Assembly (NCBI RefSeq): GCF_900107375.1
Contig: NZ_FNPT01000006.1
Span: 248,001 to 312,000, forward strand
Direction: 5' to 3'
DNA length: 64,000 bases
Origin: Lysobacter sp. yr284
Lineage (GTDB): Bacteria > Pseudomonadota > Gammaproteobacteria > Xanthomonadales > Xanthomonadaceae
Under the pieces are notes generated by a model that did no database searches, was not told where the DNA came from, and saw only the letters and a program-made list of their open reading frames with translations. Position 1 is the stretch's first letter; each line of letters begins with the position of its first letter. Both the position numbers and the translations under genes were made by a program. Positions 1 to 64,000 of the stretch are shown here, one piece after another.

Positions 1-2
1 TC

Positions 3-2366
3 CCGCTCAAGAGCCGCGCCGGCACCGCGCTGACCGTCGGCGACGTCGCCTCGATCAAGCTCGCCGCGACCCCGCGCCGCGGCTCGGTCGCCTACAACGA
101 CCAGGGCGAAGTGGTCGAAGGCCTGGTGCTGATGCGCCGCGGCGAGAACCCCTCGCGGGTGCTCGAAGGCGTGCACGAGAAAGTCGCCGAGCTCAACGCC
201 AAGATCCTGCCGGCGGGGATGAAGATCGTCGCCTCGCACGATCGCAGCGTGCTGGTCGGGCATACGCTCTCGACCGTGCACGACAACCTGCTGCACGGCT
301 TCATCCTGGTGGTGGCCATCGTCTGGCTGTTCATGCGCTCGATCACCGGCTCGGCCGTGGTCGCGGTGGTGATCCCGCTGTCGCTGCTGGTGGCCTTCAT
401 CGGCCTGCATTTCCTCGGCCTGCCGGCGAACCTGATCTCGATGGGCGCGATCGACTTCGGCATCCTGGTCGACGGCGCGGTGGTGCTGGTGGAGAACGTC
501 ATCCACGCGATACGCCACGAGAAACCGCCCAACCGCAAGGCGCTGGTCGCGCTGGTGATCCGCTCGGCCACCGCGGTCGGCCGCCCGACCTTCTTCGCGA
601 TGCTGATCATCATCGCCGCGCTGCTGCCGGTGTTCACCCTGCAATCGGTGGAAGGGCGGATCTTCCGCCCGCTGGCCCTGACCTACGCCTTCGCCCTGGT
701 CGGCGCGCTGGTGTTCTCGCTGACCGTGGTGCCGGCGCTGTGCGCGCTGCTGTTCAAGCCCGAGCACGCCAAGCTGGTCGAACCGGGCTGGATCGCCAAG
801 CTGCGCGACGGCTACAAGCGCCTGCTGCAGGCCCTGCTGCAGCGCCGCGCGGTGCCGCTGGCGCTGGCCGCAGCGTTGCTGGTGGCCGGCGGCTTCGCCA
901 CCGCGCGGCTGGGCACCGAGTTCCTGCCCGAGCTCGACGAGGGCGACATCTTCGTGTTCGCCGAAATGCCGGCCAGCGTGTCGATGGAGAAAGGCCAGCA
1001 GCTGCTGATGGACGTGCACAAGCGGGTGCTGGCGTTCCCGGAAGTCTCGGCGGTGCACACCGAGCACGGCCGGCCCGAGGACGGCACCGACAACGAAGGC
1101 GTCAACATGCTCAAGACCTTCGTCAGCCTCAAACCGGACGCGGACTGGCGCGCCGACTGGGACAAGCCGCGCCTGATCCAGGCCATGCGCGAATCGCTGG
1201 AGCATATCCCCGGCGTGCGCTTCAACTTCTCCCAGCCGATCAAGGACAGCGTCGAGGAGGCCGTCAGCGGCGTGCGCGGCAAGGTGGTGCTGAAGGTCTT
1301 CGGCCCGGACCTGGAGCGCATGCGCGAGACCCTCAAACAGGCCAAGGCCGTGCTGCAGGAGGTGCCCGGGGTGACCGAGCTGGACCTGTACCGCGACGTC
1401 TCCAGCCCGCAGCTGCGCATCCGCCTGGACCGCACCGCGCTGGCGCGCGCCGGCATCCCGGTCGAGACCGCCGCGGCCACCATCGAGACCGCGCTGGCCG
1501 GCCGCGTGGTCACCGATTACTGGGAAGGCGAGCGGCCGGTGCCGGTGCGGCTGCTGCTGCCGCGGCCCAGCCGCGACGACGAGGACAAGATCGCCGACCT
1601 CACCGTGCCCGCGCCGGGCGGCGCGCAGATCCCGCTGCGCCAGTTGGCGACGATCGAGATCGGCACCGGCGTGGCCTCGATCGTGCGCGAGGGCAACATC
1701 CGCTTCCTGGCGCTGAAGTTCAACGTGCAGGGCCGCGACATGGGCTCCACGGTCAAGGACGCGATCGCCGCGGTCCAGGCCAAGGTCAAGGCGCCGGACG
1801 GGCACTACTTCGTCTGGGGCGGCGAGTTCGAGAACCAGGCGCGCGCGGCGCAGCGGCTCAAGCTGGTGGTGCCGGTGGCGATCGTGCTGGTGCTGGGCCT
1901 GTTGTACGCGGCGATGAACTCCGGCCGCAGCGCGCTGGCGATCATGGCGACGATGCCGTTCGCGCTGACCGGCGGCGCGTTCGCGTTGCTGCTGGCCGGC
2001 ATCCCGCTGTCGGTCAGCGCGGCGATCGGCTTCATCGCCTTGCTCGGCCAGGTCTCGTTGATGGGCGTGCTGGTGCTGTCGGCGGCCGAAGACCGCAGAC
2101 GCGCCGGCGAAGACCTGCTGCCGGCCCTGCTGGAGGGCGCGGCCGAGCGCCTGCGGCCGGTGCTGATGGCCTCGCTGCTGGCGCTGTTCGGCCTGTTGCC
2201 GATGGCGCTGTCCAGCGGCATGGGCAGCGAGACCCAGCGCCCGTTCGCGCTGGTGGTGGTCGGCGGCATGACCACGACCCTGCTGGTGGCGCTGTTCGTG
2301 CTGCCGGCCCTGTACAGCCTGATCGCGGCCAAGCGCCTGCAGACGCCGGAGGAGGCCGACGCATGA
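3..2366 (+). CDS. Heavy-metal efflux RND pump, CzcA/CusA type (5' partial)
   Basis: Inner-membrane proton-driven pump of a tripartite metal efflux system. The frame is open from the window edge, so roughly the first quarter of a protein of about 1030 residues is missing. What remains carries the TM4 signature DFGILVDGAVVLVEN, with the two Asp and one Glu expected of the proton relay in HME-RND pumps, several hydrophobic segments, a large periplasmic loop in the middle, and a second TM bundle ending at PALYSLIAAKR. The stop codon overlaps the start of the TolC-like gene (ATGA), so the two are translationally coupled. The metal cannot be told from this part: CzcA-like (Zn/Co/Cd) fits the TM4 motif well, but Cu/Ag is not excluded. 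Confidence 0.93.
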   Translation, partial: PLKSRAGTALTVGDVASIKLAATPRRGSVAYNDQGEVVEGLVLMRRGENPSRVLEGVHEKVAELNAKILPAGMKIVASHDRSVLVGHTLSTVHDNLLHGFILVVAIVWLFMRSITGSAVVAVVIPLSLLVAFIGLHFLGLPANLISMGAIDFGILVDGAVVLVENVIHAIRHEKPPNRKALVALVIRSATAVGRPTFFAMLIIIAALLPVFTLQSVEGRIFRPLALTYAFALVGALVFSLTVVPALCALLFKPEHAKLVEPGWIAKLRDGYKRLLQALLQRRAVPLALAAALLVAGGFATARLGTEFLPELDEGDIFVFAEMPASVSMEKGQQLLMDVHKRVLAFPEVSAVHTEHGRPEDGTDNEGVNMLKTFVSLKPDADWRADWDKPRLIQAMRESLEHIPGVRFNFSQPIKDSVEEAVSGVRGKVVLKVFGPDLERMRETLKQAKAVLQEVPGVTELDLYRDVSSPQLRIRLDRTALARAGIPVETAAATIETALAGRVVTDYWEGERPVPVRLLLPRPSRDDEDKIADLTVPAPGGAQIPLRQLATIEIGTGVASIVREGNIRFLALKFNVQGRDMGSTVKDAIAAVQAKVKAPDGHYFVWGGEFENQARAAQRLKLVVPVAIVLVLGLLYAAMNSGRSALAIMATMPFALTGGAFALLLAGIPLSVSAAIGFIALLGQVSLMGVLVLSAAEDRRRAGEDLLPALLEGAAERLRPVLMASLLALFGLLPMALSSGMGSETQRPFALVVVGGMTTTLLVALFVLPALYSLIAAKRLQTPEEADA

Positions 2367-3598
2367 AGTGGCGATTCGTGTTGAGTGCGATGCTGGCCGC
2401 CGCCGCGCTGCCGGCGACGGCGGCGCAGTTGCCGCCCGAATCGGTGGATCTGCCGACGGTGCTGACCCTGGCGCGCGGCGACAGCCCGCGCCTGCAACTG
2501 GAGCGCAAGCAGATCGCGCTGGCCCAGGCCGAGCGCGTCAGCGCCGGCGCCTATCCCAATCCGAGCCTGAGTTTCGAGCGCGCGCGCCAGCCGGGGGAGT
2601 TGACCAACTTCTCCAGCAAGGTCGCCAAGCAGTGGTCGCTGCAGCAGCCGATCCTGCTGCCGGGCCAGCGCTCCTCGCGCATCCGCGCCGCCGACCTGGG
2701 CGTGGACGCCGCGCGCAGCCGCTTGACCGCGACCGCCAACGACCTCACCGCCGACGCCGGCAGCGCCTACGTCGAGCTGCTGCAGGCGCAGCGCAAGCGC
2801 GCGGCGCTGGAGCAGGGCATGGCCGACCTGGACCGCCTGCGCGGCATCGTCGCCGGCCGCCAATCCGCCGGCGTGGCCAGCCGCTACGACCTGCTGCGCG
2901 TGGACGTGGAACTGGCCGATTGGCGCACGAAACTGGCCGAGGCCGAGGCCGATCTGACCGACAAGCAGGGCCAGCTCGCGGGCCTGCTCGGTTTTCCCGG
3001 CTGGCGTCCGCACGGCGAAGGCGAGTTGCGGCCGTTGCGGATGCTGGAGGCGCCCACCGGCGCGGGCGACAGCCCGGCGGTGATCGCCTCGCGCCGGGAG
3101 GAGGCCGCGGCATTGGCGCGCGCGACCGCCGCGCGCCGCGACCGCTTGCCGAACCTCTCGCTCAGCGGCGGCCAGTTCTGGACAGTGGCGCCGTACGGCA
3201 AGACCTATTCGCTCGGCTTCGAGATCGAAGTGCCGTTGTTCGACACGCGCCGCGGCGCGTACCAGCAAGCGCGCGCGGAGGCCGAATCGGCGAGCCTGCA
3301 GCGCACCCTGGCCGAGGCCCAGTCGAGCGCCGACATCGAACGCTACCGCGCGCAAGTGCAGCAGCGCGGCGCCGCGCTGACGCAGTTCGAGCGGCAACTG
3401 GCGCCGCGTTTGCCGCAATTGCAGCAGATGGCCGACGACGCGTACCGGCTCGGCCGCAGCACGGTGCTGGAATTGCTCGACGCCACCCGGGTGCGCTACG
3501 AAACCACGCTCAGCCGCGACGAACTGACCGCCAACCTGATGCAGGCGCAGCTGCGCCTGCAAGCCGCGCTCGGCGACTTCGCGCAGGCGCGGCCGTGA
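2363..3598 (+). CDS. TolC-family outer-membrane efflux protein (CzcC-like)
   Basis: Outer-membrane channel partner of the upstream RND pump. 411 residues, starting with a signal peptide (MKWRFVLSAMLAAAALPATAA). The mature part has the duplicated helical layout of outer-membrane efflux proteins: a first half with the YPNPSLSFE element, a second with EVPLFDTRRGAYQQARAE, and long Ala/Gln/Arg-rich helices that would form the periplasmic tunnel. The start is fixed by the 4-base ATGA overlap with the pump gene. Gene order is pump then channel; the membrane-fusion protein is presumably upstream of the window. Exact metal specificity is unknown. Confidence 0.92.
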   Translation: MKWRFVLSAMLAAAALPATAAQLPPESVDLPTVLTLARGDSPRLQLERKQIALAQAERVSAGAYPNPSLSFERARQPGELTNFSSKVAKQWSLQQPILLPGQRSSRIRAADLGVDAARSRLTATANDLTADAGSAYVELLQAQRKRAALEQGMADLDRLRGIVAGRQSAGVASRYDLLRVDVELADWRTKLAEAEADLTDKQGQLAGLLGFPGWRPHGEGELRPLRMLEAPTGAGDSPAVIASRREEAAALARATAARRDRLPNLSLSGGQFWTVAPYGKTYSLGFEIEVPLFDTRRGAYQQARAEAESASLQRTLAEAQSSADIERYRAQVQQRGAALTQFERQLAPRLPQLQQMADDAYRLGRSTVLELLDATRVRYETTLSRDELTANLMQAQLRLQAALGDFAQARP

Positions 3599-3972
3599 GC
3601 GGGCGCCGTCGCCGGGTCGACGCGCGCGCCTCGCGCGGGTTGGCCTGGGACGCGCTGTACCTGGCGCTGTGCGCGGCGGTGCTGGCCGGCTGCGCGACGG
3701 CGCCGCGCGACGGCGCGTTCTCGTCGTGGTGGCGCAAGCCGGTGCTGGCGGTGGCGCCTGCCGCCGAACTGGACGCCGGCATCGACCGGCGTTGCCTGTC
3801 GGGCGACGAAGCCGCCGCCGCGGTGGTCGCGTTCCGGGTCGGGCGGGTACCCGCCTATCGCCAGGCGTTCGCCGTGCCGGCCGCGACGGCGCTGCGCGCG
3901 GGCGAGGACGTGTGGGTGCGGCCGCGCACCTGCGAGCTGGAAGCGATAGCGACGGATCGCGCCGCGGACTGA
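3595..3972 (+). CDS. Small putative lipoprotein downstream of metal efflux genes
   Basis: 125 residues, starting at a GTG that overlaps the TolC gene stop (GTGA), so probably translated as the last gene of the efflux operon. After a basic N-terminus there is a hydrophobic stretch ending in a lipobox, AAVLAGC, near residue 33, so the product is likely a periplasm-facing lipoprotein. The mature part has two further Cys, in RRCLSG and PRTCELE. No family was recognised. A role in metal binding or in assembling the pump is possible from context only. The rather long n-region before the lipobox leaves the start uncertain. Confidence 0.6.
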   Translation: MSGRRRRVDARASRGLAWDALYLALCAAVLAGCATAPRDGAFSSWWRKPVLAVAPAAELDAGIDRRCLSGDEAAAAVVAFRVGRVPAYRQAFAVPAATALRAGEDVWVRPRTCELEAIATDRAAD

Positions 3973-4450
3973 GTCTCGCGGCGGGCCGGGCGCACGTTCG
4001 CGGCGCGCCGCGCGTCGCGCCCGGCGCCGCGCGTCGCGCCCGGCGCCGCGCGCGCCGCCGCCCGTCGCCGCATGCGCGCGTCGCGCAGATGACAGTTCCA
4101 AATTGTCGCAGTCCGCGCCGCGAATCGCCGCGCCGCGCTGTGACGGCGCGCATGCCGCCGCTGTCATCTTCGCCGCCGTAGCGGCGCCGGCGAAACAAAA
4201 CCTTCGCACGCCGCGTACGCCGGCCGGTGCGGGTGCGCGCGAGGCTTGCCGCGCAAGGCCCGCGCGGCTTGCCGCGCAAGGCCCGCGCGGCTGTCACCGC
4301 GCTGGCGCACGGCGGTCGCCGCCCTGGCATCTGCCGCGGCCATGGTGAAACCGCCGCGCCGCGCGCGGCGCATCGATGCGGTTCATCGACGCACCTCATC
4401 TCGATCGGATCGACACGCCGCCCCGGCGGCGCCCAACAAGGAGACGTCCC
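3973..4450 (+). other. Gene-free 478-bp spacer with GC-rich direct repeats
   Basis: No credible coding frame. It contains a short direct repeat at about 4010-4050 (units with CGCGCGTCGCGCCCGGC) and a 23-bp tandem repeat at 4243-4265 and 4266-4288 whose core, CTTGCCGCGCAAG, is itself self-complementary. The promoter of the following binding-protein gene should lie here, but no clear -35/-10 pair stands out. Confidence 0.5.
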
Positions 4451-5755
4451 GTGCTTCGTTATCCCCTGGCTTCGTGCTTGTTCGCGTTGCTCGCCGCCGC
4501 CGGCGGCCGGGCCGACGCCGCCGATCTGTACGGCGGCGGCGCCGATTCGGCGGCCGTGGCTTATGTCGGCGACGCCTATCTGGCGTCGTCGCCGTCGACG
4601 CGGCTGTCGCGCGACCCCGCCATCGCCGTGCCGGCGGTCGCCTTCGGCGTGGCCGCCCTGGCCAACTTGCAACCCGGGCGGACGCCGGTCTTCGCCGACT
4701 TCCACAGCCGCTACCCGAGCGATGCGGTGTCCTATTGCCGCACCGGCACGATCTTCGCCAAGAAACTGTTCAACGGCCAGCAGCTGCAGGCCAGCGGTGC
4801 CTGCGCGCCGCTCAATTTCGCCGGCGTCAGCGCGCTGGAGCCGCGCCCGGATTTCGTCGGCGCCGATGCGCCGTTCTCCACCGCCGACTACAACGCGTTC
4901 TTGCTCGCGATGCAGGCCGAACGCAGTGCGGTCGTGCAGCTCCCGGTGCTGGCGCAGGCGGTGGCGGTGATCTACAACGGCGGCACGGGCGCGCCGTTGG
5001 CGTTGAACCTGAGCACCGCGCAGCTGTGCCAGATCTTCGCCGGCGACATCGTCAACTGGGGCGATTCGCGGCTTGGCACGGGGCGGCCGCCGGGACCGAT
5101 CGCGATCGTCTATCCGAACGCAGGCAGCGGCTCGGCGTTCGCCTGGTCGAGCTACCTGGCGGCGCGCTGCAACGCGTCGTTTGGTCATCAGTTCCGCGCG
5201 GACGCCGACTTCGCCGTCGCCGTCGGCGCGGCGATGCAGCGCTACGCCGCGGTCTCGCCGCGATTCAGCGAATCCGATGCCGTCGCCGCGGTGCGCTCCA
5301 CCGCCGGCGCCCTGGGCTTTTCCGGCCTCGGCGAAGCGCAGGCGCAGGGCGCGCGCTACGCGACCGTGGATGGCTACGATCCGGCCACGCTGCCGCCGTC
5401 GCTGAACATCGCGGCGGGCAGCCTGCTGCAGGGCATGGTCCTCGACGGCAACACCGTCAACCAGGCGCCGCCGATGATCCCCTCGGCCATGCGCAACTGC
5501 TTGAAGCTGGTCTCGCCGTCGGTGCCGCTGCCGAACCTGTATCCGATCGTCGGCTTCCATTATCTCGACAGTTACTACGCCGGCAACGGCGCCAAGGCGC
5601 CCGCGTTGCGCAACCTGCTGCGCCAGTTCCTGCGCCCGACCGCGGCCGGCGCGCCGGACACGCGGGTGGCCCTGCCGCCGGGCTATTCCTACCTGGACGG
5701 CAATCTGACGTTGCGTTTCGTGCTGCATACGGCGATCAACAACTGCATCAACTGA
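4451..5755 (+). CDS. PstS/DING-like periplasmic substrate-binding protein
   Basis: 434 residues with an export signal (LRYPLASCLFALLAAAGGRADA). The start chosen is the GTG at 4451, with AAGGAG 7 bases upstream and placing the signal peptide at the N-terminus; a longer frame begins at 4376. The mature protein has elements of PstS-type phosphate-binding proteins: LSTAQLCQIFAGDIVNWGD, the ligand-loop-like NAGSGSAFAWSSY, and an RSTAGALGFSGLGEAQ segment. The gene stands alone, with no pstCAB or regulator next to it, so it is more likely a stand-alone secreted phosphate or phosphonate scavenging protein than part of a classic ABC importer. Ligand is inferred from the family. Confidence 0.75.
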   Translation: MLRYPLASCLFALLAAAGGRADAADLYGGGADSAAVAYVGDAYLASSPSTRLSRDPAIAVPAVAFGVAALANLQPGRTPVFADFHSRYPSDAVSYCRTGTIFAKKLFNGQQLQASGACAPLNFAGVSALEPRPDFVGADAPFSTADYNAFLLAMQAERSAVVQLPVLAQAVAVIYNGGTGAPLALNLSTAQLCQIFAGDIVNWGDSRLGTGRPPGPIAIVYPNAGSGSAFAWSSYLAARCNASFGHQFRADADFAVAVGAAMQRYAAVSPRFSESDAVAAVRSTAGALGFSGLGEAQAQGARYATVDGYDPATLPPSLNIAAGSLLQGMVLDGNTVNQAPPMIPSAMRNCLKLVSPSVPLPNLYPIVGFHYLDSYYAGNGAKAPALRNLLRQFLRPTAAGAPDTRVALPPGYSYLDGNLTLRFVLHTAINNCIN

Positions 5756-5811
5756 TCCCGCGTCCCACCGCCGCAGCGGATCGGCGACAGCGCGATTGCG
5801 CGAACGCGACG

Positions 5812-5838
5812 ACGGCCGCCGGCGACACCGGCGGCCGT
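5812..5838. terminator. Hairpin between convergent genes
   Basis: Perfect 11-bp inverted repeat ACGGCCGCCGG / CCGGCGGCCGT with loop CGACA, placed between the convergent stop codons of the binding protein and the MFS transporter. There is no T-run on either side, so it may act as a bidirectional transcript-end hairpin rather than a classic intrinsic terminator. Confidence 0.5.
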
Positions 5839-7073
5839 CAGCCCTGCAGCGCCGGCCGCAATCCGCCGCTCTCGCGCGGCGCGCGCGGGAACGCCAGCGC
5901 GATCGCCGCGGCCGCCAGCCCGACCAGCATCGAGCCGAGATACAGCCAGGTGTAGCTGCCGTAACGGTCGTACAGCCAGCCGCCGACCACCGGGCCCAGC
6001 GCCATGCCCAGGCTCGACAGCAGATTGGCCGCGCCGAGCGCGCCGCCGAGGATGCGCGGGTCGAACGCGTCGCGCGCGAGCGAGGCGTACAGCGGCATGG
6101 TCCCGCCGTAGGCCATGCCGAACACCAGCGCCACTGCGTAGAAGCCGTCGAGCTGGTCGACCGCGAGGTACGCGGCGGCTGCCAGCGCCTGCATCAGCAG
6201 CCCGCCGACCAGGATCGGCTTGGCGCCGTAGCGGTCGGCGAGCGCGCCGAACAGCAGCCGCCCGCCGAGCCCGGCGGCGCCTTCCATGCTGTAGATGGTG
6301 ACCGCCGCGGTCACCGGCAGGCCGCAGCCGATGGCGTAGCTGACGGTGTGGAAGATCGGCCCGGAGTGCGCGGCGCAGCAGGCGAAGAACGCCAGCCCCA
6401 GCACGATGAAGGCGCGCGAGCGCAACGCCTGCGCCATCGTCGCCGGTGGCGCGCCGACGGCGGCCTGCGCCGGCGCGGCGGCGTGGGCGGCCGGCGCGGC
6501 GCGTACGAACCGCACCGCCGGCAGGGTCAGCGCCCAGGCCAGTACGCCGACGATCAGCAGGGTGGTGCGCCAGTCGTAGCGCGTGATCAGCCACGCCACC
6601 AGCGGCGACAGCGTCATCGGCGCCACCCCGACGCCGGCGGAGACCAGCGAGATCGCCAGGTTGCGGCGGCGCTCGAACGCCGCCGCGGTGGCGGCGATCA
6701 CCGGCGCGAAGAACGCCGCCGCGGCCGCGCCGAGCAGCACGCCGTAGGCGAGCTGGAACTGCAACAGGCTGCCGGCGCGGCTGGCCAGCACGCAGGCCAG
6801 GCCGAGCAGCAGCGAACCGGCCAGCGCCACCGCGCGCGGCCCGATCCGGTCGCTGAGCAGGCCCCAGCCGAATCCGGCCACGCCCATGCTGAGGAAGGCC
6901 AGGGTCATCGCCGCCGACAGGCCGGCGCGCGACCACCCCGTCGCCGCGCCCATCGGTCCCAGCAGCACCGCCAGCGAGAACACCGCGCCGATGGCGACGC
7001 AGCCGAGCACCGCGCCGGCGGCGACCAGGGACCAGTTGCGGTCGAGCGCGGGGACGCTGGCGGGGCGGTTCAT
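5838..7073 (-). CDS. MFS transporter
   Basis: 411-residue integral membrane protein with about 12 hydrophobic segments. The loop 2-3 motif of the major facilitator superfamily is visible as GWGLLSDRIGPRAVAL, and its second-half counterpart as LLFGALADRYGAKPILV. The start at 7073 (MNRPASVPALDRNW) is chosen because it leaves a short cytoplasmic tail before TM1; the frame is open further upstream. Resembles the oxalate/formate or monocarboxylate exchanger-like branch of MFS, but the substrate cannot be assigned from sequence. It faces the binding-protein gene tail to tail and has no obvious operon partner. Confidence 0.88.
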   Translation of the reverse strand: MNRPASVPALDRNWSLVAAGAVLGCVAIGAVFSLAVLLGPMGAATGWSRAGLSAAMTLAFLSMGVAGFGWGLLSDRIGPRAVALAGSLLLGLACVLASRAGSLLQFQLAYGVLLGAAAAAFFAPVIAATAAAFERRRNLAISLVSAGVGVAPMTLSPLVAWLITRYDWRTTLLIVGVLAWALTLPAVRFVRAAPAAHAAAPAQAAVGAPPATMAQALRSRAFIVLGLAFFACCAAHSGPIFHTVSYAIGCGLPVTAAVTIYSMEGAAGLGGRLLFGALADRYGAKPILVGGLLMQALAAAAYLAVDQLDGFYAVALVFGMAYGGTMPLYASLARDAFDPRILGGALGAANLLSSLGMALGPVVGGWLYDRYGSYTWLYLGSMLVGLAAAAIALAFPRAPRESGGLRPALQG

Positions 7074-7543
7074 GGGCGCGATTCCGTGGGGACCTGCCTG
7101 TACGACGAATGGGCTGGGACGCGATCGACAAGCGATTCGCGCGATGCGGCAGACAGCACGGCCCCGTTCGCCGCTTCGCACCAGGCCGCCGGAACGGCCG
7201 CAGCCCCTTTCTTGCTGGGCTTGCTCGTTATTTTCTTTCCGCCATCGCCGCGTCGCGACGGTGGGAAATCGCCTGGCCGCGATATCGGAAAAATCCTACC
7301 CAATCGCGCAGGCACTTTTTCGGCGCCTCTTCGCTGTTCGCGACGCGCCCGGAAAATCGCGGCGCCTGCGCGAAGGAACGCGGACGAGCGTGAATGAGAG
7401 TTGCGCATTACGGTGCGGGCCGGATCGGCCGGGATGGAAATTTTCCGCATCGACACGCGCGCGCCGGCGGCGCGACACTGTCGGCCCGGTTCGCATCGCC
7501 GCGATGTCCGGGCCTTCGAACCGCACCGCATGGAGCCGCCGCG
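7074..7543. other. 470-bp intergenic region between divergent genes
   Basis: Separates the MFS gene (minus) from the lipoprotein/effector pair (plus) and must hold both promoters. It is richer in A/T than its neighbours, with patches such as TTATTTTCTTTCC near 7228 and GGAAAAATCC near 7287. No coding frame with a plausible start is seen. Confidence 0.45.
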
Positions 7544-8188
7544 ATGAAAAACGCAACCCTGCTGGCTGGCCTGACCGTCGTCGCGGCGGTCGCCGTGGGT
7601 CTGGGTGCCTGCTCGAACGCGGTCAAGGACCCCAAGTACGAACGCAATCCGAATCCGCGGCAGAAGTATGTGGTGACGGCGAAGGTGGAGGGGGCGCCGG
7701 GGCCGTTCGAGGCTGCAACGGCGAGCGTGCAGTACGTGATCGGGCCCGACCGACAATGCATGCCGCCCGCGGAGCCGATTTCGGGGGCCTTCCCCACGCC
7801 CGATCGCGCAAGCGCGATGTTGCCGGTCAGGAAGATGTCGGGATCAGAGTTTCAGTTCGACGTCTACTTGGACGCGATGGCGGCCAAGGATTACTTCGGC
7901 AGGGGCGTGTGCGATTGGCGGCTCGAAGGCGTCAGCTTGACGTTGAAGCCGGCGGGGACGCCGGATGAGCGGACGTTCAAAGCTTACATGAGCGGCACGG
8001 ATTTGCCCTGGGACGCTCCCCTCGTGCTGTACGCCCGTCGCGAGGCCTACGGAACGCCTCGCAGGGACGCTTACGACGATACGGAAGAGGGATTGAAGAA
8101 AGAGTGGTCTGCGACCCGCTATGGAAGCGATCTTTCGAAGCTGTTCGCCATAACGATGGATGCCAGGAAGGCCGGCAATGACCATTAG
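7544..8188 (+). CDS. Lipoprotein, probable immunity protein to the lipase effector
   Basis: 214 residues beginning with a lipoprotein signal (GLTVVAAVAVGLGAC, lipobox LGAC near residue 23) followed by a Ser-Asn mature start, so periplasm-facing. Three further Cys occur (RQCMPP, GVCDWR and the lipidated one). The mature domain is not a family I recognise. Its stop lies 11 bases inside the next gene, a lipase with a secretion domain. In the Xanthomonadaceae X-T4SS killing system, effectors are encoded next to immunity proteins that carry export or lipoprotein signals because the toxins act in the periplasm. This arrangement and localisation fit that role; the function is inferred from context. 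Confidence 0.65.
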   Translation: MKNATLLAGLTVVAAVAVGLGACSNAVKDPKYERNPNPRQKYVVTAKVEGAPGPFEAATASVQYVIGPDRQCMPPAEPISGAFPTPDRASAMLPVRKMSGSEFQFDVYLDAMAAKDYFGRGVCDWRLEGVSLTLKPAGTPDERTFKAYMSGTDLPWDAPLVLYARREAYGTPRRDAYDDTEEGLKKEWSATRYGSDLSKLFAITMDARKAGNDH

Positions 8189-9509
8189 CAGCATGCATTA
8201 CGCGGAGCTCAGCGAATTCGCATACAAGCTTCCGTTCGAGGACGCAGATGGAAATCGGTATGCCGAAATCGATGGTGTCAGATACGACGCTCTCGAGATC
8301 GTCGACAACAGATCTTCCGGATACCAGGGCGTCATGTTCCGAAGTGCGAAGACGGGCGAAATCGTGGTCGCCCATCGCGGCACCGAATTCAAGGACGAAT
8401 TCATCGACGATGTCCTGCGCGCGGACGGCGGCATGGTCGCCACGCGAGCGAACCAACAGGCCACGGACGCCTTGGAATTGACTCGGCGGGCGATGACGCG
8501 CGCCCAGAGCGAAGGCGTCCCGGTCACGGTCACCGGCCACTCCCTCGGCGGTTGCCTCGCCCAGATCACCGCGGCCAAGTACGGACTGCACAGCGAGACC
8601 TTCAACGCCTACGGCGCGGCCAGTCTCGATCAACGCATCCCCGAAGGCGGCCGCGACGTGGTCAACCACGTCATGGCGGCCGACTTCGTCAGCTCCGCCA
8701 GCCATCACTATGGCCAGGTCAAGGTCTACGCCAGCCGGCACGACATCGCGACGTTGTCGGGCGCCGGTTACGGCAACAACGAGCGCGCCCTGGATCGCGG
8801 CAACCTGCCGGCCGCCATCGCCGTCGGCGCGGTCTCGCACAGCCTGCACAACTTTCGCGACACCGACGGCGTCGAGGCGGACCTGTCGGTGCTGCGCGAC
8901 CCCGAAACCCGCGTCAACGCCCATCGTTTCGAATCGATGATCGACAAGTTCCGCGACGAGGTCTGGGCCATGCGCGAAGGCGCGTCGCTCGGCGGCGCGG
9001 TCCTGCGCGGGCCGCTGGGCATCGCCGAGGAGATCGGCCGCCGGCTTCCGGAAAAGCCGCCGGAAAGTCCGTTCAAGGATGCGCACGGCGCGCTGCTGGC
9101 GGGCGGGGCGCGTCCGTTCGATCCGCGCCATCCCGATCATCCCGGCCATTCGATGCACGGCGCGGTGCGGGCAGGCATCGAACGGGTCTACGCGCAGCAC
9201 GGACGGGCTTATGGCGAGGACGGCGAGCGGACCGCCGCGGCATTGTTCGCCGATGCCCGGCTGAAGGGGCTCGATCAGGTCGATCACGTCGTCGCCGGCC
9301 GCGGCGACGGCGCCGGCATCGATGTGTTCGCGGTGCAGGGAGGATTGACCGATCCGGCGCACAAGCGCGCCCAGGTCAATACCGACGCGGCGGCGCAGGT
9401 TCCGGTCGAGACCTCCTTCGGCCAGCTCGCCCAGGCCGAGCAGAAGGCGGCCGCGCAGGAACCGCCGCAGCAGGAGCAGTTCCGCGCCCAGGCCGCGCGC
9501 ACCGCCTGA
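8178..9509 (+). CDS. Lipase-type X-T4SS effector with C-terminal XVIPCD
   Basis: 443 residues without a signal peptide. Residues about 1-230 form an alpha/beta-hydrolase of the lipase class 3 type: an oxyanion segment VAHRGTE at 64-70 and the nucleophile elbow GHSLGG with Ser122; Asp and His candidates follow (SRHDIA, HSLHNF). Residues about 312-443 resemble the XVIPCD, the signal through which effectors bind VirD4 of the bacteria-killing T4SS: HPDHPGHSMHGAV, then GLDQVDHVV, DPAHKRAQV, and a Gln/Ala-rich tail. The ATG at 8178 has AGGAAGG upstream. Predicted to be injected into rival bacteria and attack phospholipids. The T4SS genes themselves are not in this window. Confidence 0.82.
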   Translation: MTISSMHYAELSEFAYKLPFEDADGNRYAEIDGVRYDALEIVDNRSSGYQGVMFRSAKTGEIVVAHRGTEFKDEFIDDVLRADGGMVATRANQQATDALELTRRAMTRAQSEGVPVTVTGHSLGGCLAQITAAKYGLHSETFNAYGAASLDQRIPEGGRDVVNHVMAADFVSSASHHYGQVKVYASRHDIATLSGAGYGNNERALDRGNLPAAIAVGAVSHSLHNFRDTDGVEADLSVLRDPETRVNAHRFESMIDKFRDEVWAMREGASLGGAVLRGPLGIAEEIGRRLPEKPPESPFKDAHGALLAGGARPFDPRHPDHPGHSMHGAVRAGIERVYAQHGRAYGEDGERTAAALFADARLKGLDQVDHVVAGRGDGAGIDVFAVQGGLTDPAHKRAQVNTDAAAQVPVETSFGQLAQAEQKAAAQEPPQQEQFRAQAARTA

Positions 9510-9701
9510 CGGCGCCCGCGTCGCCTGCCGCGGCGCGATCTGTATCCGATCCGCATCCGAACCGCACCCACGCGCCGCGCCGGGCAGGGATGCCGTAAGG
9601 TTCCGGCCGCTACGTGAACGCGCTGTAAGGTCTGTGAGCGCGAAGCAACGACGGCCCGTGCCAGAATCGGGCTTCCTTTCGCTGCGGCGCGCGTGTCCCT
9701 T

Positions 9702-11237
9702 ATGGAATGGCTTTCCGACCCGACCATCTGGATGGGTCTGGCGACCCTGGTGGTGCTGGAGATCGTCCTCGGCATCGACAACCTGGTCTTCATCGCCATC
9801 CTCGCCGACAAGCTGCCGCCGCATCAGCGCGACAAGGCGCGCCTGATCGGCCTGAGCCTGGCGCTGGGCATGCGCCTGATCCTGCTGGCGGCGCTGTCGT
9901 GGATCATGCGCCTGACCGCGCCGCTGTTCTCGCTGTTCGGCCACGCGTTCTCCGGCCGCGACCTGATCCTGCTCGGCGGCGGCCTGTTCTTGCTGTTCAA
10001 GGCGACGATGGAACTGCACGAACGCCTGGAACCGCCGGCCGACGAGGGCGCCGGCGGCAAGGTCCACGCCGCGTTCGGGCTGGTGGTGCTGCAGATCGTG
10101 GTGCTCGATGCGGTGTTCTCGCTCGACTCGGTGATCACCGCGGTCGGCATGGTCGACGAACTGGGGGTGATGTTCGCCGCGGTGATCATCGCGATGGCGG
10201 TGATGCTGCTGGCGAGCAAGCCGCTGACCCGCTTCGTCGGCCGCCACCCGACCGTGGTGGTGCTGTGCCTGGGCTTCTTGCTGATGATCGGTTTCAGCCT
10301 GGTCGCCGAGGGCCTGGGCTTCAAGATTCCCAAGGGCTACCTGTACGCGGCGATCGCGTTCTCGATCCTGATCGAGAGCTTCAACCAGTGGTCGCGGGTC
10401 AACCGCGAACGGCACGCGCGCCGGCTGCCGTTCCGCCAGCGCACCGCCGAAGCGGTGACCCGCCTGCTCGGGGTGCGGCCCAGCGGCGAGCCGGCGCGCG
10501 CCGACCGTGGCGGCGACGATGCGGCCGCGGCCGAACCGGGCCTGGAAGCGGCCGAGCACGACATGATCCGCAGCGTGCTGACCCTGGCCGAGCGCTCGGT
10601 CGCCAGCGTCATGACGGTGCGCGCCGACATCCAGTGGATCGACGCGCGGCGCGGGCCGGAGCACGCCGCGCAACGGCTGATCGCCACGCCGCACACGCGC
10701 CTGCTGGTGTGCGACGGCGAACTCGACCGGCTGCAGGGCGTGGTCGCCAGCCGCGACCTGCTCGCCGGGGTGCTGGAGGGCCGCCCGCTGGCGCTGGCCG
10801 AGCACCTGCGCGAGCCGCTGACCCTGCCCGAGTCGAGCACCGCGCTGCGCGCGCTGGAGCGCATCCGCGAGCACCCCATCGCGCTGGCGGTGGTGGTCAA
10901 CGAATACGGCGGGGTCGAGGGTTTGGTCACCGCCAACGACCTGCTCGCGGCGATCGCCGGCGACCTGGTCGACACCCGCGACGCCGACTTCGGCATCGAG
11001 CGCGGCGAGGACGGCGCCTGGATCGTCGACGCCTCGCTGTCGCTGGAGGACCTGTTCCGCGCCACCGGCATCGCGCTGGAACGGCAGGCGTCCTACGTCA
11101 GCCTCGCCGGGCTGTTCCTGCACCTGCTCGAACGCCTGCCGGCGGTCGGCGAGCGCGTGCGCAGCGGCGGCTGGGAACTCGAAGCGCTGAGCCTGGAGCG
11201 GCGCCGGGTCGGGCGGGTGCGGCTGACGCCGGTGTAA
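9702..11237 (+). CDS. YoaE-like TerC-family membrane protein with CBS and CorC_HlyC domains
   Basis: 511 residues. The N-terminal half (about 1-235) is a TerC/YjbQ-type membrane domain: [47 protein letters not shown] and [20 protein letters not shown], closely matching remembered E. coli YoaE. The C-terminal half holds a CBS pair (about 290-420, with [11 protein letters not shown] and [12 protein letters not shown]) and a CorC_HlyC domain at the end. The family is linked to metal-ion or tellurite resistance and, more recently, to manganese export. Start: the ATG at 9702 gives the family-typical [10 protein letters not shown]; a GTG three codons earlier is also possible. Single gene, with 192 bases of upstream spacer. 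Confidence 0.88.
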
Positions 11238-11328
11238 GCGTGCGCCGGCGCGGTCGCGCCGGTGCGCGGCGCGAGCGGCGCGGCCATGCGGAGCCGCGGC
11301 GAGGCGCTGGACTCGCGAGCCGCCGGGT

Positions 11329-11709
11329 TCAGCGGGCCAACGCGGGCGCCGCCTCGGGGCATCTGTGCAAGGTCCAGTCCGCTGCCGGCGCCGCGCCGGC
11401 CGGCCGCGCACGCAACACCAGCCGCGCCGGCGTCGCCGCGACGATGCGCCAGGCCCGCGCCGGCGCGTCGCTGTCGAGCGCGTCGACCCGCAGCCCCCCG
11501 CGTTCGACCCGGGCGCGGAAGCGGCCTTCGAAGTCGCCGTAGAACGCCTCGCCGTCGATGCCGAACTCGGCCGCGGGCTGGTCGCAATCGCGCCACCACA
11601 CGCCCTGCACGTCGGCCAGGATGGGCGGCGATGCCGCGCCGGCGGCGCCGGCGAACGCGCCCAGGACGGACAGGAGCAGGCGAACGGGCAGGGACGGCGT
11701 ACGGGCCAT
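11329..11709 (-). CDS. Small exported protein of unknown function
   Basis: 126 residues starting with a probable signal peptide (LPVRLLLSVLGAFAGAAGAA). The mature part begins SPPILADVQGVWW and holds two Cys (RDCDQP and HRCPEA) that could pair in the periplasm. The opening 'VQGVWWRDC...FGIDGEAFYGDFEG' pattern is like small lipocalin-type or DUF-type secreted proteins, but no family is claimed. It is convergent with the TerC gene. Codon use matches neighbours and the signal peptide favours a real gene. Confidence 0.6.
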   Translation of the reverse strand: MARTPSLPVRLLLSVLGAFAGAAGAASPPILADVQGVWWRDCDQPAAEFGIDGEAFYGDFEGRFRARVERGGLRVDALDSDAPARAWRIVAATPARLVLRARPAGAAPAADWTLHRCPEAAPALAR

Positions 11710-12075
11710 GGCGCTACGGGGGACGAAGTGGCTGCAGCCTACGCGAACCCGACGCGCCGGGGTTCGCCGAAATTTTCCAACGGCGGTCACATCTGCGCGT
11801 TGGGGTGCTGCGCGGGCGGCCGCGCCCGGTTTGCGCGCGGACAAGCACAGGCGTTCGCGCCGTCGCCCAATGCGCTATTGAATCAATCCCTTAGCGGGCG
11901 CCGCCGCCCCCAGGGCGGCCGCGGCCGCGCATTCATCCGACCGGCATATTGCGTTGCAGCGTGCAGAGGGTAAATTCGCCTGCTTAGGCTAACAGCCGTT
12001 TCAATTCCGGTATTCAATCCGCGAGTTGGAGCAAACCTTCGAGTCGCCAGGCGGAGCCGTGTTGGGACATCGGCC
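11710..12075. other. 366-bp intergenic region between divergent genes
   Basis: Holds the promoters of the small exported protein (minus) and the TetR gene (plus). A relatively A/T-rich stretch at about 11870-12020 contains repeated half-site-like elements TTCAAT at 12000-12005 and ATTCAAT at 12013-12019, which could be an operator for the adjacent TetR protein. This is only suggestive. Confidence 0.4.
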
Positions 12076-12882
12076 TTGAACAATCCCCGAGCCAACTCGA
12101 GCGATACCCGCCGGCGCCTGCTCGAGGCCGCCGAAGCGTTGTTCATCCGCCACGGCTACGAAGGCATGCTGCTGCGCCAGATCACCAGCGAGGCCAAGGT
12201 CAACCTGGCCGCGGTGAACTACCACTTCGGCAGCAAGGAAGCGCTGGTGCAGGAGCTGCTGTCCTCGCGCCTGGACCGGCTCAACGAAGAACGCCTGCAG
12301 CTGCTGTCGCTGTGCGAGGAGCGCTTCGGCGCGGCCACGCTGGACGCGCCCACGGTGCTGGGCATCCTGTTCGTGCCGGCGGTGCGGCTCAGCCGCGACA
12401 GCGCCGGCGGCATTTCCTTCATGCGCCTGCTCGGGCGCGTCTACAGCGATCCTTCGCCGTTCGTGCGCGGCTTCCTGTACGAGCATTACCAGCCTATCTA
12501 CGAACGCTTCTTCGAAGCCTTCGCGCGCGCGCTGCCCCACCAGTCGCGCAACGAGCTGGGCACCCGCCTGCACTTCGCCCTGAAGGCGTTGTCGGGCGTG
12601 CTGGCCGGCGAAAACATGGACGAGTTGATCGCGGCGATCTGCGTCGGCGAGGCGGTCAGCGATTCGCTGATGCTGGGCCGGCTGGTCGCCTTCGTCTCGC
12701 CGCTGCTGACCACGCCGTTCGACAATCTGGCCCAGGTGCGCCAGGTCGAGCAGGTGATGGGCCTGGCGCCGGCGGCGGCGCAGGCGGCCGATGCGACGCT
12801 GCGCGCCGACGGCGAGCCGGCCGCGCGGCGCAAGCCGCGCGGGATCCTGCCGCTGTGGGCGGAAAAGGTGGTGGGGGTGTGA
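12076..12882 (+). CDS. TetR-family regulator, PsrA-like
   Basis: 268 residues. The N-terminal DNA-binding domain is clear: TRRRLLEAAEALFIRHGYEG, then the recognition region LAAVNYHFGSKEALV. The ligand domain (about 80-215) resembles the TetR_C_33 type found in PsrA, a fatty-acid-responsive regulator of beta-oxidation in Pseudomonas. The start is a TTG at 12076; no ATG or GTG lies in frame before the HTH, so TTG is the only start that keeps the domain whole. The basic tail (GEPAARRKPRG) is unusual. Target genes are not evident nearby. TetR assignment is firm, PsrA similarity is from memory of the motif. Confidence 0.85.
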   Translation: MNNPRANSSDTRRRLLEAAEALFIRHGYEGMLLRQITSEAKVNLAAVNYHFGSKEALVQELLSSRLDRLNEERLQLLSLCEERFGAATLDAPTVLGILFVPAVRLSRDSAGGISFMRLLGRVYSDPSPFVRGFLYEHYQPIYERFFEAFARALPHQSRNELGTRLHFALKALSGVLAGENMDELIAAICVGEAVSDSLMLGRLVAFVSPLLTTPFDNLAQVRQVEQVMGLAPAAAQAADATLRADGEPAARRKPRGILPLWAEKVVGV

Positions 12883-13116
12883 GGATGCGTGGATCCGCAG
12901 CACCGTCGGGGGGCGTCGCAGCGCGAGCGCGGCCGCAGCCGCGGCCCGTCTAGGGCCGGGCTGGGGCGGCCGAACGCGCGGCGCGGGCAAGTGCGCTATC
13001 GGAACCGTCGTCCGCGGCTGCGGGCGCGGCGCCCGTTCGGGCGTCGCGGCGCGGCCGTCGGCGCCGGCGCCATTCCATTGGGTATGGGTTCCATTGGGCA
13101 TGGGAAGGACACAGCA

Positions 13117-13689
13117 ATGACCGATCCGGCGTCATGGCCGCACGAGTCCGCGTCGCTCGCCGAATACGGCGAGGACGGCGCCAGCCAGTGGAACAACGTC
13201 TCGTTGCGCTACCGCCTGCCCCTGCGCGGCTTCTTCTCCAAGCGGGTCAAGGACGCGGCCGAGGTCGAGGACCTGACCCAGGAGGTGTTCCTGCACCTGA
13301 TCCGGCGCGCCCGCGGCGGGCCGATCGAGCACGTCGAGCAGTACGTGTTCCAGGTCGCCGCCAACACCCTGCGCGACTGGGGCCGGCGCCGGCGCGCCCG
13401 CAACCAGGACGCGCACGAGTCCTTCGACGTCGAAGTGCACGATCCGGCTACGGATATTTCGCCCGAGCGCGTCTTACTGGGTAAGGAGCAGGTGCAACTG
13501 GTGACCCAGGTGCTGCGGGCGCTGCCGGAGCGCACCCGCGACGTGTTCGTGCTGCGGGTCATGGAGAAGAAGAAATACGCGGAAATCGCGGCGATGATGG
13601 CCATCTCCGTGCGCGCGGCCGAGAAGCACATGGCCAAGGCGCTGGCGCAGTTGGGAGGCATCGTCGATGGAATGGGAGTACAGGACTGA
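13117..13689 (+). CDS. ECF sigma factor, FecI-like
   Basis: 190 residues. Region 2 reads YRLPLRGFFSKRVKDAAEVE followed by DLTQEVFLHLIRR; region 4 reads LPERTRDVFVLRVMEKKKYA with the HTH EIAAMMAISVRAAEKHMAKA. This is the FecI-type extracytoplasmic-function sigma architecture. It is followed by a FecR-like anti-sigma regulator (13831) and a TonB-dependent receptor with an N-terminal STN domain (15179), the standard cell-surface signalling trio: ligand at the receptor, signal through FecR, release of the sigma factor, transcription of the receptor gene. The ATG at 13117 has AAGGA 8 bases upstream. No Fur box was seen in front, unlike the second FecI system in this window. Confidence 0.88.
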   Translation: MTDPASWPHESASLAEYGEDGASQWNNVSLRYRLPLRGFFSKRVKDAAEVEDLTQEVFLHLIRRARGGPIEHVEQYVFQVAANTLRDWGRRRRARNQDAHESFDVEVHDPATDISPERVLLGKEQVQLVTQVLRALPERTRDVFVLRVMEKKKYAEIAAMMAISVRAAEKHMAKALAQLGGIVDGMGVQD

Positions 13690-13830
13690 AGGGTCCGCGG
13701 CGCCCGCGAGGGCGGGCGCAACCTGTGCGTCCGAACGCGTTCGGCCTGAGCGGGTCGTCACGGATCGGAACATCGGCGGCGCGGCGGTACCCGCGTGCGT
13801 CGGCCGGAGCTTGCTGAGAGGTCACACCCG

Positions 13831-14922
13831 ATGAAATGCAAAATCGCGCTGGTGCGGGACGGGTCGGCGGAACCCGGGTCGCGGAGCATCGACGAGGACG
13901 CGGCGCGCTGGAGCGAGATCCTGCGCGAGCGCGACGATTCGACGATGCGCGAAGCGTTCCAGGCCTGGCAGGCGCAGTCGCCCGGCCACGCCGAGGCCTA
14001 CGCGCGCGCCGAGGCGGCGCGGCGGCTGGCCGACCTGCTCGCCGACGAGCCGGAGCTGCAATCGCTGCGCAGCGAGACCCTGGGCCGGGTCGCGCGGCAG
14101 GGCCAGGCGCGGCGCAGCCGCCGGCGCAACTGGGCGATGGCGGCCTCGCTGACCGTGGCCGGCCTGCTTGGCGCGCTCGGCCTGAACCTGGGCAATTCCT
14201 GGCGCATGGTCGGCGACGCGCGCGACGCGCTGGCCGGCAACGTCTACCGCACCGGCGTCGGCCAGCGCGAGAGTTTCACCCTGGCCGACGGCTCGGTCAT
14301 CACCCTCAACACCGACAGCCGGGTCAGCACCCATTACCGCGACGGCCTGCGCGCGGTGACGCTGGAGCGCGGCCAGGCCTTGTTCAAGGTCGCCAAGGAC
14401 CGCAGCCGCCCGTTCGTGGTCAGCGCCGGCGGCCGCCAGGTCACCGCGCTGGGCACCGAGTTCGACGTCTATCTGTCGCCGCGCGCGTTCGAGGTGACCT
14501 TGCTCGAAGGCCGGGTCACCGTGACCCGGACCGCCAAGCCCGCGGCCGTCGCCAGCGCCCGCCCGGCCGCCGTCGCCACGCCGCTGGCCGAGCTGCGCCC
14601 CGGCGAGCAGTTCGTCGCCCTGGCCAAGGCCGCGCCGCAGGTGCGCGCGGCCGACGTGCGCCGGGTGGTGAGCTGGCGCAACGGCCAGATCGTGTTCGAG
14701 AACGAGCGCCTGGGCGACGCGGTGGCCGAGATCAACCGCTACTCGCAGCGCAAGATCGTGCTCGCCGACGCCACCCTCGCCTCGCTCAAGATCAGCGGCG
14801 CGTTCAACACCGGCGACACCGGCACCTTCGTCGAAGCGCTGACCGACTACTTCCCGATCGAGCGCGACACGCTCGACAACGACGACATCGTGCTCAAGCC
14901 GCGCGCGCCGCTGCGCGGTTGA
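13831..14922 (+). CDS. FecR-family anti-sigma regulator
   Basis: 363 residues. Cytoplasmic N-terminal part (about 1-100) with the DUF4880-like segment ARWSEILRERDDSTMREAFQ; one transmembrane helix at about 104-124 (WAMAASLTVAGLLGALGLNL); then the periplasmic FecR domain with FTLADGSVITLNTDSRV, ERGQALFKVAKDRSRPFVV and TALGTEFDVYL; and a C-terminal DUF4974-like part, RLGDAVAEINRYSQRKIVLA. It passes the signal from the TonB-dependent receptor to the FecI sigma factor encoded 141 bases upstream. Confidence 0.9.
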   Translation: MKCKIALVRDGSAEPGSRSIDEDAARWSEILRERDDSTMREAFQAWQAQSPGHAEAYARAEAARRLADLLADEPELQSLRSETLGRVARQGQARRSRRRNWAMAASLTVAGLLGALGLNLGNSWRMVGDARDALAGNVYRTGVGQRESFTLADGSVITLNTDSRVSTHYRDGLRAVTLERGQALFKVAKDRSRPFVVSAGGRQVTALGTEFDVYLSPRAFEVTLLEGRVTVTRTAKPAAVASARPAAVATPLAELRPGEQFVALAKAAPQVRAADVRRVVSWRNGQIVFENERLGDAVAEINRYSQRKIVLADATLASLKISGAFNTGDTGTFVEALTDYFPIERDTLDNDDIVLKPRAPLRG

Positions 14923-15178
14923 GGCGCGCGAGTCCGTCGCGCCCGCCTGGGCCGACACCCGCATCCGTCCGTCTGCGCGCCGCATCGGCGCGCAGGCGCG
15001 CGCGCGTCCGTCGCGCAGCGCGGTGTTGCGGCGCAAAACAAAACTCGTCGGTACAACAAGATGCGCGACGAAATTAAATCGCGCCGCGAGGTTCGGGTTT
15101 GTCGCGGGCGCGCGTCTGTACCTAGGTAACCAGACCGCGGGCACACGCGGCGGGCCCACCGAACGAGGGGAGTAACGA

Positions 15179-18100
15179 ATGCAATTGCGAGACCGGAAAC
15201 AGTCGTTGCTGAGCGCATCGCGGCGGGGCGTGTTGTTCCTCGCGCTGCTGCCGTGCCTGGCCGCCTATGCCGGCGAGCGTTCCGCGGCGAACGCGCGCTT
15301 CGACATCCCGCAGCAGCGGCTGGACACCGCCCTGTCCGAGTACGCGCGCCAGAGCGGGACGCAATTGCTGTACGCGCCGGAGCTGGCCGCGGGCAAGACC
15401 GCGCGCGCGGTGCGCGGCGAGAAGAGCAACCGCCAGGCGCTGGAGGAACTGCTCGACGGCACCGGCCTGGGTTACGCCACCAACGCCTCCGGCGCGATCT
15501 TGATCAGCAACACCGCCGCCGGCGGCGCCGCCGCGGAGGGCGCGGCCGCCGCGCCGTCCGCCGGGGAGAAACAGGGAAACGCACCGGAGGTCGCCGAGAT
15601 GGAGCCGGCGGCGGCCTCCCCGCAAGCGCAAGACGACCAACAGGCGCCGGTAGCGACCGCAAGCCCCGCTAGGAATCCCAACGCGACCACGCTCGACACC
15701 ATCGTGGTGACCGCGCAGAAGAAGGTCGAGAACATCCAGAAGGTGCCGATCGCGATCAGCGCGTTCGGCGGCAAGGACCTGGGCGACCGCAAGATCGAGA
15801 CCGGCGGCGACCTGGTCACCGCCACGCCCAACGTCACCTTCTCCAAGACCAACTTCGCCAGCTACAACTTCCAGATCCGCGGCATCGGCACCCAGGCGCT
15901 GTCGGTGACCACCGACCCGGCGGTGGCGGTGAGCTTCAACAGCACCCCGCTGATCCGCAACCGCCTGTTCGAGCAGGAATACTTCGACGTCGAGCGGGTC
16001 GAAGTGCTGCGCGGCCCGCAGGGCACGCTGTACGGCCGCAACGCGACCGCCGGCGTGGTCAACATGATTCCCAGCCTGGCCAGCACCGACGGCTACGAGG
16101 CCAACGTCAAGGGCGAGGTCGGCAACTACAGCACCGCGCGCGTCACCGGCATGGTCAACGTGCCGCTGACCGACAGCTTCGCCTTCCGCCTGGCCGGCCA
16201 GTACACCAAGCGCGACGGCTTCGACCACAACGAGGTGACCGGCCGCGACGTCAACGACCGCGACCTGCTGTCCACCCGGATGTCGTTCGCGTTCAAGCCC
16301 AGCGAGAAGTTCGACGCCAGCCTGGTGTGGGAGCACTTCCAGGAAGACGACCGCCGCGCGCGCACCGGCAAGCAGCTGTGCAACAACGATCCCGGCCCGG
16401 TCACGATCGGCTCGACCACGGTCTCGCGGATCGACCGCAACTACATGAGCCAGGGCTGCCAGGACGGCTCGCTGTACGGCGACAGCGCGTTCGGCGTGCC
16501 CAACGGCGCCAGCATCCCGTTCGTGCTCGGCGCGCAGAGCACGGCGATCGGCTACCTGCTCGATCCGAACGGCAACTTCATCGACACCGTCTCGATCATC
16601 AAGCCCGGCACCAATCCCTACGAGGGCGTGACCCAGTCGCACGATCTGCGCAAGATCGCCACCACCTACGATCCCAAGTTCGAAGCCAAGAACGACATCT
16701 TCCAGTTCAACCTGAGCTCGGACGTCGGCGACCACCTGCGCTTCGTCTCGCAGACCCTGTACACCCGCGACAAGTACTACTCGACCCAGGACTACGGCCG
16801 GTTCCAGTCCAACCCGATCTTCACCAACACCAACAGCGGCGTGTCGGTGTTCGGCCCGAACGGTCCGGAGCCCGCCTACAACGCGTTCCCCGACGGCAAG
16901 TACTGCGATCCGCAGCTGGGTTGCTCGGACCGCCTGCTGATCGTCGACGTGGTCGATTCCTACAGCAAGCAGTGGTCGCAGGAGTTCCGCCTGCAGTCCT
17001 CGTACGACGGCCCGTTCAACTTCAGCGTCGGCGCCAACTACCTGGAGTACAAGGTCGACGAGAGCTACTACGTCTTCAGCAACGGCTTCACCGCGCTGGC
17101 GGACCTGTTCTTCAACGGCAACGGCGCCGGCACCCGTCCGGGCGCGTGCTCGCCCTCGGGCACGCGCGTGGACCCGAACTTCGGCGAGACCGTGCCCTGC
17201 GTGTACATCGATCCCAATCCGCTGGGCTCGATCAACGGCCAGGGCCACAACTACTTCCGCAGCCGCAACCTCGCCGAGACCAAGTCCGCGGCGATCTTCG
17301 GCGAAGGCTACTTCCAGCTGCGCGACAACCTGCGCCTGACCGCCGGCGTGCGCTTCACCAACGACCGCAAGATCACCACGCCGTATCCGACCCAGACCCT
17401 GCTGGCCGATTCCACCGGCACCGCCGGCGTGCCGCAGCTGTTCGGCGGCTACGTGGGCGCCGGCTATCCGGCGCTGGCGAATATCCGCCAGACCTGGAAC
17501 GAGCCGACCGGCCGGCTGGTGCTGGACTGGTCGCCGGACCTGTCGTGGACCGACAGCACGATGTTCTATGCCTCCGCCTCGCGCGGCTACAAGGCCGGCG
17601 GCACCAACTCGCCCGGCATCGGCGCCAACCCGGCCGCGCTGAGCTTCGAGCAGCGCGATCCCGAGTTCAAGCCCGAGTTCGTCAACGCCTTCGAGCTGGG
17701 CATGAAGAACGTCATGGCCGGGGGCAAGTTCGTCCTCAACGGCACGGTGTTCTACAACGACTACAAGGACTACCAGGTCTCGCAGATCCAGGACCGCGCC
17801 ACCCTCAACGAGAACTTCGACGCCAAGACCTGGGGCGCCGAACTCGAAGCGGTGTGGCGGCCGACCGAGGCGTTCCAGCTCAGCGGCAACGTCGGCCTGC
17901 TGCGCACCCGCGTCGGCTCCAACCAGTACTCCATCGACGTGATGGACCGCACCGCCGGCAACGCCGACTGGGTCGTGGTCAAGCCGTGGCTGCAGCTGGC
18001 CTCGAACTGCGTCGCGCCGAAGGAACTGGTGGAGGCGGTGCTCAAGGCGCAGTACCAGCTTTCGGCGCCGTTCAACAACGCCGCCAACGTGCTCAACAGC

Positions 18101-18592
18101 TTCTGCTCGACCAACCTGCCGCTCAACGGCGCCGGGTTCTCGGCGGGCGGCCCCTACGACGGCGTGTTCGGCTTCACCTACGACCCGGCCAAGGACGCGC
18201 CCAACGGCGGCGCCGGCTTCGCCAAGAACGTCGGCGGCAACGAGCTGCCCAACGCGCCGCACATCACCGCCAGCCTGAGCCCGCAATACACCTTCATGAC
18301 CGGCCATGGCGACTTCACCGTGCGCGCGGACCTGTACTACCAGGGGCCGAGCTGGGCGCGCATCTACCAAGACAAGATCGACCGCCTCAGCGACTGGGGC
18401 AACGTCAACGTGTCGGTCACCTGGCGCGACATCGAAAGCGATCTGGCGGTGCAGCTGTACGTCAAGAACGCGCTCGGCGGCAAGGCGATCACCGGCACCT
18501 TCCTCAACAGCGACGACACCGGCCTGACCAGCAACGTGTTCATCCAGGACCCGCGCATCATCGGTTTGACGGTGAGCAAGGGCTTCTTCTGA
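15179..18592 (+). CDS. TonB-dependent receptor with STN signalling domain
   Basis: 1137 residues. A signal peptide is followed by a secretin/TonB short N-terminal (STN) domain at about 38-112 (FDIPQQRLDTALSEYARQSG), an Ala/Pro-rich linker, a TonB box-like TLDTIVVTA at about residue 172, the plug (PIAISAFGGKDL ... VEVLRGPQGTLYGRNATAG) and a 22-strand-type barrel ending in an aromatic residue (GLTVSKGFF). The STN domain marks it as a transducer receptor talking to the FecR/FecI pair just upstream. The ligand is unknown: the plug motif is of the broad CirA/sphingomonad type, not a clear siderophore class. Start supported by GAGGGGAG upstream. Confidence 0.92.
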   Translation: MQLRDRKQSLLSASRRGVLFLALLPCLAAYAGERSAANARFDIPQQRLDTALSEYARQSGTQLLYAPELAAGKTARAVRGEKSNRQALEELLDGTGLGYATNASGAILISNTAAGGAAAEGAAAAPSAGEKQGNAPEVAEMEPAAASPQAQDDQQAPVATASPARNPNATTLDTIVVTAQKKVENIQKVPIAISAFGGKDLGDRKIETGGDLVTATPNVTFSKTNFASYNFQIRGIGTQALSVTTDPAVAVSFNSTPLIRNRLFEQEYFDVERVEVLRGPQGTLYGRNATAGVVNMIPSLASTDGYEANVKGEVGNYSTARVTGMVNVPLTDSFAFRLAGQYTKRDGFDHNEVTGRDVNDRDLLSTRMSFAFKPSEKFDASLVWEHFQEDDRRARTGKQLCNNDPGPVTIGSTTVSRIDRNYMSQGCQDGSLYGDSAFGVPNGASIPFVLGAQSTAIGYLLDPNGNFIDTVSIIKPGTNPYEGVTQSHDLRKIATTYDPKFEAKNDIFQFNLSSDVGDHLRFVSQTLYTRDKYYSTQDYGRFQSNPIFTNTNSGVSVFGPNGPEPAYNAFPDGKYCDPQLGCSDRLLIVDVVDSYSKQWSQEFRLQSSYDGPFNFSVGANYLEYKVDESYYVFSNGFTALADLFFNGNGAGTRPGACSPSGTRVDPNFGETVPCVYIDPNPLGSINGQGHNYFRSRNLAETKSAAIFGEGYFQLRDNLRLTAGVRFTNDRKITTPYPTQTLLADSTGTAGVPQLFGGYVGAGYPALANIRQTWNEPTGRLVLDWSPDLSWTDSTMFYASASRGYKAGGTNSPGIGANPAALSFEQRDPEFKPEFVNAFELGMKNVMAGGKFVLNGTVFYNDYKDYQVSQIQDRATLNENFDAKTWGAELEAVWRPTEAFQLSGNVGLLRTRVGSNQYSIDVMDRTAGNADWVVVKPWLQLASNCVAPKELVEAVLKAQYQLSAPFNNAANVLNSFCSTNLPLNGAGFSAGGPYDGVFGFTYDPAKDAPNGGAGFAKNVGGNELPNAPHITASLSPQYTFMTGHGDFTVRADLYYQGPSWARIYQDKIDRLSDWGNVNVSVTWRDIESDLAVQLYVKNALGGKAITGTFLNSDDTGLTSNVFIQDPRIIGLTVSKGFF

Positions 18593-18760
18593 TCCAGCGC
18601 CGCCGCCCGCTCCGGCGGGCCGGCGGCGACGCAGTCGCCTGAAACGCTGCAGACAGGCACCGCAGCTCCCAGGCAGCGCAGCCACGGCGCCGCTTCATCC
18701 GTGACAGTCCATGCGGGCCCGCACGCCCGCTTACCTCGACGCCTCACAGGAGACAACGCA

Positions 18761-19342
18761 ATGTCCAAGCTCAAGTATTCGATCCTGGCCCTGGTTTCGG
18801 CCGCCGCCATCTGCGGCGCGACCACCGCCGCGGCCGCGCCGGGCACCTTCCTGCTCTGGAACGGCACCTCGTGGGTCAACAACGGCCAGGTGACCTTCAC
18901 CGGCCGCACCACCGCCAGCTACCTGCAGCTGCAGCTGCCGTGCGACCAGGCGACCTTCGTGGTCGACGTGGTCAACGGCAACGCCAAGGTCAGCGCGGCG
19001 ACCTTCGCCGGTTCCTCGGCCTGCACCAAGATCGTCGCCCAGAACCTGCCGTGGGCGATGGTGCCCGACACCGTCTACACCGGTTCCAACCCGCCGTTCC
19101 CGGGCGCGCCGACCCTCAACGGCCCGCTGTACGGGGTGACCATCAGCGGCATCCGCATCTACCTGCCGCTGCCGCTCAACGTGACCTGCCCGAACGCCAC
19201 CGGCTCGGGTTCGATCAGCGGCGCGCTCGACTCCTCGTTCCCGGCCAACCGCTTCGCGTTCCAGGGCGCCCTGGGCCCGTGCGGCGTGCAGACCCAGGCC
19301 GGCTACTACCTGAGCTCGAGCGTCCCGGTCACGGTGATCTGA
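18761..19342 (+). CDS. Secreted protein, PraB-like (tentative)
   Basis: 193 residues with a clear signal peptide (MSKLKYSILALVSAAAICGA, cleavage after TTAAAA). Mature protein is beta-rich with four Cys (PCDQAT, SACTKI, VTCPNA, GPCGVQ), no other charged motif. The order '...SAATFAGSSACTKIVAQNLPW' recalls PraB, the secreted alkane-associated protein of Pseudomonas, but this rests on memory of the family and is tentative. It lies 168 bases after the receptor and before a strong terminator, with a second secreted protein beyond, so it may supply the receptor's ligand or an extracellular accessory. Start has CAGGAGA upstream. Confidence 0.65.
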   Translation: MSKLKYSILALVSAAAICGATTAAAAPGTFLLWNGTSWVNNGQVTFTGRTTASYLQLQLPCDQATFVVDVVNGNAKVSAATFAGSSACTKIVAQNLPWAMVPDTVYTGSNPPFPGAPTLNGPLYGVTISGIRIYLPLPLNVTCPNATGSGSISGALDSSFPANRFAFQGALGPCGVQTQAGYYLSSSVPVTVI

Positions 19343-19476
19343 CCACCCGTCCGCGGCGCACCACCAACCGCGCCCGGCGCGGGCCGCCTGCCCGCCGCGC
19401 TTCATGCGTGGCGCGCGCGGGCCGACGGCCCGGCAATGCGCCGGACGCGGCATGAGCCGAGACGGACTTCGGCAAG

Positions 19477-19502
19477 GGGGAGGAGGCTTTCCTCCCCTTT
19501 TT
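19477..19502 (+). terminator. Rho-independent terminator
   Basis: Perfect 8-bp stem GGGGAGGA / TCCTCCCC with a 5-base loop GGCTT followed directly by TTTTT. It ends the transcript of the receptor and the first secreted protein and separates it from the second secreted-protein gene. Confidence 0.85.
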
Positions 19503-19557
19503 GTCCCGCGATCGCGCAGGGCGCGCGCCGGCGCACCCATTTTCAGGAGGATTCCCA

Positions 19558-20472
19558 ATGCGCAAGACCTCGCTTCGCACGGCCGCACTGGCTGCGGCGC
19601 TGACGCTCGCCAGCGCGTCGTCGGCCAACGCCGGCACGCCGTCGGGCCCGTATGCGATGTTCAAGTTCTGCCCGTACACCAACCCCGCGGTCGGCAGCTG
19701 CGTAATCAACACCACCACCTCGGGCACGCTCAAGATCGGCAGCACCACCATGCCGATCGACAAGCCCATCGTGATGCAGGGCGGCATCGAGAGCCTCGGC
19801 CCGTCGCCGTTCTACGCCGCGGTCGGCGCGCCGACGCTGCAGGCGCCTCCGGGCAAGGTCCCGGGCGGACTGCTCGGCATCGTCAACCCGGCGCCGAACT
19901 GGCCGGGCCCGCTGTGGACCGCGTTCTGGGCCATCGTCGGCGCGGTCAACGACGTCAGCGCCACGATCGAACCGGTGCAGGCGGTGCAGACCAACTTCGG
20001 CAATGCGCTGTTCCCGCCGGACGACGGCAGCGACCCGACCGTGGCCCGGCTGGCGGTGCGCGTGCACCTGCAGAACCCGTTCCTGGGCGGCGGCTGCTAC
20101 ATCGGCTCGGCGCAGGACCCGATCGTGCTCAAGCTGCAGACCGGCACCACCGCGCCGCCGCCGCCGAACCTGCCGATCTCCGGCAACACCGGCAACGCCT
20201 ACACGGTGTGGACCGACGAGCCGAACTACATCGGCTACCTGCAGGTGGACGGCAACACCCTGGTCGACAACGCCTTCGCCGTGCCCAAGGCCGGCGGTTG
20301 CGGCAATATCGCGCTGGGCCTGCCGATCATCACCCAGGTGCTCGACGCGCTGGTTTCCGGCGCGGTCAACCTCAAGGTCGGCCTGCCGGCGGCCGCCGGC
20401 ACCAACACCGCGATCATGAACGGCAAGTCCTCGATCGCGGCTTCGCAGTACGTACTGGGCAGCGAGCAGTAA
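19558..20472 (+). CDS. Secreted protein of unknown function
   Basis: 304 residues, signal peptide MRKTSLRTAALAAALTLASA ending at SANA. The mature sequence contains six Cys (FCPYTN, GSCVIN, GGCYIG, GGCGNI and others), a Pro/Gly-rich middle (QAPPGKVPGGLLGIV) and no known catalytic motif. I do not recognise the family. A strong ribosome site (CAGGAGG) precedes the ATG. It follows the terminator after the PraB-like gene, so it is probably read from its own promoter, although its position behind the FecIR-receptor set suggests a shared theme, namely an extracellular protein that works with the receptor. Confidence 0.65.
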   Translation: MRKTSLRTAALAAALTLASASSANAGTPSGPYAMFKFCPYTNPAVGSCVINTTTSGTLKIGSTTMPIDKPIVMQGGIESLGPSPFYAAVGAPTLQAPPGKVPGGLLGIVNPAPNWPGPLWTAFWAIVGAVNDVSATIEPVQAVQTNFGNALFPPDDGSDPTVARLAVRVHLQNPFLGGGCYIGSAQDPIVLKLQTGTTAPPPPNLPISGNTGNAYTVWTDEPNYIGYLQVDGNTLVDNAFAVPKAGGCGNIALGLPIITQVLDALVSGAVNLKVGLPAAAGTNTAIMNGKSSIAASQYVLGSEQ

Positions 20473-20528
20473 GGGCCATTGGCGACGACACAGCGAACCG
20501 GACGCGTTGCGGATGAAGGATGGGACGC

Positions 20529-21518
20529 ATGACCCGTCCTTCCTCCGTCCCGCTCAAGCGCGTGCGGATCGCGGCGGCCATTGCCCTCGCTCTGGCCGCC
20601 ATCGTCGCCGTGTACCTCATGGGCCGCCACCAGGGACGACTGGCGGCGCATGAGGATGCAGCGGGTCCGGTCGCCGCCGAAGGACGGGCGGCGGCCGACA
20701 CCCTTGCGCCGGCTGCGGTTGCGCCGCCTGGCGCCGCGCTGCCGCCGCCGGGCGCACCGCTGCGGCGCGGGTTCGCCGCGTTGCAGGCGCGCGCCGACGC
20801 CGGCGATGCCGGCGCCGCGACGCGGCTGTACCGCGATCTCAGCCAATGCCGCCGGTTCGTGCGCCTGGAGCGCGATGTGCAGCGCTATTCCGACGAAGTG
20901 ATGGCGGCCGCGGGCGGCGACGGCGCGGCTGCGCGGTCGCGGCAGGGCTCGCGCGCCGCGCTCGAAGCGGCCGAGGCCAACGAGCGCGTGCTCGACGGCC
21001 TGCGCGCGCAATGCGAAGGCGTGGACGCGGCCATGCTCGGCGCGCTCGTTCCGAATCTGCAGAAGGCGGCCTTGCTCGGCGAGCCTTACGCGCGCGCCTG
21101 CTACCTCGCGCGCGGCCCCGGCCTCGACGCCGCCGGCCTGCTCGACCATCCCGAACGCCTGTCGGCGTATCGCGGCAACGCCCGCACCCTGATCGAACGC
21201 GGCATCGCCGACGGCGACTGGCGGGTGCTCGAGCAACTGCGCGGCGCCTACGAACCCGGCGCCGACAGCCTGCTGGCGGCCGCGGTCGGCGGGGACGCGG
21301 CGCAGCGTTATCGTTACCTCAAGCTGTTCCGGCTCGGCGCGCCGGCGCAGCCGGGCGCCACCGACGAGGACCTGGCGACGGCCGCGGCCGAACTCAGCCC
21401 GACCCAACTCGCCGACGCCGAAGGCTGGGCGGCGCGTACCTTCAACCAGAACTTCCACGGCCGGCGCATCGACGCCGACGGCCCGTTGTGGGACCCCTGC
21501 GTGTTTCCTTCCGAATGA
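20529..21518 (+). CDS. Membrane-anchored periplasmic protein, first of two tandem paralogues
   Basis: 329 residues. One N-terminal transmembrane segment (VRIAAAIALALAAIVAVYLM) leaves the rest in the periplasm. The body is alpha-helical and Ala-rich with blocks such as FAALQARADAGDAGAATRLY and LSPTQLADAEGWAA, reminiscent of Sel1/TPR-type helical repeats but without the exact consensus. Conserved Cys occur in SQCRRF, AQCEGV, RACYLA and DPCVF. No function recognised. The ATG at 20529 has AAGGA at a good distance; one lies 3 codons earlier. The stop overlaps the next gene's start (ATGA), and the two proteins align over their whole length, so they arose by tandem duplication. Confidence 0.7.
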   Translation: MTRPSSVPLKRVRIAAAIALALAAIVAVYLMGRHQGRLAAHEDAAGPVAAEGRAAADTLAPAAVAPPGAALPPPGAPLRRGFAALQARADAGDAGAATRLYRDLSQCRRFVRLERDVQRYSDEVMAAAGGDGAAARSRQGSRAALEAAEANERVLDGLRAQCEGVDAAMLGALVPNLQKAALLGEPYARACYLARGPGLDAAGLLDHPERLSAYRGNARTLIERGIADGDWRVLEQLRGAYEPGADSLLAAAVGGDAAQRYRYLKLFRLGAPAQPGATDEDLATAAAELSPTQLADAEGWAARTFNQNFHGRRIDADGPLWDPCVFPSE

Positions 21519-22522
21519 GCACCGAACCGTCTTCGCCGCCGCGTGCGGCCTCCGCCCGGCGTCGCCTGCTGCTCGCCGCCGGCATCGCCGCGGCGCTGGC
21601 GGCGGTGGTCGCCGCCTATTTCGCCGGCCGCGCGGGCGCCGGCGGCGGCGCCGCGCGTCCGGACTCGCACGTGCGCATCGCCGCCGGCGAGCCCGGCGCC
21701 GATGCCGCCGCGACCGCCGCGCCGCTGCCCACGCCGATCAAGGGCGGCATCCTGCCGGCGCCGGGCGCGCCGCTGAAGGACCACTTCGCCCAACTGCAGG
21801 CGCGCGCCAACGCCGGCGATGCCGGCGCGGCGACCCGGCTGGTGCGCGACCTCGACCGCTGCGCGCGGCTGCGCAGCACCCAATGGCGCAACGCCGGCGC
21901 CACCGAGGACCTGACCCGGCGCTCCACCGAAGGCATGAGCGCGGCCCAACTGCGCACCTATCAAACGCTGCTGGAAGCCATGGAACTGCGCCAGCAGGCC
22001 CAGCGCCAGGACCAGGCGGCCTGCGCCGGCGTCGACGAGGCCATGCTCGCCAGCCTGGTGCCCAACATCGCCCAGGCCGCCCGGCTCGGCGACGAGCAGG
22101 CGCGCGCGTGTTACCTGGAACGCGGGCCGCTGTACGACGCGCGCAGCCTGATCCGCCATCCCGACGGCCTGCGCGCCTACCGCGGCACCGCCGCCGCGCT
22201 GGTCGAGGCGGGGCTGTCCGCCGGCGACTGGCGCGTGGTCGACCTGTTGCAGCAGGCCTACGAGCCGGGCTCCAAGAGCCTGCTCGCCGGCTTGCTCGGC
22301 GCCGATCCGCTGCAGCACTACCGCTATCTCAAGCTCTACCGCCTGGGCGCGGAATCGCACCGCGCCGACCAGCTCGACCGGCAACTGGCGGCGGTGGCCA
22401 CCGGCCTGAGCCCGGCCCAGCTCGCCGAAGGCGACGCCTGGGCGCAGAACACCCTCGACGCCGGCTTCAAGGGCCGCTCCACCGACGGCACGCCGCCGGG
22501 CTGGGAGGCCTGCGACTTCTGA
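21515..22522 (+). CDS. Membrane-anchored periplasmic protein, second tandem paralogue
   Basis: 335 residues, same plan as its neighbour: N-terminal anchor (RLLLAAGIAAALAAVVAAYF), Pro/Ala-rich linker, then PAPGAPLKDHFAQLQARANA, DAGAATRLVRDLDRC, ACAGVDEAMLASLVPN, RACYLERGP, and LSPAQLAEGDAWAQ near the end. Cys positions match those of the first copy (DRC, QAACAG, RACYLE, EACDF). It starts at an ATG that overlaps the upstream stop by four bases, so the pair is co-translated. Divergence is high outside the shared blocks, meaning the duplication is old and both copies are probably maintained for distinct roles. Function unknown. Confidence 0.7.
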   Translation: MSTEPSSPPRAASARRRLLLAAGIAAALAAVVAAYFAGRAGAGGGAARPDSHVRIAAGEPGADAAATAAPLPTPIKGGILPAPGAPLKDHFAQLQARANAGDAGAATRLVRDLDRCARLRSTQWRNAGATEDLTRRSTEGMSAAQLRTYQTLLEAMELRQQAQRQDQAACAGVDEAMLASLVPNIAQAARLGDEQARACYLERGPLYDARSLIRHPDGLRAYRGTAAALVEAGLSAGDWRVVDLLQQAYEPGSKSLLAGLLGADPLQHYRYLKLYRLGAESHRADQLDRQLAAVATGLSPAQLAEGDAWAQNTLDAGFKGRSTDGTPPGWEACDF

Positions 22523-22909
22523 GCGCGCGGCCGGCGCGCGCCGGCCCGGTGCGGCCCGTTCGGGTCGCGGCGTTGGGTCGCACCCGTGTTCCGACGCGTA
22601 TCCGGCGCATGGTCCGGCGCGCGTGCCGGCGCCTGTTCCAGCGCGCTTTCCGCGCGTTTTCGGCGCCGATGCCTTCTCCCCGGTTTTCCGTCGCGCACCC
22701 GCGAAGCGAGCCGCGCTCGACGCCTCCGCCAGGCCCTGCCGTGCCCTGCGCCGCAGCCAATCGCCTCGGGGATAGAACAGACCCTGTAAAAACTGCAACA
22801 AACATCACATAAAAAAACGGATATAGTGTGACCAAAGTCGTATTTCTTGACCGGTCCCGGCGCCCAATGGCGTTCTAGCGGGCCGGCGGCCCCGGGGAGC
22901 GGAACTCGC
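22523..22909 (+). other. 387-bp intergenic region with AT-rich promoter candidate
   Basis: No gene seen. At about 22788-22850 the sequence turns sharply A/T-rich in an otherwise GC-rich region (AAAAACTGCAACAAACATCA, then ATAAAAAAACGGATATAGTG). TATAGT at 22822-22827 is a plausible -10 hexamer, about 80 bases before the first roadblock gene; the -35 is weak. It likely drives the GTPase module and may be activator-dependent. Confidence 0.4.
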
Positions 22910-23374
22910 ATGCAGCGAACGACCATCGACATGTTGCTGGGCCGCCTGGATGCGGCCCCGCCCAGCGAAGGCGCGATACAGGAATTCCTGGCGGCGGAGT
23001 TGCAGCGTTGCTGGGAACGGGTGCCCGGAGTGCGCGCGCTGTGCGTGTCGACCGCCGACGGCCGCGCCCTGGCCGAGCGCGTCGACGGCGGCGCCGACGC
23101 CCGCCGGATCGCGGCGATGGCCAACTCCTTCCTCACCCTCGGCGAGACCCTGGCGCGCGAGATCGAACTGAGCCAGGCCGACTACGCCACCGTGTGCACC
23201 GCGCGCGGCAACCTGGTGCTGTTCCGCATCCACGCCGCCAAGCCGCTGACCCTGCTGGCGATGGCCGGCCCCGACACGCTCCTGGCCGCCTTGCTGGTCG
23301 GCGCGCGCGATTGCGCCGCGCGCATCGGCGCGGCCCTGGCCGAACGGCAGGCCGCCGTCCTGGCCGAACGCTAG
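22910..23374 (+). CDS. Roadblock/LC7-domain protein 1
   Basis: 154 residues, cytoplasmic. The roadblock fold is suggested by the pattern from about residue 30: a first helix (AIQEFLAAELQRCWERVPG), strand VRALCVSTADG with the typical 'xxDGRxL', helix RIAAMANSFLTLGETLARE, then strands around TVCTARGNLVLFRIH and TLLAMAGPDTLLAALLVGA. Roadblock proteins (MglB, CvnB) dimerise and act as GTPase-activating or scaffold partners of small Ras-like GTPases. A Ras-like GTPase gene lies 1.6 kb downstream in the same direction with a second roadblock gene between, so this protein probably regulates that GTPase. Confidence 0.78.
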   Translation: MQRTTIDMLLGRLDAAPPSEGAIQEFLAAELQRCWERVPGVRALCVSTADGRALAERVDGGADARRIAAMANSFLTLGETLAREIELSQADYATVCTARGNLVLFRIHAAKPLTLLAMAGPDTLLAALLVGARDCAARIGAALAERQAAVLAER

Positions 23375-23484
23375 TCCCCCGATCCACCCGCCCGCCGCGC
23401 CCCGCGCGGGCGGCGCCGCGCCCGCGCGGCCGCAACGCCCTCACCGCGATATCCATCGCCGTACCTACGCTCAAGGAGCACGAG

Positions 23485-23844
23485 ATGTCGAAGTTGCAAC
23501 TGGACGAACTCAACAACCTGGCCGGCTTCGTCGGCGCCGCGCTGGTCGACAGCGACAGCGGCATGTCGCTGGCCACCGCCGGCGGCGGCGGCCTGGACCT
23601 GGAAACGGCCGCGGCCGGCAATTCCGAAGTGATCCGCGCCAAGCGCCGCGTCGCCCAGCAGCTCGGCCTCAACGACACCATCGAGGACATCCTGATCAGC
23701 CTGGGCAAGCAGTACCACCTGATCCGCCCGCTGGACAGCAACCCGACCCTGTTCCTGTACGTCGCCCTGGACCGCTCGCGCGCCAACCTGGCGATGGCCC
23801 GCCACGAGCTGAAGTCGTTCGAGAAGACCCTGGATTTCAAGTGA
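23485..23844 (+). CDS. Roadblock/LC7-domain protein 2
   Basis: 119 residues, covering little more than a single roadblock domain. Pattern: helix LQLDELNNLAGFVG, strand AALVDSDSGMSLATAG, helix AAAGNSEVIRAKRRVAQQLG, then NDTIEDILISLGKQYHLIR and TLFLYVALDRSRANLAMARH. 'LVDSDSGM' corresponds to the 'DxxG' turn of the family. The start at 23485 has AAGGAG upstream. It lies 110 bases after roadblock protein 1 and 163 before the winged-helix-like protein. Having two different roadblock proteins in one operon suggests a heterodimer or two regulatory inputs for the GTPase. Confidence 0.78.
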   Translation: MSKLQLDELNNLAGFVGAALVDSDSGMSLATAGGGGLDLETAAAGNSEVIRAKRRVAQQLGLNDTIEDILISLGKQYHLIRPLDSNPTLFLYVALDRSRANLAMARHELKSFEKTLDFK

Positions 23845-24007
23845 TCGGACTGCAGGCGATCGGGTCCGCGGGCGGGCTGCGCGCGGCTTGCGCGCGTGCG
23901 TGCGGCCCGCAGGCGATCGATCTTCCATGACCCGGCTTTGCGCGGCCGCGCCGACGGCGCGGCCGCGTACGCCCGCGCCGCGCCGCCCCCGCGGCGAGGA
24001 GGCACTG

Positions 24008-24955
24008 GTGGCATTCAAGCAGCGCTACGTGGTCGCCAGCATCGACCTCGACAAATCCCGCGACGCCCGCCTGCAGGCCGCGGGCGAGTTGCTGGCCGGC
24101 GAGCGGTTCGAGGTCGAACTGCGCAAATGGGACGGCCGGCCCGCGCAGGTGCTGGTGGTGGGCACCGAGACCAGCGCCAGCCGCATGGCGGTCGATACCG
24201 CCCTGCGCAGCGGCGTCCCGGTGGTGCGCATCGGCCGGCTGCCGTGGGATCCCGACACGGTGCGCTCGCTCGACCTGTACGCCGAGCCCGGCGAGCTGTC
24301 GGCCTGCCTGCGCGAACGCCTCGACGCGCTCGCGCCCGCGGCCGAGCCGATCGACGCGGCGGACGCGCCGTTCCTGCGGCAACTGCTGGCCGCGTCCGCG
24401 GACGGCGCCTGCCTGCTCGAGCGCGGCCTGTTCCGGCTGGTGGTCGACTTCGCCGGCGCGCGCCTGCACATGCTGCGGCGCATGCCGTACCCGGCGCTGA
24501 TCGCCGAGGCGCTGGCGCCGAACTGGTTCGTCACCCCGCTGTCGCCGCGCCGCTACAGCGAAGAATTCGAGCAGGACGTGACCGCGAGCTACCCGCTGGA
24601 ATCGGTGCTGTGGGACATCGCCCTGTCGCACGACGCGCCGATCGCCGACGTGCCGTCCGACCGGCCGCTGCGCCTGCGCGCGTGGCCGCTGCTGTCGGCC
24701 AACGCGTTGCCCACCCATTGGCTGTTGCCGTTGAGTTGCCTGCTCGAACGCCCCTGGGCGCTGCCGCAACTGGCCCAGGCCACCGCGACCTCCGCGCTGG
24801 AGCTCGAACGCATGTACGCTGCGGTGCTGGCCAGCGGCCTGGCCGACGCCGAGGCGGCCGCGCCCGAGCGGCGCCGCGCGCACGATGCGCAGGCGCCGGG
24901 CCTGTTGCGCCGGCTGGCGCGGCGCTTCGGCTTGAACCTGGGACGCGGGCGATGA
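24008..24955 (+). CDS. Uncharacterised protein of the GTPase module, possible C-terminal winged helix
   Basis: 315 residues from a GTG at 24008 with GAGGAGG directly upstream; frames open earlier (23927) but lack a ribosome site. No signal peptide. The N-terminal part (about 1-105) alternates strands and helices (YVVASIDLDKSRDARLQAAG, AQVLVVGTETSASRMAVD, VPVVRIGRLPWDP). The C-terminal part (about 225-290) has a winged-helix-like pattern, LSCLLERPWALPQLAQATAT then LELERMYAAVLASGLADAE, which recalls the DUF742 (CvnC) winged helix of Streptomyces conservons. It overlaps the GTPase gene by four bases. Likely a partner or output of the GTPase; function not established. Confidence 0.68.
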   Translation: MAFKQRYVVASIDLDKSRDARLQAAGELLAGERFEVELRKWDGRPAQVLVVGTETSASRMAVDTALRSGVPVVRIGRLPWDPDTVRSLDLYAEPGELSACLRERLDALAPAAEPIDAADAPFLRQLLAASADGACLLERGLFRLVVDFAGARLHMLRRMPYPALIAEALAPNWFVTPLSPRRYSEEFEQDVTASYPLESVLWDIALSHDAPIADVPSDRPLRLRAWPLLSANALPTHWLLPLSCLLERPWALPQLAQATATSALELERMYAAVLASGLADAEAAAPERRRAHDAQAPGLLRRLARRFGLNLGRGR

Positions 24956-25500
24956 ACGACCTGATCAAACTGGCCTTCGTCGGCAACATGGGCGCGGGCA
25001 AGACCACCGCGATCCGCGCGATCTCCGACGGCGAGCCGATCAGCACCGAGATGCCGGTCAGCCACGCCGGCGAGGGCGGCAAGACCCACACCACGGTGGC
25101 GATGGACTACAGCACCATCGAGCTGGACGACGGCGAACTGCTGCACGTCTACGGCGTGCCCGGCCAGCGCTACCTCGACTTCATGTGGCCGCTGGTGTGC
25201 GAAGGCGCGGTCGGCATCGTGGTGCTGGTCGCCGCCGACGACGCCGACATGGTTGGCCAGGCCGACGGGCTGCTGCGCGAGTTCGCCCGCATCGCGCCGG
25301 CGGCCTCGTTCGCGGTCGGGGTGACCCGCGCCGACCTCAGCGACGACTTCGCCCTGCTCGAATTCCGCGACGCGCTCGGCCGCCGCGGCCACCGCCTGCC
25401 GATGGCGCGGCTGGACGCGCGCGACGCGGCGCAGGTGGAGACCTTGATCCGGATGCTGCTGTCGTACCGCTACGCCGAGTCGCGGATCAACGCGGCGTAG
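24952..25500 (+). CDS. Small Ras-like GTPase, COG2229/CvnD-like
   Basis: 182 residues. P-loop G1 at 11-19, GNMGAGKTT. G3 is GVPGQ (68-72), where the usual Asp of DxxG is replaced by Val, as in COG2229-type and conservon GTPases that have 'GTPGQ..F..MW' (here YLDFMW follows). G4 is TRAD at 125-128, in place of NKxD. Start overlaps the upstream stop (ATGA), so it is translated with the winged-helix-like protein. With two roadblock genes upstream, the set looks like an MglA/MglB- or conservon-type polarity or signalling switch. The Val in G3 may lower intrinsic GTP hydrolysis and make the roadblock partners more important; this is inference. Confidence 0.85.
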   Translation: MNDLIKLAFVGNMGAGKTTAIRAISDGEPISTEMPVSHAGEGGKTHTTVAMDYSTIELDDGELLHVYGVPGQRYLDFMWPLVCEGAVGIVVLVAADDADMVGQADGLLREFARIAPAASFAVGVTRADLSDDFALLEFRDALGRRGHRLPMARLDARDAAQVETLIRMLLSYRYAESRINAA

Positions 25501-25754
25501 CCGGCGGGGCGGATCGCGCCGGCGCGATCCGGCGTCTGCGGCCTGGCGTGGCCGCGCGGCGAGCTGCGAACCGCCTGCAATTCGCAGTTCGCAATTCGCG
25601 ATGTGCGGGCGCATGCGGCGGCGCGCGCGAACTGCTTCCGCCGGCCCGCTTTGCGCAGCCGCGGCGGTGCTAGGGTCCGCGGTGCCGGACCGATGCCGTC
25701 GCTCAGGGTCCGGGACAGGGGCAGTGCGAGCGTCGCCGCCGGATGCCAGGCCGC

Positions 25755-27362
25755 ATGACTTCGCGTTTTCGATCCATCTTCGCGCTCGCCTGCGCGGCGA
25801 TGCTGTCCGCCGTGGGCGCCGCCGCGCAGGCGCAAATCGCGACGCCGGAAGGCGCGCTCGACCGCGGCTTCGGCGTCGACGGCCTGTTTCTCGACGACAG
25901 CGCCGATTACGGCAAGCCCAACGCGTTCGCCGTCCAGCGCGACGGCAAGATCGTGATCGCGGCCATGGCCGGCGGCAGTCCGACCGGCGGCAACTGCCGG
26001 GTGTTGCGGTTGCGGCCCGACGGCACGCCCGATCCGGGCTTCGGCGAAGGCGGCAAGACCTGGATCGGCGATCCCGCGGGCTTCTTCGTCTGCCATTCGC
26101 TGGCGGTGCGCGCGGACGGGCGCATCGTGATCGCCGGTTACGGCGTCGGCGCGTTCGTCGCGGTGCGGCTGCTCGCCGACGGCTCGCCCGACCCGGGCTT
26201 CGGCGACCGCGGCGTCGCCCGCGCCGACTTCGCCGACCTCGGCTACGCCGAATCCGGCGCGCAGGACGCGGCGTTGCAGGCGGACGGCAAGCTGGTGATG
26301 GTCGGCGAGGCAGTCGATTACCGCGCCTCGCCGAAACGCACCCGCTTCGCGATCCTGCGCTACGGCGAGGACGGCCGGCTGGACCCCGGCTTCGGCGACG
26401 GCGGCCGGGTACTGACCGCGTTCGATGCGGTGTCGCCGACCGGCAACGCATCGGCGCATAGCGTCGCGATCCAGGCCGACGGCGGCATCGTCGCGGTGGG
26501 TTCGCTCGGCGGCGTCGCGGCCACCGGATTGGCCCGCTATCTGCCCGACGGCCGCCTGGACCCGAGCTTCGGCGACGGCGGCCGTTACGCCGCCTACAGC
26601 GACGAACTCAGGCCCGGCGGACGCTTGCTCGCGGTGCAGGCCGACGGCCGCCTGCTGCTGATACGCGGCACCCGCGAAGGGCAATACCAGACCGTGGTGC
26701 GCCATTTGAGCGACGGCCGTATCGATCCGTCCTTCCAGCAACTGCGTTATCTCGAACTGATCGACGCGCTGAAGCAGCAGGCCGACGGCCGCATCCTGGT
26801 GGTCGGCAGCAGCGGTTGGCCGGGCCTGCGCCGGCCCGAGCTGCTGCGCCTGAACCACGACGGCACGCGCGACGAAGGGTTCGTGCGCGAACCCTTCGGC
26901 TTCGTCGACGGCGGCGACTATTACCAGGGCGCCGCGGTCCTGCCCGGCGGCAAGATCCTGCTGCTGGCCGAATCGTTGCGGCGCGACGGCGGCGGCCGCG
27001 GCACCCTCGGGGTGGCGCGGCTGCGGGCGCGGACGCATTGCATCGTCGATGCGTTCGACCCAGGCCGTTTCCTGGGTTTCAGCCCCGAGGGTTGGTTCGC
27101 GGCGGCGGGACGCGGGCGCGAGGGCCGCGCGTTCGGCGCGCTCGGCCGCGGCCGCGCGAGCGAAGTGCCGGCGGCCCGGTTGCATCTGTTCCAGGCCCGC
27201 GCCGTCGCCGGCGTCGACGCCGATGCGGCGGTGTTCGCCGCCGAACCCGGGCAGGGCTGGGGCCTGGGCCGGGTGCGCGCGGCCGCGCCGGACGCTACGC
27301 GATTCGCGATCCTGGACCCGCGCCTGGACGATTCGGCGTGCAGCGCCGGCGGCGGGCGCTGA
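25755..27362 (+). CDS. Secreted delta-60 repeat beta-propeller-like protein
   Basis: 535 residues with a signal peptide (FRSIFALACAAMLSAVGAAA). From about residue 35 to 400 it carries repeats of about 55-60 residues with the delta-60 signature, for example RLRPDGTPDPGFGEGGK, RLLADGSPDPGFGDRGV, RYGEDGRLDPGFGDGGR and RYLPDGRLDPSFGDGGR. These repeats are thought to build a beta-propeller-like exported protein of unknown role. The last ~120 residues are different and hold the remaining Cys (THCIVD, SACSAG). The start at 25755 is preferred because it puts the signal peptide first; an ATG four codons upstream is possible. It converges with the metalloprotease gene, leaving only 10 bases. Confidence 0.8.
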   Translation: MTSRFRSIFALACAAMLSAVGAAAQAQIATPEGALDRGFGVDGLFLDDSADYGKPNAFAVQRDGKIVIAAMAGGSPTGGNCRVLRLRPDGTPDPGFGEGGKTWIGDPAGFFVCHSLAVRADGRIVIAGYGVGAFVAVRLLADGSPDPGFGDRGVARADFADLGYAESGAQDAALQADGKLVMVGEAVDYRASPKRTRFAILRYGEDGRLDPGFGDGGRVLTAFDAVSPTGNASAHSVAIQADGGIVAVGSLGGVAATGLARYLPDGRLDPSFGDGGRYAAYSDELRPGGRLLAVQADGRLLLIRGTREGQYQTVVRHLSDGRIDPSFQQLRYLELIDALKQQADGRILVVGSSGWPGLRRPELLRLNHDGTRDEGFVREPFGFVDGGDYYQGAAVLPGGKILLLAESLRRDGGGRGTLGVARLRARTHCIVDAFDPGRFLGFSPEGWFAAAGRGREGRAFGALGRGRASEVPAARLHLFQARAVAGVDADAAVFAAEPGQGWGLGRVRAAAPDATRFAILDPRLDDSACSAGGGR

Positions 27363-27372
27363 GCGCGCGGGC

Positions 27373-28386
27373 TCAGCGCGCGGGCGCTGCGGCCCGCGCG
27401 GCGGCGTCGAGTTCGGCCTTGGAATAGAAGCCCGAGCGCTGCACGAACGCCTCCACCGCGGCCTGGTCGGTGCAGTCTAGCTCGACGATCTCGCGCAGCG
27501 CGCGCTGCGGATCGGCGGCGCGCGCGTAGTAGTCGCGCACGATCGCATAGCCCATGTAGTAGCCCAGGTCGCGCACGCCGTAGCGCGGGTCGGGCGCGTT
27601 GTAGAGCCACTTGTCGTAGGAGGCGGCGTACATCTCGGCGCGGAAGTCGCGCTTGAGCCGGGCCTCGTTGCGCGGGCCGTAGTCGACGTAGTCCAGCGGC
27701 GGCAGCCGGCCGGCGACGCGCTCGGCGACGAAATCGGCCGCGCCTTCGTACACCGCCTGCGCCAGCAGGGTCGGCCCCGGGCCTTTCTGCTGGGTGTGCA
27801 CGTACTCGTGCACCAGCAGCAGCGGCAGGCCCAGGCTGGGGCGGGTGGCGAAATAGCGGCTCAGGTTGCTGCGGCGGGCGTCGGCCATTTCCGAGACATC
27901 CGCCTCGGGGCCGCCGCCGGCCAGCTCCGCGCCGATCAGCACCTTGTCGCCGAGCGTGGTGCCGCTGGAGTTGAGGCAGCCGATGGCGAAATAGATCGTC
28001 GCCGGCCGCAGCGGCGGATACAGCGCGCGCAGTTTCTCGATCCGCTGCGGGGCGTCGGCGGTCTTGCCCGCCAGCGCCAGGGTGCCGGCGCGAATCGAGG
28101 CCCAGAACTTCGGATAGCGCTCGATCGCCTGCAGATAGCACTCCGGCGTATAGCCCTTGGCCTGCATGAACGCCTGCAGGCCGGGCGTGCCGGGCTCGAT
28201 GTAGTCGCGCAGCAGGATGCGGCGCTGCTCGGCGGGGTCGGCGCTGGCGCGGATCGCGTCGTAGGCGGTCCAGAAGCGGGGAATGTCGGAGGTTTCGAGG
28301 CGATGCGCCTGCGCGGCCGCGCTCGGTGTTGCGAGCAGTCCCGCCACCGCGCAGCACAGCGCGGCGCCCCACGTCCTGATGTTCAT
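27373..28386 (-). CDS. Secreted zinc metalloprotease-like protein (DUF2268 type)
   Basis: 337 residues with a signal peptide (TWGAALCCAVAGLLATPSAA). Zinc-binding motif HEYVH within LLLVHEYVHTQQKG (about residues 193-197) and a downstream Glu in YEGAADFVAER that fits the third ligand of gluzincins. This layout matches the predicted Zn-dependent protease family DUF2268, an exported family with little experimental work. Two Cys pairs (PECYLQ, IGCLNS, ELDCTD) may form disulfides. It is transcribed towards the delta-60 repeat gene. Substrate unknown. Confidence 0.75.
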   Translation of the reverse strand: MNIRTWGAALCCAVAGLLATPSAAAQAHRLETSDIPRFWTAYDAIRASADPAEQRRILLRDYIEPGTPGLQAFMQAKGYTPECYLQAIERYPKFWASIRAGTLALAGKTADAPQRIEKLRALYPPLRPATIYFAIGCLNSSGTTLGDKVLIGAELAGGGPEADVSEMADARRSNLSRYFATRPSLGLPLLLVHEYVHTQQKGPGPTLLAQAVYEGAADFVAERVAGRLPPLDYVDYGPRNEARLKRDFRAEMYAASYDKWLYNAPDPRYGVRDLGYYMGYAIVRDYYARAADPQRALREIVELDCTDQAAVEAFVQRSGFYSKAELDAAARAAAPAR

Positions 28387-28485
28387 CGTCCTGCGACTCC
28401 CGACCGCACCGCATTCCCGGTTGCGCCAACGATGGTGCCCGCGCCGCGCGCCGCGACGCAGGGCCGGAAGTCATGGCGCGCGGCT

Positions 28486-29328
28486 TCAGCGCGCGATGTA
28501 GAAATCGACCGGCACCACCACCTCGACCGGATCGCCCAGCTCCGCCGGCGGCGCCGGCACCGGGCCGGCGCGCTGCGCGACCGCGAGGGCTTCCTCGTCC
28601 AGGCCCGGGTAACCGCTGGACGCTTCGATGCGGGCGGCGCGCACGCGGCCGTCGCCGGCGACGCTCATGCGCAACTGGGCCACGCCTTGTTGGTGCAGGC
28701 GGCGGGCCTGGCGCGGGTAACGCTTGAAGCGCTCCAGGTGGCCGAGCAGCAATTGCTGCCAGTGCCGCGGGACTTGCCGGCCGGCGCCGGCGGCGTCTTG
28801 AGCGGCGGCGTAGCGCGGCGCCGGCACGGCAGCGACGGTGGGCGGCGCCGATGCGCTGGCGGCGGCCTGGTCTTGCGCGGCGGGTTGTTCGGCGGGCGCG
28901 CTGGACGCGGCCGGTTGCGGCGCGCTGGCGGTTTCGCCCAGCGCTTGCGGCGGTTGCGGCAACGGCCGGTCGCGCGCGACTTCGCGCGGCGGCCGCGCGC
29001 GGCTCGCCGCGCGTTCGGGCTGCGCCGGCCCTGGCGGCAGGTCCAGCGCCGGCACCGGCGGCGCTTTCGGCAGCAGCGACAGTTCCAGCACCACCGCGGC
29101 CGCGGGCGGCGTCGGCGGCAGCGCCGGCGCGGGCGTGCGCAGGTGCAGCAGCGCGGCCAGCAGCGCGGCGTGCACGACTGCGGTGACCGCCACGCCGCCG
29201 AGCCAGGGGTCGCGTTCGCGCGCGGCCGGGCGCGGCGCCTGCGCGTGCGGCCGCGCACGATGCAGCGCGCGCGAGCAGGTGCGCGCCGGCCGCGCGGCGG
29301 CGGCCGCTTCCAGCGCGGGCGCGCTCAA
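28486..29328 (-). CDS. TonB-family energy transducer of the hemophore locus
   Basis: 280 residues from a TTG start that overlaps the Slam-like gene stop (TTGA). N-terminal cytoplasmic tail rich in Arg, one transmembrane helix (GGVAVTAVVHAALLAALLHL, about residues 37-56), a long Pro/Ala-rich periplasmic spacer, and a C-terminal TonB domain: YPRQARRLHQQGVAQLRMSV and ASSGYPGLDEEALAVAQRAG. It couples inner-membrane proton motive force to outer-membrane receptors. No exbB/exbD lies alongside, so it must use those encoded elsewhere. Its position as the last gene of the receptor/Slam operon suggests it is dedicated to that receptor. No ATG/GTG start is available before the membrane helix. Confidence 0.85.
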   Translation of the reverse strand: MSAPALEAAAAARPARTCSRALHRARPHAQAPRPAARERDPWLGGVAVTAVVHAALLAALLHLRTPAPALPPTPPAAAVVLELSLLPKAPPVPALDLPPGPAQPERAASRARPPREVARDRPLPQPPQALGETASAPQPAASSAPAEQPAAQDQAAASASAPPTVAAVPAPRYAAAQDAAGAGRQVPRHWQQLLLGHLERFKRYPRQARRLHQQGVAQLRMSVAGDGRVRAARIEASSGYPGLDEEALAVAQRAGPVPAPPAELGDPVEVVVPVDFYIAR

Positions 29329-30833
29329 AACGCGCGCTCCAGCTTGAGGCTGACGCTGTCGCGGTCGTAGGCGTACAGCCAATCGATCGAACTGGCGGTG
29401 CGGTTGCGCTTGAAGGTCAGGCTCGGGGTGAAGCCGGCGAACGCCAGCCGCGGCAGGCGCACGATCGCGGTGGCGTTGAATTCGTCGTCGCGGCGGCGGG
29501 CCTGGAAGGTCGGGTTCCACTCGTCGTGGGTACGTTTGCGCAGCGAGGCGAACAGCAGCAGCGACACGCCGGCGTCGAACTGCTTGGACAGGCCCAGGCG
29601 CGCGCCGCGCTGCAGGTAGGCCTCGGTGTCGCGGCGGGTCTCGCGCCGGGCCAGGTCGAGGCCGCCGAACAGCAGCCACTGCTGCGGCAGCGCGCGCCAC
29701 AGCGTGGCGTAGACCGCGGTGGTCGGCCCGTCGTAGCCGGCCAGGTCGCTGCGGCGATAGCGCATGCGCTTGTGGTCGCCTTCCAGCTTGAACAGCCAGC
29801 GCGGCGAGATCGTCCAGGTCCAGTCCGCGCGCGCGCCCCAGGCGGCGTACAGGCTGCGCTGGCCGAACGCCGAATACTCGAACTGCGGCGCGGCGGTGAA
29901 CGCGTGGCGCGCGCTGGCGTAGGAATAGCCGGCGCTGGCGCTGGCGGTGGTCTCGTTGTAGCCGCTGTGGCCGCGGTAGGAATAGCCGTACAGCAGCGAG
30001 CGCAGGTACAGGCCGTGGTGGCCGCGCAGCGGCTGGCGCCGGGTCAGGCCGGCGTCGAAGTCCAGGCCGCCGCCTTCGATCGCCGCCGGCAGGGTGCGCT
30101 CGATCGCGCACTGGCCGTCGGGCGCGGCCAGCAGGCAGGTGCGGCTGGCCGAGGACTGGTTGAGGTTGTCGTTCCAGGTCGGCCCGAGCGCGAAGCTGCC
30201 GTGCCAGCCGCGGCGGTTGCGCAAGGCGCGCAGGAAGGTCTCGACCGTGCGGCGCACGCCGGCGGTCTTGGCGTCGCCGGCGTCGAGCGCTGCGGCGATG
30301 GCCCCGAAGCGCTGCTCGGCCTCGGGGTCGAGCTGGTTCTCGAACAGCACCCGCGCCAGTTCCAGTTGCGCGGGCAGGAAATCGGCCTGCAGTTGCAGCA
30401 GCGCGCGGTAATCGCGTTCGGCGCCGCGCAGGTCGCCGTCGGCGCGCGCCAGCGCGCCTTGCGCATACAGTTCGAGCATGCGGTCGCGCTGCGGCAGCGC
30501 GCGATAGCGTTGCAGCAGCGGCCGCGCCTGTGCCCAGCGGCGCGCGCTGACGGCCTGGTAGAGCGCGGCGGCGACGGCATCGGGATCGCCCGGATCGAGA
30601 TCGGCGAGCGCGGCCGCGTCGGTTTGCGCGGCGTTCTCGTCTTCGAGCAGGGCGCGTTCGCGTTCGGCCTGGCGCTGTTCCAGGCCGTGGTCCAGGCGCA
30701 GGCGGGTGTCGTCGCGGTCCTGGGCGGAGTTCTGCGCGGGCGCGGCGAAAGAAAACAGGCACAGCGCCAGGCCGGCAGCGAGGCCGGCGGCGCGCGCGGC
30801 GGTCGCGCTGGATACGGTTCGGTAAGGCTTCAT
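29325..30833 (-). CDS. Slam-like outer-membrane protein (surface/secreted protein assembly modulator)
   Basis: 502 residues. Signal peptide (GLALCLFSFAAPAQ), then a TPR-like helical domain (about 40-190: AALYQAVSARRWAQARPLLQ, GDLRGAERDYRALLQLQADF, LARVLFENQLDPEAEQRFGA), followed by a beta-barrel (about 200-502) with many alternating aromatic strands and a terminal Phe (VSLKLERAF). This TPR-plus-DUF560 barrel is the architecture of Slam proteins, which move TbpB-like lipoproteins or soluble hemophilins across the outer membrane. The gene directly upstream encodes a TbpB-barrel-like secreted protein, its probable cargo. It is followed by TonB with a 4-base overlap. Assigned as the soluble-cargo (hemophilin) type because the cargo lacks a lipobox. 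Confidence 0.83.
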   Translation of the reverse strand: MKPYRTVSSATAARAAGLAAGLALCLFSFAAPAQNSAQDRDDTRLRLDHGLEQRQAERERALLEDENAAQTDAAALADLDPGDPDAVAAALYQAVSARRWAQARPLLQRYRALPQRDRMLELYAQGALARADGDLRGAERDYRALLQLQADFLPAQLELARVLFENQLDPEAEQRFGAIAAALDAGDAKTAGVRRTVETFLRALRNRRGWHGSFALGPTWNDNLNQSSASRTCLLAAPDGQCAIERTLPAAIEGGGLDFDAGLTRRQPLRGHHGLYLRSLLYGYSYRGHSGYNETTASASAGYSYASARHAFTAAPQFEYSAFGQRSLYAAWGARADWTWTISPRWLFKLEGDHKRMRYRRSDLAGYDGPTTAVYATLWRALPQQWLLFGGLDLARRETRRDTEAYLQRGARLGLSKQFDAGVSLLLFASLRKRTHDEWNPTFQARRRDDEFNATAIVRLPRLAFAGFTPSLTFKRNRTASSIDWLYAYDRDSVSLKLERAF

Positions 30834-30879
30834 CGTCGCCCGCCGGAACCGCGCCGCCGCCTCCCTGCGGCGACGCAGC

Positions 30880-30909
30880 GGCCCGCGGCCGGCGAACCGG
30901 CCGCGGGCC
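30880..30909 (-). terminator. Strong hairpin between hemophilin-like gene and Slam gene
   Basis: Perfect 13-bp inverted repeat GGCCCGCGGCCGG / CCGGCCGCGGGCC around a CGAA tetraloop, 17 bases after the hemophilin-like stop and 46 before the Slam start. No T-run follows, so it could partially stop transcription or shield the 3' end of the upstream message, giving more cargo than transporter. Confidence 0.6.
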
Positions 30910-30925
30910 TTCACCGGCGAATCCC

Positions 30926-31666
30926 TCAGGGATTCTTGGTGCCGCCGAAGGCGGTGTCGTACAGGCGGTCGTCGAAGCGGGTCACGCCGGCCAGCGCGGC
31001 CGCGTTGGCGCCGAAGAACTGGCCGCTGACGCCGCCGGTGGCGACGGTGGCGCCGCCGACCGTGGCGCTGGCGCCGCTGCCGCTGAAGCCGGTGCCGCTG
31101 ATCGCCGCGGTGCCGATGTCGACGGTGAGGGTGCCGTTGCTGAGGCTGCCGCTGAGCTGGTTGGCGCCGAAGTTGGCGTTGAAGGTGCCGTTGAGCTTGT
31201 TGGCGCCGTTGTACTGGTTCAGCCCGGCCACGGTGTAGGTGGCGGTGCCGGAGGCCGGTACGGTGGTGCCGGCGTTGTCGCCCGCGTAGTAGACGGTGTG
31301 GGTGCCGTCGGTCGGCGCGCTCTGCGACCACTCGCCGAAGTAGACGTTGTGGCCGGCGATCTTGGCGAAGTGGAACACGCCCATGCCGCTGTGGGTCGGC
31401 GGGGTGATCGGCGAGACCAGGCTGGAGACGCCGTTGGCGTCGGCCGGGGCGAAGGTCTGCAGCGCCTGGAAGTCGACCTTGCGGTCGGTGCCCATGGTGT
31501 ACACGCCGATGCCCGGACGGCCGGCGATGTGCGGGCCGGCGTTGACGGTGGACACGCCGGCTTCGACGTAGGTGTTGTCGCTCTGGTCGCCGACCACGGC
31601 GGCCTGGGCGACGCCGGCCAGCGAGGCCAGGGCGAGGGCGGACAGGGTGAGGCTCATGCGCTTCAT
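30926..31666 (-). CDS. Secreted hemophilin-like (TbpB-barrel) Slam cargo
   Basis: 246 residues. Signal peptide SALALASLAGVAQA with no lipobox, so a soluble exported protein. N-terminal part (about 25-125) has GRPGIGVYTMGTDRKV and FHFAKIAGHNVYFGEWS; the C-terminal part (about 130-246) is Gly/Asn/Thr-rich with repeated short strands (LNGTFNANFGANQLSG, LSNGTLTVDIG, VSGQFFGANAAALAGV), matching an eight-stranded TbpB-type barrel. This handle-plus-barrel layout is that of hemophilins (HphA/Hpl), soluble heme carriers exported by Slam. Next to it are a Slam gene, a TonB-dependent receptor and TonB. Only few His residues are present, so the heme ligands would need structural checking; heme binding is inferred. 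Confidence 0.78.
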   Translation of the reverse strand: MKRMSLTLSALALASLAGVAQAAVVGDQSDNTYVEAGVSTVNAGPHIAGRPGIGVYTMGTDRKVDFQALQTFAPADANGVSSLVSPITPPTHSGMGVFHFAKIAGHNVYFGEWSQSAPTDGTHTVYYAGDNAGTTVPASGTATYTVAGLNQYNGANKLNGTFNANFGANQLSGSLSNGTLTVDIGTAAISGTGFSGSGASATVGGATVATGGVSGQFFGANAAALAGVTRFDDRLYDTAFGGTKNP

Positions 31667-31808
31667 GTGGAACTCCTTTGAATGATTGGAACGAGGGATG
31701 AACTTTGGCTAGAGCGCGCGATGCGCCCGGTCGCTCATCCATTGCTTCGTGCGCAACAGATTCGTGGGTGCGCCGTCCCTGGCGCGGCGCGCCGCCGCGG
31801 CGGCGTCT

Positions 31809-34800
31809 TCAGAACTTGGCGGTCAGGCTCAGCTTCAAGGTCCGGCCCGGCGCGGCCATCGCCGAGCGGGTCAGCGGATCGACGTAGTACAGGTCGCCCA
31901 GGTTGGTGCCGACCAGCTCCAGCGCCAGCGCGTCGCTGACCCGGTAGTTGACGTAGGCGTCGTAGGTGGTGATGCGGTCCCAGGCCAGCGGCACGTTGAA
32001 ATACGCGCCCAGGCGCTGTTCCTGGTAGAGGTCGTAGTCGCCGTTCTCGTAGCCGCTGTGGTGGACCACGCGCGCGCCGACTTCCAGCCGGCGCTCGAGG
32101 AAACGGCCGCCGAGGGTCCAGTTCGCCGACAGCTTGGGCAGCGCCTGGGTGATCAGATAGCCGCCGACGAAGCCGGCCTGCACGCAGTCGGGCACGCCGA
32201 TGCGGCCGGTGGGATCGTTGATCGCCGCCACGCTCTCGTCGCAGACCTCGTTCTCCAGATTGCGCGCCACGCTGAGGTCGCTGAAGAAGCGGCCGTTGTC
32301 GTAGCGGCCCTGGAATTCCAGCCCGCGCAGGGTCTGCTTGTCGAGGTTGGAGAACTGCAGCTGGCCGCTGCGTTCGATCACGTTGCGGGTCTGGTGGTGG
32401 TAGTAGGTCAGCTTGAGGTCGGCGTAGTCGGCGCCCAGCGCGCGGCTGAAGTCGTGCACATAGGCCAGCTCGTAGTTGTAGGCGCGCTCGGGCTTGAGCG
32501 GCGCCACCGGCAGCGCGGCGGAGAAGCCCAGCGTGCTTTCGAACATGCTCGGGTAGCGCCGCGCCTGGCTGTGGCGGAAGTACAGCCGCGCGTTGTCGCT
32601 GACGTTGAAGGTCGCTGCCACCGTCGGGGTCCAGCCGCTGCCGTCGTGGTGCTGCGCCTGCTGTTGCAGGAACAGCGGCTGCAGCGAGGCGCTGGCGCGG
32701 CCGTAGTCGGTGCCGTCGAGGCTGCCGTTGAGGAAGACGTTGTCGGCGCGGCGGAAGCGGCCGTTCGCGTCCGGACGCCAGTCCGGGGCGACGTTGCGCA
32801 CGGTGTAGGTCGCCTGTTCGATCTGGGTCGCCACCACCTGCGGGGTCCAGCCGAAACGCTCGGCGTTGCGGCGGATGGTCGCGATGCGCGCGTCCAGCGC
32901 GGTTTGGCTCATGCGCGGGTCGCGGGTGAAATAGGTCATCGCGTAGCGCTGCGGGAACAGCACCTGGCCCAGGCGGGTGTCGCCCTTGGCCAGCTGATCG
33001 GCAAGGAAATCGTCGAACGCCCAGTACGACTGGTGGCGCGCGCCCGCGCTCAGGCTCAGCCGCTCGCTCGCGCGCCAGTCCAGCTTGAGGCTGAAGTCGC
33101 GCTCCTCGCGCCGGCCGGCGCGCGGGAACATGCGCCAGCCGTCGGCGACGCCGTTGTACTCGTCGTCCGAGCGCAGCGTCTCGTGCTGGTAGTTGAAGCC
33201 GACGGTGAGGTCCAGGTCGGAACGCAGCGCGCTCTTGTTGCTGAAGGTCAGGCCCTTGCGGTCGTGGTGGGCGTTGGCCAGCGCGGTGTTGCGCAGCAGC
33301 GGGTCGTCGAAGGTCGCCCAGTTCGGAAAGCCGCCGGCGCTGTAGGTGTCGCTGAGCGTGCGCGTGGTCCACAGGTTGGCGTAGACGTCGAACCAGCGCC
33401 CGCCGGGCTGCCACTTGTACTCCAGGTTGTAGGCCTTGGCCTCGACCTTGCTCAGCGGCCACTGCGGCGCGCCGGTGTCGGTGGTGTCGCGCCAGGAGAT
33501 GCGCGTGGGCAGGATCTCGCCGTAGTCCGAGCGGGTGTCGCGAAACCCGAACTTCAGGGTCTGGCGTTCGCTGGCGCGCAAGGTGGCCTTGAACAGCCAC
33601 GACTCCATCTCGCTGGAGGTGTTGGGCACCTCGTCGCCGGGATGGTAGAAGCGCGCCAGGCTGGTGATGTAGTTCAGGCTCTTGGCCGGATCGTAGGGCC
33701 GGGCGTAGAAATCGCCGCCGTTCTCGCCGGAGAAATGGTTGCCCTTCTTGCGGTAGGCGTAGGCGGCGAGCAGGTCGAAGCGCTCCTCGCGCAGGCCCAG
33801 CGCCAGGCGCATGGCGTGGTCGTCGCCGGCGATCGGGTCGTTGCCGCCGCTGCTGCGCACCGGCTTGTACAGGGTGGGGTCGTAGTAGGTCGCCTGCGGA
33901 TTGCTCGGGAAGCCGGGAATGGTGCGGTAGTCCTGGCCGGTGGACAGCCGCGGCAGGCGCGGGTCGGTCGCGTTGTCGCTGCTCTCGGCCTTGAACTCGC
34001 CGCCGAAGCGCTCGCCGGGCTTGAGGATGTCGGCCACGTCGAGGGTGTTGACCACCACCGCGCCGCCGATCGAACTGCTGACGTTGCGGGTGAGGTTCGG
34101 CCCCTTGATCACCTGGATGCCGCCGATCAGGTTGGGATCGATGTAGTTGCGGTTGTTGGCGCCGTTGTAGCCGCGCCAGACGGTGAGCGCCTGCTCGGTG
34201 CCGTCGATGGTCAGCGGGACCCGGCCCGGGCCCTGGATGCCGCGGATGTTCGGGTCCAGCGCGCCGCTGTTGCGCGCATCGCCGCTGTAGACGTTGAGCA
34301 TGCCCTTGAACACGTCGGCCGGCGCGGCGCCCTTGTAGCGCTCGATCTGCGCCTTGCCGGCGTAGACGGTGGACAGGTCGAGGTCGTAGACCTGGTCGTA
34401 GCCGCGTTCGTCGCGCTGGGACGCGTCGTCGTAGGCGGCCGCGCCGACGCTGAGCGTGTCGGTCGTCAGCGGCGCATCGCCGCCCTGCGCGCGCGCCGCG
34501 GCCTTGCGCAGCACCACCGTGCCGGCGCCGCTGCGCTGCGCGCCCAGGCCGGTGCCGGCGAGCAGCGCGCGCAGCGCCTGCGCATCGTCGTAGTCGCCGT
34601 GCAGCGGCGCCGAGCGCAGGCCTTCGCCTTCGGCGCTGTCGAACACCACCTGCACGCCGCTGATCCGGCTGTACTGGCGCAGGGCCGCGGCCAGCGGCTG
34701 CGCCGGGATCTCGTAGCGGCGCACGGCGGGCGCTAGCTGCGCGGCCGGCGCCTGCGCGCCGGCGACGGGAACGCACAAGCCGGTCAGGGCCAGGTGGATG

Positions 34801-34859
34801 CAGGCCGCCAGCGCGAGGCGCGCGGACGGCCGCCGGCGGCGGGCCGGGGCGAAGGACAT
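31809..34859 (-). CDS. TonB-dependent receptor with STN domain, probable hemophore receptor
   Basis: 1016 residues. Signal peptide; STN domain at about 47-120 (YEIPAQPLAAALRQYSRISG, DDAQALRALLAGTGLG); plug with VFKGMLNVYSGDARNSGALD, IRGIQGPGRVPLTIDGTEQA and GGIQVIKGPNLTRN; C-terminal barrel with typical strand pairs and terminal Phe (LKLSLTAKF). The plug resembles heme/hemophore and TbpA-type receptors (HphR-like). Order on the minus strand is sigma, FecR, receptor, cargo, Slam, TonB. The STN domain would signal through the upstream FecR/FecI pair when the hemophilin-like protein binds. Heme as the cargo's ligand is inferred. Confidence 0.88.
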   Translation of the reverse strand: MSFAPARRRRPSARLALAACIHLALTGLCVPVAGAQAPAAQLAPAVRRYEIPAQPLAAALRQYSRISGVQVVFDSAEGEGLRSAPLHGDYDDAQALRALLAGTGLGAQRSGAGTVVLRKAAARAQGGDAPLTTDTLSVGAAAYDDASQRDERGYDQVYDLDLSTVYAGKAQIERYKGAAPADVFKGMLNVYSGDARNSGALDPNIRGIQGPGRVPLTIDGTEQALTVWRGYNGANNRNYIDPNLIGGIQVIKGPNLTRNVSSSIGGAVVVNTLDVADILKPGERFGGEFKAESSDNATDPRLPRLSTGQDYRTIPGFPSNPQATYYDPTLYKPVRSSGGNDPIAGDDHAMRLALGLREERFDLLAAYAYRKKGNHFSGENGGDFYARPYDPAKSLNYITSLARFYHPGDEVPNTSSEMESWLFKATLRASERQTLKFGFRDTRSDYGEILPTRISWRDTTDTGAPQWPLSKVEAKAYNLEYKWQPGGRWFDVYANLWTTRTLSDTYSAGGFPNWATFDDPLLRNTALANAHHDRKGLTFSNKSALRSDLDLTVGFNYQHETLRSDDEYNGVADGWRMFPRAGRREERDFSLKLDWRASERLSLSAGARHQSYWAFDDFLADQLAKGDTRLGQVLFPQRYAMTYFTRDPRMSQTALDARIATIRRNAERFGWTPQVVATQIEQATYTVRNVAPDWRPDANGRFRRADNVFLNGSLDGTDYGRASASLQPLFLQQQAQHHDGSGWTPTVAATFNVSDNARLYFRHSQARRYPSMFESTLGFSAALPVAPLKPERAYNYELAYVHDFSRALGADYADLKLTYYHHQTRNVIERSGQLQFSNLDKQTLRGLEFQGRYDNGRFFSDLSVARNLENEVCDESVAAINDPTGRIGVPDCVQAGFVGGYLITQALPKLSANWTLGGRFLERRLEVGARVVHHSGYENGDYDLYQEQRLGAYFNVPLAWDRITTYDAYVNYRVSDALALELVGTNLGDLYYVDPLTRSAMAAPGRTLKLSLTAKF

Positions 34860-34972
34860 GCAACGAACTCCTCAAGTCGGATCGGAGCCCACTGCCGCGG
34901 CCGGAACGATCGGCGCGGATGTGAGCGGCGTTTGGCTTGAGAAGCGATGCGCGTCTCGCGGCTACGAACTAC

Positions 34973-35004
34973 AGGACGACGGCCGTGCGCGCTTACCCAA
35001 CCCC
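34973..35004 (-). promoter_or_regulatory. Candidate ECF-sigma promoter element (copy before the receptor)
   Basis: A 32-base block shared, at identical spacing, with 36144-36175: on the minus strand GGGGTTGGGTAAG, about 12 variable bases, then TCGTCCT. It is 114 bases upstream of the receptor start. TCGTC resembles the -10 'CGTC' of ECF promoters and GGGTAAG the -35. Together the two copies would put fecR and the receptor operon under the locus's own sigma factor. Confidence 0.55.
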
Positions 35005-35102
35005 GCGGCGGGGTTTTTTCGAACGCGGTCGTGCGGCGGGCGTATCTCGACCGGGTCGTCCCAGTCGAGACGGCTCAGTCGAGCCGGTTCAATCGCGCCG
35101 GC

Positions 35103-36113
35103 TCAATCGCGCGGCGGCCGCACCAGCAAGGCGCCGCCCGGCAGCCGTTGCACGCGCAGGTTCGCGCGCTGCGCCACCGCGGCGATGGCCTCGTCGCTGC
35201 GGTCGGCGCGCAGGCTGGCGCTGATCCGCGGCGCGCGTTCGAACGATCCCAGCGTCCACACCGGCGCGCTGCGGTAGCGGGCGATGCGGTGCAGCGCCTC
35301 GTCGGCGCGCACCGCGTCGAACGCCAGTTCGCCCTGGCGCCAGCCGGCGATGTCGGCCGTCGCCGTCGCCTGCGGCGCCGTCGGCGCGCGGCCTTCGGCG
35401 TAGCTCGCCGTCTGGCCGGCGGCGACGCTGACCGGCGCGGCGCCGCCGGAATCGACTTCGACCAGGCCCTCGCTGACCGCGGTGTACACGCCGGTTGCGC
35501 GCCGGCTCACTTCGAACGCCGTGCCGATGTCGCGCACGCTGCCGCCGAGCGCGTCGACCCGGAACGGCCGCGCGTCGCCGTGCGCGACCTGGAACCAGGC
35601 GTTGCCGCGCAGCAGTTCGATGCGGCGTTCGCGTCCGTCGAAGTCCACCGCGACCGCGGAGTCGGCATCGAGCGCGAGCCGCGAGCCGTCGGCGAGGGTG
35701 TAGCGCGCCGCGGCGATGCCGGTGCGGTAATCCGCGCGCAGGCTCAGGGCCAGGGTCGGCGCGGCGGCGACGACAGCCGCCAGGCAGGCGGCGCTGGCCA
35801 GGCCCCAGGCCGCGAGGCGCCGGCGCGCTCGCCGCGGGCGCGCGGCGAAGGCAGGACGCGGCGCCGCGGTGGGCGAAGCCGGCGCGGATTCGAACGCGTC
35901 GCGCATCGACCCCAGCGCGTGCCACAGCTCGCGTTGCCGCGCGAACGCCTGGCGGTGCGCGGGGGGGCGCCGCCAAATCTCGAAGGCGGCCAGCTCGGCC
36001 TCGTCGATCTCGCCCGAGGCCAATCGCGCCACCCAGGCGCGGGCCTGCCCGGCGGGGTCGTCGCTGCCGGGGTAGGGCGGGTCGGTCGGATCGGTGTGCG
36101 CGGACGGGGTCAT
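35103..36113 (-). CDS. FecR-family anti-sigma regulator of the hemophore locus
   Basis: 336 residues. N-terminal DUF4880-like cytoplasmic part (ARAWVARLASGEIDEAELAA, IWRRPPAHRQAFARQRELWH), transmembrane helix at about 102-122 (LAAWGLASAACLAAVVAAAP), then the periplasmic FecR domain: RYTLADGSRLALDADSAV, RGNAWFQVAHGDARPFRV, GTAFEVSRRATGVYTAVSEG, and a C-terminal DUF4974-like segment (ISASLRADRSDEAIAAVAQR). It sits between its sigma factor (36196) and the STN receptor (31809), the normal order for this signalling trio. The 243-base gap before the receptor and 82-base gap after sigma each contain the same promoter-like block. Confidence 0.9.
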   Translation of the reverse strand: MTPSAHTDPTDPPYPGSDDPAGQARAWVARLASGEIDEAELAAFEIWRRPPAHRQAFARQRELWHALGSMRDAFESAPASPTAAPRPAFAARPRRARRRLAAWGLASAACLAAVVAAAPTLALSLRADYRTGIAAARYTLADGSRLALDADSAVAVDFDGRERRIELLRGNAWFQVAHGDARPFRVDALGGSVRDIGTAFEVSRRATGVYTAVSEGLVEVDSGGAAPVSVAAGQTASYAEGRAPTAPQATATADIAGWRQGELAFDAVRADEALHRIARYRSAPVWTLGSFERAPRISASLRADRSDEAIAAVAQRANLRVQRLPGGALLVRPPRD

Positions 36114-36143
36114 GCGGTGGCGGAAGCTGCCTGGACTTGGATG

Positions 36144-36175
36144 AGGACGAACGCCGCGCGGCCTTACCCAACCCC
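36144..36175 (-). promoter_or_regulatory. Candidate ECF-sigma promoter element (copy before fecR)
   Basis: Second copy of the 32-base block seen at 34973-35004, with GGGTAAG and TCGTCCT at the same distance, ending about 30 bases before the fecR start. Conservation of both ends with divergence of the middle is what a promoter of one sigma factor would show. Confidence 0.55.
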
Positions 36176-36195
36176 CCGCCGCGGCGCCGGCCGGT

Positions 36196-36729
36196 TCAGC
36201 CGCCGCTGCGGGCCTGGTCGAGCAGGCGCAGCGCGCGCTGGATGTGTTTTTCCACCGTGGTCGAGGACACCCCCAGCAATTGCGCGATCTCGCGCTGGGT
36301 CAGCCCTTCGAAGCGGTTGAGCATGAAGATGCGCTTGCTCGGCTCGGGCAGCGCGCGCGCCGCGCGCGCGACCCGCTCCAACTCGTCGCGCGCCAGCGCC
36401 ACCCGCGCGGTGTCGGGGGTTTCCTCTTCTTCCAGGCAGGCCGCCGCAGCCTCGCGCAACTTGCGCCGGCGCGCCTCGCTGCGGCCCTGGTCCACCGCGT
36501 GATGGTGGGCGAGGCGATAGAGATAGTTGCGCGCATCCGCGATCGGCGGCTCGCCGGCCACCGCGATGACCTTGAAGTACATCGATTGCAGCGCGTCCTC
36601 GGCGGTGGCCCGGTCCAGGTAGCGGCCGAGGTAGCGCAACAGCCGCTCGCGCTCGGTGACCAGCAGCGAGGTGAGGACAGCGGCGTTGGAAGGCATCGTC
36701 TCGGCGCGCGGCCGTCGGGCGCGGCCCAT
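36196..36729 (-). CDS. ECF sigma factor, FecI-like, of the hemophore locus
   Basis: 177 residues. Region 2: LLRYLGRYLDRATAEDALQS and YFKVIAVAGEPPIADARNYL; region 4: LPEPSKRIFMLNRFEGLTQR followed by the HTH EIAQLLGVSSTTVEKHIQRA. It is a FecI-type sigma factor heading the FecR/receptor/hemophilin/Slam/TonB gene series. A strong Fur box (36762-36784) lies 33 bases upstream of the ATG at 36729, so the sigma gene is repressed when iron is plentiful. A second start at 36696 (MPSNAAVL) is equally compatible with the domain and would place the Fur box about 65 bases upstream. Confidence 0.9.
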   Translation of the reverse strand: MGRARRPRAETMPSNAAVLTSLLVTERERLLRYLGRYLDRATAEDALQSMYFKVIAVAGEPPIADARNYLYRLAHHHAVDQGRSEARRRKLREAAAACLEEEETPDTARVALARDELERVARAARALPEPSKRIFMLNRFEGLTQREIAQLLGVSSTTVEKHIQRALRLLDQARSGG

Positions 36730-36761
36730 CTGCAGGAATCGGAGTCGCCGCGACTCTAGCT

Positions 36762-36784
36762 CAAATGATAACGATTGTCATTTG
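36762..36784. promoter_or_regulatory. Fur box upstream of the ECF sigma gene
   Basis: Near-perfect inverted repeat with core ATGATAACGATTGTCAT flanked by CAA and TTG, matching the Fur consensus GATAATGATAATCATTATC at most positions. It stands out as A/T-rich in a GC-rich region and lies directly before the ECF sigma gene. Iron-bound Fur would repress the sigma factor and so the whole hemophore locus. Confidence 0.88.
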
Positions 36785-36854
36785 CGGCTTTGGTTGGACC
36801 GGCGTCGCTTGCCACGCGCTCGCGCGGCCGTACCAGCCCGTGCGAGCGGCTTCT

Positions 36855-37178
36855 TCAGGCCGCGCGCGCCGCTGCGGGCCAGTCGATCGCAAGTTCCGCG
36901 CGCACCGCCTCGCCCTGGCCGCTGAGCCAGCGCGCCACCCAGCCCGCCGCCGCCGCATCGGTGCGGAACGGTCGGCTGACGTGGTCCTTGAGCCCGAGGT
37001 GGCGACGGATCGTGGCGATCGCGCCGTGCCCGTCGCGGGCCGGGGTGACCGTGGCCAGCCAGGCCTCGCAGTCCTCGTCGGGTACCGCGACCAGGTGCGA
37101 GGGGAAGATCGAGCCGGCGAAGGGGGCCTCCCAGTGGAACCCGGGCGGCAGCTCGTGCAGGGGCGAGTGAGTGTCCAT
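36855..37178 (-). CDS. Hypothetical protein, 107 residues
   Basis: No signal peptide, no transmembrane segment. Sequence features: an acidic/aromatic N-terminus (PGFHWEAPFAGSIFPSHLVA), a Cys in DEDCEAWLATV, and an amphipathic C-terminal helix (AAAGWVARWLSGQGEAVRAE). No family recognised. It lies upstream of the Fur box and reads the same way as the ECF sigma gene but is separated from it by 125 bases containing the sigma promoter, so it is probably not part of the hemophore operon. It could belong with the flavoprotein gene behind it (65 bases away, same strand). Confidence 0.55.
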   Translation of the reverse strand: MDTHSPLHELPPGFHWEAPFAGSIFPSHLVAVPDEDCEAWLATVTPARDGHGAIATIRRHLGLKDHVSRPFRTDAAAAGWVARWLSGQGEAVRAELAIDWPAAARAA

Positions 37179-37243
37179 GGCGCGGACGCTAGAACGCCCG
37201 CGTCTCGCGAACTAAGACGCGCCGCGCGCGGCGGACGCGCAGT

Positions 37244-38164
37244 TCAGGCCGCCAGCGGCTGGAACACCAGCGCCTGGTGCGCCGACGCGCCGGCGGTGAC
37301 GCCGTCGGACGCGGCCCAGGTCGCGTTGTGCATCGGCCGGGCGATGTCGCCGGCGGCGTACACGCCGGCGACCGTGGTCTGGCGGCTGTCGTCGGTGCGG
37401 ATCACCGGCCCCATCGGGCCTTCCTCGATGGCGCAGCCGAGTTGCTCGGCCAGCGCACTGTTCAAGCGCGTGCGGCCGGCGATGAACAACGCGTCGATGG
37501 CGACCTCGCGGCCGTCGCCCAGGCGCAGCGCCGACAGCGATTGTTCCGCGCCCAACAGTTCGGCGATCGGCGCCGGTTCGATCGCCACGCCGCGCTGCGC
37601 CAATTGCGCGGCGACCTGCGCGTCCGGCGCCGGCTCGCCGTTGAGGTAGAGCGTGGTCGGGCCCCAATCGGCGACCAACAGCGCCTTTTGCGCGGAAAAA
37701 CTGGCCGACTGCAGCACGCCCAGGCGCCGGCCGGAGAATTCGTAGCCGTGGCAGTACGGGCAATGCAGCACGCTCTTGCCCCAGCGTTCGGCCGCGCCGG
37801 GCAGCTGCGGCAGCACGTCGTTGACGCCGAAGGCCAGCACCAGCTTGCGCGCGGCGAGCACGCTGCCGTCGGCGGCGGCGACTTCGAACCCGCCGTCGAT
37901 GGCGGCCGCGCGCACCGCTTCGGCGGCGATGACGCGGGCCGAGGGATAGCGGCGCAGTTGCGCCTGCGCGGCGGCGACCAGGGTGCGCGGGTCCTCGCCG
38001 TCGCGGCTGAAGAACCCGTGCGCGGCGTCGGCGAAACGGTTGCGCGGGCGGCCGGCGTCGAGGATGCGCACCGAGCGGCGCGCGCGCGCCAGCTGCAGCG
38101 CGGCGGAGAGTCCGGCGAAACTGCCGCCGATCACGATGGCGTCGAGCAGGGAATCGTCAGTCAT
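37244..38164 (-). CDS. Thioredoxin-reductase-like FAD-dependent oxidoreductase
   Basis: 306 residues. N-terminal FAD-binding Rossmann motif IVIGGSFAGLSAALQLARA (GxGxxG variant GGSFAG at 13-18), a redox-active pair CPYC at residues 135-138 within VLHCPYCHGYEF, and a second FAD motif near the C-terminus, TTVAGVYAAGDIARP. This is the layout of the low-molecular-weight thioredoxin reductase family. Differences from true TrxB (CPYC instead of CAxC, no clear NADPH GxGxxA) put it with the group of 'NAD(P)/FAD-dependent oxidoreductases' seen next to Rrf2 or MarR regulators. It overlaps the Rrf2 gene by 8 bases, so is probably controlled by it; substrate not known. Confidence 0.85.
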   Translation of the reverse strand: MTDDSLLDAIVIGGSFAGLSAALQLARARRSVRILDAGRPRNRFADAAHGFFSRDGEDPRTLVAAAQAQLRRYPSARVIAAEAVRAAAIDGGFEVAAADGSVLAARKLVLAFGVNDVLPQLPGAAERWGKSVLHCPYCHGYEFSGRRLGVLQSASFSAQKALLVADWGPTTLYLNGEPAPDAQVAAQLAQRGVAIEPAPIAELLGAEQSLSALRLGDGREVAIDALFIAGRTRLNSALAEQLGCAIEEGPMGPVIRTDDSRQTTVAGVYAAGDIARPMHNATWAASDGVTAGASAHQALVFQPLAA

Positions 38165-38618
38165 GGGCGTGCTCCAGGTCGATGGTGTGTCCGGCGGCGA
38201 CCACGCCGGCGTGGAAGTCGGCGCTCAGCGCGGCCAGGGTCACGCCGCCGAAGCGTTCGAGCAGCAGCGACTGGGCCGCGTCGAAGGCGCCGTCGAGGGC
38301 GTGGTTGACCGCTTTCTCGACCAGGCAGTGCGGGTTATCGCTGCGATGGCCGAGCGCGAACAGGCCGGGCGCGCCGATGCCGCGGTAGATGTCGAGCAGG
38401 GTGATGGCGTCGAGCGGGCGGGCGATGCTCCAGCCGCCGCCGTGGCCCTTCTCCGAGCGCACCAGCCCGGCCTCGCGCAGGCCGGCCATGGTCCGGCGCA
38501 CGACCACCGGGTTGGTGCGCATCGCCCGGGCCAGGATTTCCGAAGTGACCGGACGCGGCGACTCGGCCATGTGCAGCAGCACGTGGAGGACGCCGGAGAG
38601 GGTGCTGTTGGATTTCAT
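38157..38618 (-). CDS. Rrf2-family transcriptional regulator
   Basis: 153 residues. Winged-helix Rrf2 pattern: LSGVLHVLLHMAESPRPVTS, EILARAMRTNPVVVRRTMAG and the wing GLVRSEKGHGGGWSIARPLD, followed by ITLLDIYRGIG. The three-Cys iron-sulfur cluster motif of IscR/NsrR is absent (only one Cys, in NPHCLVEKA), so it would not sense through a [2Fe-2S] cluster of that type and may respond by a thiol or ligand. Its stop overlaps the start of the flavoprotein gene by 8 bases. The pair is a likely redox-responsive operon. Confidence 0.86.
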   Translation of the reverse strand: MKSNSTLSGVLHVLLHMAESPRPVTSEILARAMRTNPVVVRRTMAGLREAGLVRSEKGHGGGWSIARPLDAITLLDIYRGIGAPGLFALGHRSDNPHCLVEKAVNHALDGAFDAAQSLLLERFGGVTLAALSADFHAGVVAAGHTIDLEHAHD

Positions 38619-38973
38619 GGAACTAATGATGTTACGTGATGCGGGGCATTGTCAAACCGGGCGACCGGGACGAAGGCGCGACGCGCCCGCTGCGGCGGGG
38701 TCGGGGTTCGCTGCGGTTATCGATCGCCCGTGTCGGCGGGCGGGCGCACGCGCTCGGCGGAGATGGCCTGCGGCTCCTCTGATGTGCCTTAGGGCGAAGA
38801 AAAACCGCTTTCGATGACGCAGTCGCCGTGTGCGGGGGGCGCTTCCCTGGGCGAAGTTCGATGTCGGAAGACAGCACGAAGCAGTTTCGCGCCTGAGCGA
38901 TTCGGATTCGTCCCAATCGGCCCAAGCCCTTGCCGATCAGCCTTTTACGGGAGCCTGGGCGCCCGCGCCTGTG
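38619..38973. other. 355-bp intergenic region before the giant repeat protein
   Basis: Separates the divergent Rrf2 operon and the DUF11-repeat gene. ATG-rich A/T patch 38618-38640 (ACTAATGATGTTACGTGATG) is next to the Rrf2 start and is a natural operator/promoter candidate. A frame open from 38830 (GTG) could give an earlier start for the repeat protein but has no export signal at its beginning. Confidence 0.4.
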
Positions 38974-41900
38974 ATGCGTTTCGCCTTCATGTCCGCGCCG
39001 GAGTTCGCCCGGCGATTGAAGGGGTTAGTGAATCAGGGGGCGTCATCCGTGTTGGGATCGATCTTCAAGCAAACGGCTGCGGTCGGCGGCAGCGTGGGCA
39101 GGTGGCTCCTGCTTGTCTCGCTGTTGGCGGGAGCCGGCAACGCCCTGGCCCAGAACGCGACCAACCGCGCCAGCGTCGCCCCCCCTGTGGGCATCGTCAA
39201 CACGGGCGCGGGCTGCACCGCCGCGGGCGGCGTCTTCGACAACGCCACCGGCAGTTGCACGGCGACCGACGACGACCCGATCTTCCGGCTCAACCTCAGC
39301 AAGACCGCCGGCACCGCGACTGGGCCGACCGCCGCCGGCGTGTATTCGGTCACCTATACCATCGCAGTGGCCAACGGCACTGCCGCGGCCGGCACCTACG
39401 GGCCGATCAGCGACGCCCCCTCGTTCCCGACCAACCTGCAGGTCACCGGCGCCGCCTGGACCTGCACCGGCGGCTGCACCGCCGGCAGCGCCACCGGCGC
39501 GGGGCCGTACCAACTCGCCGCCGCCAACACCGCGATCGCCGCGAACGCGACCCACACCTATTCGCTGACGATCAACTTCGTCTACACCGACGACACGCCC
39601 GCGCCGGCGTGTTCGGCCAACACGCCCGGCCAGGGCCTGTACAACCGCGCGGACCTGCCCAGCGGCGCGGAGAACGACACCACCGACAACGCCGCCTGCG
39701 TGAACCCGCCGCAGCCGCCGACTCCGGCATTGGACCTGACCAAGACCGCAGGCGCGATCACCGATACCGACACGCCGGCCAACGGCGCGGGCGATGTCGG
39801 CGACACCGTCGCTTACACGTTCGAAGTGACGAACACCGGCAACGTCACCTTGACCGACGTCAACGTGACCGATCCGCTGCTGCCGAACCTCGCGTGCACG
39901 TCGGTAACGCTGACGCCGGGCGAGACCCAGACGCTGACCTGCACGGCGGGCAACGTCTACACGCTGACCCAGGCCGACGTGAACGACGGCGCCCTTGTGA
40001 ATACGGCCACCAGCACCGGTACGACGCCGAGCGGCGGCATCGTGGACGACATCGACAGTGCGACGGTGACGATCGCGGGCGCTCCGCAGTTGACCCTGAC
40101 CAAGACGGCCGGTGCGATCACCGATACCGACACGCCGGCCAACGGCGCGGGCGACGTCGACGACACCGTCGCCTACACCTTCGCAGTGCAGAACACCGGC
40201 AACGTCACCTTGACCAACGTCAACGTGACCGACCCGCTGCTGCCGAACCTCGCGTGCACCGCGGTGACCCTGGCCCCGGGCGAGACCCAGACGCTGATCT
40301 GCACGGCGGGCAACGTCTATACGTTGACCCAGGCCGACGTGAACGCGGGCAGCCGTGCCAACACGGCGACCGGCACCGGCACCACGCCGAGCGGCGGCAC
40401 CGTGGACGACACCGACGATGAGACGGTGACGATCGCCCAGGCGGCCGACCTGACCTCGGAAAAGACTCAGACCAGCAACGCCGACGAAGACGGCAGCGGC
40501 TCGATCACCGTGGGCGACACGCTGAGCTACCGCGTCCGCGTGACCAATACCGGCAATGTGACGCTGACCGACGTGGCCGTCAGCGACGACAAGATCACGC
40601 CGAACACGATCACGTGCGCGACCGTGGCCCCGGGTGCGTTCTGCGACCTGGTCGGTACCTACAAGGTCCAGCAGAGCGACGTTAACGCCGGCTCGATCGT
40701 CAACAAGGCGACGGTGAACACGTCGACGCCGGGCGTCTGCCCGACCGGCTCGACCGACGCCAAGTGCAACCCGACGGTGACCGTGCCGGTGACCCAGACG
40801 GCTGACCTGAGCTCGGAGAAGACCCAAACCACCAATGCCGATGAAGACGGCAGCGGCAGCATCACTGTGGGCGACACGCTGAGCTACCGCGTCCGCGTGA
40901 CCAATACCGGCAATGTGACCCTGACCGACGTGGTCGTCACCGACGACAAGATCACGCCGAACACGATCACCTGCGCGACCGTGGCTCCGGGTGCGTTCTG
41001 CGACCTGGTGGGTACCTACAAGGTCCAGCAGTCCGACGTGAACACGGGCTCTATCGTCAACAAGGCGACGGTGAGCACGTCGACGCCGGGCGCGTGCCCG
41101 GCTGGCTCGACCGACGCCAAGTGCAACCCGACGGTCACCGTGCCGGTCACCCAGACGGCTGACCTGACGTCTGAGAAGACCCAGACGGCCAATGCGGACG
41201 AAGACGGCAGCGGCAGCATCACCGTGGGCGACACGTTGAGCTACCGCGTGCGGGCGACCAACACCGGCAACGTGACCCTGACCGACGTGGTCGTCACCGA
41301 CGACAAGATCACGCCGAACACGATCACCTGTGCGACCGTGGCCCCGGGTGCGTTCTGCGACCTGGTCGGTACCTACAAAGTCCAGCAGTCCGATGTGAAC
41401 GCGGGCTCGATCGTCAACAAGGCGACGGTGAGCACCAGCACGCCAGGCGTGTGCCCGGCGGGCTCGACCGACGCCAAGTGCAACCCGACGGTCACCGTGC
41501 CGGTGACCCAGACGGCCGACCTGACCTCGGAAAAGACTCAGACCAGCAATGCCGATGAAGACGGCAGCGGCAGCATCACCGTGGGCGACACGCTGAGCTA
41601 CCGCGTCCGCGCGACCAACACCGGCAACGTGACCCTGACCGACGTGGTCGTCACCGACGACAAGATCACGCCGAACACGATCACCTGCGCCACTGTGGCC
41701 CCGGGTGCGTTCTGCGACCTGGTCGGTACCTACAAGGTCCAGCAGAGTGACGTCGATGCGGCTTCGATCGTCAACAAGGCGACGGTGAGCACCAGCACGC
41801 CGAACGTCTGCCCGACCGGCTCGACCGACGCCAAGTGCAACCCGACGGTCACCGTGCCGGTCACGCAGACGGCGGACCTGAGCTCGGAGAAGACCCAAAC

Positions 41901-44900
41901 CAGCAATGCCGACGAAGACGGCAGCGGTTCGATCACCGTGGGCGACACGCTGAGCTACCGCATCCGGGTGACCAACACCGGCAATGTGACCCTGACCGAC
42001 GTGGTCGTCACCGACGACAAGATCGCGCCGAACACGATCACCTGTGCGACGGTTGCTCCGGGCGCCTTCTGCGACCTCATCGGTACGTACAAGGTCCAGC
42101 AGTCGGATGTGAATGCCGGCTCGATCGTCAACAAGGCGACCGTTGCCACCTCGACGCCGAACGTGTGCCCGGCCGGTTCGACGGATGCCAAGTGCAACCC
42201 GACGGTCACCGTGCCGGTCACGCAGACGGCGGACCTGAGCTCGGAGAAGACCCAAACCAGCAATGCCGACGAAGACGGCAGCGGTTCGATCACCGTGGGC
42301 GACACGCTGAGCTACCGCATCCGGGTGACCAACACCGGCAATGTGACCCTGACCGACGTGGTCGTCACCGACGACAAGATCGCGCCGAACACGATCACCT
42401 GCGCCACGGTGGCCCCGGGTGCGTTCTGCGACCTGGTCGGTACCTACAAGGTCCAGCAGTCCGATGTGAACACCGGCTCGATCGTCAACAAGGCGACGGT
42501 GAGCACTAGCACGCCGAACGTCTGCCCGACCGGTTCGACCGACGCCAAGTGCAACCCGACGGTGACCGTCCCGGTCACCCAGACGGCGGATCTGAGCTCG
42601 GAGAAGACCCAAACCACTAACGCCGATGAAGACGGCAGCGGCAGCATCACCGTGGGCGACACGCTGAGCTACCGCGTGCGGGTGACCAACACCGGCAACG
42701 TGACCCTGACCGACGTGGTCGTTACCGACGACAAGATCACGCCGAACACGATCACCTGTGCGACCGTCGCTCCGGGTGCGTTCTGCGACCTGGTCGGTAC
42801 CTACAAGGTCCAGCAGTCCGACGTCAACGCGGGCTCGATCGTCAACAAGGCGACCGTTGCTACGTCGACACCGAACATCTGCCCGACCGGCTCGACCGAC
42901 GCCAAGTGCAACCCGACGGTCACCGTCCCGGTGACCCAAAAGGCCGATCTGACGTCCACCAAGGCCCTGACCGGCAATGCCGACGAGGACGGCAGCGGTT
43001 CGGTGACGGCCGGCGATACGTTGACCTACACGATTACGGTCGCCAACACCGGCAACATCGCGCTGACCAACCTGACGGTGACCGACGACAAGATCACGCC
43101 GAACTCGACCGTCTGCGCGACCGTCGAGCCGGGCCAGACCTGCGTGCTGACGGGTACCTACAAGGTCACCCAGGCCGACGCGAACACCGGACTGGTGCGC
43201 AACACGGCCGTGGTCCGGGCCGAGACGCCGCCGGGCGTGCCGTCGCCCTGCGTGGCCGGCGGCAGCGATCCCAAGTGCAACCCAACGGTGACCGTGCCGG
43301 TGGCCCAGGCCCCGGGCCTGACCTCGGTCAAGACCATGGACCGCAACGCCGATGAGGACGGCAACGGCGCGGTGAGCGTCGGCGACACGCTGACCTACTC
43401 GATCACGGCGACCAACACCGGCAACGTGACCCTGACCGACGTGGTCGTCAGCGACGACAAGATCGCGCCGAACACGATCACCTGCGCGAGCGTGGATCCG
43501 GGCCGTACCTGCGTGCTGACCGGTACCTACAGGATCGTCCAGGCCGATGTGGATGCCGCCGCCGTGGTCAACACCGCGACGGTGACCACCACCACGCCGA
43601 ACGTGTGCCCGGCGGGCTCGACCGACAAGGCCTGCAAGCCGACCGTGACCGTGCCGATCCAGGCGCATCCGGCCGTGGCCATCGTCAAGGTCGCGACGCT
43701 GACGGTCGACAACGCCACCCAGGGCGTCGGCAACGTCGGCGACGTCATCAGCTATGCGGTGCGCATCACCAACACCGGCAACATCACCCTGCACGACATG
43801 GGCACCAGCGACGTACTGGAGAACTACGCGCCGACCCAGCTGCGCTGTGGCACCACCACGCTCGCCCCGGGCGCCAGCACCGATTGCGAGGTCTACACCC
43901 ACACCATCACCCGCGAGGAAGCCCGCGCCGGCGGCACCCTGGACAACGTGGTCACGGTCACCGCGCACTACGGCAGCGTGGGCGGCGGCCAGACCTCGGG
44001 CACCGCGACCGCCACCGGCACGGCGATCATGCCGATCGAGCCGGAGCAGGACACCGACCTGGTCGTCAGCAAGGAAGCGCGTCCGCAGCGGATCAAGATC
44101 GGCGACCTGGTGCGCTACACGGTGACCGTCAAGAACGTCGGCGAGACCGACGCGATCGACGCGACCCTGGTGGACACGCCGCCGGCCGGCTTCAGCCTGG
44201 TCGAAGGCAGCCTGCAGGTCGCCGACCGCGACGGCCAGGGCCGCCTGGTCGGCACCTCGCCGGTCAGCGTGGACGGCCTCGACATCCAGGCCGGCCAGTC
44301 GGCCACGGTGGTCTACCTGCTGCGCGTGGGCGCCTCGGTACGGCCGGGCAGCCACATCAACAGCGCCTACGCCGAGGACGGCGGCAAGCGTTCCAACATC
44401 GCCACGGCGACGGTGGAATTGGTGTCCGACCCGCTGCTCGACGAATCGCTGCTGCTCGGCACCGTGTTCGACGACCGCGACGAGGACCGCTGGCAGGATC
44501 CGGCCGACTTGACCGACCTGCGCGTGCAGGGCGGCTTCGCTCCGGGCGCCTACATCGCCGGTTCGACCACGGTCGACCGCGGCGACGGCGCCCGGCCGGA
44601 ACCGGACGCCAGCGCGCCGATGCTGCACGGCATCGACCTGGGCAAGATCGGCGGCCGCCAGTCCGACGCCGACCCGGTCGCCGCGCATACCGTGACGATC
44701 AGCCAGTTGCTGCGCGAGCCGGGCTTTACCGACGACTTCGTGCTGACCAACGCGCAGGGGGTGACCGTGCGCATGGACGCGGCCGGCAACACCCGGGTGG
44801 AGCGTTCCGGCGATGCCGCCAAGGGCCTCACCGGCGCCAACCCCAAGGTCGAACGCCGCGTGGCGCAGGCGCAGGGCGGCTACCGCGTCGACTACATCGT

Positions 44901-45591
44901 GAGCAACCACGGCGTCGACGAACGCGGCATCCCGGGCGTACGCCTGGCGTCGGTCGAGGGGCTGTTGATCGAGACCGACCAGTTCGGCCGCTACCACCTG
45001 GAGGGCGTCGCGGGCGGGCCATGGGAGCGCGGGCGCAACTTCGTGCTCAAGCTCGATCCGGCGACCCTGCCGCCGGGCAGCAAGCTCACCACCGACAACC
45101 CGTTGGTGCGTCGCCTGACCCCGGGCATCCCGGTGCGCTTCGACTTCGGCGTCAAGCTGCCGCCGGGCGAGATCCCCGGTCCGAAGCAGGACGTGGAACT
45201 GCGCATCGGCGAGGTGTTCTTCGATGCCGGCAGCGCGCAGGTCAAGCCCGCTTACCTGCCGGCAGTGGAGAACATGGCCGAGAAGGTCCGCCAGTACGGC
45301 GGCGGCGAGATCGTCATCACCGCCAACGGCGACAGCGAAGCGCTGGCGATGGATCGCGCCCTGGCCGTGCGCAAGGCGCTGGAGTCGCTGTTGGCGCCGG
45401 AGCAGCTCAAGGCAAGGCGCTGGAGTCGCTGTTGGCGCCGGAGCAGCTCAAGGCACTGCAGATCAGCGTGCGTACCGACGCGCAGGACCCGAAGACGATG
45501 GTGGTCGGCTTCGCCGAATGGCCCAAGCTCGGCGAGGTGCTGTTCGACACCGACAAGTCCACGGTCAAACCGAAGTACCTGCCGTTGCTGA
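38974..45591 (+). CDS. Giant DUF11-repeat surface/secreted protein, frameshifted near its C-terminus
   Basis: As it stands the frame runs 38974-45591 (about 2205 residues); a GTG at 38830 is an alternative start. A hydrophobic export segment (WLLLVSLLAGAGNALA) ends near residue 62. Then come two repeats of about 118 residues (LDLTKTAGAITDTDTPANGA), seven near-identical 119-residue repeats, two divergent repeats, and a DUF11-like part (VVSKEARPQRIKIGDLVRYT). Each repeat has the Ig-like 'VTNTGNVTLTDVxVTDDKI' core of DUF11/DUF7507 domains. After a Pro/Gly linker the first OmpA-like half begins (IGEVFFDAGSAQVKPAYLP). A 41-bp duplication at 45373-45454 then shifts the frame, so the last ~60 residues are nonsense. 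Presumably a cell-surface protein working with the downstream barrel. Confidence 0.8.
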   Translation: MRFAFMSAPEFARRLKGLVNQGASSVLGSIFKQTAAVGGSVGRWLLLVSLLAGAGNALAQNATNRASVAPPVGIVNTGAGCTAAGGVFDNATGSCTATDDDPIFRLNLSKTAGTATGPTAAGVYSVTYTIAVANGTAAAGTYGPISDAPSFPTNLQVTGAAWTCTGGCTAGSATGAGPYQLAAANTAIAANATHTYSLTINFVYTDDTPAPACSANTPGQGLYNRADLPSGAENDTTDNAACVNPPQPPTPALDLTKTAGAITDTDTPANGAGDVGDTVAYTFEVTNTGNVTLTDVNVTDPLLPNLACTSVTLTPGETQTLTCTAGNVYTLTQADVNDGALVNTATSTGTTPSGGIVDDIDSATVTIAGAPQLTLTKTAGAITDTDTPANGAGDVDDTVAYTFAVQNTGNVTLTNVNVTDPLLPNLACTAVTLAPGETQTLICTAGNVYTLTQADVNAGSRANTATGTGTTPSGGTVDDTDDETVTIAQAADLTSEKTQTSNADEDGSGSITVGDTLSYRVRVTNTGNVTLTDVAVSDDKITPNTITCATVAPGAFCDLVGTYKVQQSDVNAGSIVNKATVNTSTPGVCPTGSTDAKCNPTVTVPVTQTADLSSEKTQTTNADEDGSGSITVGDTLSYRVRVTNTGNVTLTDVVVTDDKITPNTITCATVAPGAFCDLVGTYKVQQSDVNTGSIVNKATVSTSTPGACPAGSTDAKCNPTVTVPVTQTADLTSEKTQTANADEDGSGSITVGDTLSYRVRATNTGNVTLTDVVVTDDKITPNTITCATVAPGAFCDLVGTYKVQQSDVNAGSIVNKATVSTSTPGVCPAGSTDAKCNPTVTVPVTQTADLTSEKTQTSNADEDGSGSITVGDTLSYRVRATNTGNVTLTDVVVTDDKITPNTITCATVAPGAFCDLVGTYKVQQSDVDAASIVNKATVSTSTPNVCPTGSTDAKCNPTVTVPVTQTADLSSEKTQTSNADEDGSGSITVGDTLSYRIRVTNTGNVTLTDVVVTDDKIAPNTITCATVAPGAFCDLIGTYKVQQSDVNAGSIVNKATVATSTPNVCPAGSTDAKCNPTVTVPVTQTADLSSEKTQTSNADEDGSGSITVGDTLSYRIRVTNTGNVTLTDVVVTDDKIAPNTITCATVAPGAFCDLVGTYKVQQSDVNTGSIVNKATVSTSTPNVCPTGSTDAKCNPTVTVPVTQTADLSSEKTQTTNADEDGSGSITVGDTLSYRVRVTNTGNVTLTDVVVTDDKITPNTITCATVAPGAFCDLVGTYKVQQSDVNAGSIVNKATVATSTPNICPTGSTDAKCNPTVTVPVTQKADLTSTKALTGNADEDGSGSVTAGDTLTYTITVANTGNIALTNLTVTDDKITPNSTVCATVEPGQTCVLTGTYKVTQADANTGLVRNTAVVRAETPPGVPSPCVAGGSDPKCNPTVTVPVAQAPGLTSVKTMDRNADEDGNGAVSVGDTLTYSITATNTGNVTLTDVVVSDDKIAPNTITCASVDPGRTCVLTGTYRIVQADVDAAAVVNTATVTTTTPNVCPAGSTDKACKPTVTVPIQAHPAVAIVKVATLTVDNATQGVGNVGDVISYAVRITNTGNITLHDMGTSDVLENYAPTQLRCGTTTLAPGASTDCEVYTHTITREEARAGGTLDNVVTVTAHYGSVGGGQTSGTATATGTAIMPIEPEQDTDLVVSKEARPQRIKIGDLVRYTVTVKNVGETDAIDATLVDTPPAGFSLVEGSLQVADRDGQGRLVGTSPVSVDGLDIQAGQSATVVYLLRVGASVRPGSHINSAYAEDGGKRSNIATATVELVSDPLLDESLLLGTVFDDRDEDRWQDPADLTDLRVQGGFAPGAYIAGSTTVDRGDGARPEPDASAPMLHGIDLGKIGGRQSDADPVAAHTVTISQLLREPGFTDDFVLTNAQGVTVRMDAAGNTRVERSGDAAKGLTGANPKVERRVAQAQGGYRVDYIVSNHGVDERGIPGVRLASVEGLLIETDQFGRYHLEGVAGGPWERGRNFVLKLDPATLPPGSKLTTDNPLVRRLTPGIPVRFDFGVKLPPGEIPGPKQDVELRIGEVFFDAGSAQVKPAYLPAVENMAEKVRQYGGGEIVITANGDSEALAMDRALAVRKALESLLAPEQLKARRWSRCWRRSSSRHCRSACVPTRRTRRRWWSASPNGPSSARCCSTPTSPRSNRSTCRC
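40441..42939 (+). repeat. Seven tandem 357-bp repeats within the DUF11 gene
   Basis: Seven units of exactly 357 bases (119 codons) begin at 40441, 40798, 41155, 41512, 41869, 42226 and 42583. Each begins with an (A/T)ADL(S/T)SEKTQT segment. The units are nearly identical at DNA level with scattered, often synonymous, differences, indicating recent expansion or ongoing gene conversion. Two diverged units follow at 42940 and 43309. Confidence 0.93.
45373..45454 (+). repeat. 41-bp perfect tandem duplication causing a frameshift
   Basis: Two identical 41-base copies (45373-45413 and 45414-45454), each starting AAGGCGCTGGAGTCGCTG and ending CAGCTCAAGGC. 41 is not a multiple of three, so the second copy is read out of frame. 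Removing one copy joins KALESLLAPEQLKA to LQISVRTDAQ and restores one continuous frame to 45815. Confidence 0.92.
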
Positions 45592-45815
45592 AGAAGATCG
45601 CGGCCGCGCTGGAGGACTTGAAGGGGAATCGCGTGGTCGTCATAGGCCACACCGACAAGCGCGCGTCCGATGCCTACAACGTCGCCTTGGGCATGCGGCG
45701 GGCGAAGGCGGTTTACGACGCCATCGCAGCGCACGCCAGTCCCGAGGTGCGCAAGGCCCTGCGCGTGGATGCGAGCAACGATCCGGACGCCCCCGCCGGC
45801 AAGAGCGAGAAATGA
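45414..45815 (+). pseudogene. Detached OmpA-like C-terminal part of the DUF11-repeat protein
   Basis: Continuation of the giant protein in the third frame. It reads KALESLLAPEQLKALQISV, then an OmpA-type peptidoglycan-binding pattern: GEVLFDTDKSTVKPKYLPL, NRVVVIGHTDKRASDAYNVA and LGMRRAKAVYDAIAAH. These are the usual 'F(D/E)xxxxxLKPxxxxxL' and 'GHTDxxGxxxYNxxLSxxRAxxV' motifs. It would only be made as part of the giant protein if the 41-bp duplication were absent or bypassed. In-frame restarts exist (GTG 45468, ATG 45498) but have no good ribosome site. Its stop overlaps the next gene's start (ATGA), which suggests the intact gene normally ended here. Confidence 0.85.
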
Positions 45816-48800
45816 AGGGCGCCACCATGAAGATGAAACTGCTCGACTACACCCTGATCGGCATCCTGGCCGGTCTGTCCCAGGTCGCCGGCGCGCAGCA
45901 GGCCGCGCCGCCGGCTGCGGCCGCGCCCGCGCCGTCGCCCGAGTCCGCGCAAGCGCCGGCCCCGGCGCCGCAAGCGGTCGGCGCGCCGCCGTTGAACTGC
46001 GGCGACAACGGTTGCGGCAGCGGCGAAGGCGTGCTGTTCGAGCTGCGCACGCGCGGCAAGCGCCAGCCCGAGACGGTCGGCACCACCGACCGTTCCTCGT
46101 CCCAAGCGCTGCAGCCCGATCGCCGCGTGACCATCGAGGCCGAAGTGCCGCGCTCGGAGTGGAAGGGCGTGCTGCAGCCCGGCCAGGCCATCGTTGTCGG
46201 CAAATGGTCGCTGCAGCTGCCCGGCGGCGGCGTGGTGTGGGCGACCGAAGACCCCAACCTCGGCCAGCCGCGCATGGCCGTGTCGGCGCCGTCGCTGCTC
46301 GCGTTCGAGAACGGCAAGATCGCCAAGCCGGTCAGGTTCTACGCGTACAACAACTATTCGGCCTTCATCAAGCGCGCCGAAGTGCTGCTGTACCGCGCCA
46401 CCGACACCGACCTGGTGACGCCGATCGCCAAGGTCGAGCTGCCCAATGCCGCGGTCGCCGACGCCGAATGGAACGGCGAGCTCGACCCGGCGCTGCAGCT
46501 GCGGCCGGGCGACGAGCTGGTCTACATCGTGCGCGCCTACGGCGACGGCGGCAGCTTCGACGAGACCTATCCGCGGCGGCTGCAGCTGGTCAGCCCGAGC
46601 GAGGCCGAACGCGGTTCGCGCCTGCTGCGCGAGCAAGTGGAAAAGCGCCAGGGCGCGGCCTTCAGCGTCGAGGACGCCGAGCAGCTCAGCCAGGTCGACC
46701 GGGTGTTCGGCCAGGACAGCCTGCGCCAGCAGAACATCGCCATCTACGGCTCGCGCATCCGCATCCAGGGCCGCAACATCCCCGACCGCGAATCGATCAA
46801 GATCAACGGCCAGTCGCATCCGATCGACCTGGAGCGCAAGTTCGTCGCCGAGTACCTGGTGCCGGTGGGGCAACACCGCTTCGACGTCGAAGTCAGCGGC
46901 GGGCAGGGCGGCCGCTCGCACCAGGCGCTCGATGTCGACGTCAGCGGCCGTTACCTGTTCGCCGTCGGCCTGGCCGACGTCACCGCGTACAAGGGCAGCA
47001 CCAGCGGCTCGATCGAGACGGTGGCCAACGACAAGCGCCTGGCCGACGACAGCCTGGTCGTGGACGGGCGGCTGGCGTTCTATCTGAAGGGCAAGTATCG
47101 CGGCAAGTACCTGGTCACGGCCCAGGCCGACACCCAGGAACGCGAGGTTTCCGAGCTGTTCAACGGCTTCTGGGACGCCGACCCGCAGGACGTGTTCCGG
47201 CGCCTGGATCCGGACCAGTACTACCCGGTCTACGGCGACGATTCGACGACCTACCGCGACGTCGACACCATGGGCCGGCTGTACCTGCGCGTGGACTGGG
47301 ACAAGAACCAGGCGCTGTGGGGCAACTTCAACACCGGCCTGACCGGCACCGAGTACGCCCAGTACAACCGCTCGCTGTACGGCGGCGCGCTGAGCTGGCG
47401 CAGCCGGCGCAGCACCGCGCTCGGCGAGCCGGGCAGCGAACTGCGCGTGTTCGGCTCGCAGGCGCAGACCGCGCCGGGCCACACCGAACTGCTCGGCACC
47501 AACGGCAGCCTGTACTACCTCAAGCACGGCGATCTGCTGCCGGGCTCGGACAAGCTTGCGGTGGAAGTGCGCGACCGCACCACCGGCCGGGTGCAGAGCC
47601 GGGTCGAACTGGTGCGCGGCGCCGACTACGAGATCGACGAGCTGCAGGGCCGGGTGCTGCTGACCCGCCGGCTGGACCAGATCAGCCGCCAGGATGCGCC
47701 CAGCCTGACCCGCGACACGCCGCTCGACGGCTTCGACCAAGTGCTGCTAGCCGACTACGAGTACGTGCCGACCGGTTTCGATCCGGACGACACCACGCTC
47801 GGCTTCCGCGGCAAGCACTGGTTCGGCGAGCACCTGGCCGTGGGCGGCACCTGGATCGACGAGAACCGTTCCGGCGAGGACTACACGCTGCAGGGCGCCG
47901 ACGTCACCCTGCAGGCCGGGCGCGGCACCTTCCTCAAGCTCGAGAACAGCCGCACCCAGGCCACCAGCGCGCCGATCTTCTATTCCGACAACGGCGGCCT
48001 GAGCTTCTCCGAACTCAATTCCGGGCTGCAGGACCGCAGCGGCCGCGCCCGTTCGGTCGAAGCGCGGGCGAACTTCAAGGAACTGGGCTGGAGCGACGGC
48101 GAATGGACCGCCGGCGCGTGGTGGCGCGAGGTCGACAAGGGCTATTCGATCGCCCGCTACGACACCAACGCGGCGGTCGAGGAGCGCGGCGCCGAGGTCT
48201 ACGGCGAGCTGACGCCGTCGCTGCGCCTGTTCGCGCGCTACAGCGTGGCCGAGCGCGGCCCGCAGTCGCTGACCCAGGCCCAGGCCTCGCTCGAATGGCG
48301 GCTCAACGACGAGTCCACGCTCAGCGCCGAAGTGCGCCGGGTGCAGGAAGACCGCGCCAACGGCCTGGATGCCAACGGCGTGCTGGCCGCGCTGCAGTAC
48401 AAGCAGCGCATCGGCACCCAGCTGGAGCTGTTCGCGACCGTGCAGAAGACGGTCGACGACGACGAGGGCCGCTATGCCGACAACGACCGGGTCACGGTCG
48501 GCGGCAAGTACCTGTTCGGCGAACTGTCCAGCGTCGGCGCCGAGATCAGCAGCGGCGACCGCGGCGATGCGGCCAAGCTCGACGCCGAATACCGGCTGAC
48601 CCCGGACCATTCGATCTACGGCGCCTATACCTATTCCACCGACACCAGCGACTACGAGCCGCTGTTCGACGACCGCCTCAACACCGGCTGGACCCTCGGC
48701 CAGCGCTGGCGCCTGTCGAACCAGGTCAACCTGTTCAACGAGAGCGTGTTCCTCAAGGCGCCGAACGAATCGGGCCTGGGCCATACCTTCGGCATGGACT

Positions 48801-49606
48801 TCTACCCGGGCGAGGGCTGGAACCTCGGCTTCGCCCTGACCAAGTCCACGCTCGAGCGCGAGGCCGAGCTCGGCAACGTCCAGCGTCGCGGCGCCAGCCT
48901 CACCGGCGGGCGCAGCTCGCTCGACACGCAGTGGCAGAGCAAGCTGGAATGGCGGCGCGACAGCGGCGCCGAGCAGCGCGAACAGTGGACCAGCACCAAC
49001 CGCTTCCTGCACAAGTTCGACGACAGCTTCCGCATCGCCGGGCGGCTCAATTACTCGCAGACCCAGGACAAACTCAACGCCCAGGCCGGCGCCAAGTTCG
49101 TCGAGGGCAACGTCGGCTTCGCCTGGCGTCCCTACAACAGCACCCGCTGGGCGCTGCTGGGCAAGTACACCTACCTGTACGACGTGTCTTCGCTGCAACA
49201 GGTCGGGCCGGACATCGCCACCTACGACCAGCGCACCCAGGTGCTCTCGTTCGAGGGCGTCTACAACCCGAATCAGCGCTGGGAGTTCGCCGGCAAGCTG
49301 GCGCGGCGCGAGGGCGAAGTGCGCTTCGGCCGGCTGGAAGGAAAGTGGGCGGACTCGGCGACCACCTTCGGCGCGGTGCAGGCGCGCTACCGCGTGCACG
49401 AAGTCTGGCACGGGCTGGCCGAGTACCGTTGGCTGGACGTGCGCGACGGCGGCACCCGCACCGGCCTGCTGCTCGGCGTGGATCGCGACCTCGGCAAGAA
49501 CTTCCGCGTCGGCGTGGGCTACAACTTCACCGAGTTCAGCGACGACCTCACCAACTTCGATTACGACCACCGCGGGTGGTTCCTCAACATGGTCGGCAGC
49601 TACTGA
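45812..49606 (+). CDS. Large outer-membrane beta-barrel protein partnered with the DUF11/OmpA protein
   Basis: 1264 residues. Signal peptide (LLDYTLIGILAGLSQVAGA), then a Pro/Ala-rich stretch and a globular periplasmic part (about 80-420) containing an Ig-like or plug-like region (IRIQGRNIPDRESIKINGQS). From about 430 to the end there is a long series of amphipathic strands with alternating aromatic residues and an end in aromatic/Tyr (FLNMVGSY), typical of an outer-membrane barrel. There is no TonB box recognised. Such barrels are regularly encoded just after DUF11/OmpA-like repeat proteins and may secrete or anchor them; this role is inferred. The ATG overlaps the stop of the OmpA fragment (ATGA). 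Confidence 0.78.
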   Translation: MKGATMKMKLLDYTLIGILAGLSQVAGAQQAAPPAAAAPAPSPESAQAPAPAPQAVGAPPLNCGDNGCGSGEGVLFELRTRGKRQPETVGTTDRSSSQALQPDRRVTIEAEVPRSEWKGVLQPGQAIVVGKWSLQLPGGGVVWATEDPNLGQPRMAVSAPSLLAFENGKIAKPVRFYAYNNYSAFIKRAEVLLYRATDTDLVTPIAKVELPNAAVADAEWNGELDPALQLRPGDELVYIVRAYGDGGSFDETYPRRLQLVSPSEAERGSRLLREQVEKRQGAAFSVEDAEQLSQVDRVFGQDSLRQQNIAIYGSRIRIQGRNIPDRESIKINGQSHPIDLERKFVAEYLVPVGQHRFDVEVSGGQGGRSHQALDVDVSGRYLFAVGLADVTAYKGSTSGSIETVANDKRLADDSLVVDGRLAFYLKGKYRGKYLVTAQADTQEREVSELFNGFWDADPQDVFRRLDPDQYYPVYGDDSTTYRDVDTMGRLYLRVDWDKNQALWGNFNTGLTGTEYAQYNRSLYGGALSWRSRRSTALGEPGSELRVFGSQAQTAPGHTELLGTNGSLYYLKHGDLLPGSDKLAVEVRDRTTGRVQSRVELVRGADYEIDELQGRVLLTRRLDQISRQDAPSLTRDTPLDGFDQVLLADYEYVPTGFDPDDTTLGFRGKHWFGEHLAVGGTWIDENRSGEDYTLQGADVTLQAGRGTFLKLENSRTQATSAPIFYSDNGGLSFSELNSGLQDRSGRARSVEARANFKELGWSDGEWTAGAWWREVDKGYSIARYDTNAAVEERGAEVYGELTPSLRLFARYSVAERGPQSLTQAQASLEWRLNDESTLSAEVRRVQEDRANGLDANGVLAALQYKQRIGTQLELFATVQKTVDDDEGRYADNDRVTVGGKYLFGELSSVGAEISSGDRGDAAKLDAEYRLTPDHSIYGAYTYSTDTSDYEPLFDDRLNTGWTLGQRWRLSNQVNLFNESVFLKAPNESGLGHTFGMDFYPGEGWNLGFALTKSTLEREAELGNVQRRGASLTGGRSSLDTQWQSKLEWRRDSGAEQREQWTSTNRFLHKFDDSFRIAGRLNYSQTQDKLNAQAGAKFVEGNVGFAWRPYNSTRWALLGKYTYLYDVSSLQQVGPDIATYDQRTQVLSFEGVYNPNQRWEFAGKLARREGEVRFGRLEGKWADSATTFGAVQARYRVHEVWHGLAEYRWLDVRDGGTRTGLLLGVDRDLGKNFRVGVGYNFTEFSDDLTNFDYDHRGWFLNMVGSY

Positions 49607-49610
49607 GGCG

Positions 49611-49642
49611 TCCCGATGCGCGGCCGAGGCCGCGCATCGGGA
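49611..49642 (+). terminator. Long perfect palindrome after the barrel gene
   Basis: 15-bp perfect inverted repeat TCCCGATGCGCGGCC / GGCCGCGCATCGGGA around GA, 5 bases after the barrel stop. It would form a very stable hairpin. A T-run is absent and it merges directly into the 12-bp repeats, so it may be a transcript-end structure or part of a mobile or replication-slippage element. Confidence 0.6.
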
Positions 49643-49748
49643 CGGGCGAATCGACGGGCGAATCGACGGGCGAATCGACGGGCGAATCGACGGGCGAATC
49701 GACGGGCGAATCGACGGGCGAATCGACGGGCGAATCGACGGGCGAAGG
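49641..49748 (+). repeat. Nine tandem 12-bp repeats
   Basis: Eight exact copies of GACGGGCGAATC from 49641 to 49736, then one degenerate copy to 49748. They start within the right arm of the palindrome. Being a multiple of three, they keep frames open on both strands and create false ORFs such as SPVD and TGES repeats. A microsatellite likely to vary in copy number between strains. Confidence 0.92.
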
Positions 49749-50050
49749 GCGGTGTCTGCGGCGCGAGGACGTTGCCCGGTCGCGGCTCGGCACATCCGCG
49801 CCGACAAGGTGGAAACGAGGCCGTTCGTCGATTGGCGCGCGAGCTATGGCTGTCGATCAAGCGCCCGCGGCGCGAACGCGGCAGTCCGCGGCGACAAGGT
49901 CGCTACCCGAAGCGAACGCAGCAGGCGGTCTGCGAGCGCGCCGATCGTGCGCCATTGGGCGAGGCCGGAAGCGTCGCCATGCGGCTGCTGCGCGTGGCAG
50001 CCTTACAAAAACGCGTTCATCGGCCCTAAGCCGCGCGAAACCGGGACACT
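49749..50050. other. About 300-bp gene-free segment
   Basis: Nothing with gene-like start and codon use is seen between the 12-bp repeats and the stop of the M16 protease gene. Two loosely similar segments (CGACAAGGTGGAAACG at about 49800 and CGACAAGGTCGCTACC at about 49893) hint at decayed repeats. Confidence 0.45.
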
Positions 50051-52888
50051 TCAGCGCTGCGCCTCCTCGGCCGTCAGCGTCTCCACATCCGAATAGGCCG
50101 CGCGCAACGGCGCGGCGAGGGTCGCGGCCGGTCCGACTACGGTTAGGCTGCTGCCCTGCGGCGCGAACCAGCGTCTGGCCGCTTGCCGGACCTGTTCGGC
50201 CGCGACGTCTCCGATCGCGTCGGGATAGTCGCGCAGTTGCGCGATCGGTACGTCCTGGGCGACGAAACCGGCCAGGGTCGCCGCCAGGCCCGCGCGGGTG
50301 CCGAGCCGGCGCTCGTAGTCGCCGACGACCAGCCGCTTGCGCGCGTCGAGTTCGGCGGGGGCGAGCGGCGCGTCGCCGAGGCGGCGCAGTTCGGCCTGGA
50401 TCAGCGCGGCGACCTCGGCGGCGGACTCGGGGCGGGTCAGGGTGGCGGCGTAGAACAGGCCCGGCGTGCGGGTCTGGCTGAGCAGGCTGCCGGCGTCGTA
50501 GGTCAGCCCGCGCTTGTAGCGCAGTTCGGCGTTGAGCCGCGACGAGCCGCCGGCGCCGAGCGCGGCGTTGGCGACCGCGGCGGCGGGCCAGTCGGGATCG
50601 CTGCGCGCCGGGCCGGGCCGGGCGACGATCACCGCCGCCTGCGCGGCGTCGGGGCGGTCGACCAGGCGCGTGCGCGGCGGCGGGAGCGCGTCCGCATCCG
50701 CCGGCGGCGCCGGGGCGTCGGGCGGCGGCGTCGCGCGCCAATCGCCGAAGGCGGCTTCGGCCAGCGCTTTGGCGCGTGCGATGTCGATATCGCCGACGAC
50801 GATCAACGCGGTGCGCTCCGGCCGCCATGCGCGCGCGTGCGCCGCGCGTGCGTCTTCGCCGGTCGCCGCGCGCAAGCCGACGGCGTCGCCGCCGGGCGGG
50901 CGGCCGTAGCCGCTCGTGCCGAACGCGCTGCGCGCGGCGACGCGGCGGGCCAGCGCCATCGGTTCCTGCAGCGTGCCGTCGAGGTTGTCGAGGGCGCGCT
51001 CGCGCACCGGCTCGAACCCGTCGGACGCGAACGCGGGGCGGCGCACCAGATCGGCGAGCAGGTCCAGCGCCGGCGCCAGCGAAGCGCCGTCGACGCTGAG
51101 TTCGTAGCTGGCCGCATCCGGCCCGACCGCGCCGCCGAGGCTCGCGCCCAGCGCCTCGGTGTCGGCGACGATGCGCTGCGCCGGGCGCGTCGCGGTGCCC
51201 TGCAGCGCCCATTGCCGGGCCAGCGCGGCGACGCCGGCGCGGCCGCGCGGATCGGCGACGCTGCCGGCCGGCGCGGTCAGCGCCAGCGCCACCAGCGGCG
51301 ATCCGCGGCGCTCGGCGACGATCACGCGCAGGCCGTTGTCCAGGCGCAGCTCGTGCGCGCTCGGCGGCGGCGTTTGCGCCATCGCGGCCGGCGCGGGCAG
51401 CGGCACGCGTTCGGATTCGGGCGCGGTCGCGACAACGGGCAGGCCGGCGGGAATCGCCAGTTCGTTCTCGACCACGCTCGCGGCCACCGCGACCGGATCG
51501 GCGCGGCCGCCGGGCGCTGCGGTCTCGGGCAGGCCGCGCACGAATGCGGCGCGCTGCGGGCGTAGGTATGTGCGGGCGACGCGCTGCACGTCGGCCGCGG
51601 TCACCGCCGCCAGCGCGCGCCATTGACGGCGGTCGGCGGCGGCGTCGCCGGCCACGGCCAGCGCGCGGCCCAGCGCCAGGGCGCGGCCGTCGGGCGTTTC
51701 GCGCTCGCGCAGCGCGGCGGCGAGCAGCAGGCGCTTGGCGCGCAGCAATTCGCCGGCCGCGACCGGATGCGCGCGCAGGTCGTCGATCTGGGCGAGCAAC
51801 GCGGCTTCGCCCGCGGCCGGATCGGCATCGCCGGCGAGGATCGCGTACAGCGCCAGGTAGCCGCCGTAGCGGCGGCGCTCGAACAGGCTGGAGGCGGCCT
51901 GCGCCTTGCCGGCCTGGACCAGCCGCGCGTTGAGGCGCGAGCCGGCGCCGTTGGAGACGATCGCGTTGAGCGCCATCAGCGCCGGCGTGTCGGCGTGCGC
52001 GTCCGGCGGCAACGCGAACGAGGCCACCACCGCCGGCAGCGGCGTGCCCGGCGCATGCACGGTGCGCCGCAGCGGCGCCCGCCGCGCCGGTTCGACGGTG
52101 GCCGCGAGCGTCGGCAGCGGCCGCGCGGGGCGCGCGATCGGGCCGAAGTAGCGGTCGACCCAGCGCTGCAACTGCGCCGGATCGAAACGCCCGGACACGA
52201 TCAGCGCCGCGTTGTCGGGGCGGTAATAGGCGGCGCGGAACGCGCGCACCTCGTCCAGCGAGATCCGGTCCAGGTCCTCGGGCCGGCCGATCGACGGGCG
52301 CGCGTAGGGCAGGCGCGCGTACGCGGCCGCCGGCAGGTCGGCCTGGACCAGCCGGCCGAAGTCCTGCGATCGCAGGCGGGTGCGGATTTCCTCCTTGACC
52401 ACCTCGCGCTCGGCGGCGAGGGTGGCGGCGTCGATCACCAGCGCGCCCATGCGCTCGGCTTCGGCGAACAGGATCCGCTCCAGGTACGCGGCCGGCACGG
52501 TTTCGTAATAGCGGGTGTAGTCGTCCTCGGTGGCCGCGTCGTCGCTGCCGCCGATCTCCTCGGCCAGGCTGGCGAAGCGGCCGGCGGGCAGGTTGCGGGT
52601 GGCCTTGAACATCAAGTGTTCGAGCAGGTGGGCGAGGCCGGCGCGGTCCTTGGGATCGTCGCGGCCGCCGACGCCGTACCACAGGTTCACCGCGACCTCG
52701 CTCGCGTCCGGATCGGGCAGGGCGTAGACGCGCAGGCCGTTGCCCAGGGTGCGCTCGGTGTAGGCCAGCGGCGGCACCGCGAGGCCCGCGTCCGCGGCCG
52801 GCGCGGGCGATGCGGCCACCACCGGCATGAGCGCCAGCACGGCCAGTGCGGCGAGCGCGGCAGGGACGAGCGAACGGTGCAGGCGCAT
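50051..52888 (-). CDS. M16-family zinc metallopeptidase, two-domain, periplasmic
   Basis: 945 residues with a signal peptide (SLVPAALAALAVLALMPVVA). N-terminal M16 domain with the inverted zinc motif HLLEH (His87, Glu90, His91) and the distal Glu in LAAEREVVKEEIR. A second, inactive M16 half (about 500-945) begins with AHELRLDNGLRVIVAERRGS and contains SRLNAELRYKRGLTYDAGSL but lacks HxxEH. This active-plus-inactive arrangement is normal for pitrilysin/PqqL-like exported proteases that degrade peptides in the periplasm. The start at 52888 places the signal peptide first; a longer frame opens at 52957. Confidence 0.92.
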   Translation of the reverse strand: MRLHRSLVPAALAALAVLALMPVVAASPAPAADAGLAVPPLAYTERTLGNGLRVYALPDPDASEVAVNLWYGVGGRDDPKDRAGLAHLLEHLMFKATRNLPAGRFASLAEEIGGSDDAATEDDYTRYYETVPAAYLERILFAEAERMGALVIDAATLAAEREVVKEEIRTRLRSQDFGRLVQADLPAAAYARLPYARPSIGRPEDLDRISLDEVRAFRAAYYRPDNAALIVSGRFDPAQLQRWVDRYFGPIARPARPLPTLAATVEPARRAPLRRTVHAPGTPLPAVVASFALPPDAHADTPALMALNAIVSNGAGSRLNARLVQAGKAQAASSLFERRRYGGYLALYAILAGDADPAAGEAALLAQIDDLRAHPVAAGELLRAKRLLLAAALRERETPDGRALALGRALAVAGDAAADRRQWRALAAVTAADVQRVARTYLRPQRAAFVRGLPETAAPGGRADPVAVAASVVENELAIPAGLPVVATAPESERVPLPAPAAMAQTPPPSAHELRLDNGLRVIVAERRGSPLVALALTAPAGSVADPRGRAGVAALARQWALQGTATRPAQRIVADTEALGASLGGAVGPDAASYELSVDGASLAPALDLLADLVRRPAFASDGFEPVRERALDNLDGTLQEPMALARRVAARSAFGTSGYGRPPGGDAVGLRAATGEDARAAHARAWRPERTALIVVGDIDIARAKALAEAAFGDWRATPPPDAPAPPADADALPPPRTRLVDRPDAAQAAVIVARPGPARSDPDWPAAAVANAALGAGGSSRLNAELRYKRGLTYDAGSLLSQTRTPGLFYAATLTRPESAAEVAALIQAELRRLGDAPLAPAELDARKRLVVGDYERRLGTRAGLAATLAGFVAQDVPIAQLRDYPDAIGDVAAEQVRQAARRWFAPQGSSLTVVGPAATLAAPLRAAYSDVETLTAEEAQR

Positions 52889-53105
52889 CCGGCACAACCC
52901 CGACAGGGACGAAGACTGGAGCTTACTCACGCTTCGGGTCGGCGCCGGGACTGCCATGAGTCACGATCCGCAACGCCGACGACCGCCGTCGCCCGCACGC
53001 CACCGCGGCCGTACGGGCGCGGTGCGCGCTTGTGTAAGCTCGGGCCGACCCCCGGCGCCGCGCGCGCCAACCGCACCGCGCGCCGCCCTCATCGACGGAC
53101 TGCCC

Positions 53106-54293
53106 ATGCCCCCCGAAACGCCTCCCGCCCCGCCCCTGGACTGGCGCACCCGGCTCGCCCATCCCGACGCCGCGGCGCCGCCGGGCTTCCGCTCCCTGGT
53201 CACCCCGGTCTACCGCGGCTCGACCACCGTGTTCGCCAGCGCTGCGCACGTGCACGACCACTGGGACCGGCGCGAGACCCCGTACACCTACGGCCTGTAC
53301 GGCACCCCGACCACGCTGGAGCTGGCCGCGCGCATCGCCGAGTTGGAAGGCGGCGGGCTGACCTTCATCGCCCCGGGCGGACAGGCCGCGATCGCCCTGG
53401 TCGATCTGGCCGTGCTCAAGGCCGGCGGCCATGTGCTGGTCCCGGACTGCATCTACGGCCCGCACCGCGAATTCTCCGACCGCTGGCTGCGCCGCTGGGA
53501 CATCCGCGCCGAGTACTACGACCCGATGATCGGCGCCGGCATCGCCGCGCTGCTGCGGCCGCAGACCCAACTGGTGTGGTGCGAGAGCCCGGGCTCGGTG
53601 ACGATGGAAGTGCAGGACGTGCCGGCGATCGCCGCCGCCGCGCATGCCGCCGGCGTGCCGGTGGCGCTGGACAACACCTATTCGGCCGGGGTGTTCTTCG
53701 ACGCCTTCGGCCACGGCGCCGACTTCGCGGTGCAGGCGCTGACCAAGTACATCGGCGGCCACAGCGACCTGCTGCTGGGCTCGGTCACCGTGCGCGACGA
53801 GGCGCTGTACCAGGCGCTCGGCGACGCCCAGCAACTGCTCGGCATGGGCGCCTCGCCCGACGACTGCAGCCTGGCGCTGCGCGGCCTGCAGACCCTGGGC
53901 GTGCGCCTGGACCACCTGCAGCGCAGCACGCTGGAGGTCGCGCAGTGGCTGCAGGCGCAGCCGCGGGTCGCGCGCGTGCGCCACCCGGCCTTGCCGGGCA
54001 GCCCGGGGCACGAACTGTGGAAGCGCGACTTCACCGGCTCGGCCAGCGTGTTCTCGGTCGAGTTCGATCCGGCCCTGGCGCAGGACGAGCTGGTCGCCTT
54101 CATCGACCGGCTGCGCCTGTTCAAGATCGGCTACAGCTGGGGCGGCACCACCAGCCTGGTGGTGCCGCAGTTCTCGTTGCACCGCGAGCTGCCGCGCGCC
54201 GGCCGCAACCTGGTGCGCTTCAACATCGGCCTGGAGCGCAGCGCCGACCTGATCGAGGACCTGCGCGCCTCGCTGGCGCGGCTGCCGGGCTGA
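53106..54293 (+). CDS. metC: PLP-dependent cystathionine beta-lyase
   Basis: 395 residues. Cys/Met-metabolism PLP enzyme: the substrate/PLP loop RETPYTYGLYGTPTTLELAA, the phosphate-binding GGQAAIALV, the cofactor-stacking Tyr in DCIYGPHREF, the Asp of VPVALDNTYSAGVFFD that pairs with the pyridine nitrogen, and the catalytic Lys214 in ALTKYIGGHSD. The C-terminal GYSWGGTTSLV segment is typical of the cystathionine beta-lyase (MetC) rather than gamma-synthase branch. It splits cystathionine to homocysteine, pyruvate and ammonia. It is divergent from the M16 protease with 217 bases between; no methionine-pathway neighbours. Confidence 0.86.
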   Translation: MPPETPPAPPLDWRTRLAHPDAAAPPGFRSLVTPVYRGSTTVFASAAHVHDHWDRRETPYTYGLYGTPTTLELAARIAELEGGGLTFIAPGGQAAIALVDLAVLKAGGHVLVPDCIYGPHREFSDRWLRRWDIRAEYYDPMIGAGIAALLRPQTQLVWCESPGSVTMEVQDVPAIAAAAHAAGVPVALDNTYSAGVFFDAFGHGADFAVQALTKYIGGHSDLLLGSVTVRDEALYQALGDAQQLLGMGASPDDCSLALRGLQTLGVRLDHLQRSTLEVAQWLQAQPRVARVRHPALPGSPGHELWKRDFTGSASVFSVEFDPALAQDELVAFIDRLRLFKIGYSWGGTTSLVVPQFSLHRELPRAGRNLVRFNIGLERSADLIEDLRASLARLPG

Positions 54294-54465
54294 GCGCCGC
54301 CGCGCCGGCGTTGCGAAACCACCAAGCAGCGCACGCTTGCAGTGCGACATGGTGCCATCCGGCGCAGGTGCGCCGTGCCGGACGGCGTCGCTAACATCGC
54401 AGGACCGGCGCCGCCCGGCGCCGGCGGGCCATGCCCAGCCATGGGCGATGCAAAGGAGAGCCACG

Positions 54466-54672
54466 ATGAAGATGCAGGGAAGGACGCTGGCGGCGCTCGC
54501 CGCGTTCGTGTTCGGCAGCGCGGCGGCGATGAGCGCCGGCGCCAACAGCTACGACTGCCAGCGGTGCTGGGACAACTACCACGGCTGCAAGAACACGCCG
54601 GAATACTGCGACGGGCAGTTGCAGGAATGCCTGCTGCGCGGGGACGGCAAGTTCCCCTGTCCGCCGGCCTGA
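54466..54672 (+). CDS. Small Cys-rich exported protein
   Basis: 68 residues. Signal peptide (RTLAALAAFVFGSAAAMSAG) followed by a mature peptide of about 42 residues with six Cys (YDCQRCWDN, GCKNTPEYC, QECLL, FPCPP), which could form three disulfides. A good ribosome site (AAAGGAG) precedes the ATG. No family recognised. Too small for a common enzyme; could be a secreted peptide or a periplasmic factor. Size and Cys spacing make it a candidate worth expression testing. Confidence 0.6.
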   Translation: MKMQGRTLAALAAFVFGSAAAMSAGANSYDCQRCWDNYHGCKNTPEYCDGQLQECLLRGDGKFPCPPA

Positions 54673-55224
54673 GCCGGGGAACGGCACCGGCCGGTCGCGG
54701 CGCTGCGCCGCGGCCGGTCGGCGCGACGGCGCACGCGGGCGTGCGGGTGCGGCGCCAGCGGCCGCGATGCCGCGCGCGGCGGCGGTTCGCAACGATGGCC
54801 TGAACATCCGGGATGCGTTCGCCCCAGGCGCGAGCGCATGGCCGACAACAGCGCGAGCGCCCGGCGACACGACGCGGCACGACCGCCCAGCGGCGGCACC
54901 AAAACTGCGCAGTAACGAGCCCGGATGCTGCACCGCCGGCCCACGCGCTGCCGGAAAACCGCAACGGTTTGTAACCAGCGTTCGATTGCGTGCGTTCGCG
55001 CACACGATCGCGCCCGCAGCGAGGCGGGACGCGGCGCGCCTTTGGCGAGCTGTGCATCTATTGATGTATTTCGTGAGTATTCAATACTCAAAAAATCAGC
55101 AAATCGATCTGACAGGCTGTAAAAACCATGACTTTCGCGCGCCAGAAAATGCAGATCGCATAGGGTGAACGGCTATCGTGTGCGTTTGTTCCATTCCCTA
55201 CGCCACGTTTTCCCGGAGCGATCG
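54673..55224. other. 552-bp gene-free region with AT-rich operator-like stretch
   Basis: No convincing gene; one 133-codon frame (54767-55168) has neither ribosome site nor domain. From about 55056 the sequence becomes A/T-rich (ATCTATTGATGTATTTCGTG) and contains the palindrome at 55074-55090, then CTGTAAAAACC. It is the promoter region of the ribbon-helix-helix gene. Confidence 0.5.
55074..55090. promoter_or_regulatory. 17-bp palindrome, candidate operator of the RHH regulator
   Basis: TGAGTATTCAATACTCA is a perfect inverted repeat around a central C, in the AT-rich stretch 134 bases before the ribbon-helix-helix gene. Ribbon-helix-helix proteins bind such short palindromes and often repress their own genes. 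Confidence 0.55.
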
Positions 55225-55437
55225 ATGAAGCACCAACGCATGACCTTGAGCCTGGAAGCGGGCGAGATGGCCGAACTCGAACAAATGGCCAAGCGCGGCA
55301 ATTCCAACAAGACCGAGGTGATCCGGCGCGCGGTGCGCATCTATATGCTGCTGGAGCAGATGCGCAGCGAGGGCAAGGAACTGCACGTGCAGGACCAGCC
55401 GGGCTCGCGCCAACTGGAGCGGCTGGTCTTCATCTGA
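55225..55437 (+). CDS. Ribbon-helix-helix (Arc/CopG-type) DNA-binding protein
   Basis: 70 residues. N-terminal strand RMTLSLEAGEMAELEQMAKR, then the helix-turn with GNSNKTEVIRRAVRIYMLLE: the alternation of a short strand, a 'N..K.E.IRRA' helix and a final helix is the RHH_1 pattern. The start at 55225 has CGGAG upstream. There is no toxin gene directly behind it; the next gene is an outer-membrane protein 126 bases downstream. It may be a stand-alone regulator of that gene or of itself through the palindrome at 55074. Confidence 0.82.
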   Translation: MKHQRMTLSLEAGEMAELEQMAKRGNSNKTEVIRRAVRIYMLLEQMRSEGKELHVQDQPGSRQLERLVFI

Positions 55438-55563
55438 GCCGCGTCGCATACGCGTGCCGGCCGCGTGTCCGCATCGCGGCCGCCGGGGCGATGGGAGCAA
55501 GGCTGCGCCGCAGGACGGGAACGCTCCGCGCCGCGCCTGGCTCACCTCACCCGGGAAATCCTC

Positions 55564-56214
55564 ATGAACACCGCAATCGCGCGGACCCTGGCCGCCGCGC
55601 TCGCAGGCGCGCTGTCGCTCCAGGCCGCCGCGCAGGAACGCAGCTACACCTACCTGGAAGCCGGCTATGTCGCGCAGGCGTTGCAGTCGCCGCGCGACGC
55701 CCGGTTCGCGCTCGACGATATCGACGCGCGCGGCGGCTATCTCGCCGGCTCGCTGGCGCTGGGCCCGCAGTGGTACCTCGTCGCCGGTTTGTACAAGGGC
55801 CGCGACGAGGTCGCCCTGCGCGCCGCCGGGGTCGAACTGGCGAAGTTCGACCTCGACGCGCAGCAGGCCGTGCTCGGCCTGGGCTACCGTCATGCGCTGA
55901 GCGAGCGCCTGGACTGGACCGCCGAACTGTCCTGGCTCGACACCCGCCTGGCGTTCGAGCACAAGCCGCTGGCGCTGCGCGAGCGCAGCGACGGCGACGA
56001 CGCGCGCCTGGCCCTGGGCGTGCGCGGCGATCTCGCGCCGAACCTGGAGGGCTGGGCGAGGCTGCGCTACACCGACGGCGATGCCTACGACGGCGAATTC
56101 GGCGGCGGCGTCGGCTTGTTGCTCAAGTTCAACCGTGTCTGGGGCGTGAGCGCCCATGCCGAGGCCGGCGCCGGCAACCGCCAGTACAGCGTCGGAGTGC
56201 GCGCGAGCTTCTGA
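55564..56214 (+). CDS. Outer-membrane beta-barrel protein, Ax21/OmpW-like size
   Basis: 216 residues. Signal peptide (ARTLAAALAGALSLQAAAQE) followed by an eight-strand-like barrel: repeated strands such as SYTYLEAGYVAQAL, GGYLAGSLALGPQWYLVAG, QQAVLGLGYRHALS, WTAELSWLDTRLAF, ARLALGVRGDLAPN, GWARLRYTDGDAYD, and a last strand ending with Phe (YSVGVRASF). Size and pattern resemble the Ax21-type small outer-membrane proteins of Xanthomonadaceae; the name is tentative. It follows the RHH gene after 126 bases and precedes a FNR site by about 270 bases. Confidence 0.72.
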   Translation: MNTAIARTLAAALAGALSLQAAAQERSYTYLEAGYVAQALQSPRDARFALDDIDARGGYLAGSLALGPQWYLVAGLYKGRDEVALRAAGVELAKFDLDAQQAVLGLGYRHALSERLDWTAELSWLDTRLAFEHKPLALRERSDGDDARLALGVRGDLAPNLEGWARLRYTDGDAYDGEFGGGVGLLLKFNRVWGVSAHAEAGAGNRQYSVGVRASF

Positions 56215-56481
56215 GCGGCCGTCGCGGGCGCGCGTGTCGAGCGCCGCGCGCGATCGCAGGGGCGCGGCGGTCGCAGCCGCGCCGGGACGGCGGATCGGAT
56301 GTTTCGATCCGGGTCGAGCCTTGCGTGCGCAGGACGGCGCCATGGCCGGTGCCGCAGCAGCAGCCGCGGCGCAACCGCGAGCCGTCCGGGATCGCAGCGC
56401 GCGCATGCGACGGCGCGCGTACGGCGACGCGATGAGCCGCCGCAGCGGCCATCGCCCTATCACGACTGCGCGCCGCGCAAC

Positions 56482-56495
56482 TTGATCCGGATCAA
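56482..56495. promoter_or_regulatory. FNR/ANR-type site upstream of the response regulator
   Basis: TTGATCCGGATCAA, a perfect match to TTGAT-N4-ATCAA. It lies 135 bases before the response-regulator gene in a 415-base spacer that has no other gene. Identical in sequence to the site at 62507. Confidence 0.82.
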
Positions 56496-56629
56496 GCCAT
56501 GCGCACGCCAAGCCTTGCGCACACGCGACGCGCTGCCGCGCATGCGACCGGCCGCGCTATTGCCGCTGCCTGCGAATCGTTCCATGCTTTCTGCGCCTTT
56601 CTTCCACAGCCGCCGTGCGAGTGAGCGCG

Positions 56630-57370
56630 ATGCCTCCCCAATCCAGCGACGCCGCACCGGCCGCCGCGCAGCCGCGGCTGCTGCTGGTCGACGACGACGC
56701 CGACATCCTCGCCCTGCTGGCGCGCTACCTCGGCGCCAACGGCTGCAAGACCGCGACCGCGGCCAGCGCGGCGCAGGCGCGCGCGAGCGTGGCCGCGGGC
56801 GGCATCGACCTGGTGCTGCTGGACCTGGGCCTGCCGGACGAGGACGGCCTGTCGCTGCTGCGCCACCTGCAGACCCAATGGCGCGGGCCGGTGATCGTGG
56901 TCAGCGGGCGCGGCGAGGCGGTCGACCGCGTGGTCGGGTTGGAGCTGGGCGCCGACGACTATGTGGCCAAGCCGTTCGACCTGCGCGAACTGCTGGCGCG
57001 GGTGCGCTCGGTGCTGCGCCGCGCCGCCGCGCCGGCGCAAACGCCCGCGGCCGATTGCCTGCGGTTCGAGGGCTTCCGTCTCGATCTGTCGGCGCGCCGG
57101 CTCACCGACGCGGCCGGCGCCGAGATCGCGCTGACCACCGGCGAGTTCCAACTGCTGCGCGCGCTGTTGCAGCGGCCGCAGCAGGTGCTCAGCCGCGACG
57201 AATTGATGAGCGCGCTGCACGGCCGCGAGGCCGGGCCGTACGACCGCACCATCGACGTCGCCATCGGCCGGCTGCGGCGCAAGATCGAGGCCGACCCGGC
57301 CGCGCCGGGCCTGATCAAGGCGGTGCGCGGCGCCGGCTACCTGTTCGCCGCCACGGTCAGCGCGGCATGA
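56630..57370 (+). CDS. OmpR-family response regulator
   Basis: 246 residues. Receiver domain with LLLVDDDADIL (acidic pocket), phospho-acceptor Asp65 in LVLLDLGLPDEDG, Ser in VIVVSGRG and Lys in DDYVAKPFDLREL; then an OmpR-type winged helix: LTTGEFQLLRALLQRPQQVL, RDELMSALHGRE and DRTIDVAIGRLRRKIEADP. The start ATG 56630 is the last of several in-frame starts; a GTG lies at 56615. Its stop overlaps the histidine kinase start by four bases (ATGA), so the two form one operon. It is preceded by a FNR-type site. Confidence 0.92.
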   Translation: MPPQSSDAAPAAAQPRLLLVDDDADILALLARYLGANGCKTATAASAAQARASVAAGGIDLVLLDLGLPDEDGLSLLRHLQTQWRGPVIVVSGRGEAVDRVVGLELGADDYVAKPFDLRELLARVRSVLRRAAAPAQTPAADCLRFEGFRLDLSARRLTDAAGAEIALTTGEFQLLRALLQRPQQVLSRDELMSALHGREAGPYDRTIDVAIGRLRRKIEADPAAPGLIKAVRGAGYLFAATVSAA

Positions 57371-59367
57371 GCGCGCGCGCGTCCTTCGCCGATCTGTTCG
57401 AAGCGGTGCCCGACGCGCTGCTGCTGGTCGACGGCGACGGCTGCATCGTCCAGGCCAACGCCCAGGCCGAGCGGCTGTTCGGCTACGCGCCCGGCGCGTT
57501 GCTGCGGATGCCGGTCGAGGCGCTGATCCCGGCCGCCGCGCGCGAGCGCCATCGCCGCTATCGCGAGCACTACATGGCCAAGCCGCACGTGCGGCCGATG
57601 GGCGTGACCGGGCAGAGCCTGATCGGGCTGCGCCCGGACGGCACCCAGTTTCCGGTCGAGATCGCGCTGAGCCCGATGGGCGGCGAGCACGGCCCGCGCT
57701 ACCTGGCCTCGGTGCGCGACATCTCCGAGACCCAGCGCGCGCGCCAGGCGCTGGTGCGCGCGCGCTACGACGCGCTGGCCGCGCGCATCGGCCAGCTGGC
57801 GCTGGAAGCGCAGGACGAATCGGGCGTGGTCGACGCGCTGCCGCAATTGCTCGCCGCCGCGCTGGACATCGCGACGGTGGCGGTGCTGTTCGTGTCCGGC
57901 GACCGCCAGAGCGTGGAAGTGCGCGCCAGCGTCGGCCTGGACGAAGGCGACGCCGCCGCGCCAGGGCTGGACGAGGCGCTGTTGCTGGCCCAGCTCGGCG
58001 CCGGCGACAGCGTGCTGGCGGAGGATTTCGCCAGCGCCGCGGCGCCGCGCTTCGCCTTGCCCGCGGCCGCCGGCAGCGGCGTGCTGGTGCCGTTGCTCGA
58101 CCGCGGCCGGCCGATGGGCGCGCTGCTGGCGCTGGCGCCGCAGCCGCGCCACTTCGACCACGATGCGCTGCATCTGCTGCGTTCGGTCGCCAACCTCGCC
58201 GCCGCGTTCGTGCAGCGCCGCCGCACCGAGGAACAGCTGGCGCATTCGCAGCGGCTGGACGCGATCGGCCAGCTCACCGGCGGCATCGCCCACGATTTCA
58301 ACAACCTGCTCACGGTGATGTCCGGCAGCCTGCAACTGCTGGAAATGGAATGCGCGGACAAGCCCGAGGCCGGCGAACTGATCGCCAGCGCGCTGCGCTC
58401 GGTCGGGCGCGGCGCGGAACTGACCGGCAAGCTGCTGGCGTTCGCCCGGCGCCAACGCCTGAGCCCGCGCGCGGTCGACGTGCCGGCGCTGCTGGGCGAT
58501 GTCGAGAGCATGCTCAAGCGCACGCTCGGCGACAGCGTGCACCTGCACGTGCAATGCGCCGATGCGCTGGCGCCGGCGTACGCCGATCCGGGACAGCTGG
58601 AAGCGGCGTTGCTCAACCTGGCCTTGAACGCGCGCGATGCGATGCCGCGCGGCGGCGAGATCGCGATCGAGGCCGGCGCCCACCGCGTCGCCGCCGCGCA
58701 CCGCGGCGGCGACGGCGAGGCGGAATTGATCGCGGGCGACTACCTGCGGCTGACCGTAGCCGACACCGGCCGCGGCATGGCCCCGGAAACCCTGGCGCGG
58801 GCGATGGAGCCGTTCTTCACCACCAAGGAAGCCGGGCGCGGCAGCGGCCTGGGCCTGAGCATGGTCTACGGCTTCGCCAAGCAGAGCGGCGGGCACCTGC
58901 GCATCGACAGCGCGCTGGGCTACGGCACCCGGGTGGAGTTGTTCCTGCCCGCGGCGCGCGCGCCTGCGGCGGCGCCGGCGCCGGCCGCCGCCGCGCACGC
59001 CACCGGCCGCGGCGAGACCGTGCTGGTGGTCGAGGACGATGCGGCGGTGCGCGCGATCGCGGTGGCGTTCCTGCGTTCGTCCGGCTATGGCGTGGTCGCG
59101 GTCGGCAGTGCGGCGGAGGCCTTGCGCTACCTCGCCGGCGACGGCGAGGCGGCGGCGATGTTCAGCGACGTCATGCTCGGCGAAGGCATGAACGGCAAGG
59201 AGCTGGCGGCGGCGGCGCGGCGGTTGCGCGCGGCGCTGCCGGTGGTGCTGACCTCCGGCTACGAAACCCCGGCCGTCGCCGCGGGCGAAGCCTTCGACCT
59301 GCTGCGCAAGCCGTACCGGCGCGAGCAGCTGGCCGCGGCGATCGCGCGCGCGGTCGGCGCCGGCTGA
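57367..59367 (+). CDS. Hybrid sensor histidine kinase (PAS-GAF-HisKA-HATPase-REC)
   Basis: 666 residues, no transmembrane segments, so a soluble sensor. PAS domain at about 5-125 (LFEAVPDALLLVDGDGCIVQ, GYAPGALLRMPVEALIP, RDISETQRARQ); GAF-like domain at about 140-285; HisKA with the H-box TGGIAHDFNNLL and phospho-acceptor His309; HATPase with NLALNARDAMPRGGEIAIEA (N box) and DTGRGM, GRGSGLGLSMVYGFAK (G boxes); C-terminal receiver at 549-666 with phospho-Asp601 in FSDVMLGEGMNG. PAS plus cytosolic location points to sensing a redox, oxygen or metabolic signal; the PAS heme-binding pattern was not verified. It is coupled to the OmpR-type regulator, but its own receiver makes this a phosphorelay or self-controlled kinase. 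Confidence 0.93.
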   Translation: MSARASFADLFEAVPDALLLVDGDGCIVQANAQAERLFGYAPGALLRMPVEALIPAAARERHRRYREHYMAKPHVRPMGVTGQSLIGLRPDGTQFPVEIALSPMGGEHGPRYLASVRDISETQRARQALVRARYDALAARIGQLALEAQDESGVVDALPQLLAAALDIATVAVLFVSGDRQSVEVRASVGLDEGDAAAPGLDEALLLAQLGAGDSVLAEDFASAAAPRFALPAAAGSGVLVPLLDRGRPMGALLALAPQPRHFDHDALHLLRSVANLAAAFVQRRRTEEQLAHSQRLDAIGQLTGGIAHDFNNLLTVMSGSLQLLEMECADKPEAGELIASALRSVGRGAELTGKLLAFARRQRLSPRAVDVPALLGDVESMLKRTLGDSVHLHVQCADALAPAYADPGQLEAALLNLALNARDAMPRGGEIAIEAGAHRVAAAHRGGDGEAELIAGDYLRLTVADTGRGMAPETLARAMEPFFTTKEAGRGSGLGLSMVYGFAKQSGGHLRIDSALGYGTRVELFLPAARAPAAAPAPAAAAHATGRGETVLVVEDDAAVRAIAVAFLRSSGYGVVAVGSAAEALRYLAGDGEAAAMFSDVMLGEGMNGKELAAAARRLRAALPVVLTSGYETPAVAAGEAFDLLRKPYRREQLAAAIARAVGAG

Positions 59368-59382
59368 GCCTGCGCCGCCGGT

Positions 59383-60183
59383 TCAGTGCACGCGCGCGCC
59401 GGCGCTCAACACCTCGCCCAGGCCGGCGCGGTCGCGCAGGCGGATCTCGCGGCCGGCCACCTCGATCAAGCCGCGCGCCTGCAGCCGCGACAGCGAGCGG
59501 GCCACCGTTTCCAGGGTCAACGCGAGGAAATTGCCGAGTTCGGCGCGGGTCATGCGCAGCTGCAGGCATTCGCCGCTGAAGCCCAGCGCGTGCAGGCGCG
59601 CGGCCAGGTCGAACAGGAAGGTCACCACGCGCTGGTCGGCGCCGAGCGTGCCCAGCGCCAGCATCCAGTTCCAGTCGCGGCGGATCTCCTGCGCCAGCAG
59701 CGCGGTGATGCGCTCCTGGAACTGCGGGTGTTGGTTGCGCAGTCGCGCGAACGGGACTTCCCACAGCTCGCCGGTGTCCAGCGCGACCGCGTCGCAGGCG
59801 TAGGCGTTCATGTCCAGCGCGTCCAGGCCGAGCAGGTCGCCGCGCATGCGGAAGCCGGTGATCTTCTCGCGTCCGTCTTCGCTGACCAGCGCGGTCTTGA
59901 AGAAGCCGGCGTGGACCAAGTACAGCGCGGTGCGCGGCTGGCCGGCGCGGAACACGTGTTGCTTGGCGCGCACCCGGCGGCGCTGCAGCGGCAGGCCCAG
60001 GCGCGGCAGTTCGCGCTGCAGCCACAGTTCCAGCCCGGCGTCGCTGGCCGGCGCGCCGGCGGCGAATGCGGCTGCGTCGGCATGGGTAGAGCGGGCTTCG
60101 ACAGCGTGCGCTTCGAGGACGCCCGCTTCGAGGACGTCGCCAGCGAGATAGGCATCGGCGAGAACGTTGCGATCGAGCAGCAT
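59383..60183 (-). CDS. Crp/Fnr-family regulator lacking FNR iron-sulfur cysteines
   Basis: 266 residues. Cyclic-nucleotide-binding-like effector domain at about 60-180 (KQHVFRAGQPRTALYLVHAG, REKITGFRMRGDLLGLDALD) and C-terminal HTH RAELGNFLALTLETVARSLS, where the recognition helix E-T-V-A-R matches FNR's E-x-x-S-R except Ala for Ser. No Cys before the effector domain, and the position of FNR Cys122 is Trp (ELWEVPF), so a [4Fe-4S] oxygen sensor is not expected. It resembles FixK rather than FNR. A FNR-type site (60302) lies in its own promoter, with a minus-strand TACAAA -10-like sequence at about 60273-60279, so it may control itself and the divergent gene. Confidence 0.86.
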   Translation of the reverse strand: MLLDRNVLADAYLAGDVLEAGVLEAHAVEARSTHADAAAFAAGAPASDAGLELWLQRELPRLGLPLQRRRVRAKQHVFRAGQPRTALYLVHAGFFKTALVSEDGREKITGFRMRGDLLGLDALDMNAYACDAVALDTGELWEVPFARLRNQHPQFQERITALLAQEIRRDWNWMLALGTLGADQRVVTFLFDLAARLHALGFSGECLQLRMTRAELGNFLALTLETVARSLSRLQARGLIEVAGREIRLRDRAGLGEVLSAGARVH

Positions 60184-60301
60184 GGCGGCGGTTCCGGTTC
60201 GGCGTGTGGGCTGCGCACAGGCTAGGCGCGCGGGCCCGCGCGGCGATGGGGAGGCGGTAACCGGCGGTAACGGTTTGTAACGCCCGCGGCGGCGCGCGAA
60301 G

Positions 60302-60315
60302 TTGATCCCGATCAA
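60302..60315. promoter_or_regulatory. FNR-type site in the divergent crp/fnr - RNR-like promoter region
   Basis: TTGATCCCGATCAA, both half-sites exact. It lies 119 bases from the regulator start (minus) and 72 bases from the RNR-like start (plus), so can serve both promoters. A class II distance (-41.5) would put a start site near 60350 for the plus gene. Confidence 0.85.
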
Positions 60316-60386
60316 GCATCCGCCGCGCACGGCGGGCACAGTGACGGCGAGCGGGCGCGTCCCGCGCTCGCCGGACCCGCCTTGCC

Positions 60387-61229
60387 GTGACCCGTCTGAC
60401 CCGATTCACCGATCCGCACGCCGTCGACCTGTGGGACACCCGGTTCCGCTGGCGCAGCGGCGAGCGCCTGCGCGACCGCACCGTCGACGCCACCTGGCAG
60501 CGGGTGGCGGCGGCGCTGGTCGCGGTCGGCGGCGACAGCGGTTACTGGTGCAGCCGCTACGTCGCCGCGTTCGGCGCTTGGCAGGTGCTGCCCGATCCGC
60601 GCCTGCTGCGCCGCGCCGGCACCGAGCGCGCGGTGCCGGCGCTGCGCACGCCGCGCGCCGCGCTCAACGCCGGCGCGTTCGTGCTCGACGCCGGCGGCGA
60701 GCGCGCGCGTTTCGACCACGACCGCTTCGCCATCGCCGCGGCGTTGGCGGTGCGCATGCTCGACGATGCGGCGGTGGCGTTCGGCGCCGAGCGCGGGCGC
60801 CTGCGCCTGGAAGTGGGGGTGATCGGGCTGGCCGATGCGCTGGCGCGGATGGGCGTGGATTACCTGGACGCGGCCGCGCCGGCGCAGGCGCAGGCGATCG
60901 CCCGTTCGTTGGCGCTGGGCTGCCTGCAGGGCGCGGGACGGCTGTCGCGCGAGCGCGGCGCGCGCGCGGGCGGCCCGGACCTGGCCGCGGCGTGGTCCGC
61001 ACGCGAGACCCCTGCGGCGCTGGCCGAAGCGCTGTCGGCCAATCGCCGCCACGCCCGCCTGACCCGGGTGCGCCCGCAACCAGCGTTGGCGCGGCTGGCC
61101 AACGGCGCCAGCGACGGGATCGAGCCGGCGCGCCACGCGAGCCCGTCCGGCCCGCTGCGCGCGGCGCGGGCGCGGATCGCCGCGGCGATGCAGGGGTGGA
61201 TCGATGCGCCGGTGCGGACCCGGTCGTAA
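60387..61229 (+). CDS. Truncated ribonucleotide-reductase-like protein
   Basis: 280 residues from a GTG start. The N-terminus reads TDPHAVDLWDTRFRWRSGER, TVDATWQRVAAALVAVGG, closely like the start of class I/II ribonucleotide reductase large subunits ('xxWD.kYR...ID.TwqRVA.al'). Middle and end match other RNR segments: RFAIAAALAVRMLDDAAVAF and LEVGVIGLADALARMGVDY ('FA....AVRfLDd', 'GlGvmGlaDaL.rlGi.Y'). The roughly 300-400 central residues that carry the catalytic Cys triad and substrate site are missing, so it cannot be an active reductase. It has its own FNR-type site and is likely low-oxygen-induced. Role unknown; possible regulator or relic. Confidence 0.72.
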   Translation: MTRLTRFTDPHAVDLWDTRFRWRSGERLRDRTVDATWQRVAAALVAVGGDSGYWCSRYVAAFGAWQVLPDPRLLRRAGTERAVPALRTPRAALNAGAFVLDAGGERARFDHDRFAIAAALAVRMLDDAAVAFGAERGRLRLEVGVIGLADALARMGVDYLDAAAPAQAQAIARSLALGCLQGAGRLSRERGARAGGPDLAAAWSARETPAALAEALSANRRHARLTRVRPQPALARLANGASDGIEPARHASPSGPLRAARARIAAAMQGWIDAPVRTRS

Positions 61230-61352
61230 GCGATGGCGTCGTGCGCTGTGCAGGGGCGGGGCGGGCTGCGGTTGTGGCGGGGCGCGCGCGGCGAAGCCGT
61301 TGGAGCGTCGTGGGGTTGCGCTTGGGCTGGCGGCGGTTGCGTCGTGGTTGCG

Positions 61353-61445
61353 GTGGCGCGGTCGCGGCTTGCGCCGCTCCTACAAGGGCCAGCGACGGGT
61401 TCGTGAGCGCCCTGTAGGAGCGGCGCAAGCCGCGACCGCGCCACG
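61353..61445. repeat. REP/REPIN-type inverted repeat
   Basis: Two arms of about 35 bases (GTGGCGCGGTCGCGGCTTGC... and its complement ...GCAAGCCGCGACCGCGCCAC) face each other across about 20 bases, with one mismatch/indel in CTACAAGGG versus CCCTGTAG. The core GTAGGAGCGGCGCAAGCCGC is the classic REP type of Pseudomonas and Xanthomonadaceae. It sits in the spacer between the RNR-like gene and the universal stress gene and may form a hairpin in the message. Confidence 0.85.
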
Positions 61446-61523
61446 ACGCTTACGACGAAACCCTCGCTGCGTCGTTGAAGCCAAACCTGGGCCGCCGCAG
61501 GCGGGCCAGCCACCGAACCCGCA

Positions 61524-62360
61524 TCAGTGGCCGAAGAACACCGGCAGCCGCGCCGACAGCAGCAGCTCGCGGGTCACGCCGCCCAGCACCCATTCGCGCA
61601 GGCGCGAGTGGCCGTAGCCGCCGGCCACCAGCAGTTGCACGCCGCTGCGTTCGGCGTAGTCGAGCAGCACTTCGGCGACGCTGTGCTCGCCCGCGCGCAG
61701 GTTGACCAGGTCGGTGGGGATGCTGTGGCGGACCAGGTGGGCGACCATGCGCCGGGCCGAGTCCAGCGCCGGGTCGTCGTCGCCGCGGCCGATCACCACC
61801 AGTTCCACCAGGCCGGCGTCGGCCAGCAGCGGCAGTGCGTCGTGCACGGCGCGCGCGGTCGGCCGCGTGGGTTGCCAGGCCACCATCGCCCGCCGCAGCG
61901 GCAGGGTCGGGCCGCTGGCGGGCGGCACCACCAGCACCGGGCGGCCGGACTCGAGCAGCAGGGCGGTGAACCACGCGTGCAACGCAGCCGCGCCGTCGGC
62001 GCGGCCGCCGCTGCCGGCGAGCAGGCACAGGTCGGCGTCGAAGGCTTCGCGCGCCACCGTGTGCGGCGCGTCGGCGTACATCGCCTCGACCGCGCGCGCG
62101 TCCCAGCACACGGTTTCGTCGTCCAGGCGCGCCTTGAGGTCGGCCAGGCGCTGCTGGCCGCGCTCGCGCAGCGCTTCGTACACGCCGCCGCCGGTCGGGT
62201 CCGGGACCATGTCCCAGGCATGGCTGATCGGCACCGGCAGGTCGACGCTCTCCAGCACCGACAGGCGCGCGCTGTGGCGCGCGGCGAGTTTCACCGCCAG
62301 CCGCAGCGCGTCGGCGTCGCCGGCGTCGCCGGTCATCGGGATCATCAGGTCCTTGTACAT
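61524..62360 (-). CDS. Universal stress protein, two-domain
   Basis: 278 residues made of two UspA domains. First begins MYKDLMIPMTGDAGDADALR with ARHSARLSVLESVDLPVPIS; second begins RRAMVAWQPTRPTARAVHDA and ends LLVAGGYGHSRLREWVLGGV, TRELLLSARLPVFFGH. The G-x2-G-x9-G-(S/T) ATP-binding pattern is visible in the second domain (GGYGHSRLREWVLGGVT). Tandem Usp proteins are commonly induced under low oxygen by ANR/DNR. A FNR-type site lies 147 bases upstream (62507). It stands between the RNR-like gene and the cydPA genes. Confidence 0.9.
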   Translation of the reverse strand: MYKDLMIPMTGDAGDADALRLAVKLAARHSARLSVLESVDLPVPISHAWDMVPDPTGGGVYEALRERGQQRLADLKARLDDETVCWDARAVEAMYADAPHTVAREAFDADLCLLAGSGGRADGAAALHAWFTALLLESGRPVLVVPPASGPTLPLRRAMVAWQPTRPTARAVHDALPLLADAGLVELVVIGRGDDDPALDSARRMVAHLVRHSIPTDLVNLRAGEHSVAEVLLDYAERSGVQLLVAGGYGHSRLREWVLGGVTRELLLSARLPVFFGH

Positions 62361-62506
62361 GTGCGTTCTCCGCGGCCGGATCGGCTCCGGCCCGTATGCC
62401 GCCTGTCCGCCGCGCGCCGGCCCGCGTCGCGCGGGTTCGGGTCGTGCCGGTCCCGGCGCGTGACCGCCGCCGCCCGCCCATTAGCGCCGGCCGGGCGCGC
62501 GCGGCG

Positions 62507-62520
62507 TTGATCCGGATCAA
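62507..62520. promoter_or_regulatory. FNR-type site upstream of the universal stress gene
   Basis: TTGATCCGGATCAA, an exact palindromic match to the FNR/ANR consensus. Located 147 bases before the universal stress protein start (minus strand) and 187 before cydP (plus). Same sequence as the site at 56482. Confidence 0.84.
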
Positions 62521-62625
62521 GCCGCGGCGGTGACCGGCGGCGGCGTTCGCCGCGCGCGGGCGCGAACGCGGTCGCAAACGCGACGGGCGCGGCGGTCGGG
62601 CCGCGGCGACCGATCGGCTGGCGGC

Positions 62626-62639
62626 TTGACCTGGATCAA
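62626..62639 (+). promoter_or_regulatory. FNR-type site upstream of cydPA
   Basis: TTGACCTGGATCAA, one mismatch in the left half of TTGAT-N4-ATCAA. It lies 54 bases before the cydP start. At the class II spacing the transcription start would be near 62674, and TCGAAT at 62662-62667 fits the -10, so low-oxygen activation of the cyd genes is likely. Confidence 0.84.
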
Positions 62640-62693
62640 CACGCCACCGGCTGCGTTCGCGTCGAATGCTCGCAGATTCCCCGGGAGCCGGCC

Positions 62694-62900
62694 GTGAAAA
62701 ATCCGCAAGCGCAGGACGATGAACGCGGCGCCGCCGCGTCGCCGCCGCGCTGGCGCGCGGCGTTGCTGCGCCGCATCGCGCTGACCATCGCCGCCAAGCT
62801 GGCGTTGCTGACCGCGCTGTACCTGCTGTTCTTCTCGCCCTCGCACCGCCCGCCCATCGATGCCGGCGCGATCGACCGGCTCCTCCTGCAAGCAAGGTGA
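62694..62900 (+). CDS. cydP: Small subunit-like protein CydP of cytochrome bd oxidase
   Basis: 68 residues from a GTG start with GGGAG upstream. One transmembrane helix ([19 protein letters not shown], about residues 29-47) preceded by a positive patch (RWRAALLRR) and followed by a short periplasmic tail ending LLLQAR. Size, topology and position directly before cydA match the 'putative small subunit CydP' found with bd-type oxidases of gammaproteobacteria. It ends 5 bases before cydA, so the two are co-transcribed from the FNR-type promoter. Confidence 0.8.
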
Positions 62901-62905
62901 ACCCC

Positions 62906-64000
62906 ATGCCGGACCTGTACGTCGTCGATCTGTCGCGCCTGCAATTCGCGCTGACAGCCCTCTACCACTTCCTGTTCGTGCCGCTGACCATCGGCCTGGC
63001 GCTGATCATGGCGATCATGGAAAGCGTCTACGTGATGAGCGGGCGCGCGATCTGGAAGCAGATGACCCGGTTCTGGGGCGTGCTGTTCGGAATCAACTTC
63101 GCCATGGGCGTGGCCACCGGCATCACCATGGAATTCCAGTTCGGCACCAACTGGGCCTACTACTCGCACTACGTCGGCGACATCTTCGGCGCGCCGCTGG
63201 CGATCGAGGGGCTGATGGCGTTCTTCCTGGAGAGCACCTTCGTCGGCCTGTTCTTCTTCGGCTGGGAACGGCTGAGCAAGCTGCAGCACCTCACCGTGAC
63301 CTGGCTGACCGCGCTGGGCGCGAACCTGTCGGCGCTGTGGATCCTGATCGCCAACGGCTGGATGCAGAACCCGGTCGGCGCGCAATTCAACTTCCACACC
63401 ATGCGCATGGAGATCACCGACTTCGCCGCGGTGGTGTTCAACCCGGTCGCGCAGGCCAAGTTCGTCCACACCGTCAGCGCCGGCTACGTCACCGGCGCGA
63501 TGTTCGTGCTGTCGATCAGCGCCTGGTACCTGCTGCGCGGGCGCAACGTCGAGATCGCCAAGCGCTCGATGGTGGTGGCGGCCAGCTTCGGCCTGGCCTC
63601 GGCGCTGTCGGTGGCGGTGCTCGGCGACGAGAGCGGCTACACCGCTTCGGAAAACCAGAAGATGAAGGTCGCCGCGATCGAGGCCGAATGGCGCACCCAT
63701 CCGGCGCCGGCCGCGTTCACCGCGTTCGGCATCCCCGACATGGAAAAGCGCGAGACCGCGCACGCCGTCCGCATTCCCTGGGCGCTGGGCCTGATCGCCA
63801 CGCGTTCGCTCGACGGCGAAGTCGCCGGCATCCACGACCTGGTCGCGGAGAACCGCGAGCGCATCCGCCGCGGCATCGGCGCCTACCAGGCGCTGCGCGA
63901 ACTGCGCGCCGACCGCGACGACGCCGACAAGCAGGCCGCGTTCATGGCCCTGCGCGAGGACCTCGGTTTCGGCCTGCTGACCCTGCGCTACACCGCCGAC
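62906..64000 (+). CDS. cydA: Cytochrome bd ubiquinol oxidase subunit I (3' partial)
   Basis: 365 residues are present and the frame runs off the window end; the full protein is about 520. It is the quinol-oxidising subunit of the high-affinity bd oxidase. Seen: heme ligand His21 in [15 protein letters not shown]; the conserved [20 protein letters not shown]; the second heme-ligand His in [14 protein letters not shown]; and the quinol loop starting with [18 protein letters not shown] and [18 protein letters not shown], long version as in E. coli CydA. It starts 5 bases after cydP and is preceded by a FNR-type site, consistent with induction when oxygen is scarce. cydB is expected beyond the edge. 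Confidence 0.95.

Follow-up and report, generated by a model that had tools for sequence, protein, structure and literature searches.

A hemophilin operon of Lysobacter with a predicted Has-type surface-signalling switch

What does the secreted protein encoded at this locus bind, and does the sigma/anti-sigma pair beside it place its production under control from the cell surface? The genes lie in a stretch of 64,000 nucleotides from Lysobacter sp. yr284 (the window). They probably form a heme-scavenging operon like hphR-hphA-hsmA of Acinetobacter baumannii, controlled by cell-surface signalling of the Has type. The gene order of this kind of operon is already published. New here is evidence for the wiring of the switch, in the form of a shared candidate promoter pair ahead of fecR and the receptor gene.

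Gene content and the start of the operon

All open reading frames of the locus are on the minus strand and matched the expected families, each above its curated cut-off (Table 1), in agreement with the gene list and coordinates of an earlier note on this DNA. That note read the region as a secretion and uptake locus for a hemophilin-like hemophore, complete with its own Slam, receptor, TonB and FecI/FecR pair, and this reading stands. Its further suggestions, that the FecIR pair is unusual and that a low number of histidines may point to another ligand, found no support.

Table 1. Features of the hemophilin locus, in window coordinates
Feature	Position	Strand	Evidence or remark
Whole gene set	36,780 to 28,486	-	Fur box, ECF sigma, FecR, STN receptor, hemophilin, Slam, TonB
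Fur-box-like site TGATAACGATTGTCA	36766..36780	.	0 mismatches to TGATAAYNATTRTCA
Sigma-70-like promoter of sigma gene, ATGACA-17-TAGAGT	36753..36781	-	Fur site overlaps
ECF sigma factor (FecI/HasI-like), 177 aa	36196..36729	-	Sigma70_r4_2 1.2e-16
Candidate ECF promoter of fecR, GGGGTTGGGTAAG N13 CGTCCT	36144..36175	-	30 nt before fecR ATG
FecR/HasS-like anti-sigma factor, 336 aa	35103..36113	-	DUF4880 + FecR; FecR 5.1e-19
Candidate ECF promoter of receptor gene, GGGGTTGGGTAAG N13 CGTCCT	34973..35004	-	113 nt before ATG
TonB-dependent hemophilin/heme receptor (HphR/HasR-like), 1016 aa	31809..34859	-	STN 4.2e-11, Plug 2.9e-12, barrel 3e-25
Soluble secreted hemophilin (HphA), 246 aa	30926..31666	-	HphA_N 2.8e-36, HphA_C 3.3e-30, NCBIfam slam_lipo 2e-39
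Slam / T11SS outer-membrane translocator (HsmA-like), 502 aa	29325..30833	-	SlipAM 4.1e-50, TPR_Slam 1.3e-22
TonB, in HasB position	28486..29328	-	2.1e-15; TTG start (inferred) overlaps Slam stop

The Fur box proposed earlier was recovered as a site overlapping the promoter of the sigma gene. Allowing up to three mismatches, the consensus had four matches in the window (0.59 expected). Two of these are the present site read on each strand, and on one strand it has no mismatches. A search for sigma-70-like promoters from 28000 to 37200 found one, ahead of the sigma gene, against 0.4 expected. Of 34 loci compared, 16, among them the window, had a Fur-like site upstream of the sigma gene that scored above shuffles (p<0.05); none of the 11 sphingomonad and none of the three Stenotrophomonas loci tested had one.

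The available text of PMC10483418 describes the A. baumannii hemO cluster as an ECF sigma, an anti-sigma, hphR, hphA, hsmA, a TonB-related gene and a heme oxygenase gene, and a database record shows the same order. The window matches the first six of these genes, order included, and has the HphA fold with both histidine ligands. Its locus differs in lacking the heme oxygenase and DUF454 genes, and it contains no ExbBD genes either. Heme oxygenase lies within the run in the A. baumannii record and also inside the gene run of a related locus (L026, 2.8e-25).

Cargo and receptor

The cargo is a hemophilin, with a predicted structure (pLDDT 89.5) of the hemophilin/TbpB-barrel fold. The top fold matches, 8gmm, 8gm3, 7re4, 7rea, 8glo and 6om5, confirmed the fold in the comparison with hemophilins and TbpB that had been proposed as a check. 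By eye, the cargo has a signal peptide without a lipobox, and it is the sole HphA_C match in the genome. The adjoining Slam gene, likewise unique in the genome as a SlipAM match, aligned over 288 of 288 positions of that family; a TPR domain and a full SlipAM barrel thus stand next to a TbpB-barrel cargo, the gene arrangement of a Slam (type XI) secretion system.

Heme is the likely ligand, because the cargo is a hemophilin and keeps both heme-ligating histidines. A. baumannii HphA binds heme axially through H43 and H106, and the hemophilin of Haemophilus haemolyticus holds it by a single histidine. The earlier note had taken the cargo to be poor in histidine and possibly specific for something else, but it has five (H46, H92, H99, H106 and H123), of which H46 and H92 align with the two HphA ligands. 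There is some precedent for a non-heme ligand, since the accessible text of PMC12282271 names a cobalt receptor protein (CrpC) of Xenorhabdus cabanillasii among known T11SS cargoes; some second hemophilin copies also seem by eye to lack one or both ligands (the upstream copy in L038 and L039, and L028:3492-4241). Against this, both histidines are invariant in all 30 aligned hemophilin sequences, the heme-binding HphA_N domain is among the cargo's profile matches (Table 1), the best structural match by E-value is the holo-HphA of Stenotrophomonas maltophilia (PDB 8gmm, 46% identity), and related operons carry heme oxygenase. Given the conservation of the ligands, we consider binding of something other than heme very improbable.

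The receptor is 44.4-45.5% identical, over 95% of its length, to receptors in four A. baumannii records. Among solved proteins it is closest to HasR (3.9e-66; the next kind scores 7e-27). It lacks the two histidines that ligate heme in HasR: an invariant tyrosine, Y231, stands opposite H189, and A782, in a loose alignment, opposite H603. Heme handling in this receptor must therefore differ.

The accessible text of PMC9249621 gives the Serratia marcescens has operon as hasI-hasS-hasR-hasA-hasDE-hasB, with HasI driving hasS and hasR. The window shares this order and these roles with two exchanges: a hemophilin takes the place of HasA as hemophore, and a Slam (T11SS) that of the type I exporter. 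HasA (PF06438) had no match in the window's genome in a family search that does match HasA in another genome (G786, 1.5e-59). It exceeded the cut-off in one of 37 genomes, and was found in none of four in a smaller set and in none of 369 class genomes, in a family search without any match anywhere. At the locus itself HasDE is absent beside the hemophore, and the gene after the cargo is the Slam gene.

Candidate promoters of the sigma factor

A candidate sigma-dependent promoter lies ahead of the receptor gene, and its counterpart ahead of fecR. Across 6.25 Mb the composite GGGGTTGGGTAAG N13 CGTCCT is found at these two places and nowhere else. GGGGTTGGGTAAG alone also occurs twice in the genome, both times at this locus, against none for the reversed pattern. 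The candidate promoter wiring is that of Serratia Has, with sites ahead of the anti-sigma and receptor genes just as HasI drives hasS and hasR.

Compared without gaps, the two upstream regions scored 21 in the window (shuffle maximum 14) and 20 (shuffle maximum 13) in Lysobacter enzymogenes, a biocontrol species from soil. Applied to 27 loci, this first version beat all 40 shuffles in three (the window, L. enzymogenes L043 and L046); the remaining loci fell within the shuffles, with L033, L069, L044 and L030 nearest. Five Halopseudomonas, Marinomonas and Marinobacterium loci, outside the 26 scored below, and L087 have a short gap between sigma gene and fecR and gave no convincing pair in this comparison. 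A two-part search without a preset motif was run on the same number of loci, hand-chosen from the 66 with the full gene set; L087 was too short, leaving 26, which include near relatives. Sixteen of the 26 had a shared ECF-like site whose right half reads [CT]GT[CT] (mean 0.175 and at most 2 in 40 shuffled sets); in the other ten no such pair was found. Scored locus by locus, many pairs were not significant, and the window alone gave p=0.08.

Further sites were sought across the genome. The only perfect matches to the two-part site are the two at this locus; at up to three mismatches there are 13 sites, against 6 for the reversed control. Among the 11 with three mismatches is a third site of the same kind, ahead of an unlinked heme oxygenase gene (contig C29). 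The pattern was shortened to GGTTGGG-N17-CGTCYT after this site had been seen, which makes the heme oxygenase site partly post hoc. At up to one mismatch the short pattern has 30 sites, 26 of them with one mismatch, against 13 for its reversed control. We attribute its fourth perfect match (contig C31) to chance, as the end of a gene of the aquaporin family (MIP 1e-46) overlaps it, and a hairpin, judged by eye, follows that gene. The genome also holds a paralogous locus (contig C20, L139) with a sigma factor, FecR, STN receptor, heme oxygenase, ExbB, ExbD and TonB, and without a hemophilin or Slam match.

The switch among related loci and how it may work

In the window an STN receptor, a FecR with DUF4880 and an ECF sigma factor lie in one run, the gene arrangement of cell-surface signalling of the FecIR/HasIS type. 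The earlier note considered such an added pair unusual, but A. baumannii has the same order, and among the matches listed 66 of 94 scoreable loci carry sigma, FecR and STN together, which rules out an oddity of this genome. These come from 97 related loci, drawn in part from the best 80 of 149 matches, which share some species and are not independent. Another 26 of the 94 lack both the pair and the STN domain (Xenorhabdus, Photorhabdus and Neisseriaceae bins). STN and FecR agree in 93 of the 94 listed scoreable loci, an agreement that rests on very few events (two STN changes on a 44-row tree); in L029 sigma and STN are present and FecR was not found.

S. maltophilia loci run sigma-FecR-STN receptor-cargo-Slam as in the window; the left half of their candidate promoter differs, reading CGTGGGC in L114 and L077. 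The available text of PMC8406197 gives the Xenorhabdus nematophila hrp locus as HrpC, HrpB, HrpA and TonB, a hemophilin, Slam, receptor and TonB set as in the window. The 24 listed Xenorhabdus and Photorhabdus loci scored differ in lacking STN, sigma and FecR, and in them the receptor gene lies downstream of the cargo gene.

The receptors encoded next to hemophilins group in a separate clade that excludes the cargo-less paralogue L139 and still has a support of 100 after leaving out seven rows (the longest-branched and two half-filled). HasR falls outside on a very long branch (4.96). Unlike the receptors, the anti-sigmas reject a single clade (25 hemophilin-side sequences against 11 others, p-AU 2.6e-4, for a group named after the tree was seen and on a weak backbone), and HasS of G786 stands beside a Luteibacter hemophilin locus. 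Both trees were inferred quickly, with SH-aLRT as the sole support measure, and long branches were flagged, L139 among them. The switch has thus probably been exchanged repeatedly. Inheritance of the whole signalling unit with HasI/HasS/HasR and a swap of the hemophore only is thereby not supported, as HasS of G786 has that placement, the anti-sigma clade is rejected and HasR lies outside. Since the hemophilin-side receptors are one clade and their anti-sigmas fall among HasS and ordinary FecRs, we tentatively propose, at somewhat less than even chance, that the receptor family is a fixed core repeatedly given different surface-signalling pairs and, separately, hemophore-plus-exporter sets. 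In this genome two related sigmas, one with a hemophilin and one without, would then read nearly the same promoter and jointly run a small heme regulon that includes the unlinked heme oxygenase.

We propose the following course of events. In low iron, Fur would leave the promoter of the sigma gene, judging by its site. FecR, in the inner membrane, would hold the sigma factor, as members of its family do. By homology, Slam would export the soluble hemophilin through the outer membrane, and outside the cell its H46 and H92 would take up heme. Arrival of heme at the receptor with hemophilin bound would, by analogy with Has, bring the STN domain onto FecR and free the sigma factor. This would start both candidate promoters, that of fecR and that of the receptor-hemophilin-Slam-TonB run, so that sigma drives the uptake genes and its own brake. 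Uptake would be powered by TonB, and the heme would probably be opened by an unlinked heme oxygenase, of which one has a site of this kind.

Two steps of this course have competing explanations. The GGGGTTGGGTAAG sites are GC-rich and only candidate promoters, and could instead be a shared element of another sort, for example the binding site of a regulator or what is left of a duplication. We think this unlikely, as the window and L. enzymogenes keep both halves of both sites at fixed spacing while the spacer changes, and other lineages repeat the [CT]GT[CT] right half at a similar distance with different left halves. Less improbable, though still the less favoured view, is that the signal for the pair is free heme at the receptor, or that Fur dominates control, with hemophilin a mere shuttle outside signalling. 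The paralogous locus shows that a kindred receptor can sit with signalling and uptake genes without a hemophilin, and in Xenorhabdus and Photorhabdus hemophilins occur with none of the signalling parts. On the other side, the hemophilin-side receptors form a clade apart from that paralogue, and the accessible text of PMC9249621 reports unloaded hemophore plus heme as the inducer in Serratia. Signalling by hemophilin and heme at the cell surface, which we infer by this analogy, remains our preferred reading.

Hemophilins have so far been studied as secreted heme-binding proteins. In the parts of the open-access literature available, the ECF pair is in print for A. baumannii and no test of such a pair beside hemophilins was found. 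With the candidate promoter pair, reporters could show directly if a hemophore that is unrelated to HasA can induce as HasA does. The promoter pair also suggests that loci lacking the signalling parts, like those of Xenorhabdus, represent a reduced state rather than the model.

Gene content and identity of the cargo

All six genes of the hemophilin locus were recovered on the minus strand in the order proposed by the earlier note. HphA_C and SlipAM each had a single match in the whole genome (6.25 Mb, 46 contigs), both in this locus. Among the best 80 of 149 matches, the closest named genome by cargo was Lysobacter enzymogenes ATCC 29487 (94%). Elsewhere in the window, positions 38830-45591 hold a 2253-aa open frame in which many near-identical repeats of ~120 aa were seen by eye.

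Genes of the hemophilin locus and extent of the paralogous locus L139 in the same genome
Feature	Positions	Strand	Remarks
ECF sigma factor	36196-36729	minus	first in run
FecR	35103-36113	minus	second in run
TonB-dependent receptor with STN	31809-34859	minus	third in run
Exported protein, 246 aa, without lipobox	30926-31666	minus	fourth in run
Slam, full-length	29325-30833	minus	fifth in run
TonB	28486-29328	minus	sixth in run
L139 (G000:C20:1-16000)	1706-11982		sigma, FecR, STN receptor, heme oxygenase, ExbB, ExbD, TonB; further TonB-dependent receptor upstream

The cargo is a predicted hemophilin, as judged from its sequence and modelled fold. It matches both HphA_N and HphA_C, as well as the S. 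maltophilia hemophilin 8gmm (phmmer, 7.1e-48). A fold search with an AlphaFold2 model built from 30 sequences (mean pLDDT 89.5, pTM 0.86) returned only hemophilins at ranks 1-8, from S. maltophilia (8gmm, TM 0.79/0.84, 46% identity), V. harveyi (TM 0.80/0.90), A. baumannii, H. parainfluenzae and H. haemolyticus, followed by meningococcal HpuA and TbpB. In a profile alignment, cargo residues H46 and H92 align with the ligand pair of A. baumannii HphA, H33/H96 of chain 7re4_A (counted manually, each ten off the published numbering, H43/H106). H46 is invariant and H92 almost so in a 15-row alignment, and each is invariant (30/30) in another. Extra hemophilin copies in other genomes (L038:9039-9788, L039:9911-10660 and L028:3492-4241) lack one or both ligand histidines by eye; such second copies perhaps bind another ligand.

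Receptor lineage and signalling pair

HphA_N was found in 19 of 398 sampled genomes of the order, including that of the window, and in 3 of 369 of the class; within the order sample, the window's genome was the only carrier among the six listed from its genus. The sigma factor, STN receptor, cargo and Slam occurred together in all 18 other HphA_N genomes of the order sample, with FecR in 17. We mapped 98 loci: these 18, the window and 79 named loci from the best 80 of 149 matches. Scoring left out L060, L062 and L066 (Alcanivorax group, no nearby receptor) and L099 (cut by a contig end). STN, sigma and FecR were all present in 66 of the remaining 94 loci, from taxa that include Sphingomonadales and Gammaproteobacteria, and all absent from 26 (24 Xenorhabdus/Photorhabdus, two Neisseriaceae bins). 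In L089 the contig starts within FecR, while in L029 (genome G238) sigma and STN receptor accompany the hemophilin, though no FecR was found within the 20 kb examined. The A. baumannii hemO cluster also carries the pair, according to an excerpt of PMC10483418, and we saw it in an A. baumannii sequence record (L125). The pair, considered unusual in the earlier note, is therefore ordinary in hemophilin loci of this type. A bin labelled Rickettsia endosymbiont (L112) contains a Stenotrophomonas-like hemophilin locus, probably through contamination, and in the complete S. maltophilia D457 genome the Slam gene is broken into two frames (L117:10315-12192).

By sequence, the nearest solved protein to the window receptor is HasR. 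H189 and H603, the heme ligands of HasR, align with the invariant Y231 and with A782, respectively (ligand positions counted by hand in the alignment). A phylogenetic analysis of 44 receptors (quick method, SH-aLRT alone) placed the hemophilin-adjacent receptors in one clade of 35 rows (support 100), outside of which fell the cargo-less L139 paralogue, Alcanivorax receptors and the HasR of G786, a genome with a HasA match. Support remained 100 without the longest-branched and half-filled rows (33 of 37 rows). The sole exception was the Lysobacter pythonis hemophilin locus (L108), whose receptor also lies outside the clade, which suggests that it was exchanged. The window receptor was placed near Halopseudomonas and not with other Lysobacterales, with weak support. 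STN changed at least twice on the 44-row tree; since one change belongs to a different receptor (L139:9757), the STN-less hemophilin receptors look like a single loss. Another sigma-FecR-STN receptor set, seen in L143, occupies window positions 12883-18589 on the plus strand; its receptor had no match to the hemophilin-receptor HMM used.

The anti-sigma tree (36 rows) had a different shape. The window FecR clustered with L139 and Stenotrophomonas loci (support 99), the Halopseudomonas anti-sigma with marine genera (support 96), and G786 HasS with the anti-sigma from a Luteibacter locus (support 97). Hemophilin-locus anti-sigmas did not form a single clade, and such a grouping of 25 of them was rejected (p-AU 2.6e-4). 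Given their dispersal, signalling pairs were probably exchanged while the receptor lineage stayed with the hemophilin.

Candidate promoter pair and a possible wider regulon

Two copies of GGGTTGGGTAAG were found in the window when ≤1 mismatch was allowed (0.08 expected). Genome-wide, GGGGTTGGGTAAG has two copies, both in the hemophilin locus (reversed control 0). One copy of this candidate promoter is found upstream of fecR, at a distance of 30 nt plus the copy's length, and the other upstream of the receptor gene, each with CGTCCT 13 nt further on. L. enzymogenes keeps GGGGTTGGGTAA and CGTCCT at both copies with a different spacer. In each of 26 loci we then compared the two upstream regions, without presetting a motif, to find their best common two-part word. 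[CT]GT[CT], which resembles the -10 of ECF promoters, was in the right half of both copies in 16 of 26 loci, versus a mean of 0.175 and a maximum of 2 in shuffled regions (40 sets), a criterion chosen only after the first listing had been inspected. Fisher's combination of the per-locus scores gave 3.8e-4 over the 26 non-independent loci; the window alone gave p=0.08. The layout is that of the Serratia Has scheme (hasI-hasS-hasR-hasA-hasD-hasE-hasB), where HasI targets hasR and hasS, as stated in an excerpt of PMC9249621.

The regulon may possibly extend past the hemophilin locus. With ≤3 mismatches allowed, 13 genome sites match the two-part motif (reversed control 6); the two perfect ones are both in the hemophilin locus. 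One imperfect site lies between sigma and fecR of L139, a locus without hemophilin or Slam matches, whose receptor gene likewise has CTTGGG-N17-CGTCTT. Another is on contig C29, 54 nt upstream of the presumed ATG of a heme oxygenase gene (family match 2.3e-23). A whole-genome family search found heme oxygenase only twice, there and in L139, with no match in the window's hemophilin locus. In L026, from the same family as the window, heme oxygenase, DUF454, ExbB, ExbD and TonB follow Slam consecutively. The candidate promoter pair, predicted from sequence, is the most useful addition to a known kind of locus.
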